A stretch of 55,113 nt of DNA. Source: Thiobacillus sp. 65-1402. GTDB taxonomy: Bacteria; Pseudomonadota; Gammaproteobacteria; Burkholderiales; Thiobacillaceae. The notes beneath the pieces were generated by a model. That model made no database searches, had not been told where the DNA came from, and worked only from the letters and a program-made list of their open reading frames with translations. This document shows, one piece after another, positions 1 to 55,113 of the stretch; position 1 is the stretch's first letter; each line of letters begins with the position of its first letter. Where the stretch lies: the NCBI RefSeq assembly GCF_001897685.1, contig NZ_MKUG01000072.1, positions 1 to 55,113 on the forward strand. The letters are read 5' to 3'. Made by a program: the position numbers and the translations under genes.

Positions 1-33
1 AATGATCTGTTCTTCGGTGAAACGCTTCTTCAT
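1..33 (-). mobile_element. 5' start of an IS3-family transposase OrfA (runs off left edge)
   Basis: Reverse complement reads ATGAAGAAGCGTTTCACCGAAGAACAGATCATT = MKKRFTEEQII, the typical start of IS3-family (IS407-like) OrfA, preceded by AAGGAG. Confidence 0.65.
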
Positions 34-151
34 GTCCAACTCCTTGAATGATGGAATTGGACTCCAAAGCTATGTGCTACTCAAATCGGGGGGACGTCGG
101 ATCAGCCATAAAACAGCAAGCTGTCTCTGAACAAATAATTCAACCCTCATC

Positions 152-1327
152 ATGCAAATTTTAAAATTTCTTATTGGGGCTTTGCTGATGAGTGGGTGCG
201 GTGTCACCATCTCTGAACTGCTGCCACCAACAGAGGTCTTGCCGCCCAAAGAAAGGCTAGGAGAAGCACTGTTCTTCGATCCCAAGCTATCGTCGCCCGC
301 CGGCCAGTCCTGCGCAAGCTGTCACGATTCGAGCCGCGCTTTCAGCACCTCCAATCAAACCTTCCCCTCTTCTGAAGGCGCGATCAAAGGCCGTTTTTCC
401 GCGCGAAACACCCCTACCGCGATGTACGCAGCGTTCAGCCCTCACTTCCATTTTGATCAAACAGAAGGCTTGTATCTTGGTGGGCAGTTTGTGGATGGCC
501 GTGCGGCGACGCTCGAAGAGCAGGCCAAAGGGCCTTTCCTCAATCCGCTTGAAATGAACAATCCGAATGCGGCTGCCGTGGTAGAAAAGGTTCGTGCGTC
601 GGCCTACGCGGATATGTTCCGCCAAGTTTATGGCCCAGCCGCGCTGGACGATGTGGATAGCGCTTTCGACAAGATCGCTGAAGCCATTGCCGCATTTGAG
701 CGCCGCCCGCTGTTCAATCGTTTCACCTCCAAATATGACGCCTATCTGGCCGGCAATGCGCGGCTGACCAGCCAGGAGTTGCGTGGCATGCGCGCTTTCG
801 AAGACGAGAAAAAGGGCAACTGTGCCGCCTGCCACCCCAGCCGGCCCGCCGCAGACGGCACGCCACCACTGTTCACCGACTTCAGCTATGACAACCTCGG
901 AGTGGGGCGAAATCCGCACAACCGTTTTTATCAGCAAGCCGCGCAATTCAATCCAGACGGGCGCACCTTTGTTGACCGCGGCTTGGGCGCATTCACCAAA
1001 CTGGCATCGGAAGACGGAAAATTCAAAGTTCCCACGCTACGAAACGTCACGCGCACTGCACCCTATTTGCACAACGGTTACTTTAATAGCCTGCGCAACG
1101 TGGTGGATTTCTACAACACGCGCGACGTGAAACCAGCGTGCAAAAACCCATTCACCGATGAAGCCAGCGCGCTGATGCAACGCTGCTGGCCTGTGCCCGA
1201 GGTGGGCGAGAACGTCAATACTGACGAACTGGGCAATCTCAAACTCAGCGACCAAGAAGTGGATGACATCGTCGCATTCATGCATACGCTGACAGATGGC
1301 TGGAAGCCGCATTCTCGCGGGCACTAA
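152..1327 (+). CDS. Di-haem cytochrome c peroxidase (MauG/CcpA family), probable lipoprotein
   Basis: Two CxxCH motifs (CASCH, CAACH), lipobox-like LMSGCG, C-terminal KVPTLRNVTRTAPYLHNGYF typical of the family. Confidence 0.9.
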   Translation: MQILKFLIGALLMSGCGVTISELLPPTEVLPPKERLGEALFFDPKLSSPAGQSCASCHDSSRAFSTSNQTFPSSEGAIKGRFSARNTPTAMYAAFSPHFHFDQTEGLYLGGQFVDGRAATLEEQAKGPFLNPLEMNNPNAAAVVEKVRASAYADMFRQVYGPAALDDVDSAFDKIAEAIAAFERRPLFNRFTSKYDAYLAGNARLTSQELRGMRAFEDEKKGNCAACHPSRPAADGTPPLFTDFSYDNLGVGRNPHNRFYQQAAQFNPDGRTFVDRGLGAFTKLASEDGKFKVPTLRNVTRTAPYLHNGYFNSLRNVVDFYNTRDVKPACKNPFTDEASALMQRCWPVPEVGENVNTDELGNLKLSDQEVDDIVAFMHTLTDGWKPHSRGH

Positions 1328-1469
1328 ATCACACCTCGCTCCACACTTAAATCGTTTAGCCACCGAAATCTAACTAGGATTCCTGCCTCGACCAGTCTAG
1401 TGGGGGTGGTTCCTACGCGAGGAAATAACAACTGGTCAGCATGCAGTTCCGATAGCGCTTACGCTATTG

Positions 1470-1745
1470 TCACCCTAACCACATCTCGACTCTATTTCGA
1501 CCATTTTTCTTTGCCTTATACAGTGCGACATCCGCACGCTTTATTAGCGTGCCTAGGTTGTCGCCGTCAAGAAGGCGGGTCGCGCCAAAACTGGCTGTTA
1601 CTTTACCAACCGTTGGAAAATCACAAGCTTCGATCTCCATTCGAAGCTTTTCTGCCATTACTCCTGCAATTTCTGGTGTCGTGTTGACGAGCAGTAGCAC
1701 AAACTCTTCGCCTCCCCATCTGGCAACTATTAGGGTGCTGTCCTA
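1470..1745 (-). pseudogene. C-terminal remnant of a GGDEF diguanylate cyclase
   Basis: Reverse strand reads ...VARWGGEEFVLLLVNTTPEIAGVMAEKLRMEIEACDFPTVGKVTASFGATRLLDGDNLGTLIKRADVALYKAKKNGRNRV; GGEEF motif present but everything upstream of about 1745 is missing. Confidence 0.75.
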
Positions 1746-1847
1746 AATGGTTATCGGTTGTTTAAAGCGCTTTCTTGACCATGGCTTTGGGGGGGAGCTT
1801 TGGGCCTTTGCTCAGGATAAATCGTGGAATGTATGAGGAAATTCATT

Positions 1848-1887
1848 TGCGTTATTGCATAGATGCGTTATTGTGCAACTATGCATA
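1848..1887 (+). promoter_or_regulatory. Putative ArsR-type operator (direct and inverted repeats)
   Basis: TGCGTTATTG occurs at 1848-1857 and again at 1864-1873; TGCATAG...CTATGCA inverted repeat overlaps the start of the ArsR gene. Confidence 0.45.
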
Positions 1888-2285
1888 TCATTCAAGTCGA
1901 ACCGCAGGTAGTCTTTCAGGCTCTCTCCGACCCTATTAGGATTCGAATCATCCGGCTGTTGGCCGAGACTGGCGAGGAAGCGTGTCTTTGCGAACTGGTG
2001 GACAGCCTGCTGGAACCCCAGTACAAGCTGTCGCGCCACGTAAAGGTGCTGCGGCAAGCCGGGTTGTTGGCAGCAGAGAAAGATGGGCGCTGGGTTTATC
2101 ACCGACTCGTGCGCGATGTGGATTACCTGAATATTGCCTACGACCTGTTGCGCGCCTTGCCGGACAGCGAAGGGCTATTTGCCCGCGACCTTCAAAACTT
2201 CCACAACAGAATCTGCTTGAGAGAAGGTGGGCGTTGCCGCGTCGGCATCCAGACTGCTTCGCTTTATGCGGCGGAGGGCGATTGA
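1881..2285 (+). CDS. ArsR/SmtB-family metalloregulator
   Basis: QALSDPIRIRIIRLLAETGEEACLCELVDSL...LSRHVKVLRQAGLLAAEKDGRWVYHRL winged-helix signature with CxC metal-site-like CLCEL. ORF opens at 1863; 1881 (MHIIQVEPQ) is an alternative start. Confidence 0.88.
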   Translation: MHIIQVEPQVVFQALSDPIRIRIIRLLAETGEEACLCELVDSLLEPQYKLSRHVKVLRQAGLLAAEKDGRWVYHRLVRDVDYLNIAYDLLRALPDSEGLFARDLQNFHNRICLREGGRCRVGIQTASLYAAEGD

Positions 2286-4195
2286 TGGGCTGCGCCACGT
2301 GCACAGTTGATGCGTCGGCTCCCCTGCCGCGCCCCTGGCGGAATGCCAAGGTTGTTACGTCAGCTATTTCGGGATTGCTGCTCGTCGTCGGTTTCGTGGG
2401 CGGCTACGCAGGCTTGCCGCCTTCACTTCAAACCGTTATCTATGTTGTGGTCGTATTGATCGGTGGCTACTACTTCGGGCGTGAGGCACTCGAGGATCTG
2501 ATCAAGGAACGGGAAATCGGTATCGAGTTGCTCATGCTCACCGCCGCGATCGTTGCCGGAGTCATGGGGCAATGGGCCGAAGCGGCGATGCTCGTATTCC
2601 TCTATTCAATCTCCGAAGCTGCGGAGGGTTATACCGCCGAACGTTCCCGACATGCGATTCGTTCCCTCATGGAACTGGCGCCAAAAATCGCACTGGTACG
2701 CCGGGATAACCAGGAAACGAAAATCCCGGTCGAGCAGCTCCGGGTAGGAGATGTCTTCATCGTTCTGCCCGGGGAATCGGTTGCCACCGATGGGGAGGTG
2801 ATCGAAGGCCACTCCAGCGTGAACCAGGCTCCGGTGACCGGGGAGTCCGTACCAGTCGAGAAAACATCGGGAGGAAAGGTATTTGCCGCCACCATCAACG
2901 GCGAAGGCGCACTCGTGGTTCGTGCGACCAAGACTTTCGCCGATAACACGCTGTCCCGCATCATTCATCTGGTGGAAGAAGCACAGGCGTCCAAGGGACG
3001 CAGCCAGCGTTTCATTGAGCGCTTTGGAAAAATCTATAGCCCTGCAGTCCTGGGCGTAGGTCTTCTTATCGGCCTGGTACCACCGCTATTCGGTCTGCCT
3101 TGGGAAGACTGGGTCACCCGGGCCACCGTATTCATCGTCTCAGCAGCGCCCTGTGCGTTGGTAATCTCGATCCCCATCACCCTGGTCGCGGCCCTTGGCA
3201 CGGCGGGCCGCAACGGCCTGCTCATCAAAGGCGGCGTGCATTTGGAAAACCTCGCCAAGGTCCGGGTCGTAGCACTCGACAAAACCGGCACCCTGACTCT
3301 GGGCCGTCCTCAGGTAACGGACATTGTGCTCCTGGCTGGGCGCACCGAGCGTGAAGTGCTGGCTTCGGCAGCAGCCCTGGAGTCGCGCTCCCAACATCCC
3401 TTGGCGCAGGCCATCCTGGAACGTGCCAGCGGCGATGGTATCGCTGTGAACCCCGCGGTGGATTTCCAATCCGTGACCGGGGCGGGCGCCAAGGGCGTAG
3501 TCGATGGCGTCGAGTTATTCATCGGGAGTCCACAACTCTTCGCGGGCCTCGGCCTTTCGCTTTCTCCTCTCATGGCGCGCATCGAGGCTTTGCAGAGAGA
3601 GGGTAAAACGGTTGTCGCGTTGGGTAGCCATGAGGAAGTTCACGGTCTCATTGCCATCATGGATCCCTTGAGGCCCGATGCCGCCCAGGCCATAGCGGAG
3701 TTGAAGCGTGCCGGCATCAAGCGCGTGGTCATGCTGACGGGAGACAACCTGCTGGCCGCCCAGGCCATCGCCCGGCAAGTGGGGGTAGACGAAGTCCATG
3801 CCGAACTGTCTCCGGAGGACAAGACGCGCAAGGTAGTCGAACTGGAAGCCAAGTACGGGAAAGTGATGATGGTGGGTGACGGCGTCAACGACGCGCCAGC
3901 GCTCGCTGCCGCCCACGTAGGCGTCGCCATGGGCGCGGCCGGGACAGATGTTGCCCTGGAGACGGCGGATGTGGCGCTCATGAGCGACAACCTTGCGCGC
4001 CTGCCTTATCTAATCAAGTTTAGTCATCGCACGTGGGGCGTCATCCAGCAAAACCTGGTGCTTTCCGCCATTGTTATCGGAGCCCTGGTCGTGGGTGCAG
4101 TAGGCGGATATTTCACGCTACCCATCGCGGTGTTGGCTCACGAGATCAGCGAGTTTGTGGTGATCGCGAGCGGGTTGCGCATGTTGCGTGCCTGA
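2285..4195 (+). CDS. P1B-type heavy-metal ATPase with APC (not CPC) membrane motif
   Basis: ATG overlaps the ArsR stop (TGATG). TGES, DKTGTLT, HPLAQ, MLTGDN, GDGVNDAPAL motifs; SAAPCALVISIP at the CPC position. N-terminal extension in the ORF track (1982-2284) is the ArsR gene read in another frame. Confidence 0.92.
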   Translation: MGCATCTVDASAPLPRPWRNAKVVTSAISGLLLVVGFVGGYAGLPPSLQTVIYVVVVLIGGYYFGREALEDLIKEREIGIELLMLTAAIVAGVMGQWAEAAMLVFLYSISEAAEGYTAERSRHAIRSLMELAPKIALVRRDNQETKIPVEQLRVGDVFIVLPGESVATDGEVIEGHSSVNQAPVTGESVPVEKTSGGKVFAATINGEGALVVRATKTFADNTLSRIIHLVEEAQASKGRSQRFIERFGKIYSPAVLGVGLLIGLVPPLFGLPWEDWVTRATVFIVSAAPCALVISIPITLVAALGTAGRNGLLIKGGVHLENLAKVRVVALDKTGTLTLGRPQVTDIVLLAGRTEREVLASAAALESRSQHPLAQAILERASGDGIAVNPAVDFQSVTGAGAKGVVDGVELFIGSPQLFAGLGLSLSPLMARIEALQREGKTVVALGSHEEVHGLIAIMDPLRPDAAQAIAELKRAGIKRVVMLTGDNLLAAQAIARQVGVDEVHAELSPEDKTRKVVELEAKYGKVMMVGDGVNDAPALAAAHVGVAMGAAGTDVALETADVALMSDNLARLPYLIKFSHRTWGVIQQNLVLSAIVIGALVVGAVGGYFTLPIAVLAHEISEFVVIASGLRMLRA

Positions 4196-4228
4196 CGCTT
4201 TATTTTCGTTTACCGAAAGGAATCAAAA

Positions 4229-4834
4229 ATGACCAAGTATGGCTTTGGAAAAACCGTCGAAATTCCATTCGACGATGCGATTGTGCACGTGACCCAAGCC
4301 CTCCAGGACGAGGGTTTCGGCATACTCGCCGATATCGACGTCGCGGGCACAATGAAGAAAAAACTCAACCAGGATATGCCGCCCTACCGGATCCTGGGCG
4401 CGTGTAATCCACCCTTGGCGCAGCGCGCCCTGGAAAGCGAACCGTCCATCGGCTTACTCCTCCCCTGCAATGTAGTGGTGCGGCAGGACGAAGCTGGCAC
4501 AGTTCATGTGGAATTCATGGACCCGAATGCGGTACTGGAACTGGTGAATAAACCCGAGATTACTGCGTTGGCGAGCGAAGTCAGGCAGCGGCTGGAGCGT
4601 GTGTCCGTCGCGCTAGGGGGGTCCGAAGAAGCACGCAGCACGCAAACCGATGAGTCCATGGCGAAGGTGAAGGTGGATACGCAGCCGATGCTAGCGAGCA
4701 TGGAAAAGATCCATCAGGCCCAGGATCCGCAGGAACAGCAGCGGCTTATGCGGGAACACATACAGCAAATGCGCGAGACCATGCGCTCGATGGGTGGCGA
4801 GATGCATGGCAAATGTATGTGCTGCGGCCATTAA
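4229..4834 (+). CDS. DUF302-domain protein with Cys/His C-terminal tail (CMCCGH)
   Basis: GFGILADIDVAGTMKKKLNQDMPPYRILGACNPPLAQRALESEPSIGLLLPCNVVV is DUF302-like. Confidence 0.85.
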   Translation: MTKYGFGKTVEIPFDDAIVHVTQALQDEGFGILADIDVAGTMKKKLNQDMPPYRILGACNPPLAQRALESEPSIGLLLPCNVVVRQDEAGTVHVEFMDPNAVLELVNKPEITALASEVRQRLERVSVALGGSEEARSTQTDESMAKVKVDTQPMLASMEKIHQAQDPQEQQRLMREHIQQMRETMRSMGGEMHGKCMCCGH

Positions 4835-4848
4835 AGGTGGATATCACC

Positions 4849-5079
4849 ATGGACATCAAACTGCTTACCACCCGGACCTGCCACTGCAGCAACATTGAGC
4901 AGGAGTTGCAGGATCTGGGGCTCGCATATGAGCGCTGCTACGCCGAGGATCACCCGGAGCTCGTGGAGCGATTCAATATTCGTCATTGTCCCGTGCTGAT
5001 TGTTGATGAGGCGCGCGTCATCGCCGTGGATGGCCTGATGGAGGGACAGATCAAAGCCTTACTGGCATCAGGAGATTAA
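4849..5079 (+). CDS. Glutaredoxin/thioredoxin-like small protein
   Basis: MDIKLLTTRTCHCSNIEQELQDLGLAYERCYAEDHPELVERFNIRHCPVLIVDEARVI; thioredoxin-like fold with cis-Pro region CPVLIVDE. Confidence 0.7.
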   Translation: MDIKLLTTRTCHCSNIEQELQDLGLAYERCYAEDHPELVERFNIRHCPVLIVDEARVIAVDGLMEGQIKALLASGD

Positions 5080-5081
5080 TT

Positions 5082-5351
5082 ATGAAATGCCCAATATGTA
5101 AAGAAGTGAATCTGGTGATGACTGAGCGTCAGGGAATCGAGATCGACTACTGCCCAGAATGTCGCGGCGTGTGGCTGGACCGGGGCGAATTGGACAAGTT
5201 CATCGAACATTCGGAGCGTCAGGCCAGCGGCCGACCGCGCGGCGATTCCTCCGACAGAACGCGCGAATCCGAGCGGCAAGAGCGCCACGACCGCGATGAC
5301 GAGTACCGGGGCAAGCCGCGCAAATCTTTCCTGCGCGATTTGTTTGACTGA
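5082..5351 (+). CDS. TFIIB-type zinc ribbon protein
   Basis: MKCPICKEVNLVMTERQGIEIDYCPECRGVWLDRGELDKFIE matches the zf-TFIIB family pattern. Confidence 0.88.
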   Translation: MKCPICKEVNLVMTERQGIEIDYCPECRGVWLDRGELDKFIEHSERQASGRPRGDSSDRTRESERQERHDRDDEYRGKPRKSFLRDLFD

Positions 5352-5421
5352 CGAGGCAAGCACGAACAGGCGGCCCTGATTTCTCCGGATGCCAAGTTCC
5401 CGAGTGGGTCGGTAGGACGAA

Positions 5422-5547
5422 ACTGGCAAAGTCCACTTGGAATTCATGGAGCCCAGTGCGGTATTAGAACCGGTGGGCAAGCCTGGAATCAGTCAGTTGG
5501 CCAGTGAAGTTCGGCAAAAGCCGGAGAGTGTATCGCGGGCTTTGTAG
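5422..5547 (+). pseudogene. Decayed DUF302 paralogue (C-terminal remnant)
   Basis: Translates as TGKVHLEFMEPSAVLEPVGKPGISQLASEVRQKPESVSRAL*, aligning with AGTVHVEFMDPNAVLELVNKPEITALASEVRQRLERVSVAL of the 4229-4834 protein. Confidence 0.8.
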
Positions 5548-5601
5548 ATATTTTCGCTAGGCAAGCATTTCTTCTGAAATGTATGGCAACGGAGGTGAAT
5601 C

Positions 5602-6090
5602 ATGGGAAAAAGCAAAACTGTTTCGAACGTGGCTGCCGGCGCAGCGGTTGCAATTTGTCTTTCTACAGTTCAGGTGGCCCGGGCTGACCGTAATCCATTC
5701 GAGATGCAGACTTTTCAGAAGGGAGGCGCCGCTGGCCAGAAATTGGCGCAAGGCATGTGTGGTGGCCGATGGGGTGGCATGATGGAAGGGCGATGCGGTG
5801 GCATGACGGAAGGCATGATGATGGGAGGAGCGATGCCTCGCGGCGTGGATCCGGCGCAGTTACCGGAATCCAAATCGACGGGCGCGCGATTGGTCAATCA
5901 GTATTGTGCGCAGTGCCATGGCCTTCCCACTCCTGCCCTGCACAGTGCCCCCGGATGGGCGCCGGTGGTAGGTCGCATGAATGCGCGCATGCAATGGATG
6001 AGGCAAAACAGCAGCATGGCAATTGCCGCGCCGACTTCAGATGAGTTGAAAGCAATCCTCGCTTATATGCAGACGCATGCCACCAAGTAG
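5602..6090 (+). CDS. Periplasmic c-type cytochrome, Met/Gly-rich N-terminal region
   Basis: Signal peptide; single CxxCH (QYCAQCHGLPTP); MMEGRCGGMTEGMMMGGAM stretch. Confidence 0.75.
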   Translation: MGKSKTVSNVAAGAAVAICLSTVQVARADRNPFEMQTFQKGGAAGQKLAQGMCGGRWGGMMEGRCGGMTEGMMMGGAMPRGVDPAQLPESKSTGARLVNQYCAQCHGLPTPALHSAPGWAPVVGRMNARMQWMRQNSSMAIAAPTSDELKAILAYMQTHATK

Positions 6091-6128
6091 GAAAGACGCC
6101 GCACGATGGCGGCTTCATCGAGGCAGGC

Positions 6129-6419
6129 ATGAATTTTCTCAGTACCTATACCGAAGGGGCGCGCAGGATGTGGATGGATTATGAAGGCTACGGCATGGGT
6201 TGGCATTGGCTGGGGTGGCTAGGCATGGCATTTTTCTGGCTAGTTCTGGTACTGCTGGTGTTGGCGATGGTGAAGTACCTGAAGGGTAATCGCCGCTCGA
6301 ACGCTCCGGATGGCGAAAGAAAGCCCGATGCACTGGTCCTCCTGGAGGAAAGGTATGCTCGGGGAGAAATCGATCGCGAAGAGTTTCTCAAGAAACGTGA
6401 CGATTTGAACCGTGGTTAG
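6129..6419 (+). CDS. Membrane-anchored SHOCT-domain protein
   Basis: TM segment followed by LVLLEERYARGEIDREEFLKKRDDL (SHOCT). Confidence 0.85.
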   Translation: MNFLSTYTEGARRMWMDYEGYGMGWHWLGWLGMAFFWLVLVLLVLAMVKYLKGNRRSNAPDGERKPDALVLLEERYARGEIDREEFLKKRDDLNRG

Positions 6420-6477
6420 GCACTCATTCTGGCATGGACGTTACGCGCAATTTCGATTCATCAAAGGAGAAACATCA

Positions 6478-6545
6478 TGAAAAAGACTATGTCGACAGGA
6501 TTGATAGCTCTTTCGCTCTATGGCCTCCACGGCTCATTGGGATAA
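6478..6545 (+). pseudogene. Truncated secreted protein (signal-peptide remnant)
   Basis: ATG after AAAGGAG RBS encodes MKKTMSTGLIALSLYGLHGSLG then stop; looks like a signal peptide without a mature domain. Confidence 0.4.
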
Positions 6546-6592
6546 ATCAAATAACGGACACACGTAAATCGTAGAACAAGCAAGAAAACACT

Positions 6593-6952
6593 ATGCATCC
6601 CTCAATGGCACGCCGTCTCATTTATTTTCTGCTGGTCACCATGCTGATCAATGCAGGTGGGTGGACGTTCAACCGTGAGGCGGTGGCAGATGTATTCTTC
6701 GCAGCAGAGGAAGCCATTTCGATGGAGGCGGTCCAGCCATCCCTGCAAGCCGCTCATCACCAAGGAGAGCCGCTCAAAGCCATGGTGCCATGCAACCATT
6801 GGTGTTATGCCGTGGGCCATTTTCTCGGTCTGTTCGGCGAGGTGCCAGCCTTGTCTCCGGATCTCGTTACAGACTATTCCCTCCATGTCTCTCGGTTCCT
6901 CCCGGAACCTGCCCAAGAAGGCCGCTTCCGGCCGCCTCGACTCATCTCCTAG
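6593..6952 (+). CDS. CzcI-like small accessory protein preceding RND module 1
   Basis: Short secreted protein immediately before czcC-like gene; HWCYAVGHFLGLFGE segment resembles CzcI-type proteins. Confidence 0.5.
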   Translation: MHPSMARRLIYFLLVTMLINAGGWTFNREAVADVFFAAEEAISMEAVQPSLQAAHHQGEPLKAMVPCNHWCYAVGHFLGLFGEVPALSPDLVTDYSLHVSRFLPEPAQEGRFRPPRLIS

Positions 6953-7030
6953 TTTCCAGTCGCATTAAATTTTTGTGTTGCGAGGCCGCGCCACGCCTTC
7001 GGCTGGGTGTCGTGTTCGCATTGGAAAGGA

Positions 7031-8344
7031 ATGAGCATGAAGTCTGTATTTTTGCGCCGTAGCCTCCAGAGTGGGTTGCAGCCGGTGTGCCGCATAGCGG
7101 TGGTGTCATTGTTGTGGTTTCTGCTGTCTCCAGCGTTCGCTGGCTCACCCGTGTTGACCTTGGAAGATGCCTGGCACCTGGCCGATGAGGCTAATCCGGC
7201 ACTGCGCGCAGCCCAAGCCAACGTTCCCGCAGCCGAAGGCGAGCTTCGCGATGCACGTGCGCCGTTATGGAACAACCCGCAGGTTTCGATGGAACGAAGC
7301 CGGAAGGAAGTCCCTCAGGTCTCGAGTTCCACCCAGGTGAACCGGGAATGGAGTTTGGGATTCGCGCAGACTTTCGAAATCGCGGGCCAGCAAGGTACCC
7401 GCCGGACCTCAGCCGAGCAATCGTTGGCCGCAACCCGGCAGGTGATCGCGGAAACCCGGCGGCAGGTGCGAGCCGAAGTGGAGAGCCGTTTCGCGCGGGT
7501 GCTTAGCCTGCAGTTGCGCATCCAGACTGAGGAGACGACGCTCAATCTCATCGAAGATGCCGCCAAAGCTGTCGGCAAGCGGGTCGCGGCAGGAGAGGAC
7601 AGCCGGCTAGACGGCAACCTCGCCCGCGTGGAGGCGGAACGGGCGCGCAACCAGGTGGCGCTGCTCCGCGAGCAACTTATCCAGGCCCGCGCGGAGCTGG
7701 CCGCGTTGCTACAACTGCCACCTAACGAACTCCCGCAAGCCCAGGGTGCCCTTGATCCCGTATCCATCCCCTACTCCCTGGATGACCTGCTGAATTCCGC
7801 AGCAGACCGCCCTGCCCTCCGAGCGCTGGATCATCGGGAACAAGCTGCGAAAAGCCGCCTTAATCTTGAGCGTGCGGCGCGCTACCCGGATGTCACGGTG
7901 GGGCTTAACACGGGGCGGGAGGGGCCGCTCGATGCCCGCGAAAAAATTGTCGGGTTGAGTGTCTCCCTGCCACTCCCGGTGTTCCGCCAGAACGCGGGGA
8001 GCATCGGGCGAGCAACCACGGAATTCACCCAGATCCAAATCGAGCGCGAGGCCACAGGTCGCGACGTCCGCGCCCAAGTGGTCGCCCTGTGGGAGCGATT
8101 CACCAACCTCAAGGCGAGGATGGATCGGCTCAAGGAATCGGTGCTGCCCAGCCTGCAGGATAACCAACGCCTCTCCTCCATTTCCTTCCGGGCAGGCGAG
8201 ATCGGACTGCTGCAATTGTTGCTGGTCCACCGCCAGGCGCTGGATGGACAACGGGATCTGCTCGATGCACGCACCGAATTGCGCCTGACCAAAGTGGCGC
8301 TGGAAGCGGCGGCAGGCTGGCAGTCCACGCCCGAGCTGCGCTGA
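7031..8344 (+). CDS. czcC-like: TolC/CzcC-family outer membrane efflux protein (module 1)
   Basis: LTLEDAWHLADEANPALRAAQANVPAAEGELRDARAPLWNNPQVSMERS; coiled-coil repeats; followed by adaptor and RND genes. Confidence 0.9.
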   Translation: MSMKSVFLRRSLQSGLQPVCRIAVVSLLWFLLSPAFAGSPVLTLEDAWHLADEANPALRAAQANVPAAEGELRDARAPLWNNPQVSMERSRKEVPQVSSSTQVNREWSLGFAQTFEIAGQQGTRRTSAEQSLAATRQVIAETRRQVRAEVESRFARVLSLQLRIQTEETTLNLIEDAAKAVGKRVAAGEDSRLDGNLARVEAERARNQVALLREQLIQARAELAALLQLPPNELPQAQGALDPVSIPYSLDDLLNSAADRPALRALDHREQAAKSRLNLERAARYPDVTVGLNTGREGPLDAREKIVGLSVSLPLPVFRQNAGSIGRATTEFTQIQIEREATGRDVRAQVVALWERFTNLKARMDRLKESVLPSLQDNQRLSSISFRAGEIGLLQLLLVHRQALDGQRDLLDARTELRLTKVALEAAAGWQSTPELR

Positions 8345-8376
8345 ACAATTCACCCAAGAATTTAGGAACTCATGAC

Positions 8377-9606
8377 ATGAAAAACTCACACAGCCAGCAA
8401 AAAAATGGCCTGAAACAACTGGCCTCACTGCTCCTGGTCGGCAGCTTGTCTGCAACCCTGCTTGCGGGGTGCGGCGACAAACCGGCACCGGAGCAAGGCG
8501 TCTCCCAAAAAACGGAGCCCGAAAACCAGGGCACGCAAAAATCCCCGCCAGAAAAACCGGGAGAAAAAGCCACCGAAAAACTGCTCAATCTGAGTGACGC
8601 GGAGATTCATCAAGCGGGCATCAAGATACAGAAACTGGAATTTCAGGAAAAAGCCGACCTGATCGTGGTCACCGCCACCATCCAGGCCAACCAGGACAGG
8701 CTAGCCCATGTCGCACCCCGGGTACCGGGCCGCATCGTCAAGGTGAATGCCAGCCTGGGCGACCGAGTAAAGCCTGGCCAGGCACTGGCCACACTCGACA
8801 GCATCGAGCTGGGCGAAGCGCGTTCCAGCTATCTTCAGGCAGCGAGCGAGGCGGCGGTGGTGCAGGCAGGTTTCGATCGCGCCAAGCGGCTGCAAACGGA
8901 GAACATCATCCCCGAAAAGGATTATCTGCGCGCCCGTGCCGAGCACGAAAAGGCCCGGGCCGCCCTGCGTGCCGCCGCTGACAAGTTACGCATGATGGGC
9001 GTTTCCCCGGAGAAACTGTCTGGATCGGTGTTTCCGCTGACCGCACCCTTTTCTGGCACGGTCATCGAGAAAAAAGCGGTACTGGGCGAGCTTGCGCAAC
9101 CCGACGCATCCCTGTTTACCGTGGCCGACCTGTCCATCCTGTGGATCGAAAGCGATCTGTTCGAGAAAGATCTTGGCAAGGTCAAGGTCGGCGCCCAGGC
9201 AGCCGTCACAGTGTCCGCCTATCCAGGCGAAGTGTTCAAGGGGCGTCTCACCTACATCAGCAGCACGATGGACAGGGAAACCCGTACGGTCAAGGCGCGG
9301 GTCGAAGTGCCGAACCCCGACGGCAGGCTGAAACCTGAAATGTTCGCGACTGTAGCGATCGGTACCGGGGGGAGTGTCAAGGCGTTGCTCGTGCCGGAAG
9401 GGGCGGTGTTGCTCTTGCAAGGGCAACCGACGGTATTTGTCGCCGAGAGTGGTTGGTTTGAGCCACGCGCCGTGGAAGTGGGCGAACGTGTCCAAGGATA
9501 TGCCGTACTCAAATCCGGCGTGGTGGCCGGCGAGAGCGTGGTAGTGAGCGGCGCCTACGCGCTAAAAGCCCGATTGCTCAAGTCGCAAATCGGCGACGCG
9601 GATTGA
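8377..9606 (+). CDS. czcB-like: RND periplasmic adaptor (module 1), lipoprotein
   Basis: Lipobox LLAGCG; barrel-sandwich/lipoyl motif RVPGRIVKVNASLGDRVKPGQALATLDS. Confidence 0.92.
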   Translation: MKNSHSQQKNGLKQLASLLLVGSLSATLLAGCGDKPAPEQGVSQKTEPENQGTQKSPPEKPGEKATEKLLNLSDAEIHQAGIKIQKLEFQEKADLIVVTATIQANQDRLAHVAPRVPGRIVKVNASLGDRVKPGQALATLDSIELGEARSSYLQAASEAAVVQAGFDRAKRLQTENIIPEKDYLRARAEHEKARAALRAAADKLRMMGVSPEKLSGSVFPLTAPFSGTVIEKKAVLGELAQPDASLFTVADLSILWIESDLFEKDLGKVKVGAQAAVTVSAYPGEVFKGRLTYISSTMDRETRTVKARVEVPNPDGRLKPEMFATVAIGTGGSVKALLVPEGAVLLLQGQPTVFVAESGWFEPRAVEVGERVQGYAVLKSGVVAGESVVVSGAYALKARLLKSQIGDAD

Positions 9607-9616
9607 GGGGGCGGCC

Positions 9617-12600
9617 ATGTTGAATAAAATTGTTGATCTTTCCCTGCGCTACAAGGTGCTGGTGCTGGTGGCGTTTGTGCTGGTGGTGATGTTGGGCGTG
9701 AAAGCCTGGCTTGAAGTGCCGGTGGATGCCTTCCCCGACGTGACGCCGGTGCAGGTGAATATTTATACGGAGGCACCGGGGCTTGCGGCCGAGGATGTTG
9801 AAAAGCTGCTGACCTTTCCGGTGGAGGGTGTCATGGCCGGCCTGCCGGGAGTGGAGGAGATACGCTCGGTGTCCCTGTTCGGGCTGTCCTATGTCAGTGT
9901 GTATTTCAAGGACGACGTGGACATCTATTTCGCCCGCCGCCTGGTGAGCGAAAAGCTGCAGGAGGCCAAGGGCCGCATTCCGGAAGGCTACGGCGAGCCG
10001 GTGCTCGGTGCCAACAGTTCAGGGTTGGGCCAGGTGTTCTGGTACACCATCGAATCCGCCGACAAGAAGCTGTCCGGGATGGATCTGCGTACGCTTCAGG
10101 ACTGGACGGTACGGCTCGTTCTGCGCACCGCACCTGGGGTGGACGACATCATGTCCTGGGGCGGCGACGAGAAACAATACCAAGTGCTGATCGACCCGCG
10201 GCGGCTTATCAAGTACGGGCTGACCTTCAAGGACGTGATGGAAGCGCTGACCGCCAACAACCGCCAGGTGGGCGGGCAATACGTTAACCTGGGCCAGGAA
10301 CAGTACCTGGTGCGCGGCTTGGGCTTGGTTTCCAATACGCAGGACATCGGCGGCATTGTCGTTACCGAAAAGGAAGGCACACCGGTCTACGTACGCGATG
10401 TGGCCGATGTCAAGGAAGCCCCCTCCCTGCGAAGCGGCGCGGTCACCAAGAACGGCGAGGAGGTGGTGCTGGGGATGGCGTTGCAGCGTATCGGCGAGAA
10501 CGCCAAGAACGTGGTTGACGCCGTCAAGGAAAAGCTGAAGACGGTCCAACAAGCCTTACCCCCGGGCGTGACGATCAAGCCGGTGTACGACCGCACCGAG
10601 CTGGTCGAGAAGGCAGTCAAGACCGCCGAAAACGCCCTCGTTGAGGGTTCAATCCTGGTGGCCATCATCCTGTTCCTGTTTCTGGGTGAAATCCGTTCGG
10701 CGGTGGTGGTGATTCTTGCGCTTCCGCTCGCCATGCTGATCAGCTTCATCCTGATGCAGCAATGGGGCCTGTCCGCCAACCTGATGTCGCTGGCCGGGCT
10801 TGCCGTGGGCATCGGCATGATGGTGGACGGCGCCGTGGTAATGGTTGAGAACGGCTTCCGCCTGCTCAGCCACAAGGTCGGACAATCGGTCAACAAGAGC
10901 CATGTGATCCTGGAAGCAGCGCGGGAAGTGATCAATCCGACCGTGTTCGCGATCCTGATCATCATCGTGGTGTTTCTGCCGCTGTTTTCTCTGACCGGGC
11001 TCGAGGGCAAGCTTTTCAAGCCCATGGCGCTCACCATCACCTTCGCCATGATCGGTTCTCTGCTGCTGACCTTGACCTTGGTGCCGGTGCTCAGTTCGCT
11101 GATTCTCAAACCCAAGGAGGAGAAAGACACCTTCGTGGTGCGCTGGGCGAAAAGACTTTATCTGCCGCTGCTGGACTGGGCTCTGGAGAACAAGCGCAAG
11201 ATGGTCGGCGGCGCATTGATCCTGCTGATCGGAACCCTCGCCCTGTTTCCTTTCCTCGGCAAGGAGTTCATGCCGACCTTGCAGGAGGGCGGCATCATGT
11301 TCCGCGTCACCAGCATTCCCTCCACCTCGCTGGATGAATCGATCCGCATCTCCGAGGGCATCGAAACCGAACTCAAGCATTTCCCTCAGGTGAAATCCGC
11401 CATTGCCATGATCGGCCGCGCGGAGAAAGGCGAGACGGCGGACGTCAACTACATGGAAATCCTGGTGGACCTCAAGCCTCATGAGCAATGGCCGAAGCCG
11501 ATTTCCTTTCCGGAACTGACGCGGGAAATGCAGGAGGCGCTGGAGAAACAGGTGCCAACCTCCGTCATCGCCGCCACGCAACCGATCCAGATGCGCGTTG
11601 AGGAATTGATTTCCGGCGTGCGAGCCACCCTGGCCTTGAAGCTCTACGGCGAGGATCTGGCCACGCTGGATCGCTTGTCCACCGAGATCAAGTCCGTACT
11701 GGATAAAGTGCCTGGCGTGGCCGACCTTTCCCTGGAAGCCAACAAGGGCAAGCCGCAAATGGTGGTGAAGGTGAACCGCGAAGCGGCGGCGCGCTTGGGA
11801 CTCAACGCCGACGATATCCTGGAGATAGTGCAGGCCGGCATCGGCGGCAAGGCCGTTTCCACACTGATCGACGGCGTGAAGCGCTTCGACATCCAGGTGT
11901 GGCTCGCGCCTGAATTTCGCGACAGCGTTGAAGCCATCAACAACATTCCGATCCGTACCCGCAGTGGCGCGCTGGTGCCGTTGTCCAGTGTGGCCACGAT
12001 AGAACTGGACGAAGGTTATTCCTTCGTGCGACGCGAGCAACTGCAACGCTATGCGGTGATCCAGATGGACGTGAAAGGGCGTGACGTGGACAGCTTCGTG
12101 AAGGAGGCAGCGGCCAAAATCAAAAGCGAAGTGAAGATGCCGGCCGGCTACTGGGTTGAGTGGGGTGGCGCCTTCGAGAACCAGCAGCGCGCCATGGCCA
12201 AGCTGGCGCTGATCGTGCCGCTTACCATCGGACTGATCTTCATTCTGCTGTATACGGCGTTCAACTCCCTCACCTACGCCACGCTGATCATCGCCAACGT
12301 GCCGTTCGCCATCATCGGTGGCGTGATCGGTTTGTTCATCACTGGGCAGTATCTGTCGGTGCCCTCGGCTATTGGTTTCATCGCCGTGTTTGGGGTGGCG
12401 ATGCTGAACGGCATCGTACTGGTGTCCTTCCTCAACGATCAGCGGCGGCAGGGGCTGTCGGTCAGGGAGGCCGTCAAGCAAGGTGCTGCGCTGCGGCTGC
12501 GGCCAGTGTTGATGACGGCATCCATCGCCATCTTCGGCCTGGTGCCGATGCTGCTCTCCAGCGGCGTCGGCGCCGAGACCCAGCGGCCGCTGGCGACGGT

Positions 12601-12703
12601 GGTGGTGGGCGGGCTATTCACCTCGACGGCGTTGACCTTGCTGCTGTTGCCGCTGATGTACGAGTGGGTGGAGAACCGTCGCGAGCGCAAGCAAGCGAAA
12701 TAA
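9617..12703 (+). CDS. czcA-like: HME-RND heavy-metal efflux pump (module 1)
   Basis: VEVPVDAFPDVTPVQV..., LAGLAVGIGMMVDGAVVMVENGF, conserved CzcA/CusA-like blocks throughout. Confidence 0.95.
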   Translation: MLNKIVDLSLRYKVLVLVAFVLVVMLGVKAWLEVPVDAFPDVTPVQVNIYTEAPGLAAEDVEKLLTFPVEGVMAGLPGVEEIRSVSLFGLSYVSVYFKDDVDIYFARRLVSEKLQEAKGRIPEGYGEPVLGANSSGLGQVFWYTIESADKKLSGMDLRTLQDWTVRLVLRTAPGVDDIMSWGGDEKQYQVLIDPRRLIKYGLTFKDVMEALTANNRQVGGQYVNLGQEQYLVRGLGLVSNTQDIGGIVVTEKEGTPVYVRDVADVKEAPSLRSGAVTKNGEEVVLGMALQRIGENAKNVVDAVKEKLKTVQQALPPGVTIKPVYDRTELVEKAVKTAENALVEGSILVAIILFLFLGEIRSAVVVILALPLAMLISFILMQQWGLSANLMSLAGLAVGIGMMVDGAVVMVENGFRLLSHKVGQSVNKSHVILEAAREVINPTVFAILIIIVVFLPLFSLTGLEGKLFKPMALTITFAMIGSLLLTLTLVPVLSSLILKPKEEKDTFVVRWAKRLYLPLLDWALENKRKMVGGALILLIGTLALFPFLGKEFMPTLQEGGIMFRVTSIPSTSLDESIRISEGIETELKHFPQVKSAIAMIGRAEKGETADVNYMEILVDLKPHEQWPKPISFPELTREMQEALEKQVPTSVIAATQPIQMRVEELISGVRATLALKLYGEDLATLDRLSTEIKSVLDKVPGVADLSLEANKGKPQMVVKVNREAAARLGLNADDILEIVQAGIGGKAVSTLIDGVKRFDIQVWLAPEFRDSVEAINNIPIRTRSGALVPLSSVATIELDEGYSFVRREQLQRYAVIQMDVKGRDVDSFVKEAAAKIKSEVKMPAGYWVEWGGAFENQQRAMAKLALIVPLTIGLIFILLYTAFNSLTYATLIIANVPFAIIGGVIGLFITGQYLSVPSAIGFIAVFGVAMLNGIVLVSFLNDQRRQGLSVREAVKQGAALRLRPVLMTASIAIFGLVPMLLSSGVGAETQRPLATVVVGGLFTSTALTLLLLPLMYEWVENRRERKQAK

Positions 12704-12710
12704 ACCGATC

Positions 12711-12736
12711 GCGTGCAGCCCGGCCGGGCTGCACGC
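12711..12736. repeat. 26-bp perfect palindrome between czcA1 and P-II gene
   Basis: GCGTGCAGCCCGG|CCGGGCTGCACGC. Confidence 0.9.
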
Positions 12737-12757
12737 ACACCAAACAGGAGAAAACGC

Positions 12758-13099
12758 ATGAAAGAGATCAAGGCTTACATCCACAATCACCGCATCGGCG
12801 ATGTGATTCGCGCCCTCAAGGACTCAGGGCAATGCAATGCGAACGCCGGTTGCCACAACCTCGGTGTCATCCCGGTGCAAAGCCTGCTGAAGGCGGTGGA
12901 TGCCAGGGAGCAGCACTACTCCGTCGAACTCGCCGAAGAGGTCATTCACGAATCCAAACTGGAACTGGTCTGCGAGGATCACCAGGTGAACGAACTGGTG
13001 GACATCATCGCGCGCACCGCCCGCACCGGCCAGGCCATGGCAGGGTGGATTTATGTGAGCGATATCATCCAGGCAGTTCCAGTCGCAGGACGGCCATGA
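12758..13099 (+). CDS. P-II-like protein, RND-associated (module 1)
   Basis: MKEIKAYIHNHRIGDVIRALKDSG...DIIARTARTGQAMAGWIYVSDI is a GlnB-like architecture. Confidence 0.75.
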   Translation: MKEIKAYIHNHRIGDVIRALKDSGQCNANAGCHNLGVIPVQSLLKAVDAREQHYSVELAEEVIHESKLELVCEDHQVNELVDIIARTARTGQAMAGWIYVSDIIQAVPVAGRP

Positions 13100-13212
13100 C
13101 ATCCATAGACATCGGCGGAGTCAAAAACGAACTGCAATACTGCACAAAGCAACCTGAAAGGTACGAACTGCTTCATTGACAGGATAAGTCCGCAGTAACT
13201 ATAGTGTCGGCC

Positions 13213-13563
13213 ATGCGACGGTTTCTCTTGACCCTTATGCTGTGCCTGCTACCGCTCCAGATATCCTGGGCCGCGGTGGCGGAGTATTGCGGGCACGAAC
13301 AGGACAAAGCCGCACAGCACTTCGGCCATCACGACGATGAGCACAAAGCTTCTTCCGCAAAACCCGACCCAGACAAGCAGCCCGGGAAATTCGACCTCGG
13401 GCACGATCACTGCCATATGTCTGGCTTCCTGGGTTTCTTGAACGAGGCGGCTTTTCACGCATCAATTCCACCCACACAGCCCTCGCTGCGACGCACCGAA
13501 GCGGCTTATCCATCCCTCTCTCCGGACAGACCCGAACGTCCCAAGTGGTCCGCTCTCGCCTAA
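13213..13563 (+). CDS. CzcI-like His-rich secreted protein preceding RND module 2
   Basis: Signal peptide; EYCGHEQDKAAQHFGHHDDEHK...LGHDHCHMSGFLGFLNEA. Confidence 0.7.
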   Translation: MRRFLLTLMLCLLPLQISWAAVAEYCGHEQDKAAQHFGHHDDEHKASSAKPDPDKQPGKFDLGHDHCHMSGFLGFLNEAAFHASIPPTQPSLRRTEAAYPSLSPDRPERPKWSALA

Positions 13564-13565
13564 TA

Positions 13566-13631
13566 CGGCGGAACGGATGCTCCTCATCAAGCTAGCACGC
13601 GCTTTTTAGCCTGCGCGGTTCCGTTTCGCCG
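13566..13631. repeat. Inverted repeat upstream of second czcC
   Basis: CGGCGGAACGG (13566-13576) and CCGTTTCGCCG (13621-13631) pair over 11 bp with one G-U. Confidence 0.4.
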
Positions 13632-13660
13632 GATTCATCCTTTCATTTCTGGAGAATTCG

Positions 13661-14977
13661 ATGCGAAAACGTCTATTGCCGCTTGGGTTGGCGGCGCTGT
13701 TTTTCAACCCATCTGTTGCACAAACTGTCGATGCCGGACGTAATGGCGCTTATGAAACGAGTGGTATCCGCGCCGCGCGTGCCGCCGAGCCGGCTGCCCC
13801 GCTCACCCTGACGGCGGCGCTGGAACTGGCGCTCGGTGCCAATCCTGATCTGGCGGCGGCGGGCCGTGAGTTGGAGGCTGTCGAAGCCACGATCATTCAG
13901 GCGCAAGTTCGTCCGAACCCGGAGATTGCGGCCTCCATTGAGGATACGCGTAGGGCGACGCGAACAACCACGCTGCAGCTAAACCAGCCGATCGAGCTTG
14001 GCGGCAAGCGCGCGGCCAGGATCACCGCCGCCGAGCGGGGCCGCGATGCCGCATCGACGGAACTGAACGCCAAGCGTGCCGAAATTCGTGCGGCGGTGGT
14101 GGCGGCGTTCTTTGACGTGCTCGTTGCGCAGGAACGTTTGCGGCTTGCCCAGGCATCGGTCGAACTCGCGCAACGCGTAACCATCGCCGCCTCGCGGCGG
14201 GTCACCGCCGGCAAGGTATCCCCGGTGGAAGAGACCAAGGCGCGCGTAGCCGAAGCCGGTGTACGCGTCGAACTGACGCTGGCCGCCAGCGAACTGGCGA
14301 GTTCGCGCAAGCGCCTTGCTGGGGCTTGGGGCAATCCGGCGCCCCGTTTCGAACGCGTCGAGGGCAATCTTGAAGCCTTGCCGCCACTCCCTGCTCTCGC
14401 CGACCTCAATAGCCGCCTCGCCGCTTCGCCCAACTTGCTGCGCGCCAGGATCGAGGTCGACCGCCGGCAAACGCTGGCGGAGGTCGAGCGCAGCCGGCGT
14501 GTTCCGGACCTGACCGTCAGCCTCGGCGCCAAACGCAACGAAGAATTGGGCCTCAATCAGGCGATTCTCGGTGTTTCGATTCCGATTCCGATCTTCAATC
14601 GCAATCAAGGCAACCTGCTGGAAGCACTACGCCGCACCGACAAAGCGCGGGATGAGCTTTCCGCCGCCGAGATCCGCCTGTCCAACGAGATGACCGCTGC
14701 GTACGAGCGACTGAATACGGCACGTCAGGAAGTCGAGTCGCTACAGCGGGACATTCTGCCGGGTGCACAAAGCGCCTACGACGCCGCGACCAAGGGCTTC
14801 GAACTGGGCAAATTCAGCTTCCTCGAAGTGTTGGATGCCCAGCGCACTTCATTCCAGGCCAAATCCCAATACCTGCGTGCGCTGGCCGAGGCGCATCGAT
14901 CCGCTGCCGAGATCGAAGGCATTCTCGGTGAGGCATCGCCCAGTTCAACCCACGCACCAGCCGCCACAAAACCGTAG
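13661..14977 (+). CDS. czcC-like: TolC/CzcC-family outer membrane efflux protein (module 2)
   Basis: LTLTAALELALGANPDLAAAGRELEAVEATIIQAQVRPNPEIAASIEDT; LGKFSFLEVLDAQRT. Confidence 0.92.
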   Translation: MRKRLLPLGLAALFFNPSVAQTVDAGRNGAYETSGIRAARAAEPAAPLTLTAALELALGANPDLAAAGRELEAVEATIIQAQVRPNPEIAASIEDTRRATRTTTLQLNQPIELGGKRAARITAAERGRDAASTELNAKRAEIRAAVVAAFFDVLVAQERLRLAQASVELAQRVTIAASRRVTAGKVSPVEETKARVAEAGVRVELTLAASELASSRKRLAGAWGNPAPRFERVEGNLEALPPLPALADLNSRLAASPNLLRARIEVDRRQTLAEVERSRRVPDLTVSLGAKRNEELGLNQAILGVSIPIPIFNRNQGNLLEALRRTDKARDELSAAEIRLSNEMTAAYERLNTARQEVESLQRDILPGAQSAYDAATKGFELGKFSFLEVLDAQRTSFQAKSQYLRALAEAHRSAAEIEGILGEASPSSTHAPAATKP

Positions 14978-14986
14978 GAACCCAAT

Positions 14987-16576
14987 ATGAAAATCAATCT
15001 GAACAAGAAGCAAACGCTTTCCATTGTCGGCGTTCTGGCGATCGGCGTAATACTTGCTTGGCTGATACTCGGCACCGACAAGCCTCAGCCGGAAAACGAT
15101 GAACACGGACACGGCGGTCACACGGAAGCAGCCGGTCATGCGGACACGGAACACCACGGCGATCAGGCCAAGGACGGCCATGCTGACGACAAGGATCACG
15201 CCGACGAAGAGCACCATGAGACGGCGGCTGCACCTTCGAGCGGCCCGCACGGCGGAAAGCTGTTCACGCAAGACGGCTATGGAATTGAAGTCACCATCTT
15301 CGAACAAGGCGTGGAACCGGAGTTTCGCGTTTACACCTACCTGGACGGCAAGCCGCTCGACTCTGCGGCCAGCCAGATCACGCTCACGCTCGACCGCCTC
15401 GGCCGCAAACCACAGGTGTTCACGCTCACCAAGGAAAAGGGCTACCTCAAAGGTAATGCGGTGGTCGAAGAACCGCATTCGTTCAAAGTGATGATCGCCG
15501 CACAGTACGGCAACAAGCCCTACCGTTTCGCCTACGAGCAGATCGAGGCGCGGGTGGCCATGACCGTTCAGCAGATCACACAGAACAACGTCGAGGTGCT
15601 GACCGCTGGACCGGCGCGCATCAAGAGCGCTCTGCAATTGATTGGTGAAATCCGTCTCAACGAAGATCGCATGGTGCACGTCGTGCCGCGTTTGACCGGC
15701 GTCGTCGAATCGTCGACAGCCAACGCCGGCGACCGGGTGCGCAAAGGCCAGGTGCTCGCGGTGATTTCCAGCCAGGCGCTAGCCGACCAACGCAGCGAAC
15801 TGTTGGCTGCGCAAAAGCGCCTGGCGCTGGCGCGCACCACCTTCGAGCGCGAGAAGAAGCTGTGGGAAGACAAAATCTCCGCCGAGCAGGATTACCTGCA
15901 AGCGCGCAACGCCATGCAGGAAGCGGAAATCGCCACTCAAAACGCACAACAAAAACTGGCTTCGATCGGCGCCGGGCGGCGGGCAGGCGGCGACCTCACC
16001 CGCTATGAAATTCGGTCGCCCATCGACGGCATCGTCGTCGAGAAGCATATCTCTTTAGGCGAAGCCGTGAAGGACGATGCCAATATTTTCGTCGTCGCCG
16101 ATCTATCCACGGTGTGGGCCGAAATGACGATTTACGCCAAAGACCTGAACACCGTGAAGGCCGGCCAGAAAGCCACCGTCAAGGCGACCGCGTTCGAGTC
16201 CCAGAGCAGCGGCACTGTGTCCTATGTCGGCGCGCTGGTGGGCGAGCAGACTCGGACGGCGAAAGCACGCATTGTGCTGACGAACCCCAAGGGCGTCTGG
16301 CGCCCCGGTCTGCCGGTCAACATCGAGCTGGTGGCCGGCGAGGTCGAGGTGCCGGTGGCGGTCTCTGCGGAGGCGATTCAGACTGTGCGCGACTGGACCG
16401 TCGTGTTCGGCCGCTACGGCGCGAACTTCGAAGCGCGACCCGTGGAACTGGGGCGTAGCGACGGCAAATTCACCGAAGTAATCAATGGTCTCAAAGCGGG
16501 CGAGCAATACGCGGCGAAGAACAGCTTCCTCATCAAGGCCGATCTGGGTAAATCCGGCGCCAGCCACGACCACTAG
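14987..16576 (+). CDS. czcB-like: RND periplasmic adaptor with His-rich N-terminal domain (module 2)
   Basis: HGHGGHTEAAGHADTEHHGDQAKDGHADDKDHADEEHHE; adaptor core VVPRLTGVVESSTANAGDRVRKGQVLAVISS. Confidence 0.93.
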   Translation: MKINLNKKQTLSIVGVLAIGVILAWLILGTDKPQPENDEHGHGGHTEAAGHADTEHHGDQAKDGHADDKDHADEEHHETAAAPSSGPHGGKLFTQDGYGIEVTIFEQGVEPEFRVYTYLDGKPLDSAASQITLTLDRLGRKPQVFTLTKEKGYLKGNAVVEEPHSFKVMIAAQYGNKPYRFAYEQIEARVAMTVQQITQNNVEVLTAGPARIKSALQLIGEIRLNEDRMVHVVPRLTGVVESSTANAGDRVRKGQVLAVISSQALADQRSELLAAQKRLALARTTFEREKKLWEDKISAEQDYLQARNAMQEAEIATQNAQQKLASIGAGRRAGGDLTRYEIRSPIDGIVVEKHISLGEAVKDDANIFVVADLSTVWAEMTIYAKDLNTVKAGQKATVKATAFESQSSGTVSYVGALVGEQTRTAKARIVLTNPKGVWRPGLPVNIELVAGEVEVPVAVSAEAIQTVRDWTVVFGRYGANFEARPVELGRSDGKFTEVINGLKAGEQYAAKNSFLIKADLGKSGASHDH

Positions 16577-16585
16577 GAGACCCCC

Positions 16586-16927
16586 ATGAAACAGATTATC
16601 GCCATTGTGCAGCCGCACCGTCTGGAACAGATCGAACAAGCCCTGCATGGCCTGGACCATTTGCCTGGATTCACGATCTTTCCGGCACGCGGCCACACTC
16701 GCGGACAAGGTCCGCACCATGCCTTCGCCCCCACCGAGTGGAACCCGGACGCGCACGACCGGCTGGTCGTGATGATGTTCTGCGCGGACGAACTGGCGCA
16801 GTCGGTGGTGGAAACTATTCGCACAGCCGCTCACACAGGCAATCCCGGTGACGGACTGATTGCGGTTTCCGATCTGGAAGACGTACTGCGTATCCGCTCC
16901 GGCGAACGCGGCGACGCCGCCCTCTAG
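16586..16927 (+). CDS. P-II-like protein, RND-associated (module 2)
   Basis: MKQIIAIVQPHRLEQIEQALHGLDHLPGFTIFPARGHTRG...GDGLIAVSDLEDVLRIRSGERGDAAL. Confidence 0.85.
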   Translation: MKQIIAIVQPHRLEQIEQALHGLDHLPGFTIFPARGHTRGQGPHHAFAPTEWNPDAHDRLVVMMFCADELAQSVVETIRTAAHTGNPGDGLIAVSDLEDVLRIRSGERGDAAL

Positions 16928-16934
16928 AAGATAA

Positions 16935-20126
<3,192 letters not shown>

Positions 20127-20131
20127 CCGGA

Positions 20132-20156
20132 ACGCCCAGCCGACAGGCTGGGGCGT
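20132..20156 (+). terminator. Hairpin downstream of module 2 czcA
   Basis: ACGCCCAGCC-GACA-GGCTGGGGCGT stem (one bulge). Confidence 0.45.
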
Positions 20157-20190
20157 CGCATCTAATCGATCAATTGCAAAGGAGTAAATC

Positions 20191-20499
20191 ATGGGGTTCT
20201 TTGAACGCATGCTCGGCAATTTAATGGGCGGCAGATTCGGCGGTCACCACGGCGGCTATCGAGGCGGTCATCACGGCGGCTCCAAACATGGTGGCTATCC
20301 AGGCTATCCGCAGGGCACAGGCCCGGGCGTCGGCAATGCTGGCAATCCCTGCCCCAAATGCGGCAGCGCCAATGCGGGCGAAGCGCGCTTCTGTCAGCAA
20401 TGCGGCACCTCCCTGGCGCCCGGCAAATGTTCCGGCTGCGGCGCGGAGCTGCCGGCAGGCACCAAGTTTTGCGGCCAGTGTGGCAAAGCCCAACAGTAA
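20191..20499 (+). CDS. Gly/His-rich protein with double zinc ribbon
   Basis: GGHHGGYRGGHHGGSKHGGYPGYPQG followed by CPKCGSANAGEARFCQQCGTSLAPGKCSGCGAELPAGTKFCGQCG. Confidence 0.85.
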   Translation: MGFFERMLGNLMGGRFGGHHGGYRGGHHGGSKHGGYPGYPQGTGPGVGNAGNPCPKCGSANAGEARFCQQCGTSLAPGKCSGCGAELPAGTKFCGQCGKAQQ

Positions 20500-20547
20500 C
20501 GCAACAAATTCCCAGCTGTAATCAATTTGGTTCTAAGGAGCAGCACC

Positions 20548-22887
20548 ATGGCCGAAAAACTTGAACTGGACTTGTCTCTGGTCTTGCCGGATGTGCCCGA
20601 TGAGCGCGATGCCTGCATAGGACGGCTGACTGAACTGCTGCAGGCCGAAGGGCTGGAAAAAATACACCTGGTCCATGAAGACGGCAGCGCCCGCCTGTGC
20701 CTGCACTACGATCCTCAGCAGTTCAGCGTGGGTCGGGTACGCGAACTGGCGCAGGCGTCCGGCGCGAGGATCGGCAACCGCTTTCATCACGAGAGCCTGC
20801 GTATCGACGGCATGGACTGCCCCACCTGCGCCACCGTGATCGAGCACGCCCTGCAACGCACGGACGGCGTCCTGGAGGCCTCGGTGAGCTACGCCGCCGA
20901 GCGTTTACGCCTGGAGTATGACAGCGAAAAAATCAAGCGCGCGGCGATCGTCCAGCGCGTCCAGGCGCTTGGTTACTCCGTGCTGGAAGAAGGCCGCGAG
21001 GCCGGTTGGTTCGCCGAGCATCGCGAACTCATTTTCAGCGGCGCCGCCGGCCTGCTGTTGCTGGCCGGCTGGCTCGCGGGTCTCGCCGGCGCGCCCCACA
21101 CGCTCTCCCTCGGACTGTTGCTGGGGGCGTACGCGGCGGGCGGCTTCTACACCCTGCGCGATGCCTGGCAGAGTGTGAAGAGCCGCAGCTTCGACATCGA
21201 CACCCTGATGATCGTCGCGGCGGCCGGGGCGGCGGCGCTCGGCGCCTGGGAAGAAGGCGCGCTGCTGCTGTTCCTGTTCAGCCTCGGCCATGCGCTGGAA
21301 CACATGGCCATGGACCGTGCCCGCAAGGCCATCGAGGCGCTGGCGCAACTGGCGCCCAAGACCGCGCTGGTGCAACGGGATGGCGCGGAGGCCGAAGTGC
21401 GGGTGGAAGAGCTGCTGCGCGGCGACCGGGTGATCGTCAAGCCCGGCAGCCGCATCCCCGCCGACGGCCAGGTGGCGTCGGGCAATTCGGCGGTGGACCA
21501 GTCGCCGGTCACCGGCGAATCCATGCCGGTGGACAAGCAGGCGGGCGACAAGGTGTTCGCCGGCACGGTCAACGGCGAAGGCGCGCTCATCGTCGAGGTC
21601 ACCAAACTGGCGCGGGAGAGCACGCTTTCACGCATGGTGGAGATGGTGGCCGAAGCACAAACGCAGAAATCTCCCACCCAGCGTTTCACCGACCGCTTCG
21701 AGCGGGTCTTCGTGCCCGTGGTGCTGCTGGGCGCCACGCTGCTCATCGCGCTGCCGCCGCTGTTCGGCTTCCCCTTCGCCGAATCGTTTTACCGCGCCAT
21801 GGCGGTGCTGGTGGCGGCCTCCCCCTGCGCGCTCGCCATCGCCACCCCGTCGGCGGTGCTGTCCGGCATCGCGCGCGCCGCGCGCGGCGGCGTGCTGATC
21901 AAGGGCGGCGCGCATCTGGAAAATCTCGGCGTGCTTACCGCCATCGCCTTCGACAAGACCGGCACCCTGACCGTCGGCAAGCCCAAGGTGACCGACGTCG
22001 TCGCCGTCAGCGGAGACGAGGCAGGTTTGCTGACCTTGGCCGCCGCCGTGGAAAGCCGCAGCGCCCATCCGCTGGCGCAGGCGGTGGTGGCCGAGGCGAA
22101 GCGGCGCGGGTTGAGCTGGAGCGAGGCCGGCGAAGTCGAGTCCGTCACCGGCAAAGGCGTGCGCGCCGAATTCGACGGGCAGAAGGTGGCCATCGGCAAC
22201 GCCAGGCTGTTTGACGGCGAAGCCGTCCCCGAAGTAATTCAGCAGCAAGCAGAACGCCTCCAAGCGGAAGGCAAAACCCTCATGCTGATCCAGGCGAACG
22301 GGCAGTTCCTCGGCGTACTGGCTCTGGCAGACACCCCGCGCGAGGGCGTGAAGCAGGTACTGGAAGGGCTACGCCGGATCGGCATCCGCAAAACCATCAT
22401 GCTCACCGGCGACAACGAACGCGTGGGCCGCGCCATCGCCGACGCGGTCGGCCTGGACGAAGTGCGGGCGGGCCTGTTGCCGGAAGACAAGGTCAAGGCC
22501 ATGGAAGCGCTCGGAGAGCAATACGGCCGGGTGGCCATGGTAGGCGACGGGGTCAACGATGCCCCCGCCATGGCGCGCGCCACCGTGGGCATCGCCATGG
22601 GCGGCGCCGGCACGGACGTGGCGCTGGAAACCGCGGACGTGGCGCTGATGGCCGACGATTTGAGCAAGCTGCCCTTTGCCGTGGCCTTGAGCTGTGCATC
22701 GCGGCGCATCATCCGGCAGAACCTGCTCGTCTCGCTGGGCGTGGTGGCGCTACTCATCCCCGCCACCCTGTTCGGCTGGGCGGGGATCGGTCTGGCGGTG
22801 CTGATACACGAGGGCTCGACCGTGGTGGTGGTGGTCAACGCTTTGCGTTTGCTGGCCTACGAGGATCAGGCAAGGACTTCTGCCTGA
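20548..22887 (+). CDS. P1B-type heavy-metal ATPase with N-terminal HMA domain(s) and SPC motif
   Basis: GMDCPTCATVIEHAL HMA motif; LVAASPCALAIATPSAV; DKTGTLT; HPLAQ; GDGVNDAPAMA. Start set at 20548 after AAGGAG; the ORF track extends to 20527. Confidence 0.93.
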   Translation: MAEKLELDLSLVLPDVPDERDACIGRLTELLQAEGLEKIHLVHEDGSARLCLHYDPQQFSVGRVRELAQASGARIGNRFHHESLRIDGMDCPTCATVIEHALQRTDGVLEASVSYAAERLRLEYDSEKIKRAAIVQRVQALGYSVLEEGREAGWFAEHRELIFSGAAGLLLLAGWLAGLAGAPHTLSLGLLLGAYAAGGFYTLRDAWQSVKSRSFDIDTLMIVAAAGAAALGAWEEGALLLFLFSLGHALEHMAMDRARKAIEALAQLAPKTALVQRDGAEAEVRVEELLRGDRVIVKPGSRIPADGQVASGNSAVDQSPVTGESMPVDKQAGDKVFAGTVNGEGALIVEVTKLARESTLSRMVEMVAEAQTQKSPTQRFTDRFERVFVPVVLLGATLLIALPPLFGFPFAESFYRAMAVLVAASPCALAIATPSAVLSGIARAARGGVLIKGGAHLENLGVLTAIAFDKTGTLTVGKPKVTDVVAVSGDEAGLLTLAAAVESRSAHPLAQAVVAEAKRRGLSWSEAGEVESVTGKGVRAEFDGQKVAIGNARLFDGEAVPEVIQQQAERLQAEGKTLMLIQANGQFLGVLALADTPREGVKQVLEGLRRIGIRKTIMLTGDNERVGRAIADAVGLDEVRAGLLPEDKVKAMEALGEQYGRVAMVGDGVNDAPAMARATVGIAMGGAGTDVALETADVALMADDLSKLPFAVALSCASRRIIRQNLLVSLGVVALLIPATLFGWAGIGLAVLIHEGSTVVVVVNALRLLAYEDQARTSA

Positions 22888-23028
22888 ATGGTAGCCTTAT
22901 CGAGATCACCAGTGAGGTTGATTGACCCGAAAGCATATCCCCTTCGTCCAACGCTTGCGTGCGGCTTTATTGTTAATCGATGCCTTTTTCTGCGAGGACC
23001 ACACCATACGGGCGATCCCCCAGTTGGA

Positions 23029-23053
23029 GCGGCTGCACTCGTGATGCAGCCGC
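23029..23053. terminator. Hairpin between convergent ATPase and TonB-receptor genes
   Basis: GCGGCTGCA-CTCGTGA-TGCAGCCGC perfect 9-bp stem. Confidence 0.45.
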
Positions 23054-23135
23054 AGGACTTCTTCGATATTGCGCATGGATGGGCTCGTCCGGTAGTCGGG
23101 ACGCGGTTGTCGCGCCCCGACCGTGACGGTGAAAG

Positions 23136-25244
23136 TCAGAATTTGTAGCTCACGCCGACTTCGAAGTTGCGCTCGGCACCCGGAAAAATGCCATCGGGGT
23201 TGCGGCTGGCGATGTATTTCCGGTCGGTAAGATTGCGCACTGTGCCAAATACGCTGAGCCGTTTGTCGACGGCGTAGCGCGCGTTGAGGTCGAAGGTGGT
23301 GTAGGCCGGAATCACGCCGCGGCGGCCATCCGCGCTTTCGACCACGGTGTTTTCCGTATCGACGAACTGGCGGGAGACGTGGTAGGTGCCGAGGCTGGTT
23401 TTCAGCCCGCCGACGCGGTAGCTCACGGAGAGATTCGCGGTCAGCTCGGGCGCGTAGGGCAGGCGATTGCCGTTGCGGTCAATGCCGCCGACGATCTTGG
23501 TGCTATTGTATTTGGCCGTTGGCACCCAGGTGGCGTTGGCGTCCACGCCCCAGCCTGCGCCGAGGTCGTAGCCGATCGCGCCTTCCAGCCCTTGGTTCAG
23601 GGTCGCGCCGGCATTGGTCACGGTAGTGCCGACGCCGCCCGATTCGGACTGCGGCACGATCTGGTTGGAAAAGTCCATGCGGAAGGCGGTGGCTTCGTAG
23701 TTCAGACGCTGCGCCTTACCACGCACGCCGAGTTCAAAGTTGGTCGAGCGTTCGGCATCAAGTTGCTGGTCGACGCCGCCACCGCTGATTGCGGTAGCGA
23801 CCATCGCGGGCGAGAATGCTTTGAACGTGCCGGCGAAAAGCTGCGCCTGCGGTGCAATCTGCCAGGTAGCACCGAGGCCGGGCATGACCTCGGTTGTGCT
23901 CGACTTGCCAGAAACACTGGTCAGCTCGTCTTTGCGGGTTTGGTTGTAGGACTCGATACGCAGGCCAGGGGTGATCGCGACGCGCTCGTTGACGACAAAA
24001 CGGTTCTGGCCGTAAAAGGCGATGCCACGTGCTTTCTGGGTATCGTCTGTGGTCAGGTCGCCGGAACGCGCGTTGGGGTCGGTCTTGGAGCGGAGCTTCG
24101 TGTTGTTCAGTTTGTCGCTGTGCAGGCGAACGCCGATTTCGGCTTCGTTCTTGATGCCGAAGCCGGCGTAGTTGATATTCAGGCGGCTGTCCAGGCCCAT
24201 CATTTCGAAAGTGCGATTGTTGCCGTTCATGCAATAGGCGCCGCCGTCGCAGGGGACAAAGGTTGTGCCGTCGGCGCTGCGACTCCCCACCTCCCTGCGC
24301 CAATAATCTCGTGTGAACTGGCTCGTATACAGCAAGGTATTAAGCTTGATGGCGTCGTTGATCTGCCACTCATGGTTGATGTCGAACGCGGTGCGATCTG
24401 TCAGAAAATAGTCGTTCGGGGCCGGATTTTTGGTCGGGTCGTTCTTGAATTCATTGGGGCGCAGGCCGACATAAGAAGTGTTGATCTCGTTTTCGTAGCG
24501 GGTGAGTTTGGCGCCGATCCACTGATTTTCGCCGATGGCCATGCCGCCTTTGAGCATGATGTCTGTCATGTCGAAAGCGTTGTTGCGAAAACCGTCGCCT
24601 TTGGCCTTGACCAGGCTGATGCCGCCAATGGCTTCGCCAGAGGGGGCGGTTCCGCCGGCGTCAAGACCGAGCAAGCGATAGCCGTTCGAACCGGCCTTGG
24701 CGGTCACCTTGGCGCCTTCTTCGGGTTTTTTGGTCTTGTAGTTGATCACACCGCCGATCGTCGTCGGGCCATAGCGCAAGCCGGCCGCTCCCTTCAGCAC
24801 CTCAATGCTTTCCATGCGCTCGATGCGCGGGCTGTAATAGGAATCGTTGGCCAGGAACAGACCGGGCGCCACGGGCACGCCGTCTTCCAGCACCAGCAGC
24901 TTCTGGCTGCGGTTTGGGTTAAGGCCGCGCATCCCGATGTTGGGTATAAAGCCGTAGCCTTCTTCCTCGCGCACCACGATGCCGGGCACCGATTTAAGCG
25001 CGTCCTGGGTCGACAGGGGTTGCATGATCGCCAACTGTTCTTCATCGATAATCGCTACCGAACCGGGTTGTTTGGCAATCGCTTGCCCGTCCTCACCGAC
25101 CACATCGATGCGCGGCAGCTGAACCTCGGCCGCCAGCACCTCGGCCGGAAAATTCAATGCGACTGCCACAGCCAGAGCCAGCGTGGTTTTGGTAATGGCC
25201 TTCGTCGCGCCATGGTGTTCGAAAGTGCGGGTGATGCTGTTCAT
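23136..25244 (-). CDS. TonB-dependent outer membrane receptor (FecA/siderophore-receptor-like)
   Basis: Signal peptide, plug motif IGMRGLNPNRSQKLLVLEDGVPVAPG, RIEVLKG-like IERMESIEVLKGAAGLRYGP, C-terminal NFEVGVSYKF. Confidence 0.92.
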   Translation of the reverse strand: MNSITRTFEHHGATKAITKTTLALAVAVALNFPAEVLAAEVQLPRIDVVGEDGQAIAKQPGSVAIIDEEQLAIMQPLSTQDALKSVPGIVVREEEGYGFIPNIGMRGLNPNRSQKLLVLEDGVPVAPGLFLANDSYYSPRIERMESIEVLKGAAGLRYGPTTIGGVINYKTKKPEEGAKVTAKAGSNGYRLLGLDAGGTAPSGEAIGGISLVKAKGDGFRNNAFDMTDIMLKGGMAIGENQWIGAKLTRYENEINTSYVGLRPNEFKNDPTKNPAPNDYFLTDRTAFDINHEWQINDAIKLNTLLYTSQFTRDYWRREVGSRSADGTTFVPCDGGAYCMNGNNRTFEMMGLDSRLNINYAGFGIKNEAEIGVRLHSDKLNNTKLRSKTDPNARSGDLTTDDTQKARGIAFYGQNRFVVNERVAITPGLRIESYNQTRKDELTSVSGKSSTTEVMPGLGATWQIAPQAQLFAGTFKAFSPAMVATAISGGGVDQQLDAERSTNFELGVRGKAQRLNYEATAFRMDFSNQIVPQSESGGVGTTVTNAGATLNQGLEGAIGYDLGAGWGVDANATWVPTAKYNSTKIVGGIDRNGNRLPYAPELTANLSVSYRVGGLKTSLGTYHVSRQFVDTENTVVESADGRRGVIPAYTTFDLNARYAVDKRLSVFGTVRNLTDRKYIASRNPDGIFPGAERNFEVGVSYKF

Positions 25245-25352
25245 TCAATGCTCCTTACGTCAGATGAATCTGGCTGGCTTGACGCAAGGCATGCGGCTGG
25301 CTGGCTGGCGGGTTAAAAGGGGACGGCTTGCATCCCATGGGTGAAACGTGTG

Positions 25353-25775
25353 CTATCGGGTATGCGGATCGGTGACGAATCCCAGTTTGCCAAGGCCTGC
25401 TTTCGCGGCGTCGGCCATGATCTGCGCGACGTTGCGATAGGCGAGATCGCCGTCGGCGCGGATGTGTATTTCCGGCTGAAGCGTCTGCTGCGCGGCCGCG
25501 TCCATTCGCGCCCGCCACGCGACGGCGTCCACTGCTTCGGCGTTCCAGTACACCGAGCCGTCGGCCTTGATCGAGAGGTTGATAGTTTCGGGCTTGACCT
25601 CGTTCGGCTGGCTCGACGCCTGCGGCAGGTCGACCTTGACCGCGTGTGTCGTCAAGGGCGCGGTGATGATGAAGATGACCAGCAGCACCAGCATCACGTC
25701 GATCAGCGGAATCATGTTGATCTCCGCGTTGTCGCCGTCGCCGCCGTCGTTAAGAAGTCCGCCGAAGGCCATCAT
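25353..25775 (-). CDS. exbD: Biopolymer transport protein ExbD
   Basis: AEINMIPLIDVMLVLLVIFIITAPLTTHAVKVDLP. Confidence 0.92.
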   Translation of the reverse strand: MMAFGGLLNDGGDGDNAEINMIPLIDVMLVLLVIFIITAPLTTHAVKVDLPQASSQPNEVKPETINLSIKADGSVYWNAEAVDAVAWRARMDAAAQQTLQPEIHIRADGDLAYRNVAQIMADAAKAGLGKLGFVTDPHTR

Positions 25776-26527
25776 GCGCTCCTTGACGCCGGCGCAGCGT
25801 AGATGCGCGCTTCGTCGTTGTGGATGCGGGTGTTGCTGCGCACCCCGGTCGACATGAAGGCGAACAGGTCATGCGCAAAGCCGTCGACTTCGGTGAGCGT
25901 CTGGCGCTTGGCGCGGTTGAAGAAGTTGTATGCGAGCACGGCGGGGATCGCGACGGCCAGACCCAGCGCGGTCATGATGAGCGCCTCGCCCACCGGACCG
26001 GCGACCTGGTCAAGGCTGCCGGAGCCCGACATGCCGATGTTGACCAGCGCGTGATAGATGCCCCATACCGTGCCGAACAGTCCGACGAAAGGCGCCGAGG
26101 ACGCAATCGACGCCAGCAGGGTGTGGCCATATTCCAGGCGCGCGGTGTCTTGATTGATCGCGCGGCGCAGCGCGCGGGTAAGGAATTCGTCTTCCGAGCC
26201 GGATTCGATCAGGCGCTGCCCAGTCTTGTTGCGGTACTGCTCTGCGGCCTTGAGCCCGTGATGGGTCAGGTGCGAGAATGGATCGTTGACCCCGTGGTTC
26301 TGCAGATAATCGGCGACTGAGGCTAGGCCTGGCGCGTCCCAGAAGCGCGCGAGGAAAGCCTGGGCACGCTTCTTCATGCGCCAGTTGGCGAGACTTTTGC
26401 TGACGATGAGAGTCCAGGTGACGACCGACATCGCCAGCAGCACGACGAGCAGAAAGTGCGCAAGGCCGTCGGCCTGCGCGATGAAGTGGGCAAAGCCCAG
26501 TTGGGTTTGGGTTGCGGCGGTTTCCAT
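25772..26527 (-). CDS. exbB: MotA/TolQ/ExbB proton channel
   Basis: LASIASSAPFVGLFGTVWGIYHALVNIG...VGEALIMTALGLAVAIPAVLAYNFF. Confidence 0.93.
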   Translation of the reverse strand: METAATQTQLGFAHFIAQADGLAHFLLVVLLAMSVVTWTLIVSKSLANWRMKKRAQAFLARFWDAPGLASVADYLQNHGVNDPFSHLTHHGLKAAEQYRNKTGQRLIESGSEDEFLTRALRRAINQDTARLEYGHTLLASIASSAPFVGLFGTVWGIYHALVNIGMSGSGSLDQVAGPVGEALIMTALGLAVAIPAVLAYNFFNRAKRQTLTEVDGFAHDLFAFMSTGVRSNTRIHNDEARIYAAPASRSA

Positions 26528-26530
26528 GAC

Positions 26531-27247
26531 TTAACTCCTGAGGGTGAACTGAATCGGCACGATGACCCACGCGGCCACCGGCCTGCCACCCTGGCGGGCC
26601 GGCTCGAATTTCCAACTGGACTGCACGGTTTCCAAGGCGGCGCGGTCAAGGCGCGGATAGCCGCTGCTTTGCGCCAGTTCCAGCCTGTCCACGCTGCCGT
26701 CCGGGTTGACCAGAATGTTCAGCCGCACCGTGCCTGCCTCACCCAGCCGCCGCGACAGCAACGGATAAGGTGGTTTCGGGTTGGCCAGGTAATTTGCCGG
26801 ATGCGGTGGGAGCGACGGCGCGGGTTTAGGCGCGTCCATCACCACTGTTACAGGCGGTGGCAGGACGTTGGTCACGGGCGCGGGCAGCGGTTTGGGTGCT
26901 TCTGCCGCCTGCTGCAGATCGGGGGTGGGAACTGGGCGCTGCGCAGCTAGCGCGGGCGGTGGCGGCAACGGTTTGATCGCGGGTTTGGGCGGCTGCGCCT
27001 TGGGTTCAGGTTTTACCTGCGGGACCTCTGGCTCGATCAGGCTGACCATCAAGGGACGTGGCGGGTTGATCGAATTGATCGGTTTGGGCGTTTCCGGCGC
27101 ATTTAGCAACGCAGTCAGCAGACCTGCGTGTGCAAGCGCCACCACGGCCAGTGTGGCGCGCGAGGTATGCGGCATGCGCAGTAACGGCACAAGGGCAAGC
27201 TGCGGCTCGGTTGCGGTGACAGTTTTCCAGGCCGGTGTGGCAGTCAT
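26531..27247 (-). CDS. tonB: TonB energy transducer
   Basis: Pro-rich linker; C-terminal YPLLSRRLGEAGTVRLNILVNPDGSVDRLELAQSSGYPRLDRAALETVQSSWKFEPA. Confidence 0.92.
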   Translation of the reverse strand: MTATPAWKTVTATEPQLALVPLLRMPHTSRATLAVVALAHAGLLTALLNAPETPKPINSINPPRPLMVSLIEPEVPQVKPEPKAQPPKPAIKPLPPPPALAAQRPVPTPDLQQAAEAPKPLPAPVTNVLPPPVTVVMDAPKPAPSLPPHPANYLANPKPPYPLLSRRLGEAGTVRLNILVNPDGSVDRLELAQSSGYPRLDRAALETVQSSWKFEPARQGGRPVAAWVIVPIQFTLRS

Positions 27248-27379
27248 TCCAAGTTAGTCCAATTCACGTCTCGATTGAGCTGGCTGGGATCGAAATCCGT
27301 GGCTGGCTATTAGCCTGCATGGCAAAGTTTCCGGATCACCCTGACGTAACATCACATCATGGCAAAGCCCAGAACAAAT

Positions 27380-27398
27380 GATAATGAGTCTCATTGTT
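27380..27398. promoter_or_regulatory. Putative Fur box upstream of tonB operon
   Basis: GATAATGAGTCTCATTGTT matches GATAATGATAATCATTATC at 14 of 19 positions by eye. Confidence 0.65.
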
Positions 27399-27623
27399 AC
27401 TGTCAATCGGTAGGTGTCAACTAATGCACACCTGTTGCATATTTTCACCAGTCATGGGCAGGAGACGTGTTCTCCGGCGATGCGCCAGAGAACACTGCTG
27501 GGGCCACTGGGGACAAAGTCGAGCCTGCCCCGACGTTTGCGCGATGACGCTGTTGCGCTTGCCGAAATCAAGCATGCAAATCTGCGTCCACCATGGTTGA
27601 AGCGCGGTAGCCGGATTGGAAGT

Positions 27624-28469
27624 TAGGCACGTCTGCTGACCTTGGCTGCCGCCGTGGAAAGCCGCAGCGCCCATCCGCTGGCGCAGGCGGTGGTGGCCGA
27701 GGCGAAGGGCCGCAGCTTGAGCTGGGCCGAGGCCGGGGAGACCGAATCCGTGACAGGAAAAGGCGTGCGCGCCGAATTCGACGGGCAGAAAGTCGCCATC
27801 GGCAACGCCAGGCTGTTTGATGGCGAAGCCGTCCCCGAGGCGATTCAAGGGCACGCGGAGCGCCTCCAGACCGAAGGCAAGACCCTCATGCTGATCCAGG
27901 CGGACGGGCAGTTCCTCGGCGTCGTGGCCCTGGCCGACACCCCGCGAGAAGGGGTGAAACAGGTATTGGAACGAGTCGGCATTCGCAAGACCATCATGCT
28001 CACCGGCGACAACGAACGCGTGGGCCGCGCTATTGCAAATGTAGTTGGTCTGGACGAAGTGCAGGCGGGCCTGTTGCCGGAAGACAAGGTCAAGGCCATG
28101 GAGGAACTCGGGCAGCGCTACGGACAGGTAGCCATGGTCGGCGACGGCGTCAACGATGCACCGCCCATGGCGCGTGCCACGGTCGGCATCGCCATGGGCG
28201 GCGCTGGCACCGATGTGGCGCTGGAAACCGCGGATGTGGCGCTGATGGCCGACGACCTTTCCAAGCTGCCCTTCGCCGTGGCTCTGAGCCGCGCATCAAG
28301 GCGCATCATCCGGCAGAACTTGTTCGTTTCGCTGGGCGTGGTGGCGCTACTCATCCCCGCCACCCTGTTCGGTTGGGCGGGGATCGGCGTGGCGGTGCTG
28401 ATTCACGAAGGCTCGACCGTGGTGGTGGTGGTGGTGGTGAACGCTTTGCGTTTGCTGGCCTATCGTTGA
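27624..28469 (+). pseudogene. 3'-terminal duplicate fragment of the SPC P1B ATPase (no N-half)
   Basis: LTLAAAVESRSAHPLAQAVVAEAK...GDGVNDAPPMARATVGIAMGGAGTDVALETADVALMADDLSKLPFAVALSRASRRIIRQNL is near-identical to the end of the 20548-22887 protein; lacks TM1-6, HMA and DKTGT. Confidence 0.9.
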
Positions 28470-28473
28470 TGAA

Positions 28474-29523
28474 ATGAGCAATACACGTTCGGTCATCTGG
28501 CCCGCCCTCGTCGCTGCCGCCCTGTTCGGCGGCAGTACGCCGCTGGTCAAGCTTCTGGTGGGCGAGCTGCCGACCTTGCTGCTGGCCGGTCTACTCTATC
28601 TGGGTAGCGGGCTCGGGCTGGCTGCGATCCGCCTGCTGCGGGATCGCGGCTGGAAACCGAGCGGGCTGGCAACCGGGGAATGGCGCTGGCTTGCGGGCGC
28701 CATCGTTTTCGGCGGGCTGCTTGGGCCGGTGCTGCTGGTATTCGGCCTCACCCATACCGATGCGGGCGCCGCCTCCCTCATGTTCAATCTGGAAGCGGTC
28801 TTTACTGCCGTGCTGGCCTGGGTGATCTTCAAGGAAAACGCCGACCGCCGCATCGTGTTCGGCATGCTGCTCATCGTCGCGGGCGGCGCGGTACTCGCCT
28901 GGCCCACTGTCGATAGCGAGACCCTGGACTGGGTTGGCCCCCTGGCCATCACCGCCGCCTGTTTGTGCTGGGCTATCGACAACAACCTGACGCGCCGGGT
29001 TTCCGGCTCGGACGCCCTGTTCATCGCCGGGGCAAAGGGTTGGACCGCGGGCGTCGTCAACACCAGCCTCGCCTTTTTACTGGGTGCGTCCCTGCCCGCC
29101 TGGCCCGCCGTGGGCGCGGCCATGGCGGTCGGCCTGGTGAGTTACGGCTTGAGCCTGGTGCTTTTTGTGCGGGCGCTGCGTAGTCTGGGCACAGCCCGCA
29201 CCGGCGCCTATTTCTCCACGGCACCCTTTATTGGCGCAGCCATCGCCATTCTGCTGCTGGGCGAATCGACGCCTGCCCCGTTCTGGTTGGCAGCCGGACT
29301 CATGAGTATTGGCGTCTGGTTGCATCTGACCGAGCATCACGAGCATCGACATACGCATGAGCCGCTGGATCACACCCATCAACACGTTCATGACGCGCAT
29401 CACCAGCACGAACACGATTTCGCCTGGGATGGCTGCGAGCCGCACAGACATCTGCATCGGCATGCGACCTTAACCCACAAACATCCACATTTTCCGGATT
29501 TCCATCATCGCCATGGGCATTGA
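28474..29523 (+). CDS. EamA/DMT-family transporter with long His-rich C-terminal tail
   Basis: Ten hydrophobic segments with duplicated EamA pattern; tail HLTEHHEHRHTHEPLDHTHQHVHDAHHQHEHDF...HRHLHRHATLTHKHPHFPDFHHRHGH. Confidence 0.88.
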   Translation: MSNTRSVIWPALVAAALFGGSTPLVKLLVGELPTLLLAGLLYLGSGLGLAAIRLLRDRGWKPSGLATGEWRWLAGAIVFGGLLGPVLLVFGLTHTDAGAASLMFNLEAVFTAVLAWVIFKENADRRIVFGMLLIVAGGAVLAWPTVDSETLDWVGPLAITAACLCWAIDNNLTRRVSGSDALFIAGAKGWTAGVVNTSLAFLLGASLPAWPAVGAAMAVGLVSYGLSLVLFVRALRSLGTARTGAYFSTAPFIGAAIAILLLGESTPAPFWLAAGLMSIGVWLHLTEHHEHRHTHEPLDHTHQHVHDAHHQHEHDFAWDGCEPHRHLHRHATLTHKHPHFPDFHHRHGH

Positions 29524-29639
29524 GCCCAGGTCTTTGAATGCACCCTATTGTTTTTTCCGAAAGCGTTCAGATGGATATATCACCCAAATGCTGCTGACGC
29601 AAAAAAAATCCGACGCCATTCCTGTCTTCACATCCCTTG

Positions 29640-29771
29640 GGGGAAACCCTGGCGATCCTTGAGGCGGCTGAACTCAATGACGAGCAGGCGATACTGCTTG
29701 CTGGTGCCATGCAAAATCTGGTCGGGGTGCTGGGTAATGTTCTCAGTGGCCTGGGGGAAGACAAGCACTAG
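29640..29771 (+). pseudogene. Possible decayed ORF remnant
   Basis: Frame reads LGETLAILEAAELNDEQAILLAGAMQNLVGVLGNVLSGLGEDKH* without a start; plausible upstream part (MLLTQKKSDAIPVFTSLGG) is in a different frame. Confidence 0.3.
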
Positions 29772-29831
29772 CTGTGATGTTTGAATGCGGACGTGGCCTA
29801 CAAGAGCAGCGCCACGTCAGCACATGTCACA

Positions 29832-30128
29832 TCACTTTTTCTTTGCAGCCTTCTTACCCGCAACGGCAGCCTTGAAGCCAGCGCCAGCTGTGAAGCGCGG
29901 CACGGTCGTGGCTGCGATCTTCATTTCTTTGCCTGTTTGTGGATTGCGTCCGGTACGGGCCGCACGCTTGGAAGATTTGAACGCGCCAAACCCAATGAGG
30001 GTCACAGAGTCACCTTTCGCTACCGCTTTGACGACGGCACCGAGGATGGCATCCAGCGCTCTTCCGGCAGCGGCCTTGCTGATATCTGCTTCGGTTGCAG
30101 CGGCTTCGATCAATTCAGTCTTGTTCAT
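29832..30128 (-). CDS. hup: HU-family nucleoid-associated DNA-binding protein
   Basis: [86 protein letters not shown]. Start corrected to 30128 from the ORF track. Confidence 0.95.
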
Positions 30129-30344
30129 GAACGTCCCTTGGGTTGGCTGAGAAGAATTGATGCTACCAGCGTTCAGGCATTTGTGAATAGGCGGCGCACT
30201 CAAGTCAGAACAAGTAAGGGGCATCTGCGGCATTGCATATACAGTTCATGATAAGGTAAATTATCAAGAATGCTGTTTTTCTGATTCAACTCAAGGATCT
30301 GTGACCTATATTTCCTGTTTCTTCTTGATTTCAGCCAGTTAGCC

Positions 30345-32270
30345 ATGGAATCCACTCGCAAAATCGGGCGTCACCACCTCGCCTTCTACCGCGGCTGGCT
30401 GCAGGGCCTCGACCTCAAGGTCGCAGCGGACCGCTATCTCGAATCCGGCCTCGATCAGCGCATCGCGCGCTCCACGCTGTCCTGGATCCAGCAAACGCTG
30501 ACGATGGCCGCCCGCCGGCACGGCCGCCATGCGCTGGCCCGGCTGCTGCGCCTGCCGCTGGGCACCCTGCCCGAGGCAGTCCGGTCGACGACCGCCCTCC
30601 CCTCGCTCAAAACCTTCCGCGAAGAAAACGACCCCGATCACTTCTATTCGGAGAAGGAACTGACCGCGATGTACGTCGAGGCCTATCCGCAGAGCATCGA
30701 CCGCCGCGCGAGACGCTACGCCCGTCTGGTCGAGCGCCAACTGGCCGCGCTGGTGTGGGTGGAGGAACTGCTCGCCACCGATCCGCAGCCGCAGGATCCG
30801 GTTGCCGCCTGGTTTGAGGATCGACTCGCTGCCAGGCTCATCCTCGCCGGCATCCCCACCATCGAGGCGCTGCATCAGCGCGTCCGCACGCAGGGCTACC
30901 GCTGGTGGGTGTCCGTTCCTCGCCTCGGCGAAAAAGGGGCGCGCCGGCTCGTGACCTGGCTTGCCACCCACGAAGGCAGTCTGGGGGTGATGGCGCCACA
31001 GGGTCTCGCCCCGCTGCGTTCGCTGTCGCCGATCGAACTGACCCGGCCCTCAGCCACCGCCATCATGCCGCTGGAGTCATTCTCGACGCCGGCGGAGCTG
31101 GACGGCTCGGTTGGCGAGAACCGATGCCTCGGCCGCAACCGCATCGCCGCTGAAAATGACCATCAGGCGATCCAGGCCTGGCTGAAAGCGCGCGCTTCGA
31201 ATCCGCATACCGAGCGCGCCTATCGCCGCGAGGCAGAGCGCCTCCTGATCTGGTCGATCATGGAGCGCGGATGCGCCCTGTCGTCGCTGTCGATCGAGGA
31301 TGCCGTTGCCTACCGGGATTGGCTGGGCGGGCTCGGCCGCACATTGCCCGCGGCATGGCCATGGCGCCTCCCCCAGGCTGAATGGATGGGAAAACGCAGC
31401 ACACCGCGCTGGTCAGCCAACTGGCGGCCATTCGAAGGAGCCGCCTCGCTGCGCAGCCAGATCCAGGCCCACACCATCCTCAAATCCCTGTTCGAGTGGC
31501 TTGCCAAAGTGCGTTACCTCGACAGCAATCCATGGGACGGCGTGCCGCCGCCACAGCGGGTGATGGACGTGGCCACCGCGCCTGACTTGGAACTGACGCA
31601 CGCGTTCACACGCAGCCAGTGGGCATTTCTCATGGAATATCTGCATAGGCAGCCTATGGATGAATCCGTCCGGCGCTTGCGCTTCATACTCCCCTTCGCC
31701 TATGCCACGGGGCTACGGCTCACCGAACTGGTGGATGCCCGCCTGGGGAGACTCTATTCGGTCCCGCTCAAGCGTGACCTGGGTGTCCGCTGGATGCTGA
31801 AAGTGCTCGGCAAGGGTGGCAAATGGCGGGCAGTCCCGATGCCCGGCATGGTGATGGATGCATTACGCGATTACCTGGCCTGGCAGGGCCTCAATGCCGA
31901 CCCGCTGGATAATCCTGAAGACATTCCCCTGATTGCCCGGCTGCGGCTTGGGCAAGATACGGGCACCCTGGATCCCACGACGCTGTACAAGGCCTTGAAG
32001 ACGTTTTTCAGGGAAGCAGCTACGGAGCTTGCCACGCAGGGGCATCATGACGATGCCAAAAAGATGGCGAAAGCCTCGACGCACTGGCTAAGACATACGC
32101 GCGGCGCGCATTCCGCAGAGACGATGCCGGTCAACATGATCCAGCGCCTGCTCGGGCACGCCAGCGTGGCAACCACCAGCATATACACGTCGACGGACGA
32201 CGAGCTGCTGTTTCTGCTACTGGATGACAGCCTGAAAATAGAAACACAACCGGGCAACAGGGTCAGCTGA
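30345..32270 (+). CDS. Large tyrosine recombinase/integrase (DUF3701-type N-terminus)
   Basis: Catalytic blocks ATGLRLTELVDARL, HWLRHTRGAHS, LLGHASVATTSIYTSTD; long N-terminal MESTRKIGRHHLAFYRGWLQGLDLKVAADRYLE. Confidence 0.88.
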   Translation: MESTRKIGRHHLAFYRGWLQGLDLKVAADRYLESGLDQRIARSTLSWIQQTLTMAARRHGRHALARLLRLPLGTLPEAVRSTTALPSLKTFREENDPDHFYSEKELTAMYVEAYPQSIDRRARRYARLVERQLAALVWVEELLATDPQPQDPVAAWFEDRLAARLILAGIPTIEALHQRVRTQGYRWWVSVPRLGEKGARRLVTWLATHEGSLGVMAPQGLAPLRSLSPIELTRPSATAIMPLESFSTPAELDGSVGENRCLGRNRIAAENDHQAIQAWLKARASNPHTERAYRREAERLLIWSIMERGCALSSLSIEDAVAYRDWLGGLGRTLPAAWPWRLPQAEWMGKRSTPRWSANWRPFEGAASLRSQIQAHTILKSLFEWLAKVRYLDSNPWDGVPPPQRVMDVATAPDLELTHAFTRSQWAFLMEYLHRQPMDESVRRLRFILPFAYATGLRLTELVDARLGRLYSVPLKRDLGVRWMLKVLGKGGKWRAVPMPGMVMDALRDYLAWQGLNADPLDNPEDIPLIARLRLGQDTGTLDPTTLYKALKTFFREAATELATQGHHDDAKKMAKASTHWLRHTRGAHSAETMPVNMIQRLLGHASVATTSIYTSTDDELLFLLLDDSLKIETQPGNRVS

Positions 32271-32323
32271 ATGGCCATGCCAATTCTTTTGGGCTCTGGC
32301 AGACGATAGAACGCTGAACCCGG

Positions 32324-32444
32324 ATACCCAGAAATCCTTCTCCACATTCTGGATCGGCGTGCCGAGCCCATTGGCTGTCGCCAGGAACAGGCCGCAACGA
32401 TCCTCGGGAGAGGCGGTGATGATGCGAAGAAAGTCGGCGTTCAC
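32324..32444 (-). pseudogene. 5' remnant of an AbiEii/AbiGii-type nucleotidyltransferase toxin
   Basis: Frame from GTG at 32444 reads VNADFLRIITASPEDRCGLFLATANGLGTPIQNVEKDFWV, the usual start of AbiEii-like toxins; homology stops after EKDFWV. Confidence 0.65.
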
Positions 32445-33118
32445 GGTGAGGCCTTGGTACTTGCCTGTTCGGACCGGGCAAGCAGATCGCGAATCCACTG
32501 TTGCATCCACGACGGCACAGTGTGTAAGCCAGATCGCAGATCATCACGAATCGCGCTTCCCTGGCTGGAGTCCTGCAATAGCCGAATGAACCTGGCTTGA
32601 ATCGCATCCTGATCGATCTGGGCGCCACCCTTCAGGCCATCGCGAAGCCAGTACAGGGCTTGCACCACCCGCATGGCTGGATGGTTGGCCCAGTAGAGCT
32701 TGCTTGGCGCCGTCAGTTTGAACTGGAGGGTCAATTTGCCCAATTGAATCGGTCGCAGCCGACCATCCGTATGCACGATGACCTGCCCCGGCACCGCATT
32801 GGTCAGGCCCAGATCGTTGGCGGCGGTCATCCCGTCAATCAATACGCGCACCTGGTCGCGGCGAGCGACGGCATCGATCACGCTGAGATAATCGGGGGCG
32901 GTCGGCTGCCCGGTGAGGGCGTTCATCCGGGGCTGGTCGTACAGTCCTCGATCGATGCGACGCAACTCATTGCTGGCGACCATGCGCTGGAGCGTTTTGT
33001 CCACCGCGTCGCGATTACCCAGGTCGAGAAAATCCACCGGCGTCCACACTTTGGCTGCCGGGGCCTGGCTGATGCGTTGCACCACCTGCGATTTGATGAC
33101 GGGCGTCGAATTGAGCAT
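32441..33118 (-). CDS. AbiEi-like antitoxin / DUF6088-type regulator
   Basis: VVQRISQAPAAKVWTPVDFLDLGNRDAVDKTLQRMVASNELRRIDRGLYDQPRMNALTGQPTAPDYLSVIDAVARRDQ. Start 33118 has a GGAG RBS; stop overlaps downstream GTG (GTGA). Confidence 0.75.
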   Translation of the reverse strand: MLNSTPVIKSQVVQRISQAPAAKVWTPVDFLDLGNRDAVDKTLQRMVASNELRRIDRGLYDQPRMNALTGQPTAPDYLSVIDAVARRDQVRVLIDGMTAANDLGLTNAVPGQVIVHTDGRLRPIQLGKLTLQFKLTAPSKLYWANHPAMRVVQALYWLRDGLKGGAQIDQDAIQARFIRLLQDSSQGSAIRDDLRSGLHTVPSWMQQWIRDLLARSEQASTKASP

Positions 33119-33130
33119 GCCTGGCTCCAT

Positions 33131-33158
33131 GTCCGCTAATTGTATACTTATATCGGAC
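33131..33158 (-). promoter_or_regulatory. Promoter with inverted repeat upstream of antitoxin
   Basis: GTCCG(18 nt)CGGAC inverted repeat enclosing TATACAAT-type -10 on the minus strand. Confidence 0.4.
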
Positions 33159-33509
33159 ATCGGTAAGGCAGAAATGATCGAACAAGCAGGAAGGCAAGTC
33201 GGCAGAAGAAGCCCGCCACGTTGTCTTAAATGACAACAGCCCTTGAGATTAGACGTCAGAAAACACGAAGAGTCTTATACCAACCTGCTCATCAAGCTGG
33301 GGTTGGCATGGCACGTCAGGAAATATTAAAATTTTCAGTCTGTTGTGGGTCGTGCCTCCAGGCACGATCGGAAAACGATTCAGGAATGCACCCGGGATGG
33401 GCTAACTTGAATGCAATACCGTCATGGGAGTGGCGGCGAAAATAATAAGCTGAAAATTTACCCCTGCAGTTGCGGAGCCGAAGGGGCTAAACCAAGAAAG
33501 GCAAAATAA

Positions 33510-34484
33510 ATGGGTTCCGCAAAATCTAAATCCCTGCTCCCATCCGTGGAGCAGTTCAGCGATGAGCTATGGCTTGTTGATGGTCTCGCCGACAGGACCA
33601 TCGACGCCTATCGGGCGGATCTGATCAATTTCGGATCGTGGCTGACCCAGCACAATGGGAAGACGCTACTCCAGGTCCAGAATCTGGACATTGAGGCGTG
33701 GCTGGCAAGCCTGCTGGAGAGAAAGATCAGCGCTCGGAGCGTGGCTCGCTATACCGCTTCGCTTCGTCGGTTTTACCAATATCTCTTGACCAATGGGCAG
33801 GTTGTGCAGGACCCGACCATGCGCCTTGGCAAGATCAAAATACCCCACCGCCTTCCAAACACGCCGACACAGGATGATGTGGCGTCACTGCTTGATATTA
33901 CTGATCTCAATTCTCACCAAGGCCTGCGTGACAAGGCGATGCTCGAATTGCTCTATGCGACCGGGATACGAGCCACTGAGCTATCCGATCTCAAGGTCGA
34001 AGACTTTGATTTCAAAAACCGTGTGATTCGAGTTTGTGGAAAAGGAAACAAGGAGCGGCTGGTGGTTTATGGTGAAGAGGCTGCATTCTGGCTCGATCTG
34101 TACCTGAGTAGGTCAAGACCCGCCCTGAGACGGGACTACCTTTGCAATCATGTGTTCCTCTCGGTTCGCGGGAAGAAAATAAGCACAGGCGTACTCCGCC
34201 TGGTGGTGAAGAAGCACGCCTCAAACAAGGGGATCGAAAGACCCCTCAGTACTCATAGCCTCCGGCACGCCTTTGCCACGCACTTATTGGATGCTGGTGC
34301 AGATTTGCGGGTGATCCAGGAGCTATTGGGTCATGCATGCATCAGTACAACTCAGATATACACATTCGTTGCAACCAAGCGGTTAGTAACGCTGCATTCC
34401 AGGTTCCACCCGAGAAACAAGGACACGGCTGGATATCAGGCAGGCGATAACCTTCACGTCAGGTTCCAGTCAATGAATCCGTGA
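33510..34484 (+). CDS. XerC/XerD-like tyrosine recombinase
   Basis: ATGIRATELSDLKVEDF, HSLRHAFATHLLDAGADLRVIQELLGHACISTTQIYTFV. Confidence 0.92.
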   Translation: MGSAKSKSLLPSVEQFSDELWLVDGLADRTIDAYRADLINFGSWLTQHNGKTLLQVQNLDIEAWLASLLERKISARSVARYTASLRRFYQYLLTNGQVVQDPTMRLGKIKIPHRLPNTPTQDDVASLLDITDLNSHQGLRDKAMLELLYATGIRATELSDLKVEDFDFKNRVIRVCGKGNKERLVVYGEEAAFWLDLYLSRSRPALRRDYLCNHVFLSVRGKKISTGVLRLVVKKHASNKGIERPLSTHSLRHAFATHLLDAGADLRVIQELLGHACISTTQIYTFVATKRLVTLHSRFHPRNKDTAGYQAGDNLHVRFQSMNP

Positions 34485-34735
34485 TGAGGGGCCTTGTTGG
34501 ATTTTTCGCGTCGATTTGAGTGCAACTGAAAAAACCCAGACATGAAAGAGCAGGTGTTACCCAGCTCCAGAAATTATGTCGACTTCGCACAATCAATCTC
34601 TTCCGAGGGGTCGCTTGGCGCGCGGCTTCCGCGATAATTCACCGTTACAACTCTCCGTAATCGTGCGGTCTACACAATCGGTGCCATAGCAGACCATCTG
34701 AAATTTCTATCGAGCCCGGGGCGACCCACATTTAT

Positions 34736-37700
34736 CTAAAGCGTCACATAAAAAACTCTTGTCTCAGTCCTATCGTTCATCAGGTAGTCAATTCCTCCAG
34801 TAAGGAAGAACCGGTGGGTCGTTTCGCAGCCGTCTGGCGAGACAGTTGTGATGTCGACCTCTCGGTCATGAAAGGTGCGCCCACCACCTTTCATGGGAGC
34901 CACTGTGACATCACGCTTTTCAATGCCAATAGAGGTGATTAAGTCATCCACATGACGTTCGATGTCGAGGCGGAACTCTAAGTCCCCATCTCTATCGAGC
35001 CCCTCCTTACAGTGGAGCTCCACGTGTTCGATCGTGTCAGCCAAACCCTTGATCTCATTTAGGAACTGCTTGAGGTTTTTGCGGTTGCGCTCCAATCCAC
35101 AATAGGGGTCGCGCACCATTAGTTCTTTGATATAGGCACCGGCCACGGGCGCAAATATGACCTTGAGATCACGTCTTGTGCCTGCGTGCAGATCCCACAT
35201 ATTCATGCGTTCTCCATCGCGAAGTGCATCGTTTGCATAAGGAATGGCTGTGTCGATCAACTTATGAATGACCTGTTCGAGTTCGTCATCCACAACGCCT
35301 GTTTCAGCTGGCGACGCGATCAGACTCTCTAGTAAAGGCTGTACCGCAAAATGCTGTCGAATAACAGGCATCCCGACTGCTGTTCCCGCAAAGACTCTGG
35401 GGAGTTGTTCCCAATCCGGGCCATCTGCATTCGCGATCTGGTAGAGGCGCAAGCGGCCTTCCAGCGCATAGGGATACAGGTGTCGATAAATGGCCAGGGG
35501 GATTTGTGACTTGGGCTTCTCATCAAGCTTGTTGGCTAGATACACATGTACCGTCTTACCCGCCTGCAGCCATTTGAGCAGCAGGTTGAGACTATCGTCG
35601 GAGTAGCCACTAGTCTCCACCAAGCTGCGGGCGACTAGGTAGACCTGCTCGTAATTAGCCAATCTTTCGTTCAATCCAGCGTGACTTGGGGTGGCCCAAC
35701 GGACATAGCTTCCAGGCCCAGTTTGAGCAGCACTCGGGTCAAGCAATGCATCCAACCACTCTAGTGCGGCCAGTCGCTCAAAACCGTCCCAGTAACGTTG
35801 ATTGCCATAATCGCACAAGCATGAGCGACAACCAGAGTCGCAATGGGCGGGGCAATCAAGACGCTCTCGCGCCTTGCGCAGGAGGATGTCAAAGGAAAAC
35901 CCAGCTTCGCCAATTCTTGCGCAGTATCCAGCACCACCCGGGACAGCATCGTAAAGAACAATCTCCAGCGTGTTTCCGATGGAGCCATAGAGTCTATAGG
36001 TAGCTCGGACCTCGCTTGGTTGAAGTTGGAGAAGGTCGATTACCGCCAATCGAAGCGCTTCCGACACTGTTCGTGCCATCCTTTCATGGAAACGGCGCGG
36101 CGTACCTTCACCCTCTTTAGGGCTGGGCAAAGGTTGAAGAAAACGGAACAAGCGCACATCGGTATCGAAACGATGGACGAAATCCAGACCAAAGCGAGAT
36201 ATTTGCTCATTTCTACACCGCAACCCTGTCATGGGATCGTCATGTACTAGCTGCATAACATTGCCGGCAGGTTCCCCCTTCTTGCCTTTTGCAGGCTTGC
36301 TTGGGCCAGCTGGATTGATAGGGCCAGCAAAGTTACACAATTTGCAGCGGAAATAGCCCTCGCTATACACACCACGATTAGCAATGAACATCGTCCCACG
36401 TAGAGCATCTGCCTCACGCTCATGTGCGTTCAGCAAGGCAGTGCGCAAGAAAGGCAGGTCCGTATCATTGAAGGCATCGTCCCGTGGCGAGGCAATGAGC
36501 CGTGCCTCATCCGCCGCTTTTACCCGGCGCCGGCTGCCACCCGTGTCGCGGCCCTTGCGCTCAGCATAGCTTGTGACGAAGCCATGCGGCTCGATGAACA
36601 TTCTTTTGCGGCGGCCGTCGATCGACCCACAATTGGAACAAGCAGGAGGCAACTCATCCTTTGCATCGGCGATATCCACATGGAAACATTCTGGGCAGGC
36701 CACATACCAACGCTCTGGCATAAAGGCCTTCGGATAGTGAGCCAGGCCGCGGCTTGTCCATATCCGGCCATTGGCCACCACCTCGGCCCCCGGCGCATAC
36801 TCACTGATGCCCTGGCTGGCATCGCGGGATAGGGCGACATCCGTAGAACCCCATCCCTGCCCCTTTTGCTGGCGTTCCTGGGTCACTTCCAGAGAGAGCG
36901 AATGAACCGGAAAACTGTAGGTGGGGATCAAGCCACGGCTGGAGAGCTGACTCACCAGGAACTGGCCCATATAGTCTTCGCGCATCCGTTGCCAATATCC
37001 TGCCTTCTTATAATCACCGGCTGTCGCGGACTCGGTCATTTTTTTCGTATATTTTCCGCAGCGTTCCTTCACAACCTCGGCGAACTCCCTGAGGTTGGAA
37101 AGAAAGCGCTGCGTTAAGCCCTCACCACTTGCCCCGATATGCCGCAGAGATTCCGGCAGGCGCATCCTCAAGGCTTCCGCCTCCTTGGTAGCATCCTTCC
37201 CGGCGTCGCTTTCTATCCATTGCATAAGTGCATCGATGAACGCGCGCAGATCATCCTGTCCGAAAACCTCACCGAACAGATGCTTTAGGGAAGGCGCATT
37301 GATGTCCTGTTCAAGGATTTTCTGGCGCAGGTAGTGCGCTAACAATACTGATTGCTGATGGCGCCAGAACAACTCCGGGTTATCTAAATGGATGAACGGA
37401 GTACCCGGCTGGGAGCCGAGATAACGGCTGAAATCACGGAATACAGACTGGTCATAATTCGTATTGCGGGCGGAGGTGACACAAAACGGCGCCGCCTGTG
37501 CACGACGGCCGGCTCGGCCTGTGCGCTGCTGGTAGTTGGCAATACCTGGCGGCACATTGAGGTTAATCACAGCCTCCAGATCACCTAAGTCCACCCCCAT
37601 TTCCATGGTCGTCGTGCAAGAAAGCACATTGATCCGCCCTTCGGAAAAGTCTTTTTCGATCGATTCACGCAGATCAGTGGACAGGGAAGCCGTGTGCTCA

Positions 37701-40666
37701 CGCGCGCGCACAGTGACGTGGTTGTCTTCCTCATAAGAGGCCAGATAATGGTTGCGTCGGCGCATCGCCGCTCGCTCATCCGGGCCTATTTCTTCCACAT
37801 CGCCATGGCAATGAAATGCCGAGCACTTCCCCTTCAGCACATGCACTTGGCGCAATCCGCAACTCTTGCATATGTAAAGTGGGCGAACATCACCGTTTGC
37901 GACCCGCATGCTTTCTGCATCCAGAGCAAAGCCTGGGTTGTGCCTGACCAGCAGCGATACCGGAGGTTTGAGCAGGGCCTCCCAAAACTGCCGCAGAAAT
38001 GCGAAGGCCTGATCACGATCAAGCCCCAACTGCTCAGTCAGATACCAAGTGCGTCGGTTATGTCTCTTTTGGTTCTGCGCAGGTAACCACTTGTACATGA
38101 CCGAGTCATCACCGCTTTGAATGTCAAAGCTGCGGTGTTGGTTGTAGTCACCCCATGTAAACGAATCCCGAAGGTCCACGCCATAAAACTTGGCCAAGGC
38201 CTTTTCCCGTCGGAAGTTTTCCAGCAAGAAGTGAATCAAAGCCTCGATACAGGCTTCATCCTTGGGTAGTTCCGCCGGCCAGAATCCAAGCACCTTCTGG
38301 CGTAAGGTACGTAGGCGACTAGCCTCATAGGTAATATACGCCACCCCCAAGGACTCCAGCGAGTTGCGCCTGCCCGCAGGGGTGCAGAATTCAGCGCCAA
38401 TAGCGCCTAATAACAGGCTCGCCACGTCCTGGCGATCAGTGCGTATATCGCCGTTAGCATCCAATAAAATGGGTTGGCGACCATCACGTTGCCATTGTTG
38501 ATAAATCTGTTCGGCCAATTGCCGAGCATCAAGAGGCTCCGCGCGTTCCTTAAGCACTTGGCGGATGGCACTGCGCAAAGCTAGATCTGCTGCTGTTCGC
38601 TCGAAATAAGGGGCAAAGAAAGCCGCATCCTGGCGGTTGTCCGAGAACGAAAGCAAGCTGCGTCCCTGTGCCGGGCGTGGATCGCTGTGGTCGATCTCGC
38701 TGCCAGGAAGCGCTTCCAGAACCCGTTGGGTAACCACGCTGCCAAGGGCCTCATTGCCAGGATGCATGCGGGTAACGATTTCCGCCTCCGCACCCGAAGC
38801 GCGGCCGCCGCAGGCAGGACACTTGCGCACATACCACGCTTTCTCTTCTTCATCCTTGTCTGTCTGAATGGCATAGAGTGCAATGGAGCCTTCTCCGGCG
38901 GCCAACTCCCCCGTAAGCGGGTTAAGCCAGTGACGCGCGTATTGGTTTGGAGCAGCCTCGTCGGCTTCATCCTCCTCGTCATCCACATGGTCAGTTGGTT
39001 TACCCAGCCAGAACACGCGACGCTCGGCTTTGGCATCAGCCAAATCCGGGCGACGATGGTGCAGTCTCCCGCCTTCCTCGAATCCCTCCATGTATGGCTG
39101 ACCACACTTGCGGCAAACCAGGAGTGGATAGAAATAACCGTGCTGACGATCGTGATGGTGGCGAGCAACCTTGATGTCCTGCCAACCTTCGCCCTCACTA
39201 TCGGGCCGGACAGCAATGCCTTCGATCCCATTTACAGCGATGTGATAGCGCCCGGGGAGCAACGGGAAGCTCTCATCATCGGAACGCGCCATCATGCCCA
39301 TGCGGATCACCGCACTAAGCGCCTGATAGCGCTCGCCATCAGTCAAGGAATCAGCCGGTGAATCGAACACGCGCTCCGATAACTCGCGGAAGTCTTTGAC
39401 CCCGGCTTGATCAAGTTCACTGGCTACCCTCCGAATTTCCCGGTTTGAAGAAAAACGTTCTTCGAGAAAAGGACCAAGCGGCAGGCTAACCGGACCCTTA
39501 AATTCTGGGCGAGACAGCTCATGCATCTCAAGGTAGTCATTCCAGGTATCTGTTGAGCGGTCCTGCTCAGGTAGGCGCGCCACCTCTTCAAGAACCTTGC
39601 CGAGGCTTATCCAGTCTGGTCCCGTGAGGGCAAATTCATCCTTTATAGGTTGCTGCAAGCGCTCATGCACGATGCGCTTACCGCGCACCACCTCATGCAC
39701 TTCCTCAGCGAACAACGCACGTGCAAACACCTTGAGCTTGTCATCTGCATCCGGCCCATCCGCCAAGCTGGCGCTGGTGCCAAAAACCTGTAGTGGGGTT
39801 TCCAGGCCCAACCGGGTTTTTAACTTGCGCAAAAGAAACGCCACTTCCGTTGCCTGCGCACCGCTGTAGGTGTGGATCTCGTCCAATACAACGGTATGCA
39901 AGGCATTGGCAGAAAAAAGCCGGGCATTACGCGGCAACAGGAGCAGGTGCTCCAGCATGGCGTAGTTGGTGATCAGCACTTTGGGCGGATCGTTCAGCAT
40001 CTCTTCTCGGGTGAGCCGCCAGTTGGCCGGGATGTGATCCGGGTCGCCCAAGGCACGCATCAACTTCTGGTTGTTGAAGAGACGGTTTTCTTCCTCGTTA
40101 CGTTTGGTGTTCGCCTTCACCTGCCCGGTATAGCGCCCGAAGGTGATGCCGTGGTCCTTCAGGTAGCGCCCGAACAGCGGGGCAATGCGGTAGTAAAGCT
40201 GGTCATTGGCCAGCGCGTTCATGGGGTAGATCAGCAGTGCCCTTACACCGGGTTTTTCGGGTTCAGGGTCGGAAAGCAAGGCGTGGGCGATTGGATAGAG
40301 AAAGGTTTCCGTTTTGCCGCTGCCTGTGCCGGTTGCCACCAGCAGGCTCTTGCCGTCCCGGACGGCGAATTCAATCGCACGTTGCTGATGCAGGTGCAAA
40401 CGGCGCGAAGCGGTGGGCAAGCCAGCCAAGGCATCGTGAAGAAAACCGCCCTGACCTTGGGTGAGTTCTGCAAGGGTATTCCCCTTCTCAAAGTCGGGTA
40501 GCGCTTCAACATAGGGTCCTTCAACCAGATGCTGATTGGAGAGTTCAGTACGAAAACGCTCGGCCAAGCGAGGGTAACGACGGCTGACCGGCAGCGTGGT
40601 GGCGATATAGCGCTCCAGAACAGTCTTCAGTTCCTCAACCAGAGCAATGGGGTTGGCTTCACTCAT
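34736..40666 (-). CDS. druE: Very large DEAD/DEAH helicase with DUF1998 and MIT_C-like C-terminus (DruE-like)
   Basis: ATGTGSGKTETFLYPI (Walker A), VVLDEIHTYSG, QRTGRAGRRAQ, DUF1998 Cys cluster CPAHCDSGCRSCLCDYGNQRYWDGFERLAALEWLDALL; 1976 aa; paired with a ~1140-aa upstream gene as in Druantia type III. Confidence 0.72.
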   Translation of the reverse strand: MSEANPIALVEELKTVLERYIATTLPVSRRYPRLAERFRTELSNQHLVEGPYVEALPDFEKGNTLAELTQGQGGFLHDALAGLPTASRRLHLHQQRAIEFAVRDGKSLLVATGTGSGKTETFLYPIAHALLSDPEPEKPGVRALLIYPMNALANDQLYYRIAPLFGRYLKDHGITFGRYTGQVKANTKRNEEENRLFNNQKLMRALGDPDHIPANWRLTREEMLNDPPKVLITNYAMLEHLLLLPRNARLFSANALHTVVLDEIHTYSGAQATEVAFLLRKLKTRLGLETPLQVFGTSASLADGPDADDKLKVFARALFAEEVHEVVRGKRIVHERLQQPIKDEFALTGPDWISLGKVLEEVARLPEQDRSTDTWNDYLEMHELSRPEFKGPVSLPLGPFLEERFSSNREIRRVASELDQAGVKDFRELSERVFDSPADSLTDGERYQALSAVIRMGMMARSDDESFPLLPGRYHIAVNGIEGIAVRPDSEGEGWQDIKVARHHHDRQHGYFYPLLVCRKCGQPYMEGFEEGGRLHHRRPDLADAKAERRVFWLGKPTDHVDDEEDEADEAAPNQYARHWLNPLTGELAAGEGSIALYAIQTDKDEEEKAWYVRKCPACGGRASGAEAEIVTRMHPGNEALGSVVTQRVLEALPGSEIDHSDPRPAQGRSLLSFSDNRQDAAFFAPYFERTAADLALRSAIRQVLKERAEPLDARQLAEQIYQQWQRDGRQPILLDANGDIRTDRQDVASLLLGAIGAEFCTPAGRRNSLESLGVAYITYEASRLRTLRQKVLGFWPAELPKDEACIEALIHFLLENFRREKALAKFYGVDLRDSFTWGDYNQHRSFDIQSGDDSVMYKWLPAQNQKRHNRRTWYLTEQLGLDRDQAFAFLRQFWEALLKPPVSLLVRHNPGFALDAESMRVANGDVRPLYICKSCGLRQVHVLKGKCSAFHCHGDVEEIGPDERAAMRRRNHYLASYEEDNHVTVRAREHTASLSTDLRESIEKDFSEGRINVLSCTTTMEMGVDLGDLEAVINLNVPPGIANYQQRTGRAGRRAQAAPFCVTSARNTNYDQSVFRDFSRYLGSQPGTPFIHLDNPELFWRHQQSVLLAHYLRQKILEQDINAPSLKHLFGEVFGQDDLRAFIDALMQWIESDAGKDATKEAEALRMRLPESLRHIGASGEGLTQRFLSNLREFAEVVKERCGKYTKKMTESATAGDYKKAGYWQRMREDYMGQFLVSQLSSRGLIPTYSFPVHSLSLEVTQERQQKGQGWGSTDVALSRDASQGISEYAPGAEVVANGRIWTSRGLAHYPKAFMPERWYVACPECFHVDIADAKDELPPACSNCGSIDGRRKRMFIEPHGFVTSYAERKGRDTGGSRRRVKAADEARLIASPRDDAFNDTDLPFLRTALLNAHEREADALRGTMFIANRGVYSEGYFRCKLCNFAGPINPAGPSKPAKGKKGEPAGNVMQLVHDDPMTGLRCRNEQISRFGLDFVHRFDTDVRLFRFLQPLPSPKEGEGTPRRFHERMARTVSEALRLAVIDLLQLQPSEVRATYRLYGSIGNTLEIVLYDAVPGGAGYCARIGEAGFSFDILLRKARERLDCPAHCDSGCRSCLCDYGNQRYWDGFERLAALEWLDALLDPSAAQTGPGSYVRWATPSHAGLNERLANYEQVYLVARSLVETSGYSDDSLNLLLKWLQAGKTVHVYLANKLDEKPKSQIPLAIYRHLYPYALEGRLRLYQIANADGPDWEQLPRVFAGTAVGMPVIRQHFAVQPLLESLIASPAETGVVDDELEQVIHKLIDTAIPYANDALRDGERMNMWDLHAGTRRDLKVIFAPVAGAYIKELMVRDPYCGLERNRKNLKQFLNEIKGLADTIEHVELHCKEGLDRDGDLEFRLDIERHVDDLITSIGIEKRDVTVAPMKGGGRTFHDREVDITTVSPDGCETTHRFFLTGGIDYLMNDRTETRVFYVTL

Positions 40667-40679
40667 TTATCTTCGTTCC

Positions 40680-43600
40680 TTAATCCAATTCTGCTTTCAG
40701 CGCCAACTCCCACAACAGGAGATAAAACCCGAACAGCCCCTCACCCAACTGCAGCAGATACGCCATCGAGGCTTTCGTCGCTGACTCATCCCGGAACGAC
40801 GCGAGGAAGTCATCTAGGACACCAGGCTCCCGGACCTCCATCCTGCAGACGTAGGCCATCCATGCGATCAGATGCGCCATGGTCGCCAGATTCTCGAAAC
40901 GCTGCGCATCATCCGCGCTTACTCCATCATCGCTGGGATATGGCCACGGTGTCAGATGCGGCGCGCACGCGCAGAAATGCCCCGGAGTCCCCCTCACGTC
41001 GAGGGCCGGATGGCGACGGTGGAATTCCTGGCACAAACCCAAGGCTTGGCCGCGATGAATATCGTTCCCCGCCAGCGAGCGGTCGTAGGCGTCTTCCAAT
41101 GCACGCAGCGCATGCCTGTAGTGAATCGGGCCCAGATAATCGCCCGGGCCAGGCATGAATGCGTCATCACTCAGGCGGTAGTGGCTTTCGGGTGCGTCCG
41201 TGTTGATCAGGGCCGCAGTGTAGGCATCGCATCTGAAGCCCTCCGGCTTGGCGCCCCGGGCAATCGCCGGAAAATTCCTGAACCCGGCAGCCGCACTCGT
41301 ATGCAGCAAGTCTCCAAACACGAAGGGGTACTCAGCGGAGACACTTGCCACGGCCCGCATCGCGCGGATCAGGGGATGGGGATTTTCGTTTACGACCCTG
41401 TAGGCATCGGCGGGCTGCGCGAAGAGCCCAGGAAGCTCAGCCGAGACCGCGACCTGGGGCAGCCAACTTGGCGAGGCATCTTCCGGTGGACGCATGGCGA
41501 CCATATCGGCCAAGGTAGGTAGCGCCTCGCCCTCACGTCCGCTCCACTTTTGAGTGAACGCTCTCCAGGCGTCCCCCAACCAGGAAATTTCTAGCCAGGC
41601 TTCCTGCGCGTAGCAACCCTGCAATGCGGCGTGAATTCGTTTCAGCAGCGCACATTTCGACTTGTCATCGAGTTCAGTGACCTGCGCCAGCCACTCTCTG
41701 GGTAGAAGCGGTTGCCCGGCCTCACCCCACAAGAGGCCTGCAGCGAATGCATCCTGCCGGCTATTCTGCACATGCCCCCAAATCCCCTTGATTTGAGCGT
41801 CGATATTGAACAACCACGCGCCAGCGGGCCAATAGTCCAGATTGAGGTACACATAGGCCACATAGCCGCCCTCGCTACCATCCACCACCATCAGGCGGGC
41901 CTGTCCAAAGCGGGTATTGATCAGTTCATCAGCGTTGGCCTGCAGGGTGAACATGTCGTCGTCATCGGATGTCAGCGACACGGCGCGCACTGCGGTGGCG
42001 TCCAAAGGCTCGGACACATGCAGACGCATCACAAACTGCCCGCCTCGATACTGTGCAGAAAATCCGCTCGCCTCATGAGGCTGGGTCAACCTGAGCAGAT
42101 CCAATGATGTTCCGGTCAACTCGTTTTCGTAGATCAGAATGCTTGATTGCGGTGTCAGGCGACTTGCAAGAAACGAAGCGGGGAGCAGTTTGGCTGGTTG
42201 GCGCGAGAAATCCACGCGCTGCGACCAATCGCCCAAGCGCAGATAGCCTGGGTCGCTGGCAATCACCACGATTTGCTTGTCCGATATGAGAGAAACCGTT
42301 TCGGTGCTTCCCAATGCGCGCCTGGAACGGCTACTTATGCCGCCCTCCGCAATGCTCTCCACTTCCACGAATACCCCGGGCACATTCCAGGTAAGGCTTT
42401 GCAGGCGGGCCTGGCTCAGCCCGAACACCAAGCGGACGCCTCGTGCGGACGCATCCTTCACAGCCAGGTCATCTCCCTTGCGCTCAAGGTTTTCGCCAAC
42501 TTCGAGCTTGAGGTTCTCTGGCCATTCCGAACAGCGGAAGCGCAGGCCGCGATTGATCTCTTGCAGGCCCAGCCAGAACAGACTGGCGGCACGCATCAGA
42601 ATCCGCGCTTCCCCGGTTCGCCGTAGTTCAGAGACCACTCGCATCAATCCAGGCTTCCAACCTGAAAGCGCTGCCAGATCGGATACGCTGACCGTGCATC
42701 GACCCTCCTCACCCAAATCAAGCGGCACGACCTGCGATTGGCCACTTTCACCGGGATTGAGCGTCAACTCATACTCGCCGTGCCCGATCCAATCGGCCGG
42801 CAACTGCACCTCCATGCCGACTGTTCCGAACAGAAACTCCACGCCTTCCTTGCTGGCCTGGACGTCGCCCTTCCAGGTAATTAGAGGCGTCGCCTCAGCC
42901 TGTATCTCCAGGCAAGCAGGGCCATTGCGGATTGCACCGACTTCCCCGGGGCCAAGCTGGAGCCGGAACAAGAACAGTCGCGGGTCTTCTGAGAGTTCCT
43001 CCACCTCATGATCTGCCGGCGCAAACCTGGACAGGACGCTGTACGCGCCGGGCGGGAGGATCAACGGTTCTCCTTGACCCAATTGACCGCGGGCAGCAAG
43101 TCGCCCCGTGTCCGCGAAAAGCAGCATGCGATTGCTCTTCTCGTCTTCCCACAGGCTTGCCTGCATCTTCTGCCCTGTAGACACGCAGTGCGCCTCAACC
43201 TTGCCTGGCAGAACCTTGCCCAGGGGGATGAAGCGGTCCTCTGCCTCAGTGCGATACATCCGGGTGGCGCCATCCACCTTCACCGACCATTCCTGTTCCT
43301 CGCCACCGGGGAAGAACACGCCGAGGCACCCATCCAGGAACACAACGCGGGGAAGAACGGCTCGCCTTATCGCGGTGGTGCCAGACCTGTCAAAGGCCTG
43401 CGCCATCGCCTTTTCAAGCGCATTGCCTGCTTCAACATTTTGGCCACCATTGGCATACACACGCAGAAACGTACGGGTGTAGTAGCCAAGACGATCAAGC
43501 TTCAAGGCGTCACGGGCAGTCTGACTGAAAGGCGGCCCCAAGCGCACATCAAGCGCCGCCTGCCAGGTCGCTATACCTTCCGGATCGTCGTCATCGGGCA

Positions 43601-44111
43601 AGCCCACCCTTTTGGCAAAGACCAGCATCCGCTCAGCCAGGTCATCCACAAAAGGAAGCGGCACACCAGCTTGCCTCACATACTCGTCCGCCATGAAATG
43701 CGGCCCGGATGTACGCGGAGAGGGCTCAAGCCCTAAATTGAGCAGGGAGCGGCGGAACGCCCTCCAAAGTGGTTCCCGCTCCCCATGGCCAAGCTCATCG
43801 CACATGCCCAAGGCTTTGCGGACGTGTGGATAGAGGGAGAATTTCCCGCCCTGTCCCATACCATGCATGACGTGCCAGGCCAGATAGACTGCGAACAAAG
43901 CCGGATGAGACTCGAGACGTGCGACGTAGCCGGAGGGCGTCGGATTGGCTGCGATGGCTCGGTCGATGGCATCACGCATTTCCCTTGTAAGGGCTTCACC
44001 GAGCAAGCCCAGAAAGGGAGCGTCACTTTCTCGGATCGCTTTATTTACAGCTTTCTCAGACTGGGTAAGCCAGAGCCATAGTCGAAGTGCTTCGCTATTT
44101 TGGGCGGTCAT
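40680..44111 (-). CDS. druH: Large protein without recognisable domain, DruH-like by size and context
   Basis: 1143 aa ORF ending 13 nt before the DUF1998 helicase; no motif recognised by eye. Confidence 0.55.
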   Translation of the reverse strand: MTAQNSEALRLWLWLTQSEKAVNKAIRESDAPFLGLLGEALTREMRDAIDRAIAANPTPSGYVARLESHPALFAVYLAWHVMHGMGQGGKFSLYPHVRKALGMCDELGHGEREPLWRAFRRSLLNLGLEPSPRTSGPHFMADEYVRQAGVPLPFVDDLAERMLVFAKRVGLPDDDDPEGIATWQAALDVRLGPPFSQTARDALKLDRLGYYTRTFLRVYANGGQNVEAGNALEKAMAQAFDRSGTTAIRRAVLPRVVFLDGCLGVFFPGGEEQEWSVKVDGATRMYRTEAEDRFIPLGKVLPGKVEAHCVSTGQKMQASLWEDEKSNRMLLFADTGRLAARGQLGQGEPLILPPGAYSVLSRFAPADHEVEELSEDPRLFLFRLQLGPGEVGAIRNGPACLEIQAEATPLITWKGDVQASKEGVEFLFGTVGMEVQLPADWIGHGEYELTLNPGESGQSQVVPLDLGEEGRCTVSVSDLAALSGWKPGLMRVVSELRRTGEARILMRAASLFWLGLQEINRGLRFRCSEWPENLKLEVGENLERKGDDLAVKDASARGVRLVFGLSQARLQSLTWNVPGVFVEVESIAEGGISSRSRRALGSTETVSLISDKQIVVIASDPGYLRLGDWSQRVDFSRQPAKLLPASFLASRLTPQSSILIYENELTGTSLDLLRLTQPHEASGFSAQYRGGQFVMRLHVSEPLDATAVRAVSLTSDDDDMFTLQANADELINTRFGQARLMVVDGSEGGYVAYVYLNLDYWPAGAWLFNIDAQIKGIWGHVQNSRQDAFAAGLLWGEAGQPLLPREWLAQVTELDDKSKCALLKRIHAALQGCYAQEAWLEISWLGDAWRAFTQKWSGREGEALPTLADMVAMRPPEDASPSWLPQVAVSAELPGLFAQPADAYRVVNENPHPLIRAMRAVASVSAEYPFVFGDLLHTSAAAGFRNFPAIARGAKPEGFRCDAYTAALINTDAPESHYRLSDDAFMPGPGDYLGPIHYRHALRALEDAYDRSLAGNDIHRGQALGLCQEFHRRHPALDVRGTPGHFCACAPHLTPWPYPSDDGVSADDAQRFENLATMAHLIAWMAYVCRMEVREPGVLDDFLASFRDESATKASMAYLLQLGEGLFGFYLLLWELALKAELD

Positions 44112-44151
44112 TCCACTGCTCTTATTTTTTTGTTGAACTTGGCCAAATGAC

Positions 44152-45252
44152 TCATATCTTGAGTTGGTGAATGGGATTCCTGAGAACCTTCTCGAATCGG
44201 ATCATGCCGTCGATCATCCGGTCTTGAAGCTCGGTCCATTCGCCCTCGGGGGTGCGCCAACCACCATCCTGGTCATAATTGATCCTGCACCCCTTCCGGC
44301 CCGGCAGTTCCTCCCATGACAAAGGCGCACCGAAAGCCTGCTCAATTGAGTCCTTCTGGCTCTTGAGCTGCTCCAATGCTTTCAGATTCCACTCATCAGG
44401 TTCCTTGTCATTGCGAATATAGATCTCTACCCGTGCACGGTTCTCAGTAAGGGTCAGGTTCAGGGAGAACCCATATCGCCCGATTCCCGCCGATAGCCAG
44501 TGATCGGTTGTGGTGCTTCGGTTGGCGAGAAGCGATGTCTTCGGCTTGGAGCGATCGATCAGCTGGGCCCAAAACCTGCGGAAGATTTCCTGTCGTGCGG
44601 TCTGAACCTTCTTCGCCTCCTGCTCCTTGCCTCGGATCTTGACCTCATAATCCGCTGCCTCGGGCAAGGGAATAATTTGAACGGTGTCGATCAGCAGTGT
44701 TTCACCCAACTTGTATGGCTTCAAACGCACACAGGTAATGTCCAGATCATGCTTGTTCAACCAGATGACCGCCGTGGTCAGCTCGGAGGAAAAATCGGCG
44801 GAGACAAGGATGATGCGAACGTCCTTCGTGAGCTCGACATCGTCAACAGAGTCCTCCTCTAGGAACTCAAGAATGTCCTTGGTTGCTCTAGCTTCGGCAT
44901 CGTCTCCACCCAGATATTTGGCATAGGTGGAAATGGCCTGGTCCAGTGTCATGCTGGACACCATGGCGGCATAGCGAATCGCTTGCAGCTCCATGTGGCC
45001 ACCATCCTCTGTTCTCTTGAGTTCAACAACAACAAGCCGCGCCTGCTTGTCCAAGCAGAGCAGATCGATACGGCGCTTGCTGTCCTCCCAATTGCCGTAC
45101 TCCTCCGCGATGACCATCAGGTCATCTCCCAGCGGAGAAATGTCAGCCTTTAGAAGTTGCTGCAGATCCCTGCGCTCAAACACGCGCTCTTCCGTGAACG
45201 AGGTGGCCTGAACAGCCTCCAACCTGCCGTTTTGTACTTTGTATAGCGGCAT
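44152..45252 (-). CDS. PD-(D/E)XK-type nuclease-like protein with DUF4268-like C-terminus
   Basis: RRIDLLCLDKQARLVVVELKRTEDGGHMELQAIRYAAMV fits D...ExK; C-terminal FWAQLIDRSK...AGIGRYGFSLNLTLTENRARVEIYI. Confidence 0.65.
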   Translation of the reverse strand: MPLYKVQNGRLEAVQATSFTEERVFERRDLQQLLKADISPLGDDLMVIAEEYGNWEDSKRRIDLLCLDKQARLVVVELKRTEDGGHMELQAIRYAAMVSSMTLDQAISTYAKYLGGDDAEARATKDILEFLEEDSVDDVELTKDVRIILVSADFSSELTTAVIWLNKHDLDITCVRLKPYKLGETLLIDTVQIIPLPEAADYEVKIRGKEQEAKKVQTARQEIFRRFWAQLIDRSKPKTSLLANRSTTTDHWLSAGIGRYGFSLNLTLTENRARVEIYIRNDKEPDEWNLKALEQLKSQKDSIEQAFGAPLSWEELPGRKGCRINYDQDGGWRTPEGEWTELQDRMIDGMIRFEKVLRNPIHQLKI

Positions 45253-45274
45253 TTTTCTCCTCACTAGCCTCTGG

Positions 45275-46276
45275 TTAAGTTGTTATCACCGCCTCTTTTG
45301 CCGCTGCGTGCGCCCGGAGCTCATCTTCAACCCGCTTAAAACCCGTCACTACTTCACCTGTCTTAAAAGTCGCCGTTGATCGCTCAGAAGCGAACGCCCC
45401 TTCAAACACCTGCAGACCTATCCCGATTTCCCAAACGTAATTTTCGAACCGTACAAACCGATCATGCGACACACCAGAAAACGTCGAATTGGGTAACATC
45501 ACGACTTTGATTCGTCCCACTTTTTTTCGCGGCAGTTTGCCTAGCAATTGGCGAATTTCCTCCTCAACGTCGGGCAATAAACGCCCCTTGAGTTCCTCTG
45601 TCCACCCAGAGTAGAGGGTTACATGACGGGGGCCACATGCATCCGCATCCAATAAGCGCAGGAAACGTTCCAACCCGGAAAGTTGCGTTTGAGGACAGGT
45701 GACGTGCCGAGACATCGCGTATCGATCAACGATTGATACGCGTTTGATTGGAATGCCAGCCAGCAACTGAAAGCGGAGTGTCCAAATGTCACTGAACTTG
45801 TCGCCAACCTCGATATAAGCACCTGACTTGGCGATTGCTTTTTTGAAAGACGCAGCCTGAGAAGCCGATTGCAGACGGCACACCTCAACATCCGGAGCGT
45901 TGGCGGCACGGATAGTCAGGTCATATTCAGACATACCAAACTCGACTTCTGCCCGCGCGTCATCAACCAACGCCACGCTAGCGTGATTGCTTAGGGCACC
46001 GACGCTGCTGGCAATCACGCTTCCATTCCAACCATTTCTGCACGCGCGCAGAGGGAGCCGCTCCACCATCTCCATCCAAAGCGGCCTGATTTTTTGCGGC
46101 AACTTATCTATCGCGCTCTTAAGCCGAGAGGTTTCGAAATCATGAGAGTCGTATTCAAGCAAGCCGATACGCTGCCACGTATCAATAAGGCCCTCGTGGC
46201 AGGTGCGCACATGTGCTGGCAGCCAGGCAGGGTCGGGCGCAAGGCTGTCGGCATCGATAACAAAAGGAACCAACAT
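45275..46276 (-). CDS. Uncharacterised protein with MIT_C/PLD-like C-terminal motif
   Basis: KRVSIVDRYAMSRH... and SHDRFVRFENYVWEIGIGLQVFEG, resembling HDREIRFxNGWxIxIGxGLxxF of MIT_C. Confidence 0.45.
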   Translation of the reverse strand: MLVPFVIDADSLAPDPAWLPAHVRTCHEGLIDTWQRIGLLEYDSHDFETSRLKSAIDKLPQKIRPLWMEMVERLPLRACRNGWNGSVIASSVGALSNHASVALVDDARAEVEFGMSEYDLTIRAANAPDVEVCRLQSASQAASFKKAIAKSGAYIEVGDKFSDIWTLRFQLLAGIPIKRVSIVDRYAMSRHVTCPQTQLSGLERFLRLLDADACGPRHVTLYSGWTEELKGRLLPDVEEEIRQLLGKLPRKKVGRIKVVMLPNSTFSGVSHDRFVRFENYVWEIGIGLQVFEGAFASERSTATFKTGEVVTGFKRVEDELRAHAAAKEAVITT

Positions 46277-46278
46277 CC

Positions 46279-48486
46279 TCAGCGTCCCGAGAATTTCTCA
46301 CGAAAAGATTCTTCAAAGAATCCCCCAGGCCATTCATCGATGAAGTCTCCATCTTCATCAAGCTGCAATTCAGTGAACTTGCTTCCACTTGATGAGGGCT
46401 CAACGTATACGACACCAATATCTTCCGGCTTTACCTTTCCCTCTCGAATCCGGCGCATTAGACGAAGGATCAAATGCTCGCTGTGTGTTTCAAGAATAAA
46501 AGTATTCTTGCGATCGCCGAATGCGGCCTCAATAAATACATCCCCAAGCTCAGCCTGAAGCGCAGGATGTAAATGGATCTCGGGTTGCTCCATGGCGATG
46601 AGCCTGTTCTTGGATGCGTAGGCTGTAACCAGAACCGGCAGCACCTGCGATATCCCGATACCAACATCACGGTGGGTAACAGAAGTATTTTTCAAGATAT
46701 CTACGAGCTTAAGCTCTGTCACTCGTTCGATGTCAGCCTGCGAAATCTCATTCATGAAGAGCTCTACTGGGAGATTAGAGTCTTCCCATATCCCCAGATT
46801 AGATGGGGAGCTTTCGACATCTAAATGGCCCGCAAGATCATTTTCTTGCTTAGCCAACAGCTCAACGCGCCGAAATTTTTCTATTTGCTCCTCACGTAAA
46901 GCGACCTGCTGCTTCGCCTTCTCCAAGTCATTTTTTGCTTTGTTTATTGCATGAAGGAGTTGCTTCAACGCTTTCTGCCGCGTTCGATCGTCGACTTCGC
47001 CTGCCTGACGCTTCGTCCTCGCCGCTTCAAATGTCTTTATTCGATCTCTTGCGCTCTTGATGTCCTCATCAGTCACTCTAACCAGATCATGCAATCCGCG
47101 TTTTATCTGGTCATCTCTTCTTTCCGACAACATAACAAGCTGCAATTTGATGTCGTCAAGCGCCCTCGCTCTGGCTACATCAATTTTTAAATTCGTGCGC
47201 TCTATTACGCTGTCATCTGCAAGAAGACGTTCATACTGCATCTGTAGTGCAGCATAACTTCTCTCAGCCTCTTCGTACGCACGATATGCCTCCTCTCGTG
47301 TTTCCTCCAATGGCTCAATCATGGTGTCAAGCATCAAATTGATAGGCAGGTTCACGCTCGCGCGTTTGATTTTCCATAAGGCTTCCTCAATCGGACCTGA
47401 TAGGTCTGAAAGGGCAGCCATAGGCTGTACGACCAGTCTATAAGGGGTCTTTAGTTTTGCAGACCCCAGCCAGGCATTAACCGCTTCTCGCACGGACTCA
47501 TCACGCCGGACCACATCCCACGCGTAACCTCCACCCGCATACCAGTTAGCATCTTCGTGCTCGGAAAAGGCCAGATGGCGCGGAGGGAAAGAACGCAGCG
47601 GACCGAGATACTGCAACTGTTTCATCTCTTCCGACAGCGCTTCAGAAATGCCTTTGACCAGATCATTCAGCGTGCGTGGAAGATAAAAACGCACTGCCTG
47701 GGCAATATCTTCCTTTCGGTTCCCTCTGCTTATAGGAAACAATGCGTTAACGGGAGATAGGTCTACCCCTTCAATATTCGGCAACTCCACACCGGATGGA
47801 AAAAACTGCTCGACGCGAATCAGCAGTTGCGGCAGCAAATCGGCGATGGCTTCATTTGCCCCATCGAAATCCTCAGGCCTCATCTCCTCTGACGTTGTCG
47901 CCGACTCGACGATCGCCTTGAGCACCTGGCGAAACACCTGATGATCGCTGGCGATTCGGTCAAGCCGCAGCGTGCTTCCCTGGCTATCTGTGCGCCGTCT
48001 GCTCATTCGCATCAACTCGACGTCATCGCCAGTTATTTCAATGGATTCGACACGTGGTCCAGCACCTGATTTGGGCCGGTCCAAATCGTCCAACTCGATC
48101 CCTAAGGAGATGTTCAGTGCCACCCTGCTTACAGGTGCCAGTAATTGTGCAAGACGCTTATCCTTGCCCTCCGCTAGTGCTGCTACTGACAATTCCGCTC
48201 CCCACTCAACGCGTTTTCGCACCTGGCCTCGGTGTACATACTGCCTGAAGCCGCCCAGGTCGATCGCGCTACCGCCGACGTCGGTGTGGTGCACATCGAG
48301 CCGAGTCAGGCTGCGCTTCTCACGGCCGAATTGCGCTTCGTGGGCCAGCGCCAAGCTGTGGATGAAGCTGGACTTGCCCGCGCTGTTGGGACCGAAGATC
48401 AGCGTGATGGGCTTGAGCGGGATCGTCTGGGTGTCGGCAAAGGCTTTGAAATTACCCACGCGCAGGGCAGTCAGGCTACGACTCAT
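46279..48486 (-). CDS. AAA15/OLD-like ABC ATPase, DUF3696-type
   Basis: LRVGNFKAFADTQTIPLKPITLIFGPNSAGKSSFIHSL (Walker A), MEQPEIHLHPALQ (Walker B), FILETHSEHLILRLMRRI, C-terminal DEDGDFIDEWPGGFFEE. Confidence 0.85.
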   Translation of the reverse strand: MSRSLTALRVGNFKAFADTQTIPLKPITLIFGPNSAGKSSFIHSLALAHEAQFGREKRSLTRLDVHHTDVGGSAIDLGGFRQYVHRGQVRKRVEWGAELSVAALAEGKDKRLAQLLAPVSRVALNISLGIELDDLDRPKSGAGPRVESIEITGDDVELMRMSRRRTDSQGSTLRLDRIASDHQVFRQVLKAIVESATTSEEMRPEDFDGANEAIADLLPQLLIRVEQFFPSGVELPNIEGVDLSPVNALFPISRGNRKEDIAQAVRFYLPRTLNDLVKGISEALSEEMKQLQYLGPLRSFPPRHLAFSEHEDANWYAGGGYAWDVVRRDESVREAVNAWLGSAKLKTPYRLVVQPMAALSDLSGPIEEALWKIKRASVNLPINLMLDTMIEPLEETREEAYRAYEEAERSYAALQMQYERLLADDSVIERTNLKIDVARARALDDIKLQLVMLSERRDDQIKRGLHDLVRVTDEDIKSARDRIKTFEAARTKRQAGEVDDRTRQKALKQLLHAINKAKNDLEKAKQQVALREEQIEKFRRVELLAKQENDLAGHLDVESSPSNLGIWEDSNLPVELFMNEISQADIERVTELKLVDILKNTSVTHRDVGIGISQVLPVLVTAYASKNRLIAMEQPEIHLHPALQAELGDVFIEAAFGDRKNTFILETHSEHLILRLMRRIREGKVKPEDIGVVYVEPSSSGSKFTELQLDEDGDFIDEWPGGFFEESFREKFSGR

Positions 48487-49760
48487 GGCTGGGCCTCCAA
48501 TTCTCTAGGCAACGGCAGATTGAGAGTGCGGGCCTGCTGCGCCATCTCGGCTAGCAATTCCTTCATGTGCGCCTCACGCCATTTGGCTGTGAGTTGGCCG
48601 GAAAATGCTTTCCGTAGAAGTAGCGAGAACAACGTATCGATTTGCGCCGATGCACGCTCGCGATCCCCCTTAAAACCTAACAGGCCCTTCAGGTTTGCGG
48701 CAAATCCGTTCTGCAAAGCGTGCGGGGGTCTGGGAACCTGCAGCGACAAAAAGCGCGGGCCATCGATGTTGTGAACAGTCGCACCTTTCTTCACACAACT
48801 CAATGCCAGGCTTTGCCCGGTCACCAGCCAGCCATAAAGAAACTCATTTGACACTTCACGTCGACTGTTCAATGCCTTCAAGTCTTGGTTAAGGGTCAGC
48901 GAACGGCCGGCGATAGCGACCGGAAAGGTGTGAGCCAGAATACCGGATCGGTAAACGATCAAAATGCTGCCAGGCTCAACGAGCTTGGTTGCGCTGTTCG
49001 CAATAGCTGCATTCGTGATGTGATCTTCAGTGTCCTCAATGACGTCTGACTTCATGTCCTTTGGGGAGACCCAAGGAATATCCCCTTGCCAGTAATCCGG
49101 AACAGCCTTGGAGGGCGTCCCCCCGCCGAACACATCAAACAGAACATCAAGCCTTTCTGTGGGCCACCCCTTCGGATTCGTTGCCGGATCGCCGAACATC
49201 TTGAGGAACAGTACGGGCAGGATGCGGCCGGCCTTGACCTCAGCCTCGCGGCGCAGGAGACGCAGACGGTAGGCTTCGTCGAGTAGGTCGATGATTCGAG
49301 ATTGCTCCTTGGGGGAAGCCAACGGCAACGGAGCACGCCTGACCACACCATCGGTGACGGCCGGGTAACTAGCCCCTGTGGCATTCGAGACGAGGTACTC
49401 AATGAACTCACGACTCTGAACCCAATAGAAAAGGTACTTGGGATTCAACAGGACGGGGTTCGCTCGCAAAACAGAGAACCCAGTCGAGGCGACTTCTCCA
49501 TCGAGGTCATCAGAAACGAGAGCCACTGCATTCAGATTTGGCCTGACGGTCGAGACAAGTACATCCGATGTTTGAATGATCTTTCTGGCTCGGCTGGGCG
49601 CTTCGGCACACGGCAACGCCTCCGCACGCGAAATTATTTTGGAGTCACGGTCTACTCCAGCAATATCGACATAACGAAAGGTCGACGCTCCGCTGCGTGC
49701 TGGGTCGGCTTGCAGAGTTGGCAGGCAGACGTCCCCTAAAGGGGCGGTTAGCCAATTCAT
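48483..49760 (-). CDS. hsdS: Type I restriction-modification specificity subunit
   Basis: Two TRD-like halves; PLPLASPKEQSRIIDLLDEAYRLRL conserved region; GDIPWVSPKDMKSDVIEDTEDHIT. Confidence 0.92.
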   Translation of the reverse strand: MNWLTAPLGDVCLPTLQADPARSGASTFRYVDIAGVDRDSKIISRAEALPCAEAPSRARKIIQTSDVLVSTVRPNLNAVALVSDDLDGEVASTGFSVLRANPVLLNPKYLFYWVQSREFIEYLVSNATGASYPAVTDGVVRRAPLPLASPKEQSRIIDLLDEAYRLRLLRREAEVKAGRILPVLFLKMFGDPATNPKGWPTERLDVLFDVFGGGTPSKAVPDYWQGDIPWVSPKDMKSDVIEDTEDHITNAAIANSATKLVEPGSILIVYRSGILAHTFPVAIAGRSLTLNQDLKALNSRREVSNEFLYGWLVTGQSLALSCVKKGATVHNIDGPRFLSLQVPRPPHALQNGFAANLKGLLGFKGDRERASAQIDTLFSLLLRKAFSGQLTAKWREAHMKELLAEMAQQARTLNLPLPRELEAQP

Positions 49761-51412
49761 ATTTCCAACTCCGCCAGCAGTTTTTCCAACCCCGCCACCA
49801 CCTTACGGTAGTCCCCCAGCACCTCGGTAACCAACTCACGCGGATCTTCGTCGCTGGCCTTCTCCGCCACACGCGGCTTCCACTGGCCGGCGCCCAGATT
49901 GTAGTCGGCCTCGGCCAGCCGTTCGCGGGTCGCCCACCAGCAGGTCGGTTCTTCGCTGCCGTGGGCCAACAATGTGTTGGCCTCCAGCCCAGGAGGCGTG
50001 GTGAAACCGCTGGCCTTGTATGCTTTCCATCGTGTCAGCAGATCGGGAATATCGTTCTTCTCCGGCGTTTCCACGCGGCCACCTCCGGAAATCTTGTCCG
50101 GGTCGTAGCCGTCGTTGCGAACCTCGTAGAACCAGACTTTGTCCAGCCGCTTCGCGGATTCGGAAGCCGGTTTGCGGAAGACCAGAACGGCAGTCTTAAC
50201 GCCCGCGTAAGGCTTGAACGCGCCCGCAGGCAGGCTGACGACAGCGAGCAGATCGAAGTCGTGCACCAGGCTCTTGCGCAGCTCCACGTGTGCGCCAGTG
50301 GAACCGAACAGCACACCCTCGGGTACCACCACTGCGCAGCGGCCACCGGGAGCCAGATGCTGCATCATCAGCGAGAGGAATAGCAGTTCGCTCTTCTTGC
50401 TATTGGTGGGCAAATCTGCACGGATGGAGTCCTTGGGCAACTGGCCGGCAAACGGCGGGTTGGCCAGAATAACCTTGTAGCGGCGGCGCAGATCGTCTTC
50501 GGTGAGGCCGCCCATGTCCGACAGCGAATTCGCGCGCTTGAGCTTGGCGTGGCGGACGCCATGCAGCACGAGGTTCATCATGCTGATGCGCACCATCTGG
50601 CGCGACACGTCGGTACCGAATACCGACGCTTCCAGCAGGCTCCAGTCCGGAATCTTCTCGCCTGCACCCTTACGGTAGGTTTGCAGGCGAGGAATCTCTG
50701 CCTTCAACTCAGCCAGGGACTTGCCCTTTTTCTCCAACCAGTCCTCCCCGTAGATGGGGTATTCGCTGACGTGGTCGGAATACTTGGACAGCAGGTAGTC
50801 GACCGCGTCGATCAGAAAGCCGGCCGTGCCCATAGCCGGGTCGAATAGGGAATCCCCGATATCCGGGTCTACCATCTCGACCATGAAGGCGCGAATCTGG
50901 CGCGGCGTACGGAACTGGCCGTTGAGCGAGCTGGAGCCTAGATGCACCAGCAGGTATTCGAAGATGTCACCCTTTACATCCGGGCCGAGCTTGCGGAATT
51001 CGAAGCCGTCCAGTTCGTCGATGACTTGCTTCAGCACGTTGGGGTCGACGATTTCGAGCACCGCATCACGGAAGTACTCGGCCACCTCAGGCTCGTCCTT
51101 GGCGAGGGAAGACATGTAGGGGAAGACTTCATCCCTGATGAAATCCCGCAGGTCGGTGCCGCTCTTGAAGCGCCAGTGGCTCCAGCGGTAGCGCTCCGAT
51201 TGAGCCGGGAACAGCAGCTTGGCGTTGCCGTGGGTGCTGGCTTTGCCGTCATTCAATCGAATGCGTAGTTCACGGTCGCTTTCCTCCTCATCTAGCAACT
51301 TAAGGAAGATGAGGTAGGAAATCTGCTCGATGTAAGTGACCGGATTGGTGACACCACCCGCCCAGAGGATGTTGGTGATGTGATCGAGCTTGCGTCGTAG
51401 TTGTTGGTTCAA
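49757..51412 (-). CDS. hsdM: Type I restriction-modification methyltransferase
   Basis: LDHITNILWAGGVTNPVTYIEQISYLIFLKLLDEEES; DPAMGTAGFLIDA; NPPFAGQLP. Confidence 0.95.
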   Translation of the reverse strand: MNQQLRRKLDHITNILWAGGVTNPVTYIEQISYLIFLKLLDEEESDRELRIRLNDGKASTHGNAKLLFPAQSERYRWSHWRFKSGTDLRDFIRDEVFPYMSSLAKDEPEVAEYFRDAVLEIVDPNVLKQVIDELDGFEFRKLGPDVKGDIFEYLLVHLGSSSLNGQFRTPRQIRAFMVEMVDPDIGDSLFDPAMGTAGFLIDAVDYLLSKYSDHVSEYPIYGEDWLEKKGKSLAELKAEIPRLQTYRKGAGEKIPDWSLLEASVFGTDVSRQMVRISMMNLVLHGVRHAKLKRANSLSDMGGLTEDDLRRRYKVILANPPFAGQLPKDSIRADLPTNSKKSELLFLSLMMQHLAPGGRCAVVVPEGVLFGSTGAHVELRKSLVHDFDLLAVVSLPAGAFKPYAGVKTAVLVFRKPASESAKRLDKVWFYEVRNDGYDPDKISGGGRVETPEKNDIPDLLTRWKAYKASGFTTPPGLEANTLLAHGSEEPTCWWATRERLAEADYNLGAGQWKPRVAEKASDEDPRELVTEVLGDYRKVVAGLEKLLAELEI

Positions 51413-51429
51413 CGTGTTGTCCTAATTAT

Positions 51430-53694
51430 TCAGGCAACCAGCACGGACTGGTTGATTTCATCCAGCATGGTCTTTAGCCCCTGCTCACCGAACAACTCGA
51501 TGCCGATGTTGGCAGCGTTCAGGATGGACAAGGGCGGGGCAAACAAGTCGTCTAGCGAGACTTTGCCTTTGACGAGACCACGGTTCTTGAGCAATGCGAG
51601 GTATTGCGCCTGTTCGGGCGCAAGGTTCTTGGCAACCAGCCATGCACGGAAGTTCTCATCCACGCGTTCTTCACGGCTCTTGATCTTGAGTATGCCTAGG
51701 GCATGGCGAATAAAGTCCACCAAATTGCCGCCCGGGTTACGGTAGGCACGGCGCAAGTTGTCTTCGTTGAAATAGCGCTGTGGCTGGTTAAGGTGTTGGG
51801 CGAGAGCGGTTTCTTCCTGCTCAGTCAACGGCTCGCCAGATCTCACCTTGGCGATGACCGGGTCGCTATCGGCCTCCTGCTGAATAGTCTGCTCCCACTC
51901 CATCACGTAGTCGCGTTTGTCGACTCTCTCACCGTCAGGGCCTACTTCGATGTAGTGAACGGCGTCGAGCCATTCGTCTTCCAGACCGAGTTCAATTAGC
52001 TCACGAGGTGTCTTGGGGCCACCTTGCGGTGGTTTCGTCGCGTAACCTCCCCCACCGCTTCCAGAGAAGACATCGCTGTCCGAATCGTTGAAATACTCGT
52101 GATTGCGAAAAAAGTCGTAAATGACAAACTTCTCTTTGCCGATATGCGGTGCGGTACGGGTGCCACGGCCACGCATTTGCTGGTAAAGGATAGGGCTGCG
52201 CACACGGCGGCACATCACCAAATGCAGAATCTCACGGCAATCAAAGCCAGTGTCGAGCATGCCGACGCTCACTGCAACCTGTGGCAAAGCTTCCTGCTTG
52301 AATCGGCGGATCATGTCGTCAGCATTGGCAACATCAGAAGTAATGACTTCGGCGTAACCCCCCTTGTGCTCGGGGTGCAGGTCATTGAGGTATTGCGCCA
52401 GACGCGCAGCGTGGTGCTTGGTAATCGCAAACACCACTGCCTTGCCGGGGCCGGTTTTCTGCCCGGGAGCCAGTCCCTTGAAGCTTGACCAGGCGAGACG
52501 ATCGAACTCCTCCATCATCAGACGGTTGCTGGCCTCGTTGGTCCACTTGCGTTCGAACTCGGACGGGTCATAGTGCTCGTCGTCTACGTTCGCTCCTTCT
52601 GACACCAATGCGGTGATTCCGGTAGCGAACTTGTAGGGGGCGAGAAACCCCTCCTTGAATGCTTCTTGGATGGGATACGAGTAATCGGGCGCATCGTCCT
52701 TGCAGTGATAGAACTGAAACGTGTTGCGCTCGATGTAAATTGCCGGCGTAGCGGTCAGACCAATGTGCAGGGCATCAAAATAGGACAGAGCAGTCTGCCA
52801 CGTACCGTAGATGGATCGATGACATTCGTCCATCACGACGCCATCAAAGTAGCCACTGGTGAATTCCTGGTAGCGGCCAATCATGGTCTGCAAAAGGCAA
52901 ACGGTAATCTGTTTTTCCTGCCGTACCATCCCGGGCTTGAGCCAGTAGCTCGAATACCCGGGCAATAAATCTTGAATGGCTTCAATGGCCTGCTTGGCAA
53001 GTTGGTCACGGTCGACAAGGAACAGAATGCGCTCGGCATGGCCCGCCTGAATCAGGCGCTTGATGTAGAGCACGATCAGATCCGTCTTGCCGCAGCCCGT
53101 GGGCAGCTCGATGAGGAACCGGCGCTTGCCCAGTTCGACCGTGCGATCCAGGGCCTGCATCGCTTCCTTCTGGTAAGGACGCAGCGTACGAGTCTCACCT
53201 TGTCGCAAGTAGGTGTCAGGAATCGGAATAGTGGCCAGCGGCAGGCGCTCGGCGCGCATGTGAACCAGCCGTTCAAGATCACGGCGCGAGAAGAAGGAGT
53301 TGACGATGCGGGCGTCGTCATTCTGGTAGTCCCAGAAATAGATGAGCTCGCCGTTGGTGAGAAAGATAAAGGGCGCACCGATCTGCTTCGCATAGGGCAA
53401 GGCCTGCTGCTTGGCGACGTAGGGATGGATAGCCTGCTTCTTGGCTTCGACCACCGCTAATGGCCGGCCGCGTTGGTCGAGTAGCACGTAGTCGGCCCGA
53501 CCCAAAAGTCCGGCTTCATAACTTGCCGTGGAGAGGATGGTGGCTTGTGAGCCCGACTCAGCTACTTCATATGCTGAGCCAGTCACTTTGACTTCAGTCA
53601 ACACCTGCGACTTGTCCGCCGGATTCCAACCGGCCGCACGCAACTGATCATCGATCAGGATACGAGCGTCAGTTTCTTTGGTCCGGTCGGTCAA
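51430..53694 (-). CDS. hsdR: Type I restriction endonuclease/helicase subunit
   Basis: ADYVLLDQRGRPLAVVEAKK nuclease core; LPTGCGKTDLIVLYIKRLI; VVMDECHRSIYGTWQTAL; GMLDTGFDCREILHLVMCRRVRSPILYQQMRGRGTR. TTG start at 53694. Confidence 0.93.
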   Translation of the reverse strand: MTDRTKETDARILIDDQLRAAGWNPADKSQVLTEVKVTGSAYEVAESGSQATILSTASYEAGLLGRADYVLLDQRGRPLAVVEAKKQAIHPYVAKQQALPYAKQIGAPFIFLTNGELIYFWDYQNDDARIVNSFFSRRDLERLVHMRAERLPLATIPIPDTYLRQGETRTLRPYQKEAMQALDRTVELGKRRFLIELPTGCGKTDLIVLYIKRLIQAGHAERILFLVDRDQLAKQAIEAIQDLLPGYSSYWLKPGMVRQEKQITVCLLQTMIGRYQEFTSGYFDGVVMDECHRSIYGTWQTALSYFDALHIGLTATPAIYIERNTFQFYHCKDDAPDYSYPIQEAFKEGFLAPYKFATGITALVSEGANVDDEHYDPSEFERKWTNEASNRLMMEEFDRLAWSSFKGLAPGQKTGPGKAVVFAITKHHAARLAQYLNDLHPEHKGGYAEVITSDVANADDMIRRFKQEALPQVAVSVGMLDTGFDCREILHLVMCRRVRSPILYQQMRGRGTRTAPHIGKEKFVIYDFFRNHEYFNDSDSDVFSGSGGGGYATKPPQGGPKTPRELIELGLEDEWLDAVHYIEVGPDGERVDKRDYVMEWEQTIQQEADSDPVIAKVRSGEPLTEQEETALAQHLNQPQRYFNEDNLRRAYRNPGGNLVDFIRHALGILKIKSREERVDENFRAWLVAKNLAPEQAQYLALLKNRGLVKGKVSLDDLFAPPLSILNAANIGIELFGEQGLKTMLDEINQSVLVA

Positions 53695-53744
53695 TTTGAA
53701 AAATCTCTGTGGCGGTAGGAAAAGAATTCAAGCATGAACTTGTC

Positions 53745-53760
53745 AGCATGATATGTGCCA
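53745..53760 (-). promoter_or_regulatory. Sigma-54 (-24/-12) promoter upstream of hsdR
   Basis: Minus strand TGGCACATATCATGCT vs consensus TGGCACRNNNNTTGCW: one mismatch, GG/GC spacing correct. Confidence 0.72.
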
Positions 53761-53761
53761 G

Positions 53762-54442
53762 CTAATTTGAAATCCCGTAGCGTTTCATCCAGTTCGTTAA
53801 AGTCTGATAATTGGGAAGGCCAAGTATACGTGTCGCCTGCGCCTTGTTGCCGTGTGCGGCAGACAGGGCTCTGCTGAGGTAATGCCTTGCCACCTCCGCG
53901 ATGAGTCCTTGCAGGTCAACGCCTTCCTCAATGGGGCGGTCGAGGATGGTGTCGTGCTGTCCCTCGGCAGGCCCCAGGTCCAGAATGGAATCCTTCATGG
54001 TCGCAGCGCTGATGGCTTCCTCGTCGCTGCTCACGGTAGCCCGGTAAAGGGTGTTCTGCAGCTCGCGTACATTACCCGGCCAAACATGCTCAAGCATAAT
54101 ATTTTTTGCGGAAGCAGAAATTTTCTTATTAAATGGCTTGCCGTCTTTGGCGGCTTCCGAATTGATCCTGCTCATCAGCCTGTCGATCAGCAAGGATAGG
54201 TCGCCAGAACGCTCCCTTATGGGGGGCAACTTAAGGATGGCTACAGCAAGCCGGAAAAACAGATCCTCGCGGAAATTCCCTACTGCGACCTCCTTGGTCA
54301 GGCTGCGGTTGGTGGCGGCAATGATTCGCACATCAACTTTTCTGGGCGCGCTATCACCGACGCGGACAATCTCGCCCTCCTGTAGGGCGCGCAACAATTT
54401 GACCTGAACAGGTTTGGGCAACTCGCCGATTTCGTCCAGGAA
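53762..54442 (-). pseudogene. Sigma-54-dependent activator, 5' truncated by Tn3-family insertion
   Basis: FLDEIGELPKPVQVKLLRALQEGEIVRVGDSAPRKVDVRIIAATNR...FREDLFFRLAV...HVWPGNVRELQN, Fis-type HTH NKAQATRILGLPNYQTLTNWMKRYGI; reading frame starts exactly at the insertion boundary. Confidence 0.9.
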
Positions 54443-55113
54443 GGGGTCTCCTCGTTTTCAGTGCAATAAGTGACGGTACGCAAAGCTAGCACTGGCGCGG
54501 GGGTGGTCTGGGTAGACCGTTGATTTCATTGACTTTCCTGTTCGCTTTGTAAACGGGTATGGTGGCCTCCCACTTTTGAGGTTCACGATGCAGGGTTGGC
54601 ACACAACGTTTTTGGGGATGCGTGGGCTCCCCCGCGATATCAGCGACTTCGAGATGAAGGCATTTTTCACCTTCGATGGTGCCGAGCGCGACGCAATCAA
54701 TGCACGCCGAGGTGATTCCCACAAGCTTGGTCTGGCGCTCCATATTGGTTTCCTGCGCATGAGTGGGCGTTTGCTCGGTGCCTTTCGGGTAATTCCAGTA
54801 GCCTTGTGGCGCCACCTTGGCAACGAGCTTGGCATTGCAGCACCAGAAGTCGCCTCGCTGAGAGCCATGTATGAACGCGGGCGCACGCTATTCGATCACC
54901 AACAAGTAGCCTGCACGGTCCTTGGATTCCAGTGGATGAGCGAGCACCAGCGCCGCTCACTGGTACGTGAACTGCGCGACGAAGTGGCGCGCTGCGCCGA
55001 CCGCGATCAGCTACTCGTGCGGGCGCGTCAATGGCTGTACAAGAACAAGCTGGTGATCGTGCACGAGCGGGCAATTCGGACACTGATTGCGGCGGCACTT
55101 GCCCAGCTTGAAG
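54443..55113 (+). mobile_element. IS1071-like Tn3-family element (left end, runs off right edge)
   Basis: Terminal sequence GGGGTCTCCTCGTTTTCAGTGCAATAAGTGACGGTACGCAAAGC and adjacent transposase start, as I recall for IS1071. Confidence 0.85.
54588..55113 (+). CDS. tnpA: Tn3-family transposase TnpA, N-terminal part (incomplete at window end)
   Basis: MQGWHTTFLGMRGLPRDISDFEMKAFFTFDGAERDAINARRGDSHKLGLALHIGFLRMSGRLLGAFRVIP...; open to the last base, hence absent from the ORF track. Confidence 0.88.
   Translation, partial: MQGWHTTFLGMRGLPRDISDFEMKAFFTFDGAERDAINARRGDSHKLGLALHIGFLRMSGRLLGAFRVIPVALWRHLGNELGIAAPEVASLRAMYERGRTLFDHQQVACTVLGFQWMSEHQRRSLVRELRDEVARCADRDQLLVRARQWLYKNKLVIVHERAIRTLIAAALAQLE

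Follow-up and report, generated by a model that had tools for sequence, protein, structure and literature searches.

The DNA analysed here (the window, 55,113 nucleotides of contig C72) probably carries an infection-inducible defence operon whose switch has been cut by IS1071. The intact switch would be an enhancer-binding protein of 506 aa with a CARF-AAA+-HTH layout. The analysis shows two halves of a single gene with a matching target duplication, the CARF fold, the rpoN gene, a conserved position of the promoter, and conservation of the operon partners. An initial annotation of the window had proposed that a sigma-54 promoter and a dedicated activator control the operon, and this interpretation is supported by the strong conservation of the −24/−12 element in relatives.

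The 3′ part of the activator gene, encoding the protein from Walker B onward with the AAA+ lid and a Fis-type HTH, was located at 53762–54442 on the minus strand. It is truncated at 54442, and the left end of IS1071 (Tn3 family), GGGGTCTCC, begins at 54443 and continues on the plus strand with the start of tnpA (from about 54576) to 55113. This part of the window shares 99.6–100% identity with IS1071 copies on many plasmids. A profile search of the strain's own genome revealed the missing 5′ half at the start of contig C30 (minus strand, positions 499–1343 of locus L009), against the other IS1071 end. Inverted-repeat ends were found on both C72 and C30, and the 5-bp target duplication AGGAA was present on both sides, at 54438–54442 and at L009 499–503 on C30, adjoining the respective ends. 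The flanks joined at the empty site read GGTLFLDEIGEL, giving one 506-aa frame with an unbroken Walker B region and the duplication AGGAA. The assembly consists of 222 contigs with 9% estimated contamination, and the matched halves and the duplication strongly support the inferred join of C72 to C30. The Tn3-family end at 54443, which had been suspected to break the activator, was thus confirmed as IS1071, with the other half of the gene on C30. Walker A and the sigma-54-contacting loop are missing from the fragment in the window, as are the lid and HTH from that on C30. Neither half should be able to activate transcription, judging from what is known of enhancer-binding proteins. An intact activator acting in trans, a possibility raised in the initial annotation, was looked for in the strain's genome, and the two halves but no second or intact copy were present in the assembly. 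One rpoN gene, which transcription from a sigma-54 promoter requires along with an activator, was found in the genome.

Both halves of the regulator matched PADLOC model PDLC01995 (RtcR_PspF2--CARF_AAA_HTH) end to end, with E values of 1.7e-107 (positions 2–267) and 1.9e-90 (positions 265–480). Pfam analysis of the halves identified PF00158 (positions 1–99 and 95–166), the AAA lid, and HTH_8, a Fis-type HTH; across the empty site, the sigma-54 AAA+ domain and the C-terminal HTH are encoded in one frame and belong to the same protein. The N-terminal CARF domain was recognised from the PADLOC match and from the AlphaFold model of an ortholog. The top 23 solved-structure matches of the ortholog's N-terminal domain model (pLDDT 84) were all CARF proteins, comprising Csm6, ring nuclease and its relatives, Can2, Card1, Cad1, and Cdn1. 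The N-terminal sensory domain, marked for inspection in the initial annotation, is therefore a CARF domain encoded on contig C30. Its SPGTPAM motif corresponds to a nearly invariant loop of the CARF regulators. RtcR family members mostly lack the positively charged residue that is kept after strand 4 in other CARF families, and different ligands have been proposed for them (PMC4012209); the SPGTPAM loop appears consistent with this missing residue. The regulator was not assigned to the RtcR equivalog of NCBIfam, its halves scoring 171.6 and 171.7 bits against a cut-off of 650, and its neighbours are restriction-modification (R-M) genes, not rtcBA.

The predicted sigma-54 (−24/−12) promoter TGGCACATATCATGCT lies at 53745–53760 on the minus strand, 1 nt past the stop of the activator fragment (53762) and 50 nt ahead of the hsdR start codon (53694), with a predicted transcription start at about 53734. 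Sigma-54 promoters were defined by GG and GC with 10 bp between them and the sequence TGGCAC-N5-TTGCW. The core of the element has one mismatch, a −12 box ATGC for TTGC, with correct GG-N10-GC spacing, as initially annotated, and the element is kept in relatives. The pattern TGGCACNNNNNNTGCW had this element as its single match in the 55-kb window. Since 0.40 matches are expected per window, the element would be weak by its sequence, and its significance comes from its position between the activator stop and hsdR. The score of TGGCACATATCATGCT was reached by 3 of 5504 segments of 85 bp covering the whole 55-kb window, and all three cover the element. A consensus scan of 53600–54700, including the regulator-hsdR gap, detected no sigma-70-like promoter, the kind of transcription start that the initial annotation had considered a possible objection.

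Plasmids, GTDB genomes, and viral contigs were searched for relatives by the CARF domain, and conservation was assessed in the 78 loci that had a full-length regulator and sufficient flanking sequence. A −24/−12 element was found within −5 to +30 nt of the regulator stop in 60 of these 78 relatives, at distance 0 in half of them (30 of 60). The conservation in orthologous loci, on which the initial annotation had made its proposal depend, is thus strong. The T, G, G, and A of the −24 box were invariant in the 60 sites, which were selected by score. Strong sites numbered 101 in 2.9 Mb (both strands), and 45 of them were within −5 to +30 nt of the stop, compared with 0.06 expected. The site was absent from the canonical place in 18 of the 78 relatives, some of which instead had a site just within the gene, about 100 nt downstream, or in divergent orientation. 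The loci belong, according to record titles, to Desulfobacterota, Myxococcota, Planctomycetota, Acidobacteriota, Gemmatimonadota, Magnetococcales, Gammaproteobacteria, and others, and those with the promoter span both HsdR families and several cargo types. All four of the nearest hsdR homologues (G432, G420, G046, and the Gemmatimonadota locus L107; 77–89% identity) were preceded by a CARF activator with a strong site in the regulator-hsdR gap. The first five genes in G432 follow the window's order, and P. luteola has a CARF activator and hsdRMS followed by DruH-DruE. Two hsdR homologues without such a regulator, a small control (n = 2), had no comparable site in the preceding 300 bp, where the best scores were 24 and 22.

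Several loci deviated from the common pattern. TTGA replaces TTGC as the −12 box at the regulator stop in L062, L090, L102, L105, L109, and L111, which are mainly myxobacterial. The same type of regulator heads CoCoNuT-like VWA-PP2C-kinase-AAA-DUF2357 operons on Rhodoferax and Polaromonas plasmids (L027 and L029). On the Azotobacter plasmid pAcX50d (L030), the CARF activator is intact and the hsdR and hsdM genes behind it look broken, the reverse of the situation in the window.

The operon itself, originally annotated as having eight genes, consists of eight contiguous minus-strand genes with intact frames and gaps or overlaps of −4 to +40 nt. It begins with hsdR, encoding a type I restriction subunit of the EcoAI/EcoEI type (51430–53694), hsdM, encoding an N6-adenine methylase (49757–51412), and hsdS, encoding the specificity subunit (48483–49760). 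Each of the three was matched by Pfam, PADLOC, and NCBIfam, which identifies a type I R-M system. The following genes encode an AAA_15/OLD-like ATPase (46279–48486), which recurs after hsdS in many relatives; a 333-aa protein with no assigned family (45275–46276), the order of which is kept in G432 (53%); a DUF4268 protein corresponding to PADLOC candidate PDC-S11 (44152–45264); a 1143-aa protein (40680–44111); and a DruE-like helicase with an MrfA Zn-binding domain (34736–40666). The helicase was identified as DruE by PADLOC scores of 579 bits (DruE1) and 556 bits (DruE3).

Sigma-54 sites were also found on the other side of the regulator. Across the relatives' loci, the region upstream of the regulator has a cluster of 16 strong sites on the minus strand, and a divergent −24/−12 element was present in about 20 loci, mostly within 130 nt of an open frame. 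L064 and L079 have a divergent site and none behind the stop, and their Druantia genes are divergent: the promoter follows the cargo. A frequent divergent partner (L062, L082, L105, L107, L109, and L111) is a family of about 561 aa that is coiled-coil-like, with a possible nuclease motif seen by eye and no PADLOC match. The present strain has a divergent sigma-54-like site, TGGCACGCCCTCTGCT, at positions 1465–1480 of L009 on C30 (plus strand), divergent from the regulator. Downstream of it are a 96-aa gene without a known family and then small proteins, a helicase, a weakly UDG-like protein, and an EcsC-like protein. Since no relatives of the 96-aa gene were found, the strain's own divergent promoter is proposed from its position and sequence.

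A palindrome, TACAAGA-N2-TCTTGTA, was detected at the 5′ end of the regulator gene, with at least 11 of 14 positions matched in 28 of 94 loci, compared with 1.3 in shuffles. In a re-anchored scan, 31 of 32 palindrome matches were centred 39–61 nt before the codon of a conserved W. Distances from the palindrome to the divergent GG clustered at 74–76, 94–97, and 126–129 bp. The best-fitting period was 10.5 bp, with Rayleigh p values of 1.6e-4 (15 loci) and 3e-3 (11 distinct distances), the significance of which is overstated by the relatedness of the loci. Such helical phasing, observed at the regulator start in L042, L108, L065, L103, and other palindrome-bearing loci, is as expected of an enhancer that is bound on a single helical face, and the palindrome in phase with the divergent site is a candidate enhancer of the CARF activators. 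The same candidate enhancer would act on the downstream promoter from about 1.5 kb. In the strain's own genome, the palindrome, at roughly the expected location, matched 9 of 14 positions, which is at chance level and not convincing, and it was absent from the near beta/gamma-proteobacterial group. The final 220 nt of the regulator gene, close to the downstream promoter, contain dyads that fit conserved HTH codons and were rejected as unconvincing enhancer candidates.

In the proposed mechanism, the CARF domain would sense a nucleotide or RNA signal of infection, and binding of the signal would free the AAA+ ring, which would then open the sigma-54 RNA polymerase waiting at the −24/−12 promoter behind the regulator stop. 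Transcription of hsdR-hsdM-hsdS and the five further genes would follow. The intact locus would thus most likely be quiet until the CARF domain is occupied and then produce HsdRMS, the ATPase, the three further proteins, and the DruE helicase together. The insertion would leave the operon off or weakly expressed. The operon is probably off in the present strain, and low expression could arise via other enhancer-binding proteins or undetected promoters; the initial description of the operon as silenced, leaky, or rewired by IS1071 is likewise a deduction from sequence.

Sufficient expression of the operon through such promoters or cross-activation, with little effect of the insertion, is a less likely alternative. 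About a dozen other complete sigma-54 activator domains are encoded in the genome, and the operon frames show no visible decay. However, the intact frames may merely reflect a recent insertion, cross-activation without a cognate enhancer is usually weak, the intergenic gaps are too short for most internal promoters, and the scan of 53600–54700 offers no sigma-70-like site. Rewiring by an outward promoter of IS1071 or by read-through is improbable. Insertion elements often rewire their neighbours, and the regulator fragment and operon directly adjoin the IS end, but no outward-reading sigma-70-like site was seen in the scanned stretch, and read-through from tnpA is unlikely because this gene reads away from the operon. 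The simple pattern, expected 0.40 times in the window, could also match by coincidence, with the operon under other regulation; the element keeps its position in many phyla, with two hsdR families and several types of cargo, which makes this very hard to believe.

A further alternative concerns the inserted element and is compatible with an infection-inducible operon whose switch has been cut. The genome contains exactly four IS1071 ends. C72 and C30 have one each, and the other two are on contig C3, where a cynR-cynT-cynS cargo (L127 1–2865) lies between left and right ends. A LysR regulator and a carbonic anhydrase were identified in this cargo by Pfam, and cyanase was named from a reading of the translation; the unit is likely a composite transposon for cyanate use. 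The orientation of the C3 ends fits the arrangement C72-IS1071-C3-IS1071-C30, and it is rather probable that this composite transposon (IS1071, cynR-cynT-cynS, IS1071), not a single IS1071, interrupts the regulator gene. Against this, no contig joins C72, C3, and C30, and C3 is possibly a small circle or located elsewhere in the genome.

Restriction-modification is usually regarded as immunity that is permanently in place. The sigma-54 promoter before hsdR, kept across phyla, points to a large class that is switched on by alarm. Because hsdR and hsdM share the promoter and hsdR comes first, the chromosome would still be unmethylated at induction unless protected by basal expression or other control, which makes the survival of an unmethylated host a puzzle. 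As a tentative joint reading, the CARF activator gene, the stop-fused sigma-54 promoter, the activator's own 5′ enhancer, and an optional divergent promoter might form a portable switch for infection, carried between phyla and placed before different weapons. Such a switch would restrict a normally always-on type I R-M system to infection; as hsdR would be transcribed ahead of hsdM while the chromosome is unmethylated, the system may act as an abortive defence. The insertion strain would be a natural knock-out of an infection-triggered defence switch and, with its intact relatives, provides a natural comparison; the fixed promoter and the candidate enhancer are exact targets for testing.

The arrangement is of a known, predicted kind, since CARF activators beside type I R-M and Druantia III have been described (PMC4012209, PMC11090510). 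CARF-NtrC-HTH proteins were noted beside R-M systems, with sigma-54 activation predicted (Makarova et al. 2014, PMC4012209), and RtcR homologues were reported to head operons of type I R-M, CoCoNuTs, and Druantia III (Bell et al. 2024, PMC11090510). The latter study refers to an upstream activating sequence solely by analogy with RtcR and does not mention −24/−12 elements. In the literature searched, which excluded most subscription papers, so that an earlier mention is possible, we found no account of a −24/−12 element at the regulator stop, of the divergent promoter, or of the palindrome, and no other report on sigma-54 promoters of defence operons.

RtcR of E. coli and Salmonella, the sigma-54 activator of rtcBA RNA repair, shares the CARF-AAA+-HTH layout, the sigma-54 dependence, and the location beside the target operon, whereas the targets here are defence genes and the promoter lies directly behind the regulator stop in the same direction. 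The RtcR_PspF2-type CARF regulators beside R-M systems (PMC4012209; PDLC01995) agree in being the best family match of both halves, in the R-M neighbourhood, and in the predicted sigma-54 activation downstream; that work named the association, and the present analysis adds the promoter element with its fixed position and a natural insertion mutant. The RtcR-headed superoperons (PMC11090510) similarly have type I R-M right after the CARF gene and a Druantia-type helicase last, all in one direction, but the window contains no recognised CoCoNuT genes and the partner of its DruE is not DruH. As in Druantia type III (DruH and DruE), a DruE-like helicase ends the operon and is preceded by a protein of about 1100 aa. 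The 1143-aa protein was nevertheless rejected as DruH, with no match to any PADLOC DruH model and no alignment with P. luteola DruH (hhalign probability 0.1%). Because this partner is not a recognisable DruH, the operon was not classified as Druantia III, and the initial label "Druantia-like" holds for DruE and fails for its partner. The same type of 1143-aa protein adjoins a DruE-like helicase in relatives L058, L079, and L112, possibly representing a further Druantia-like variant.
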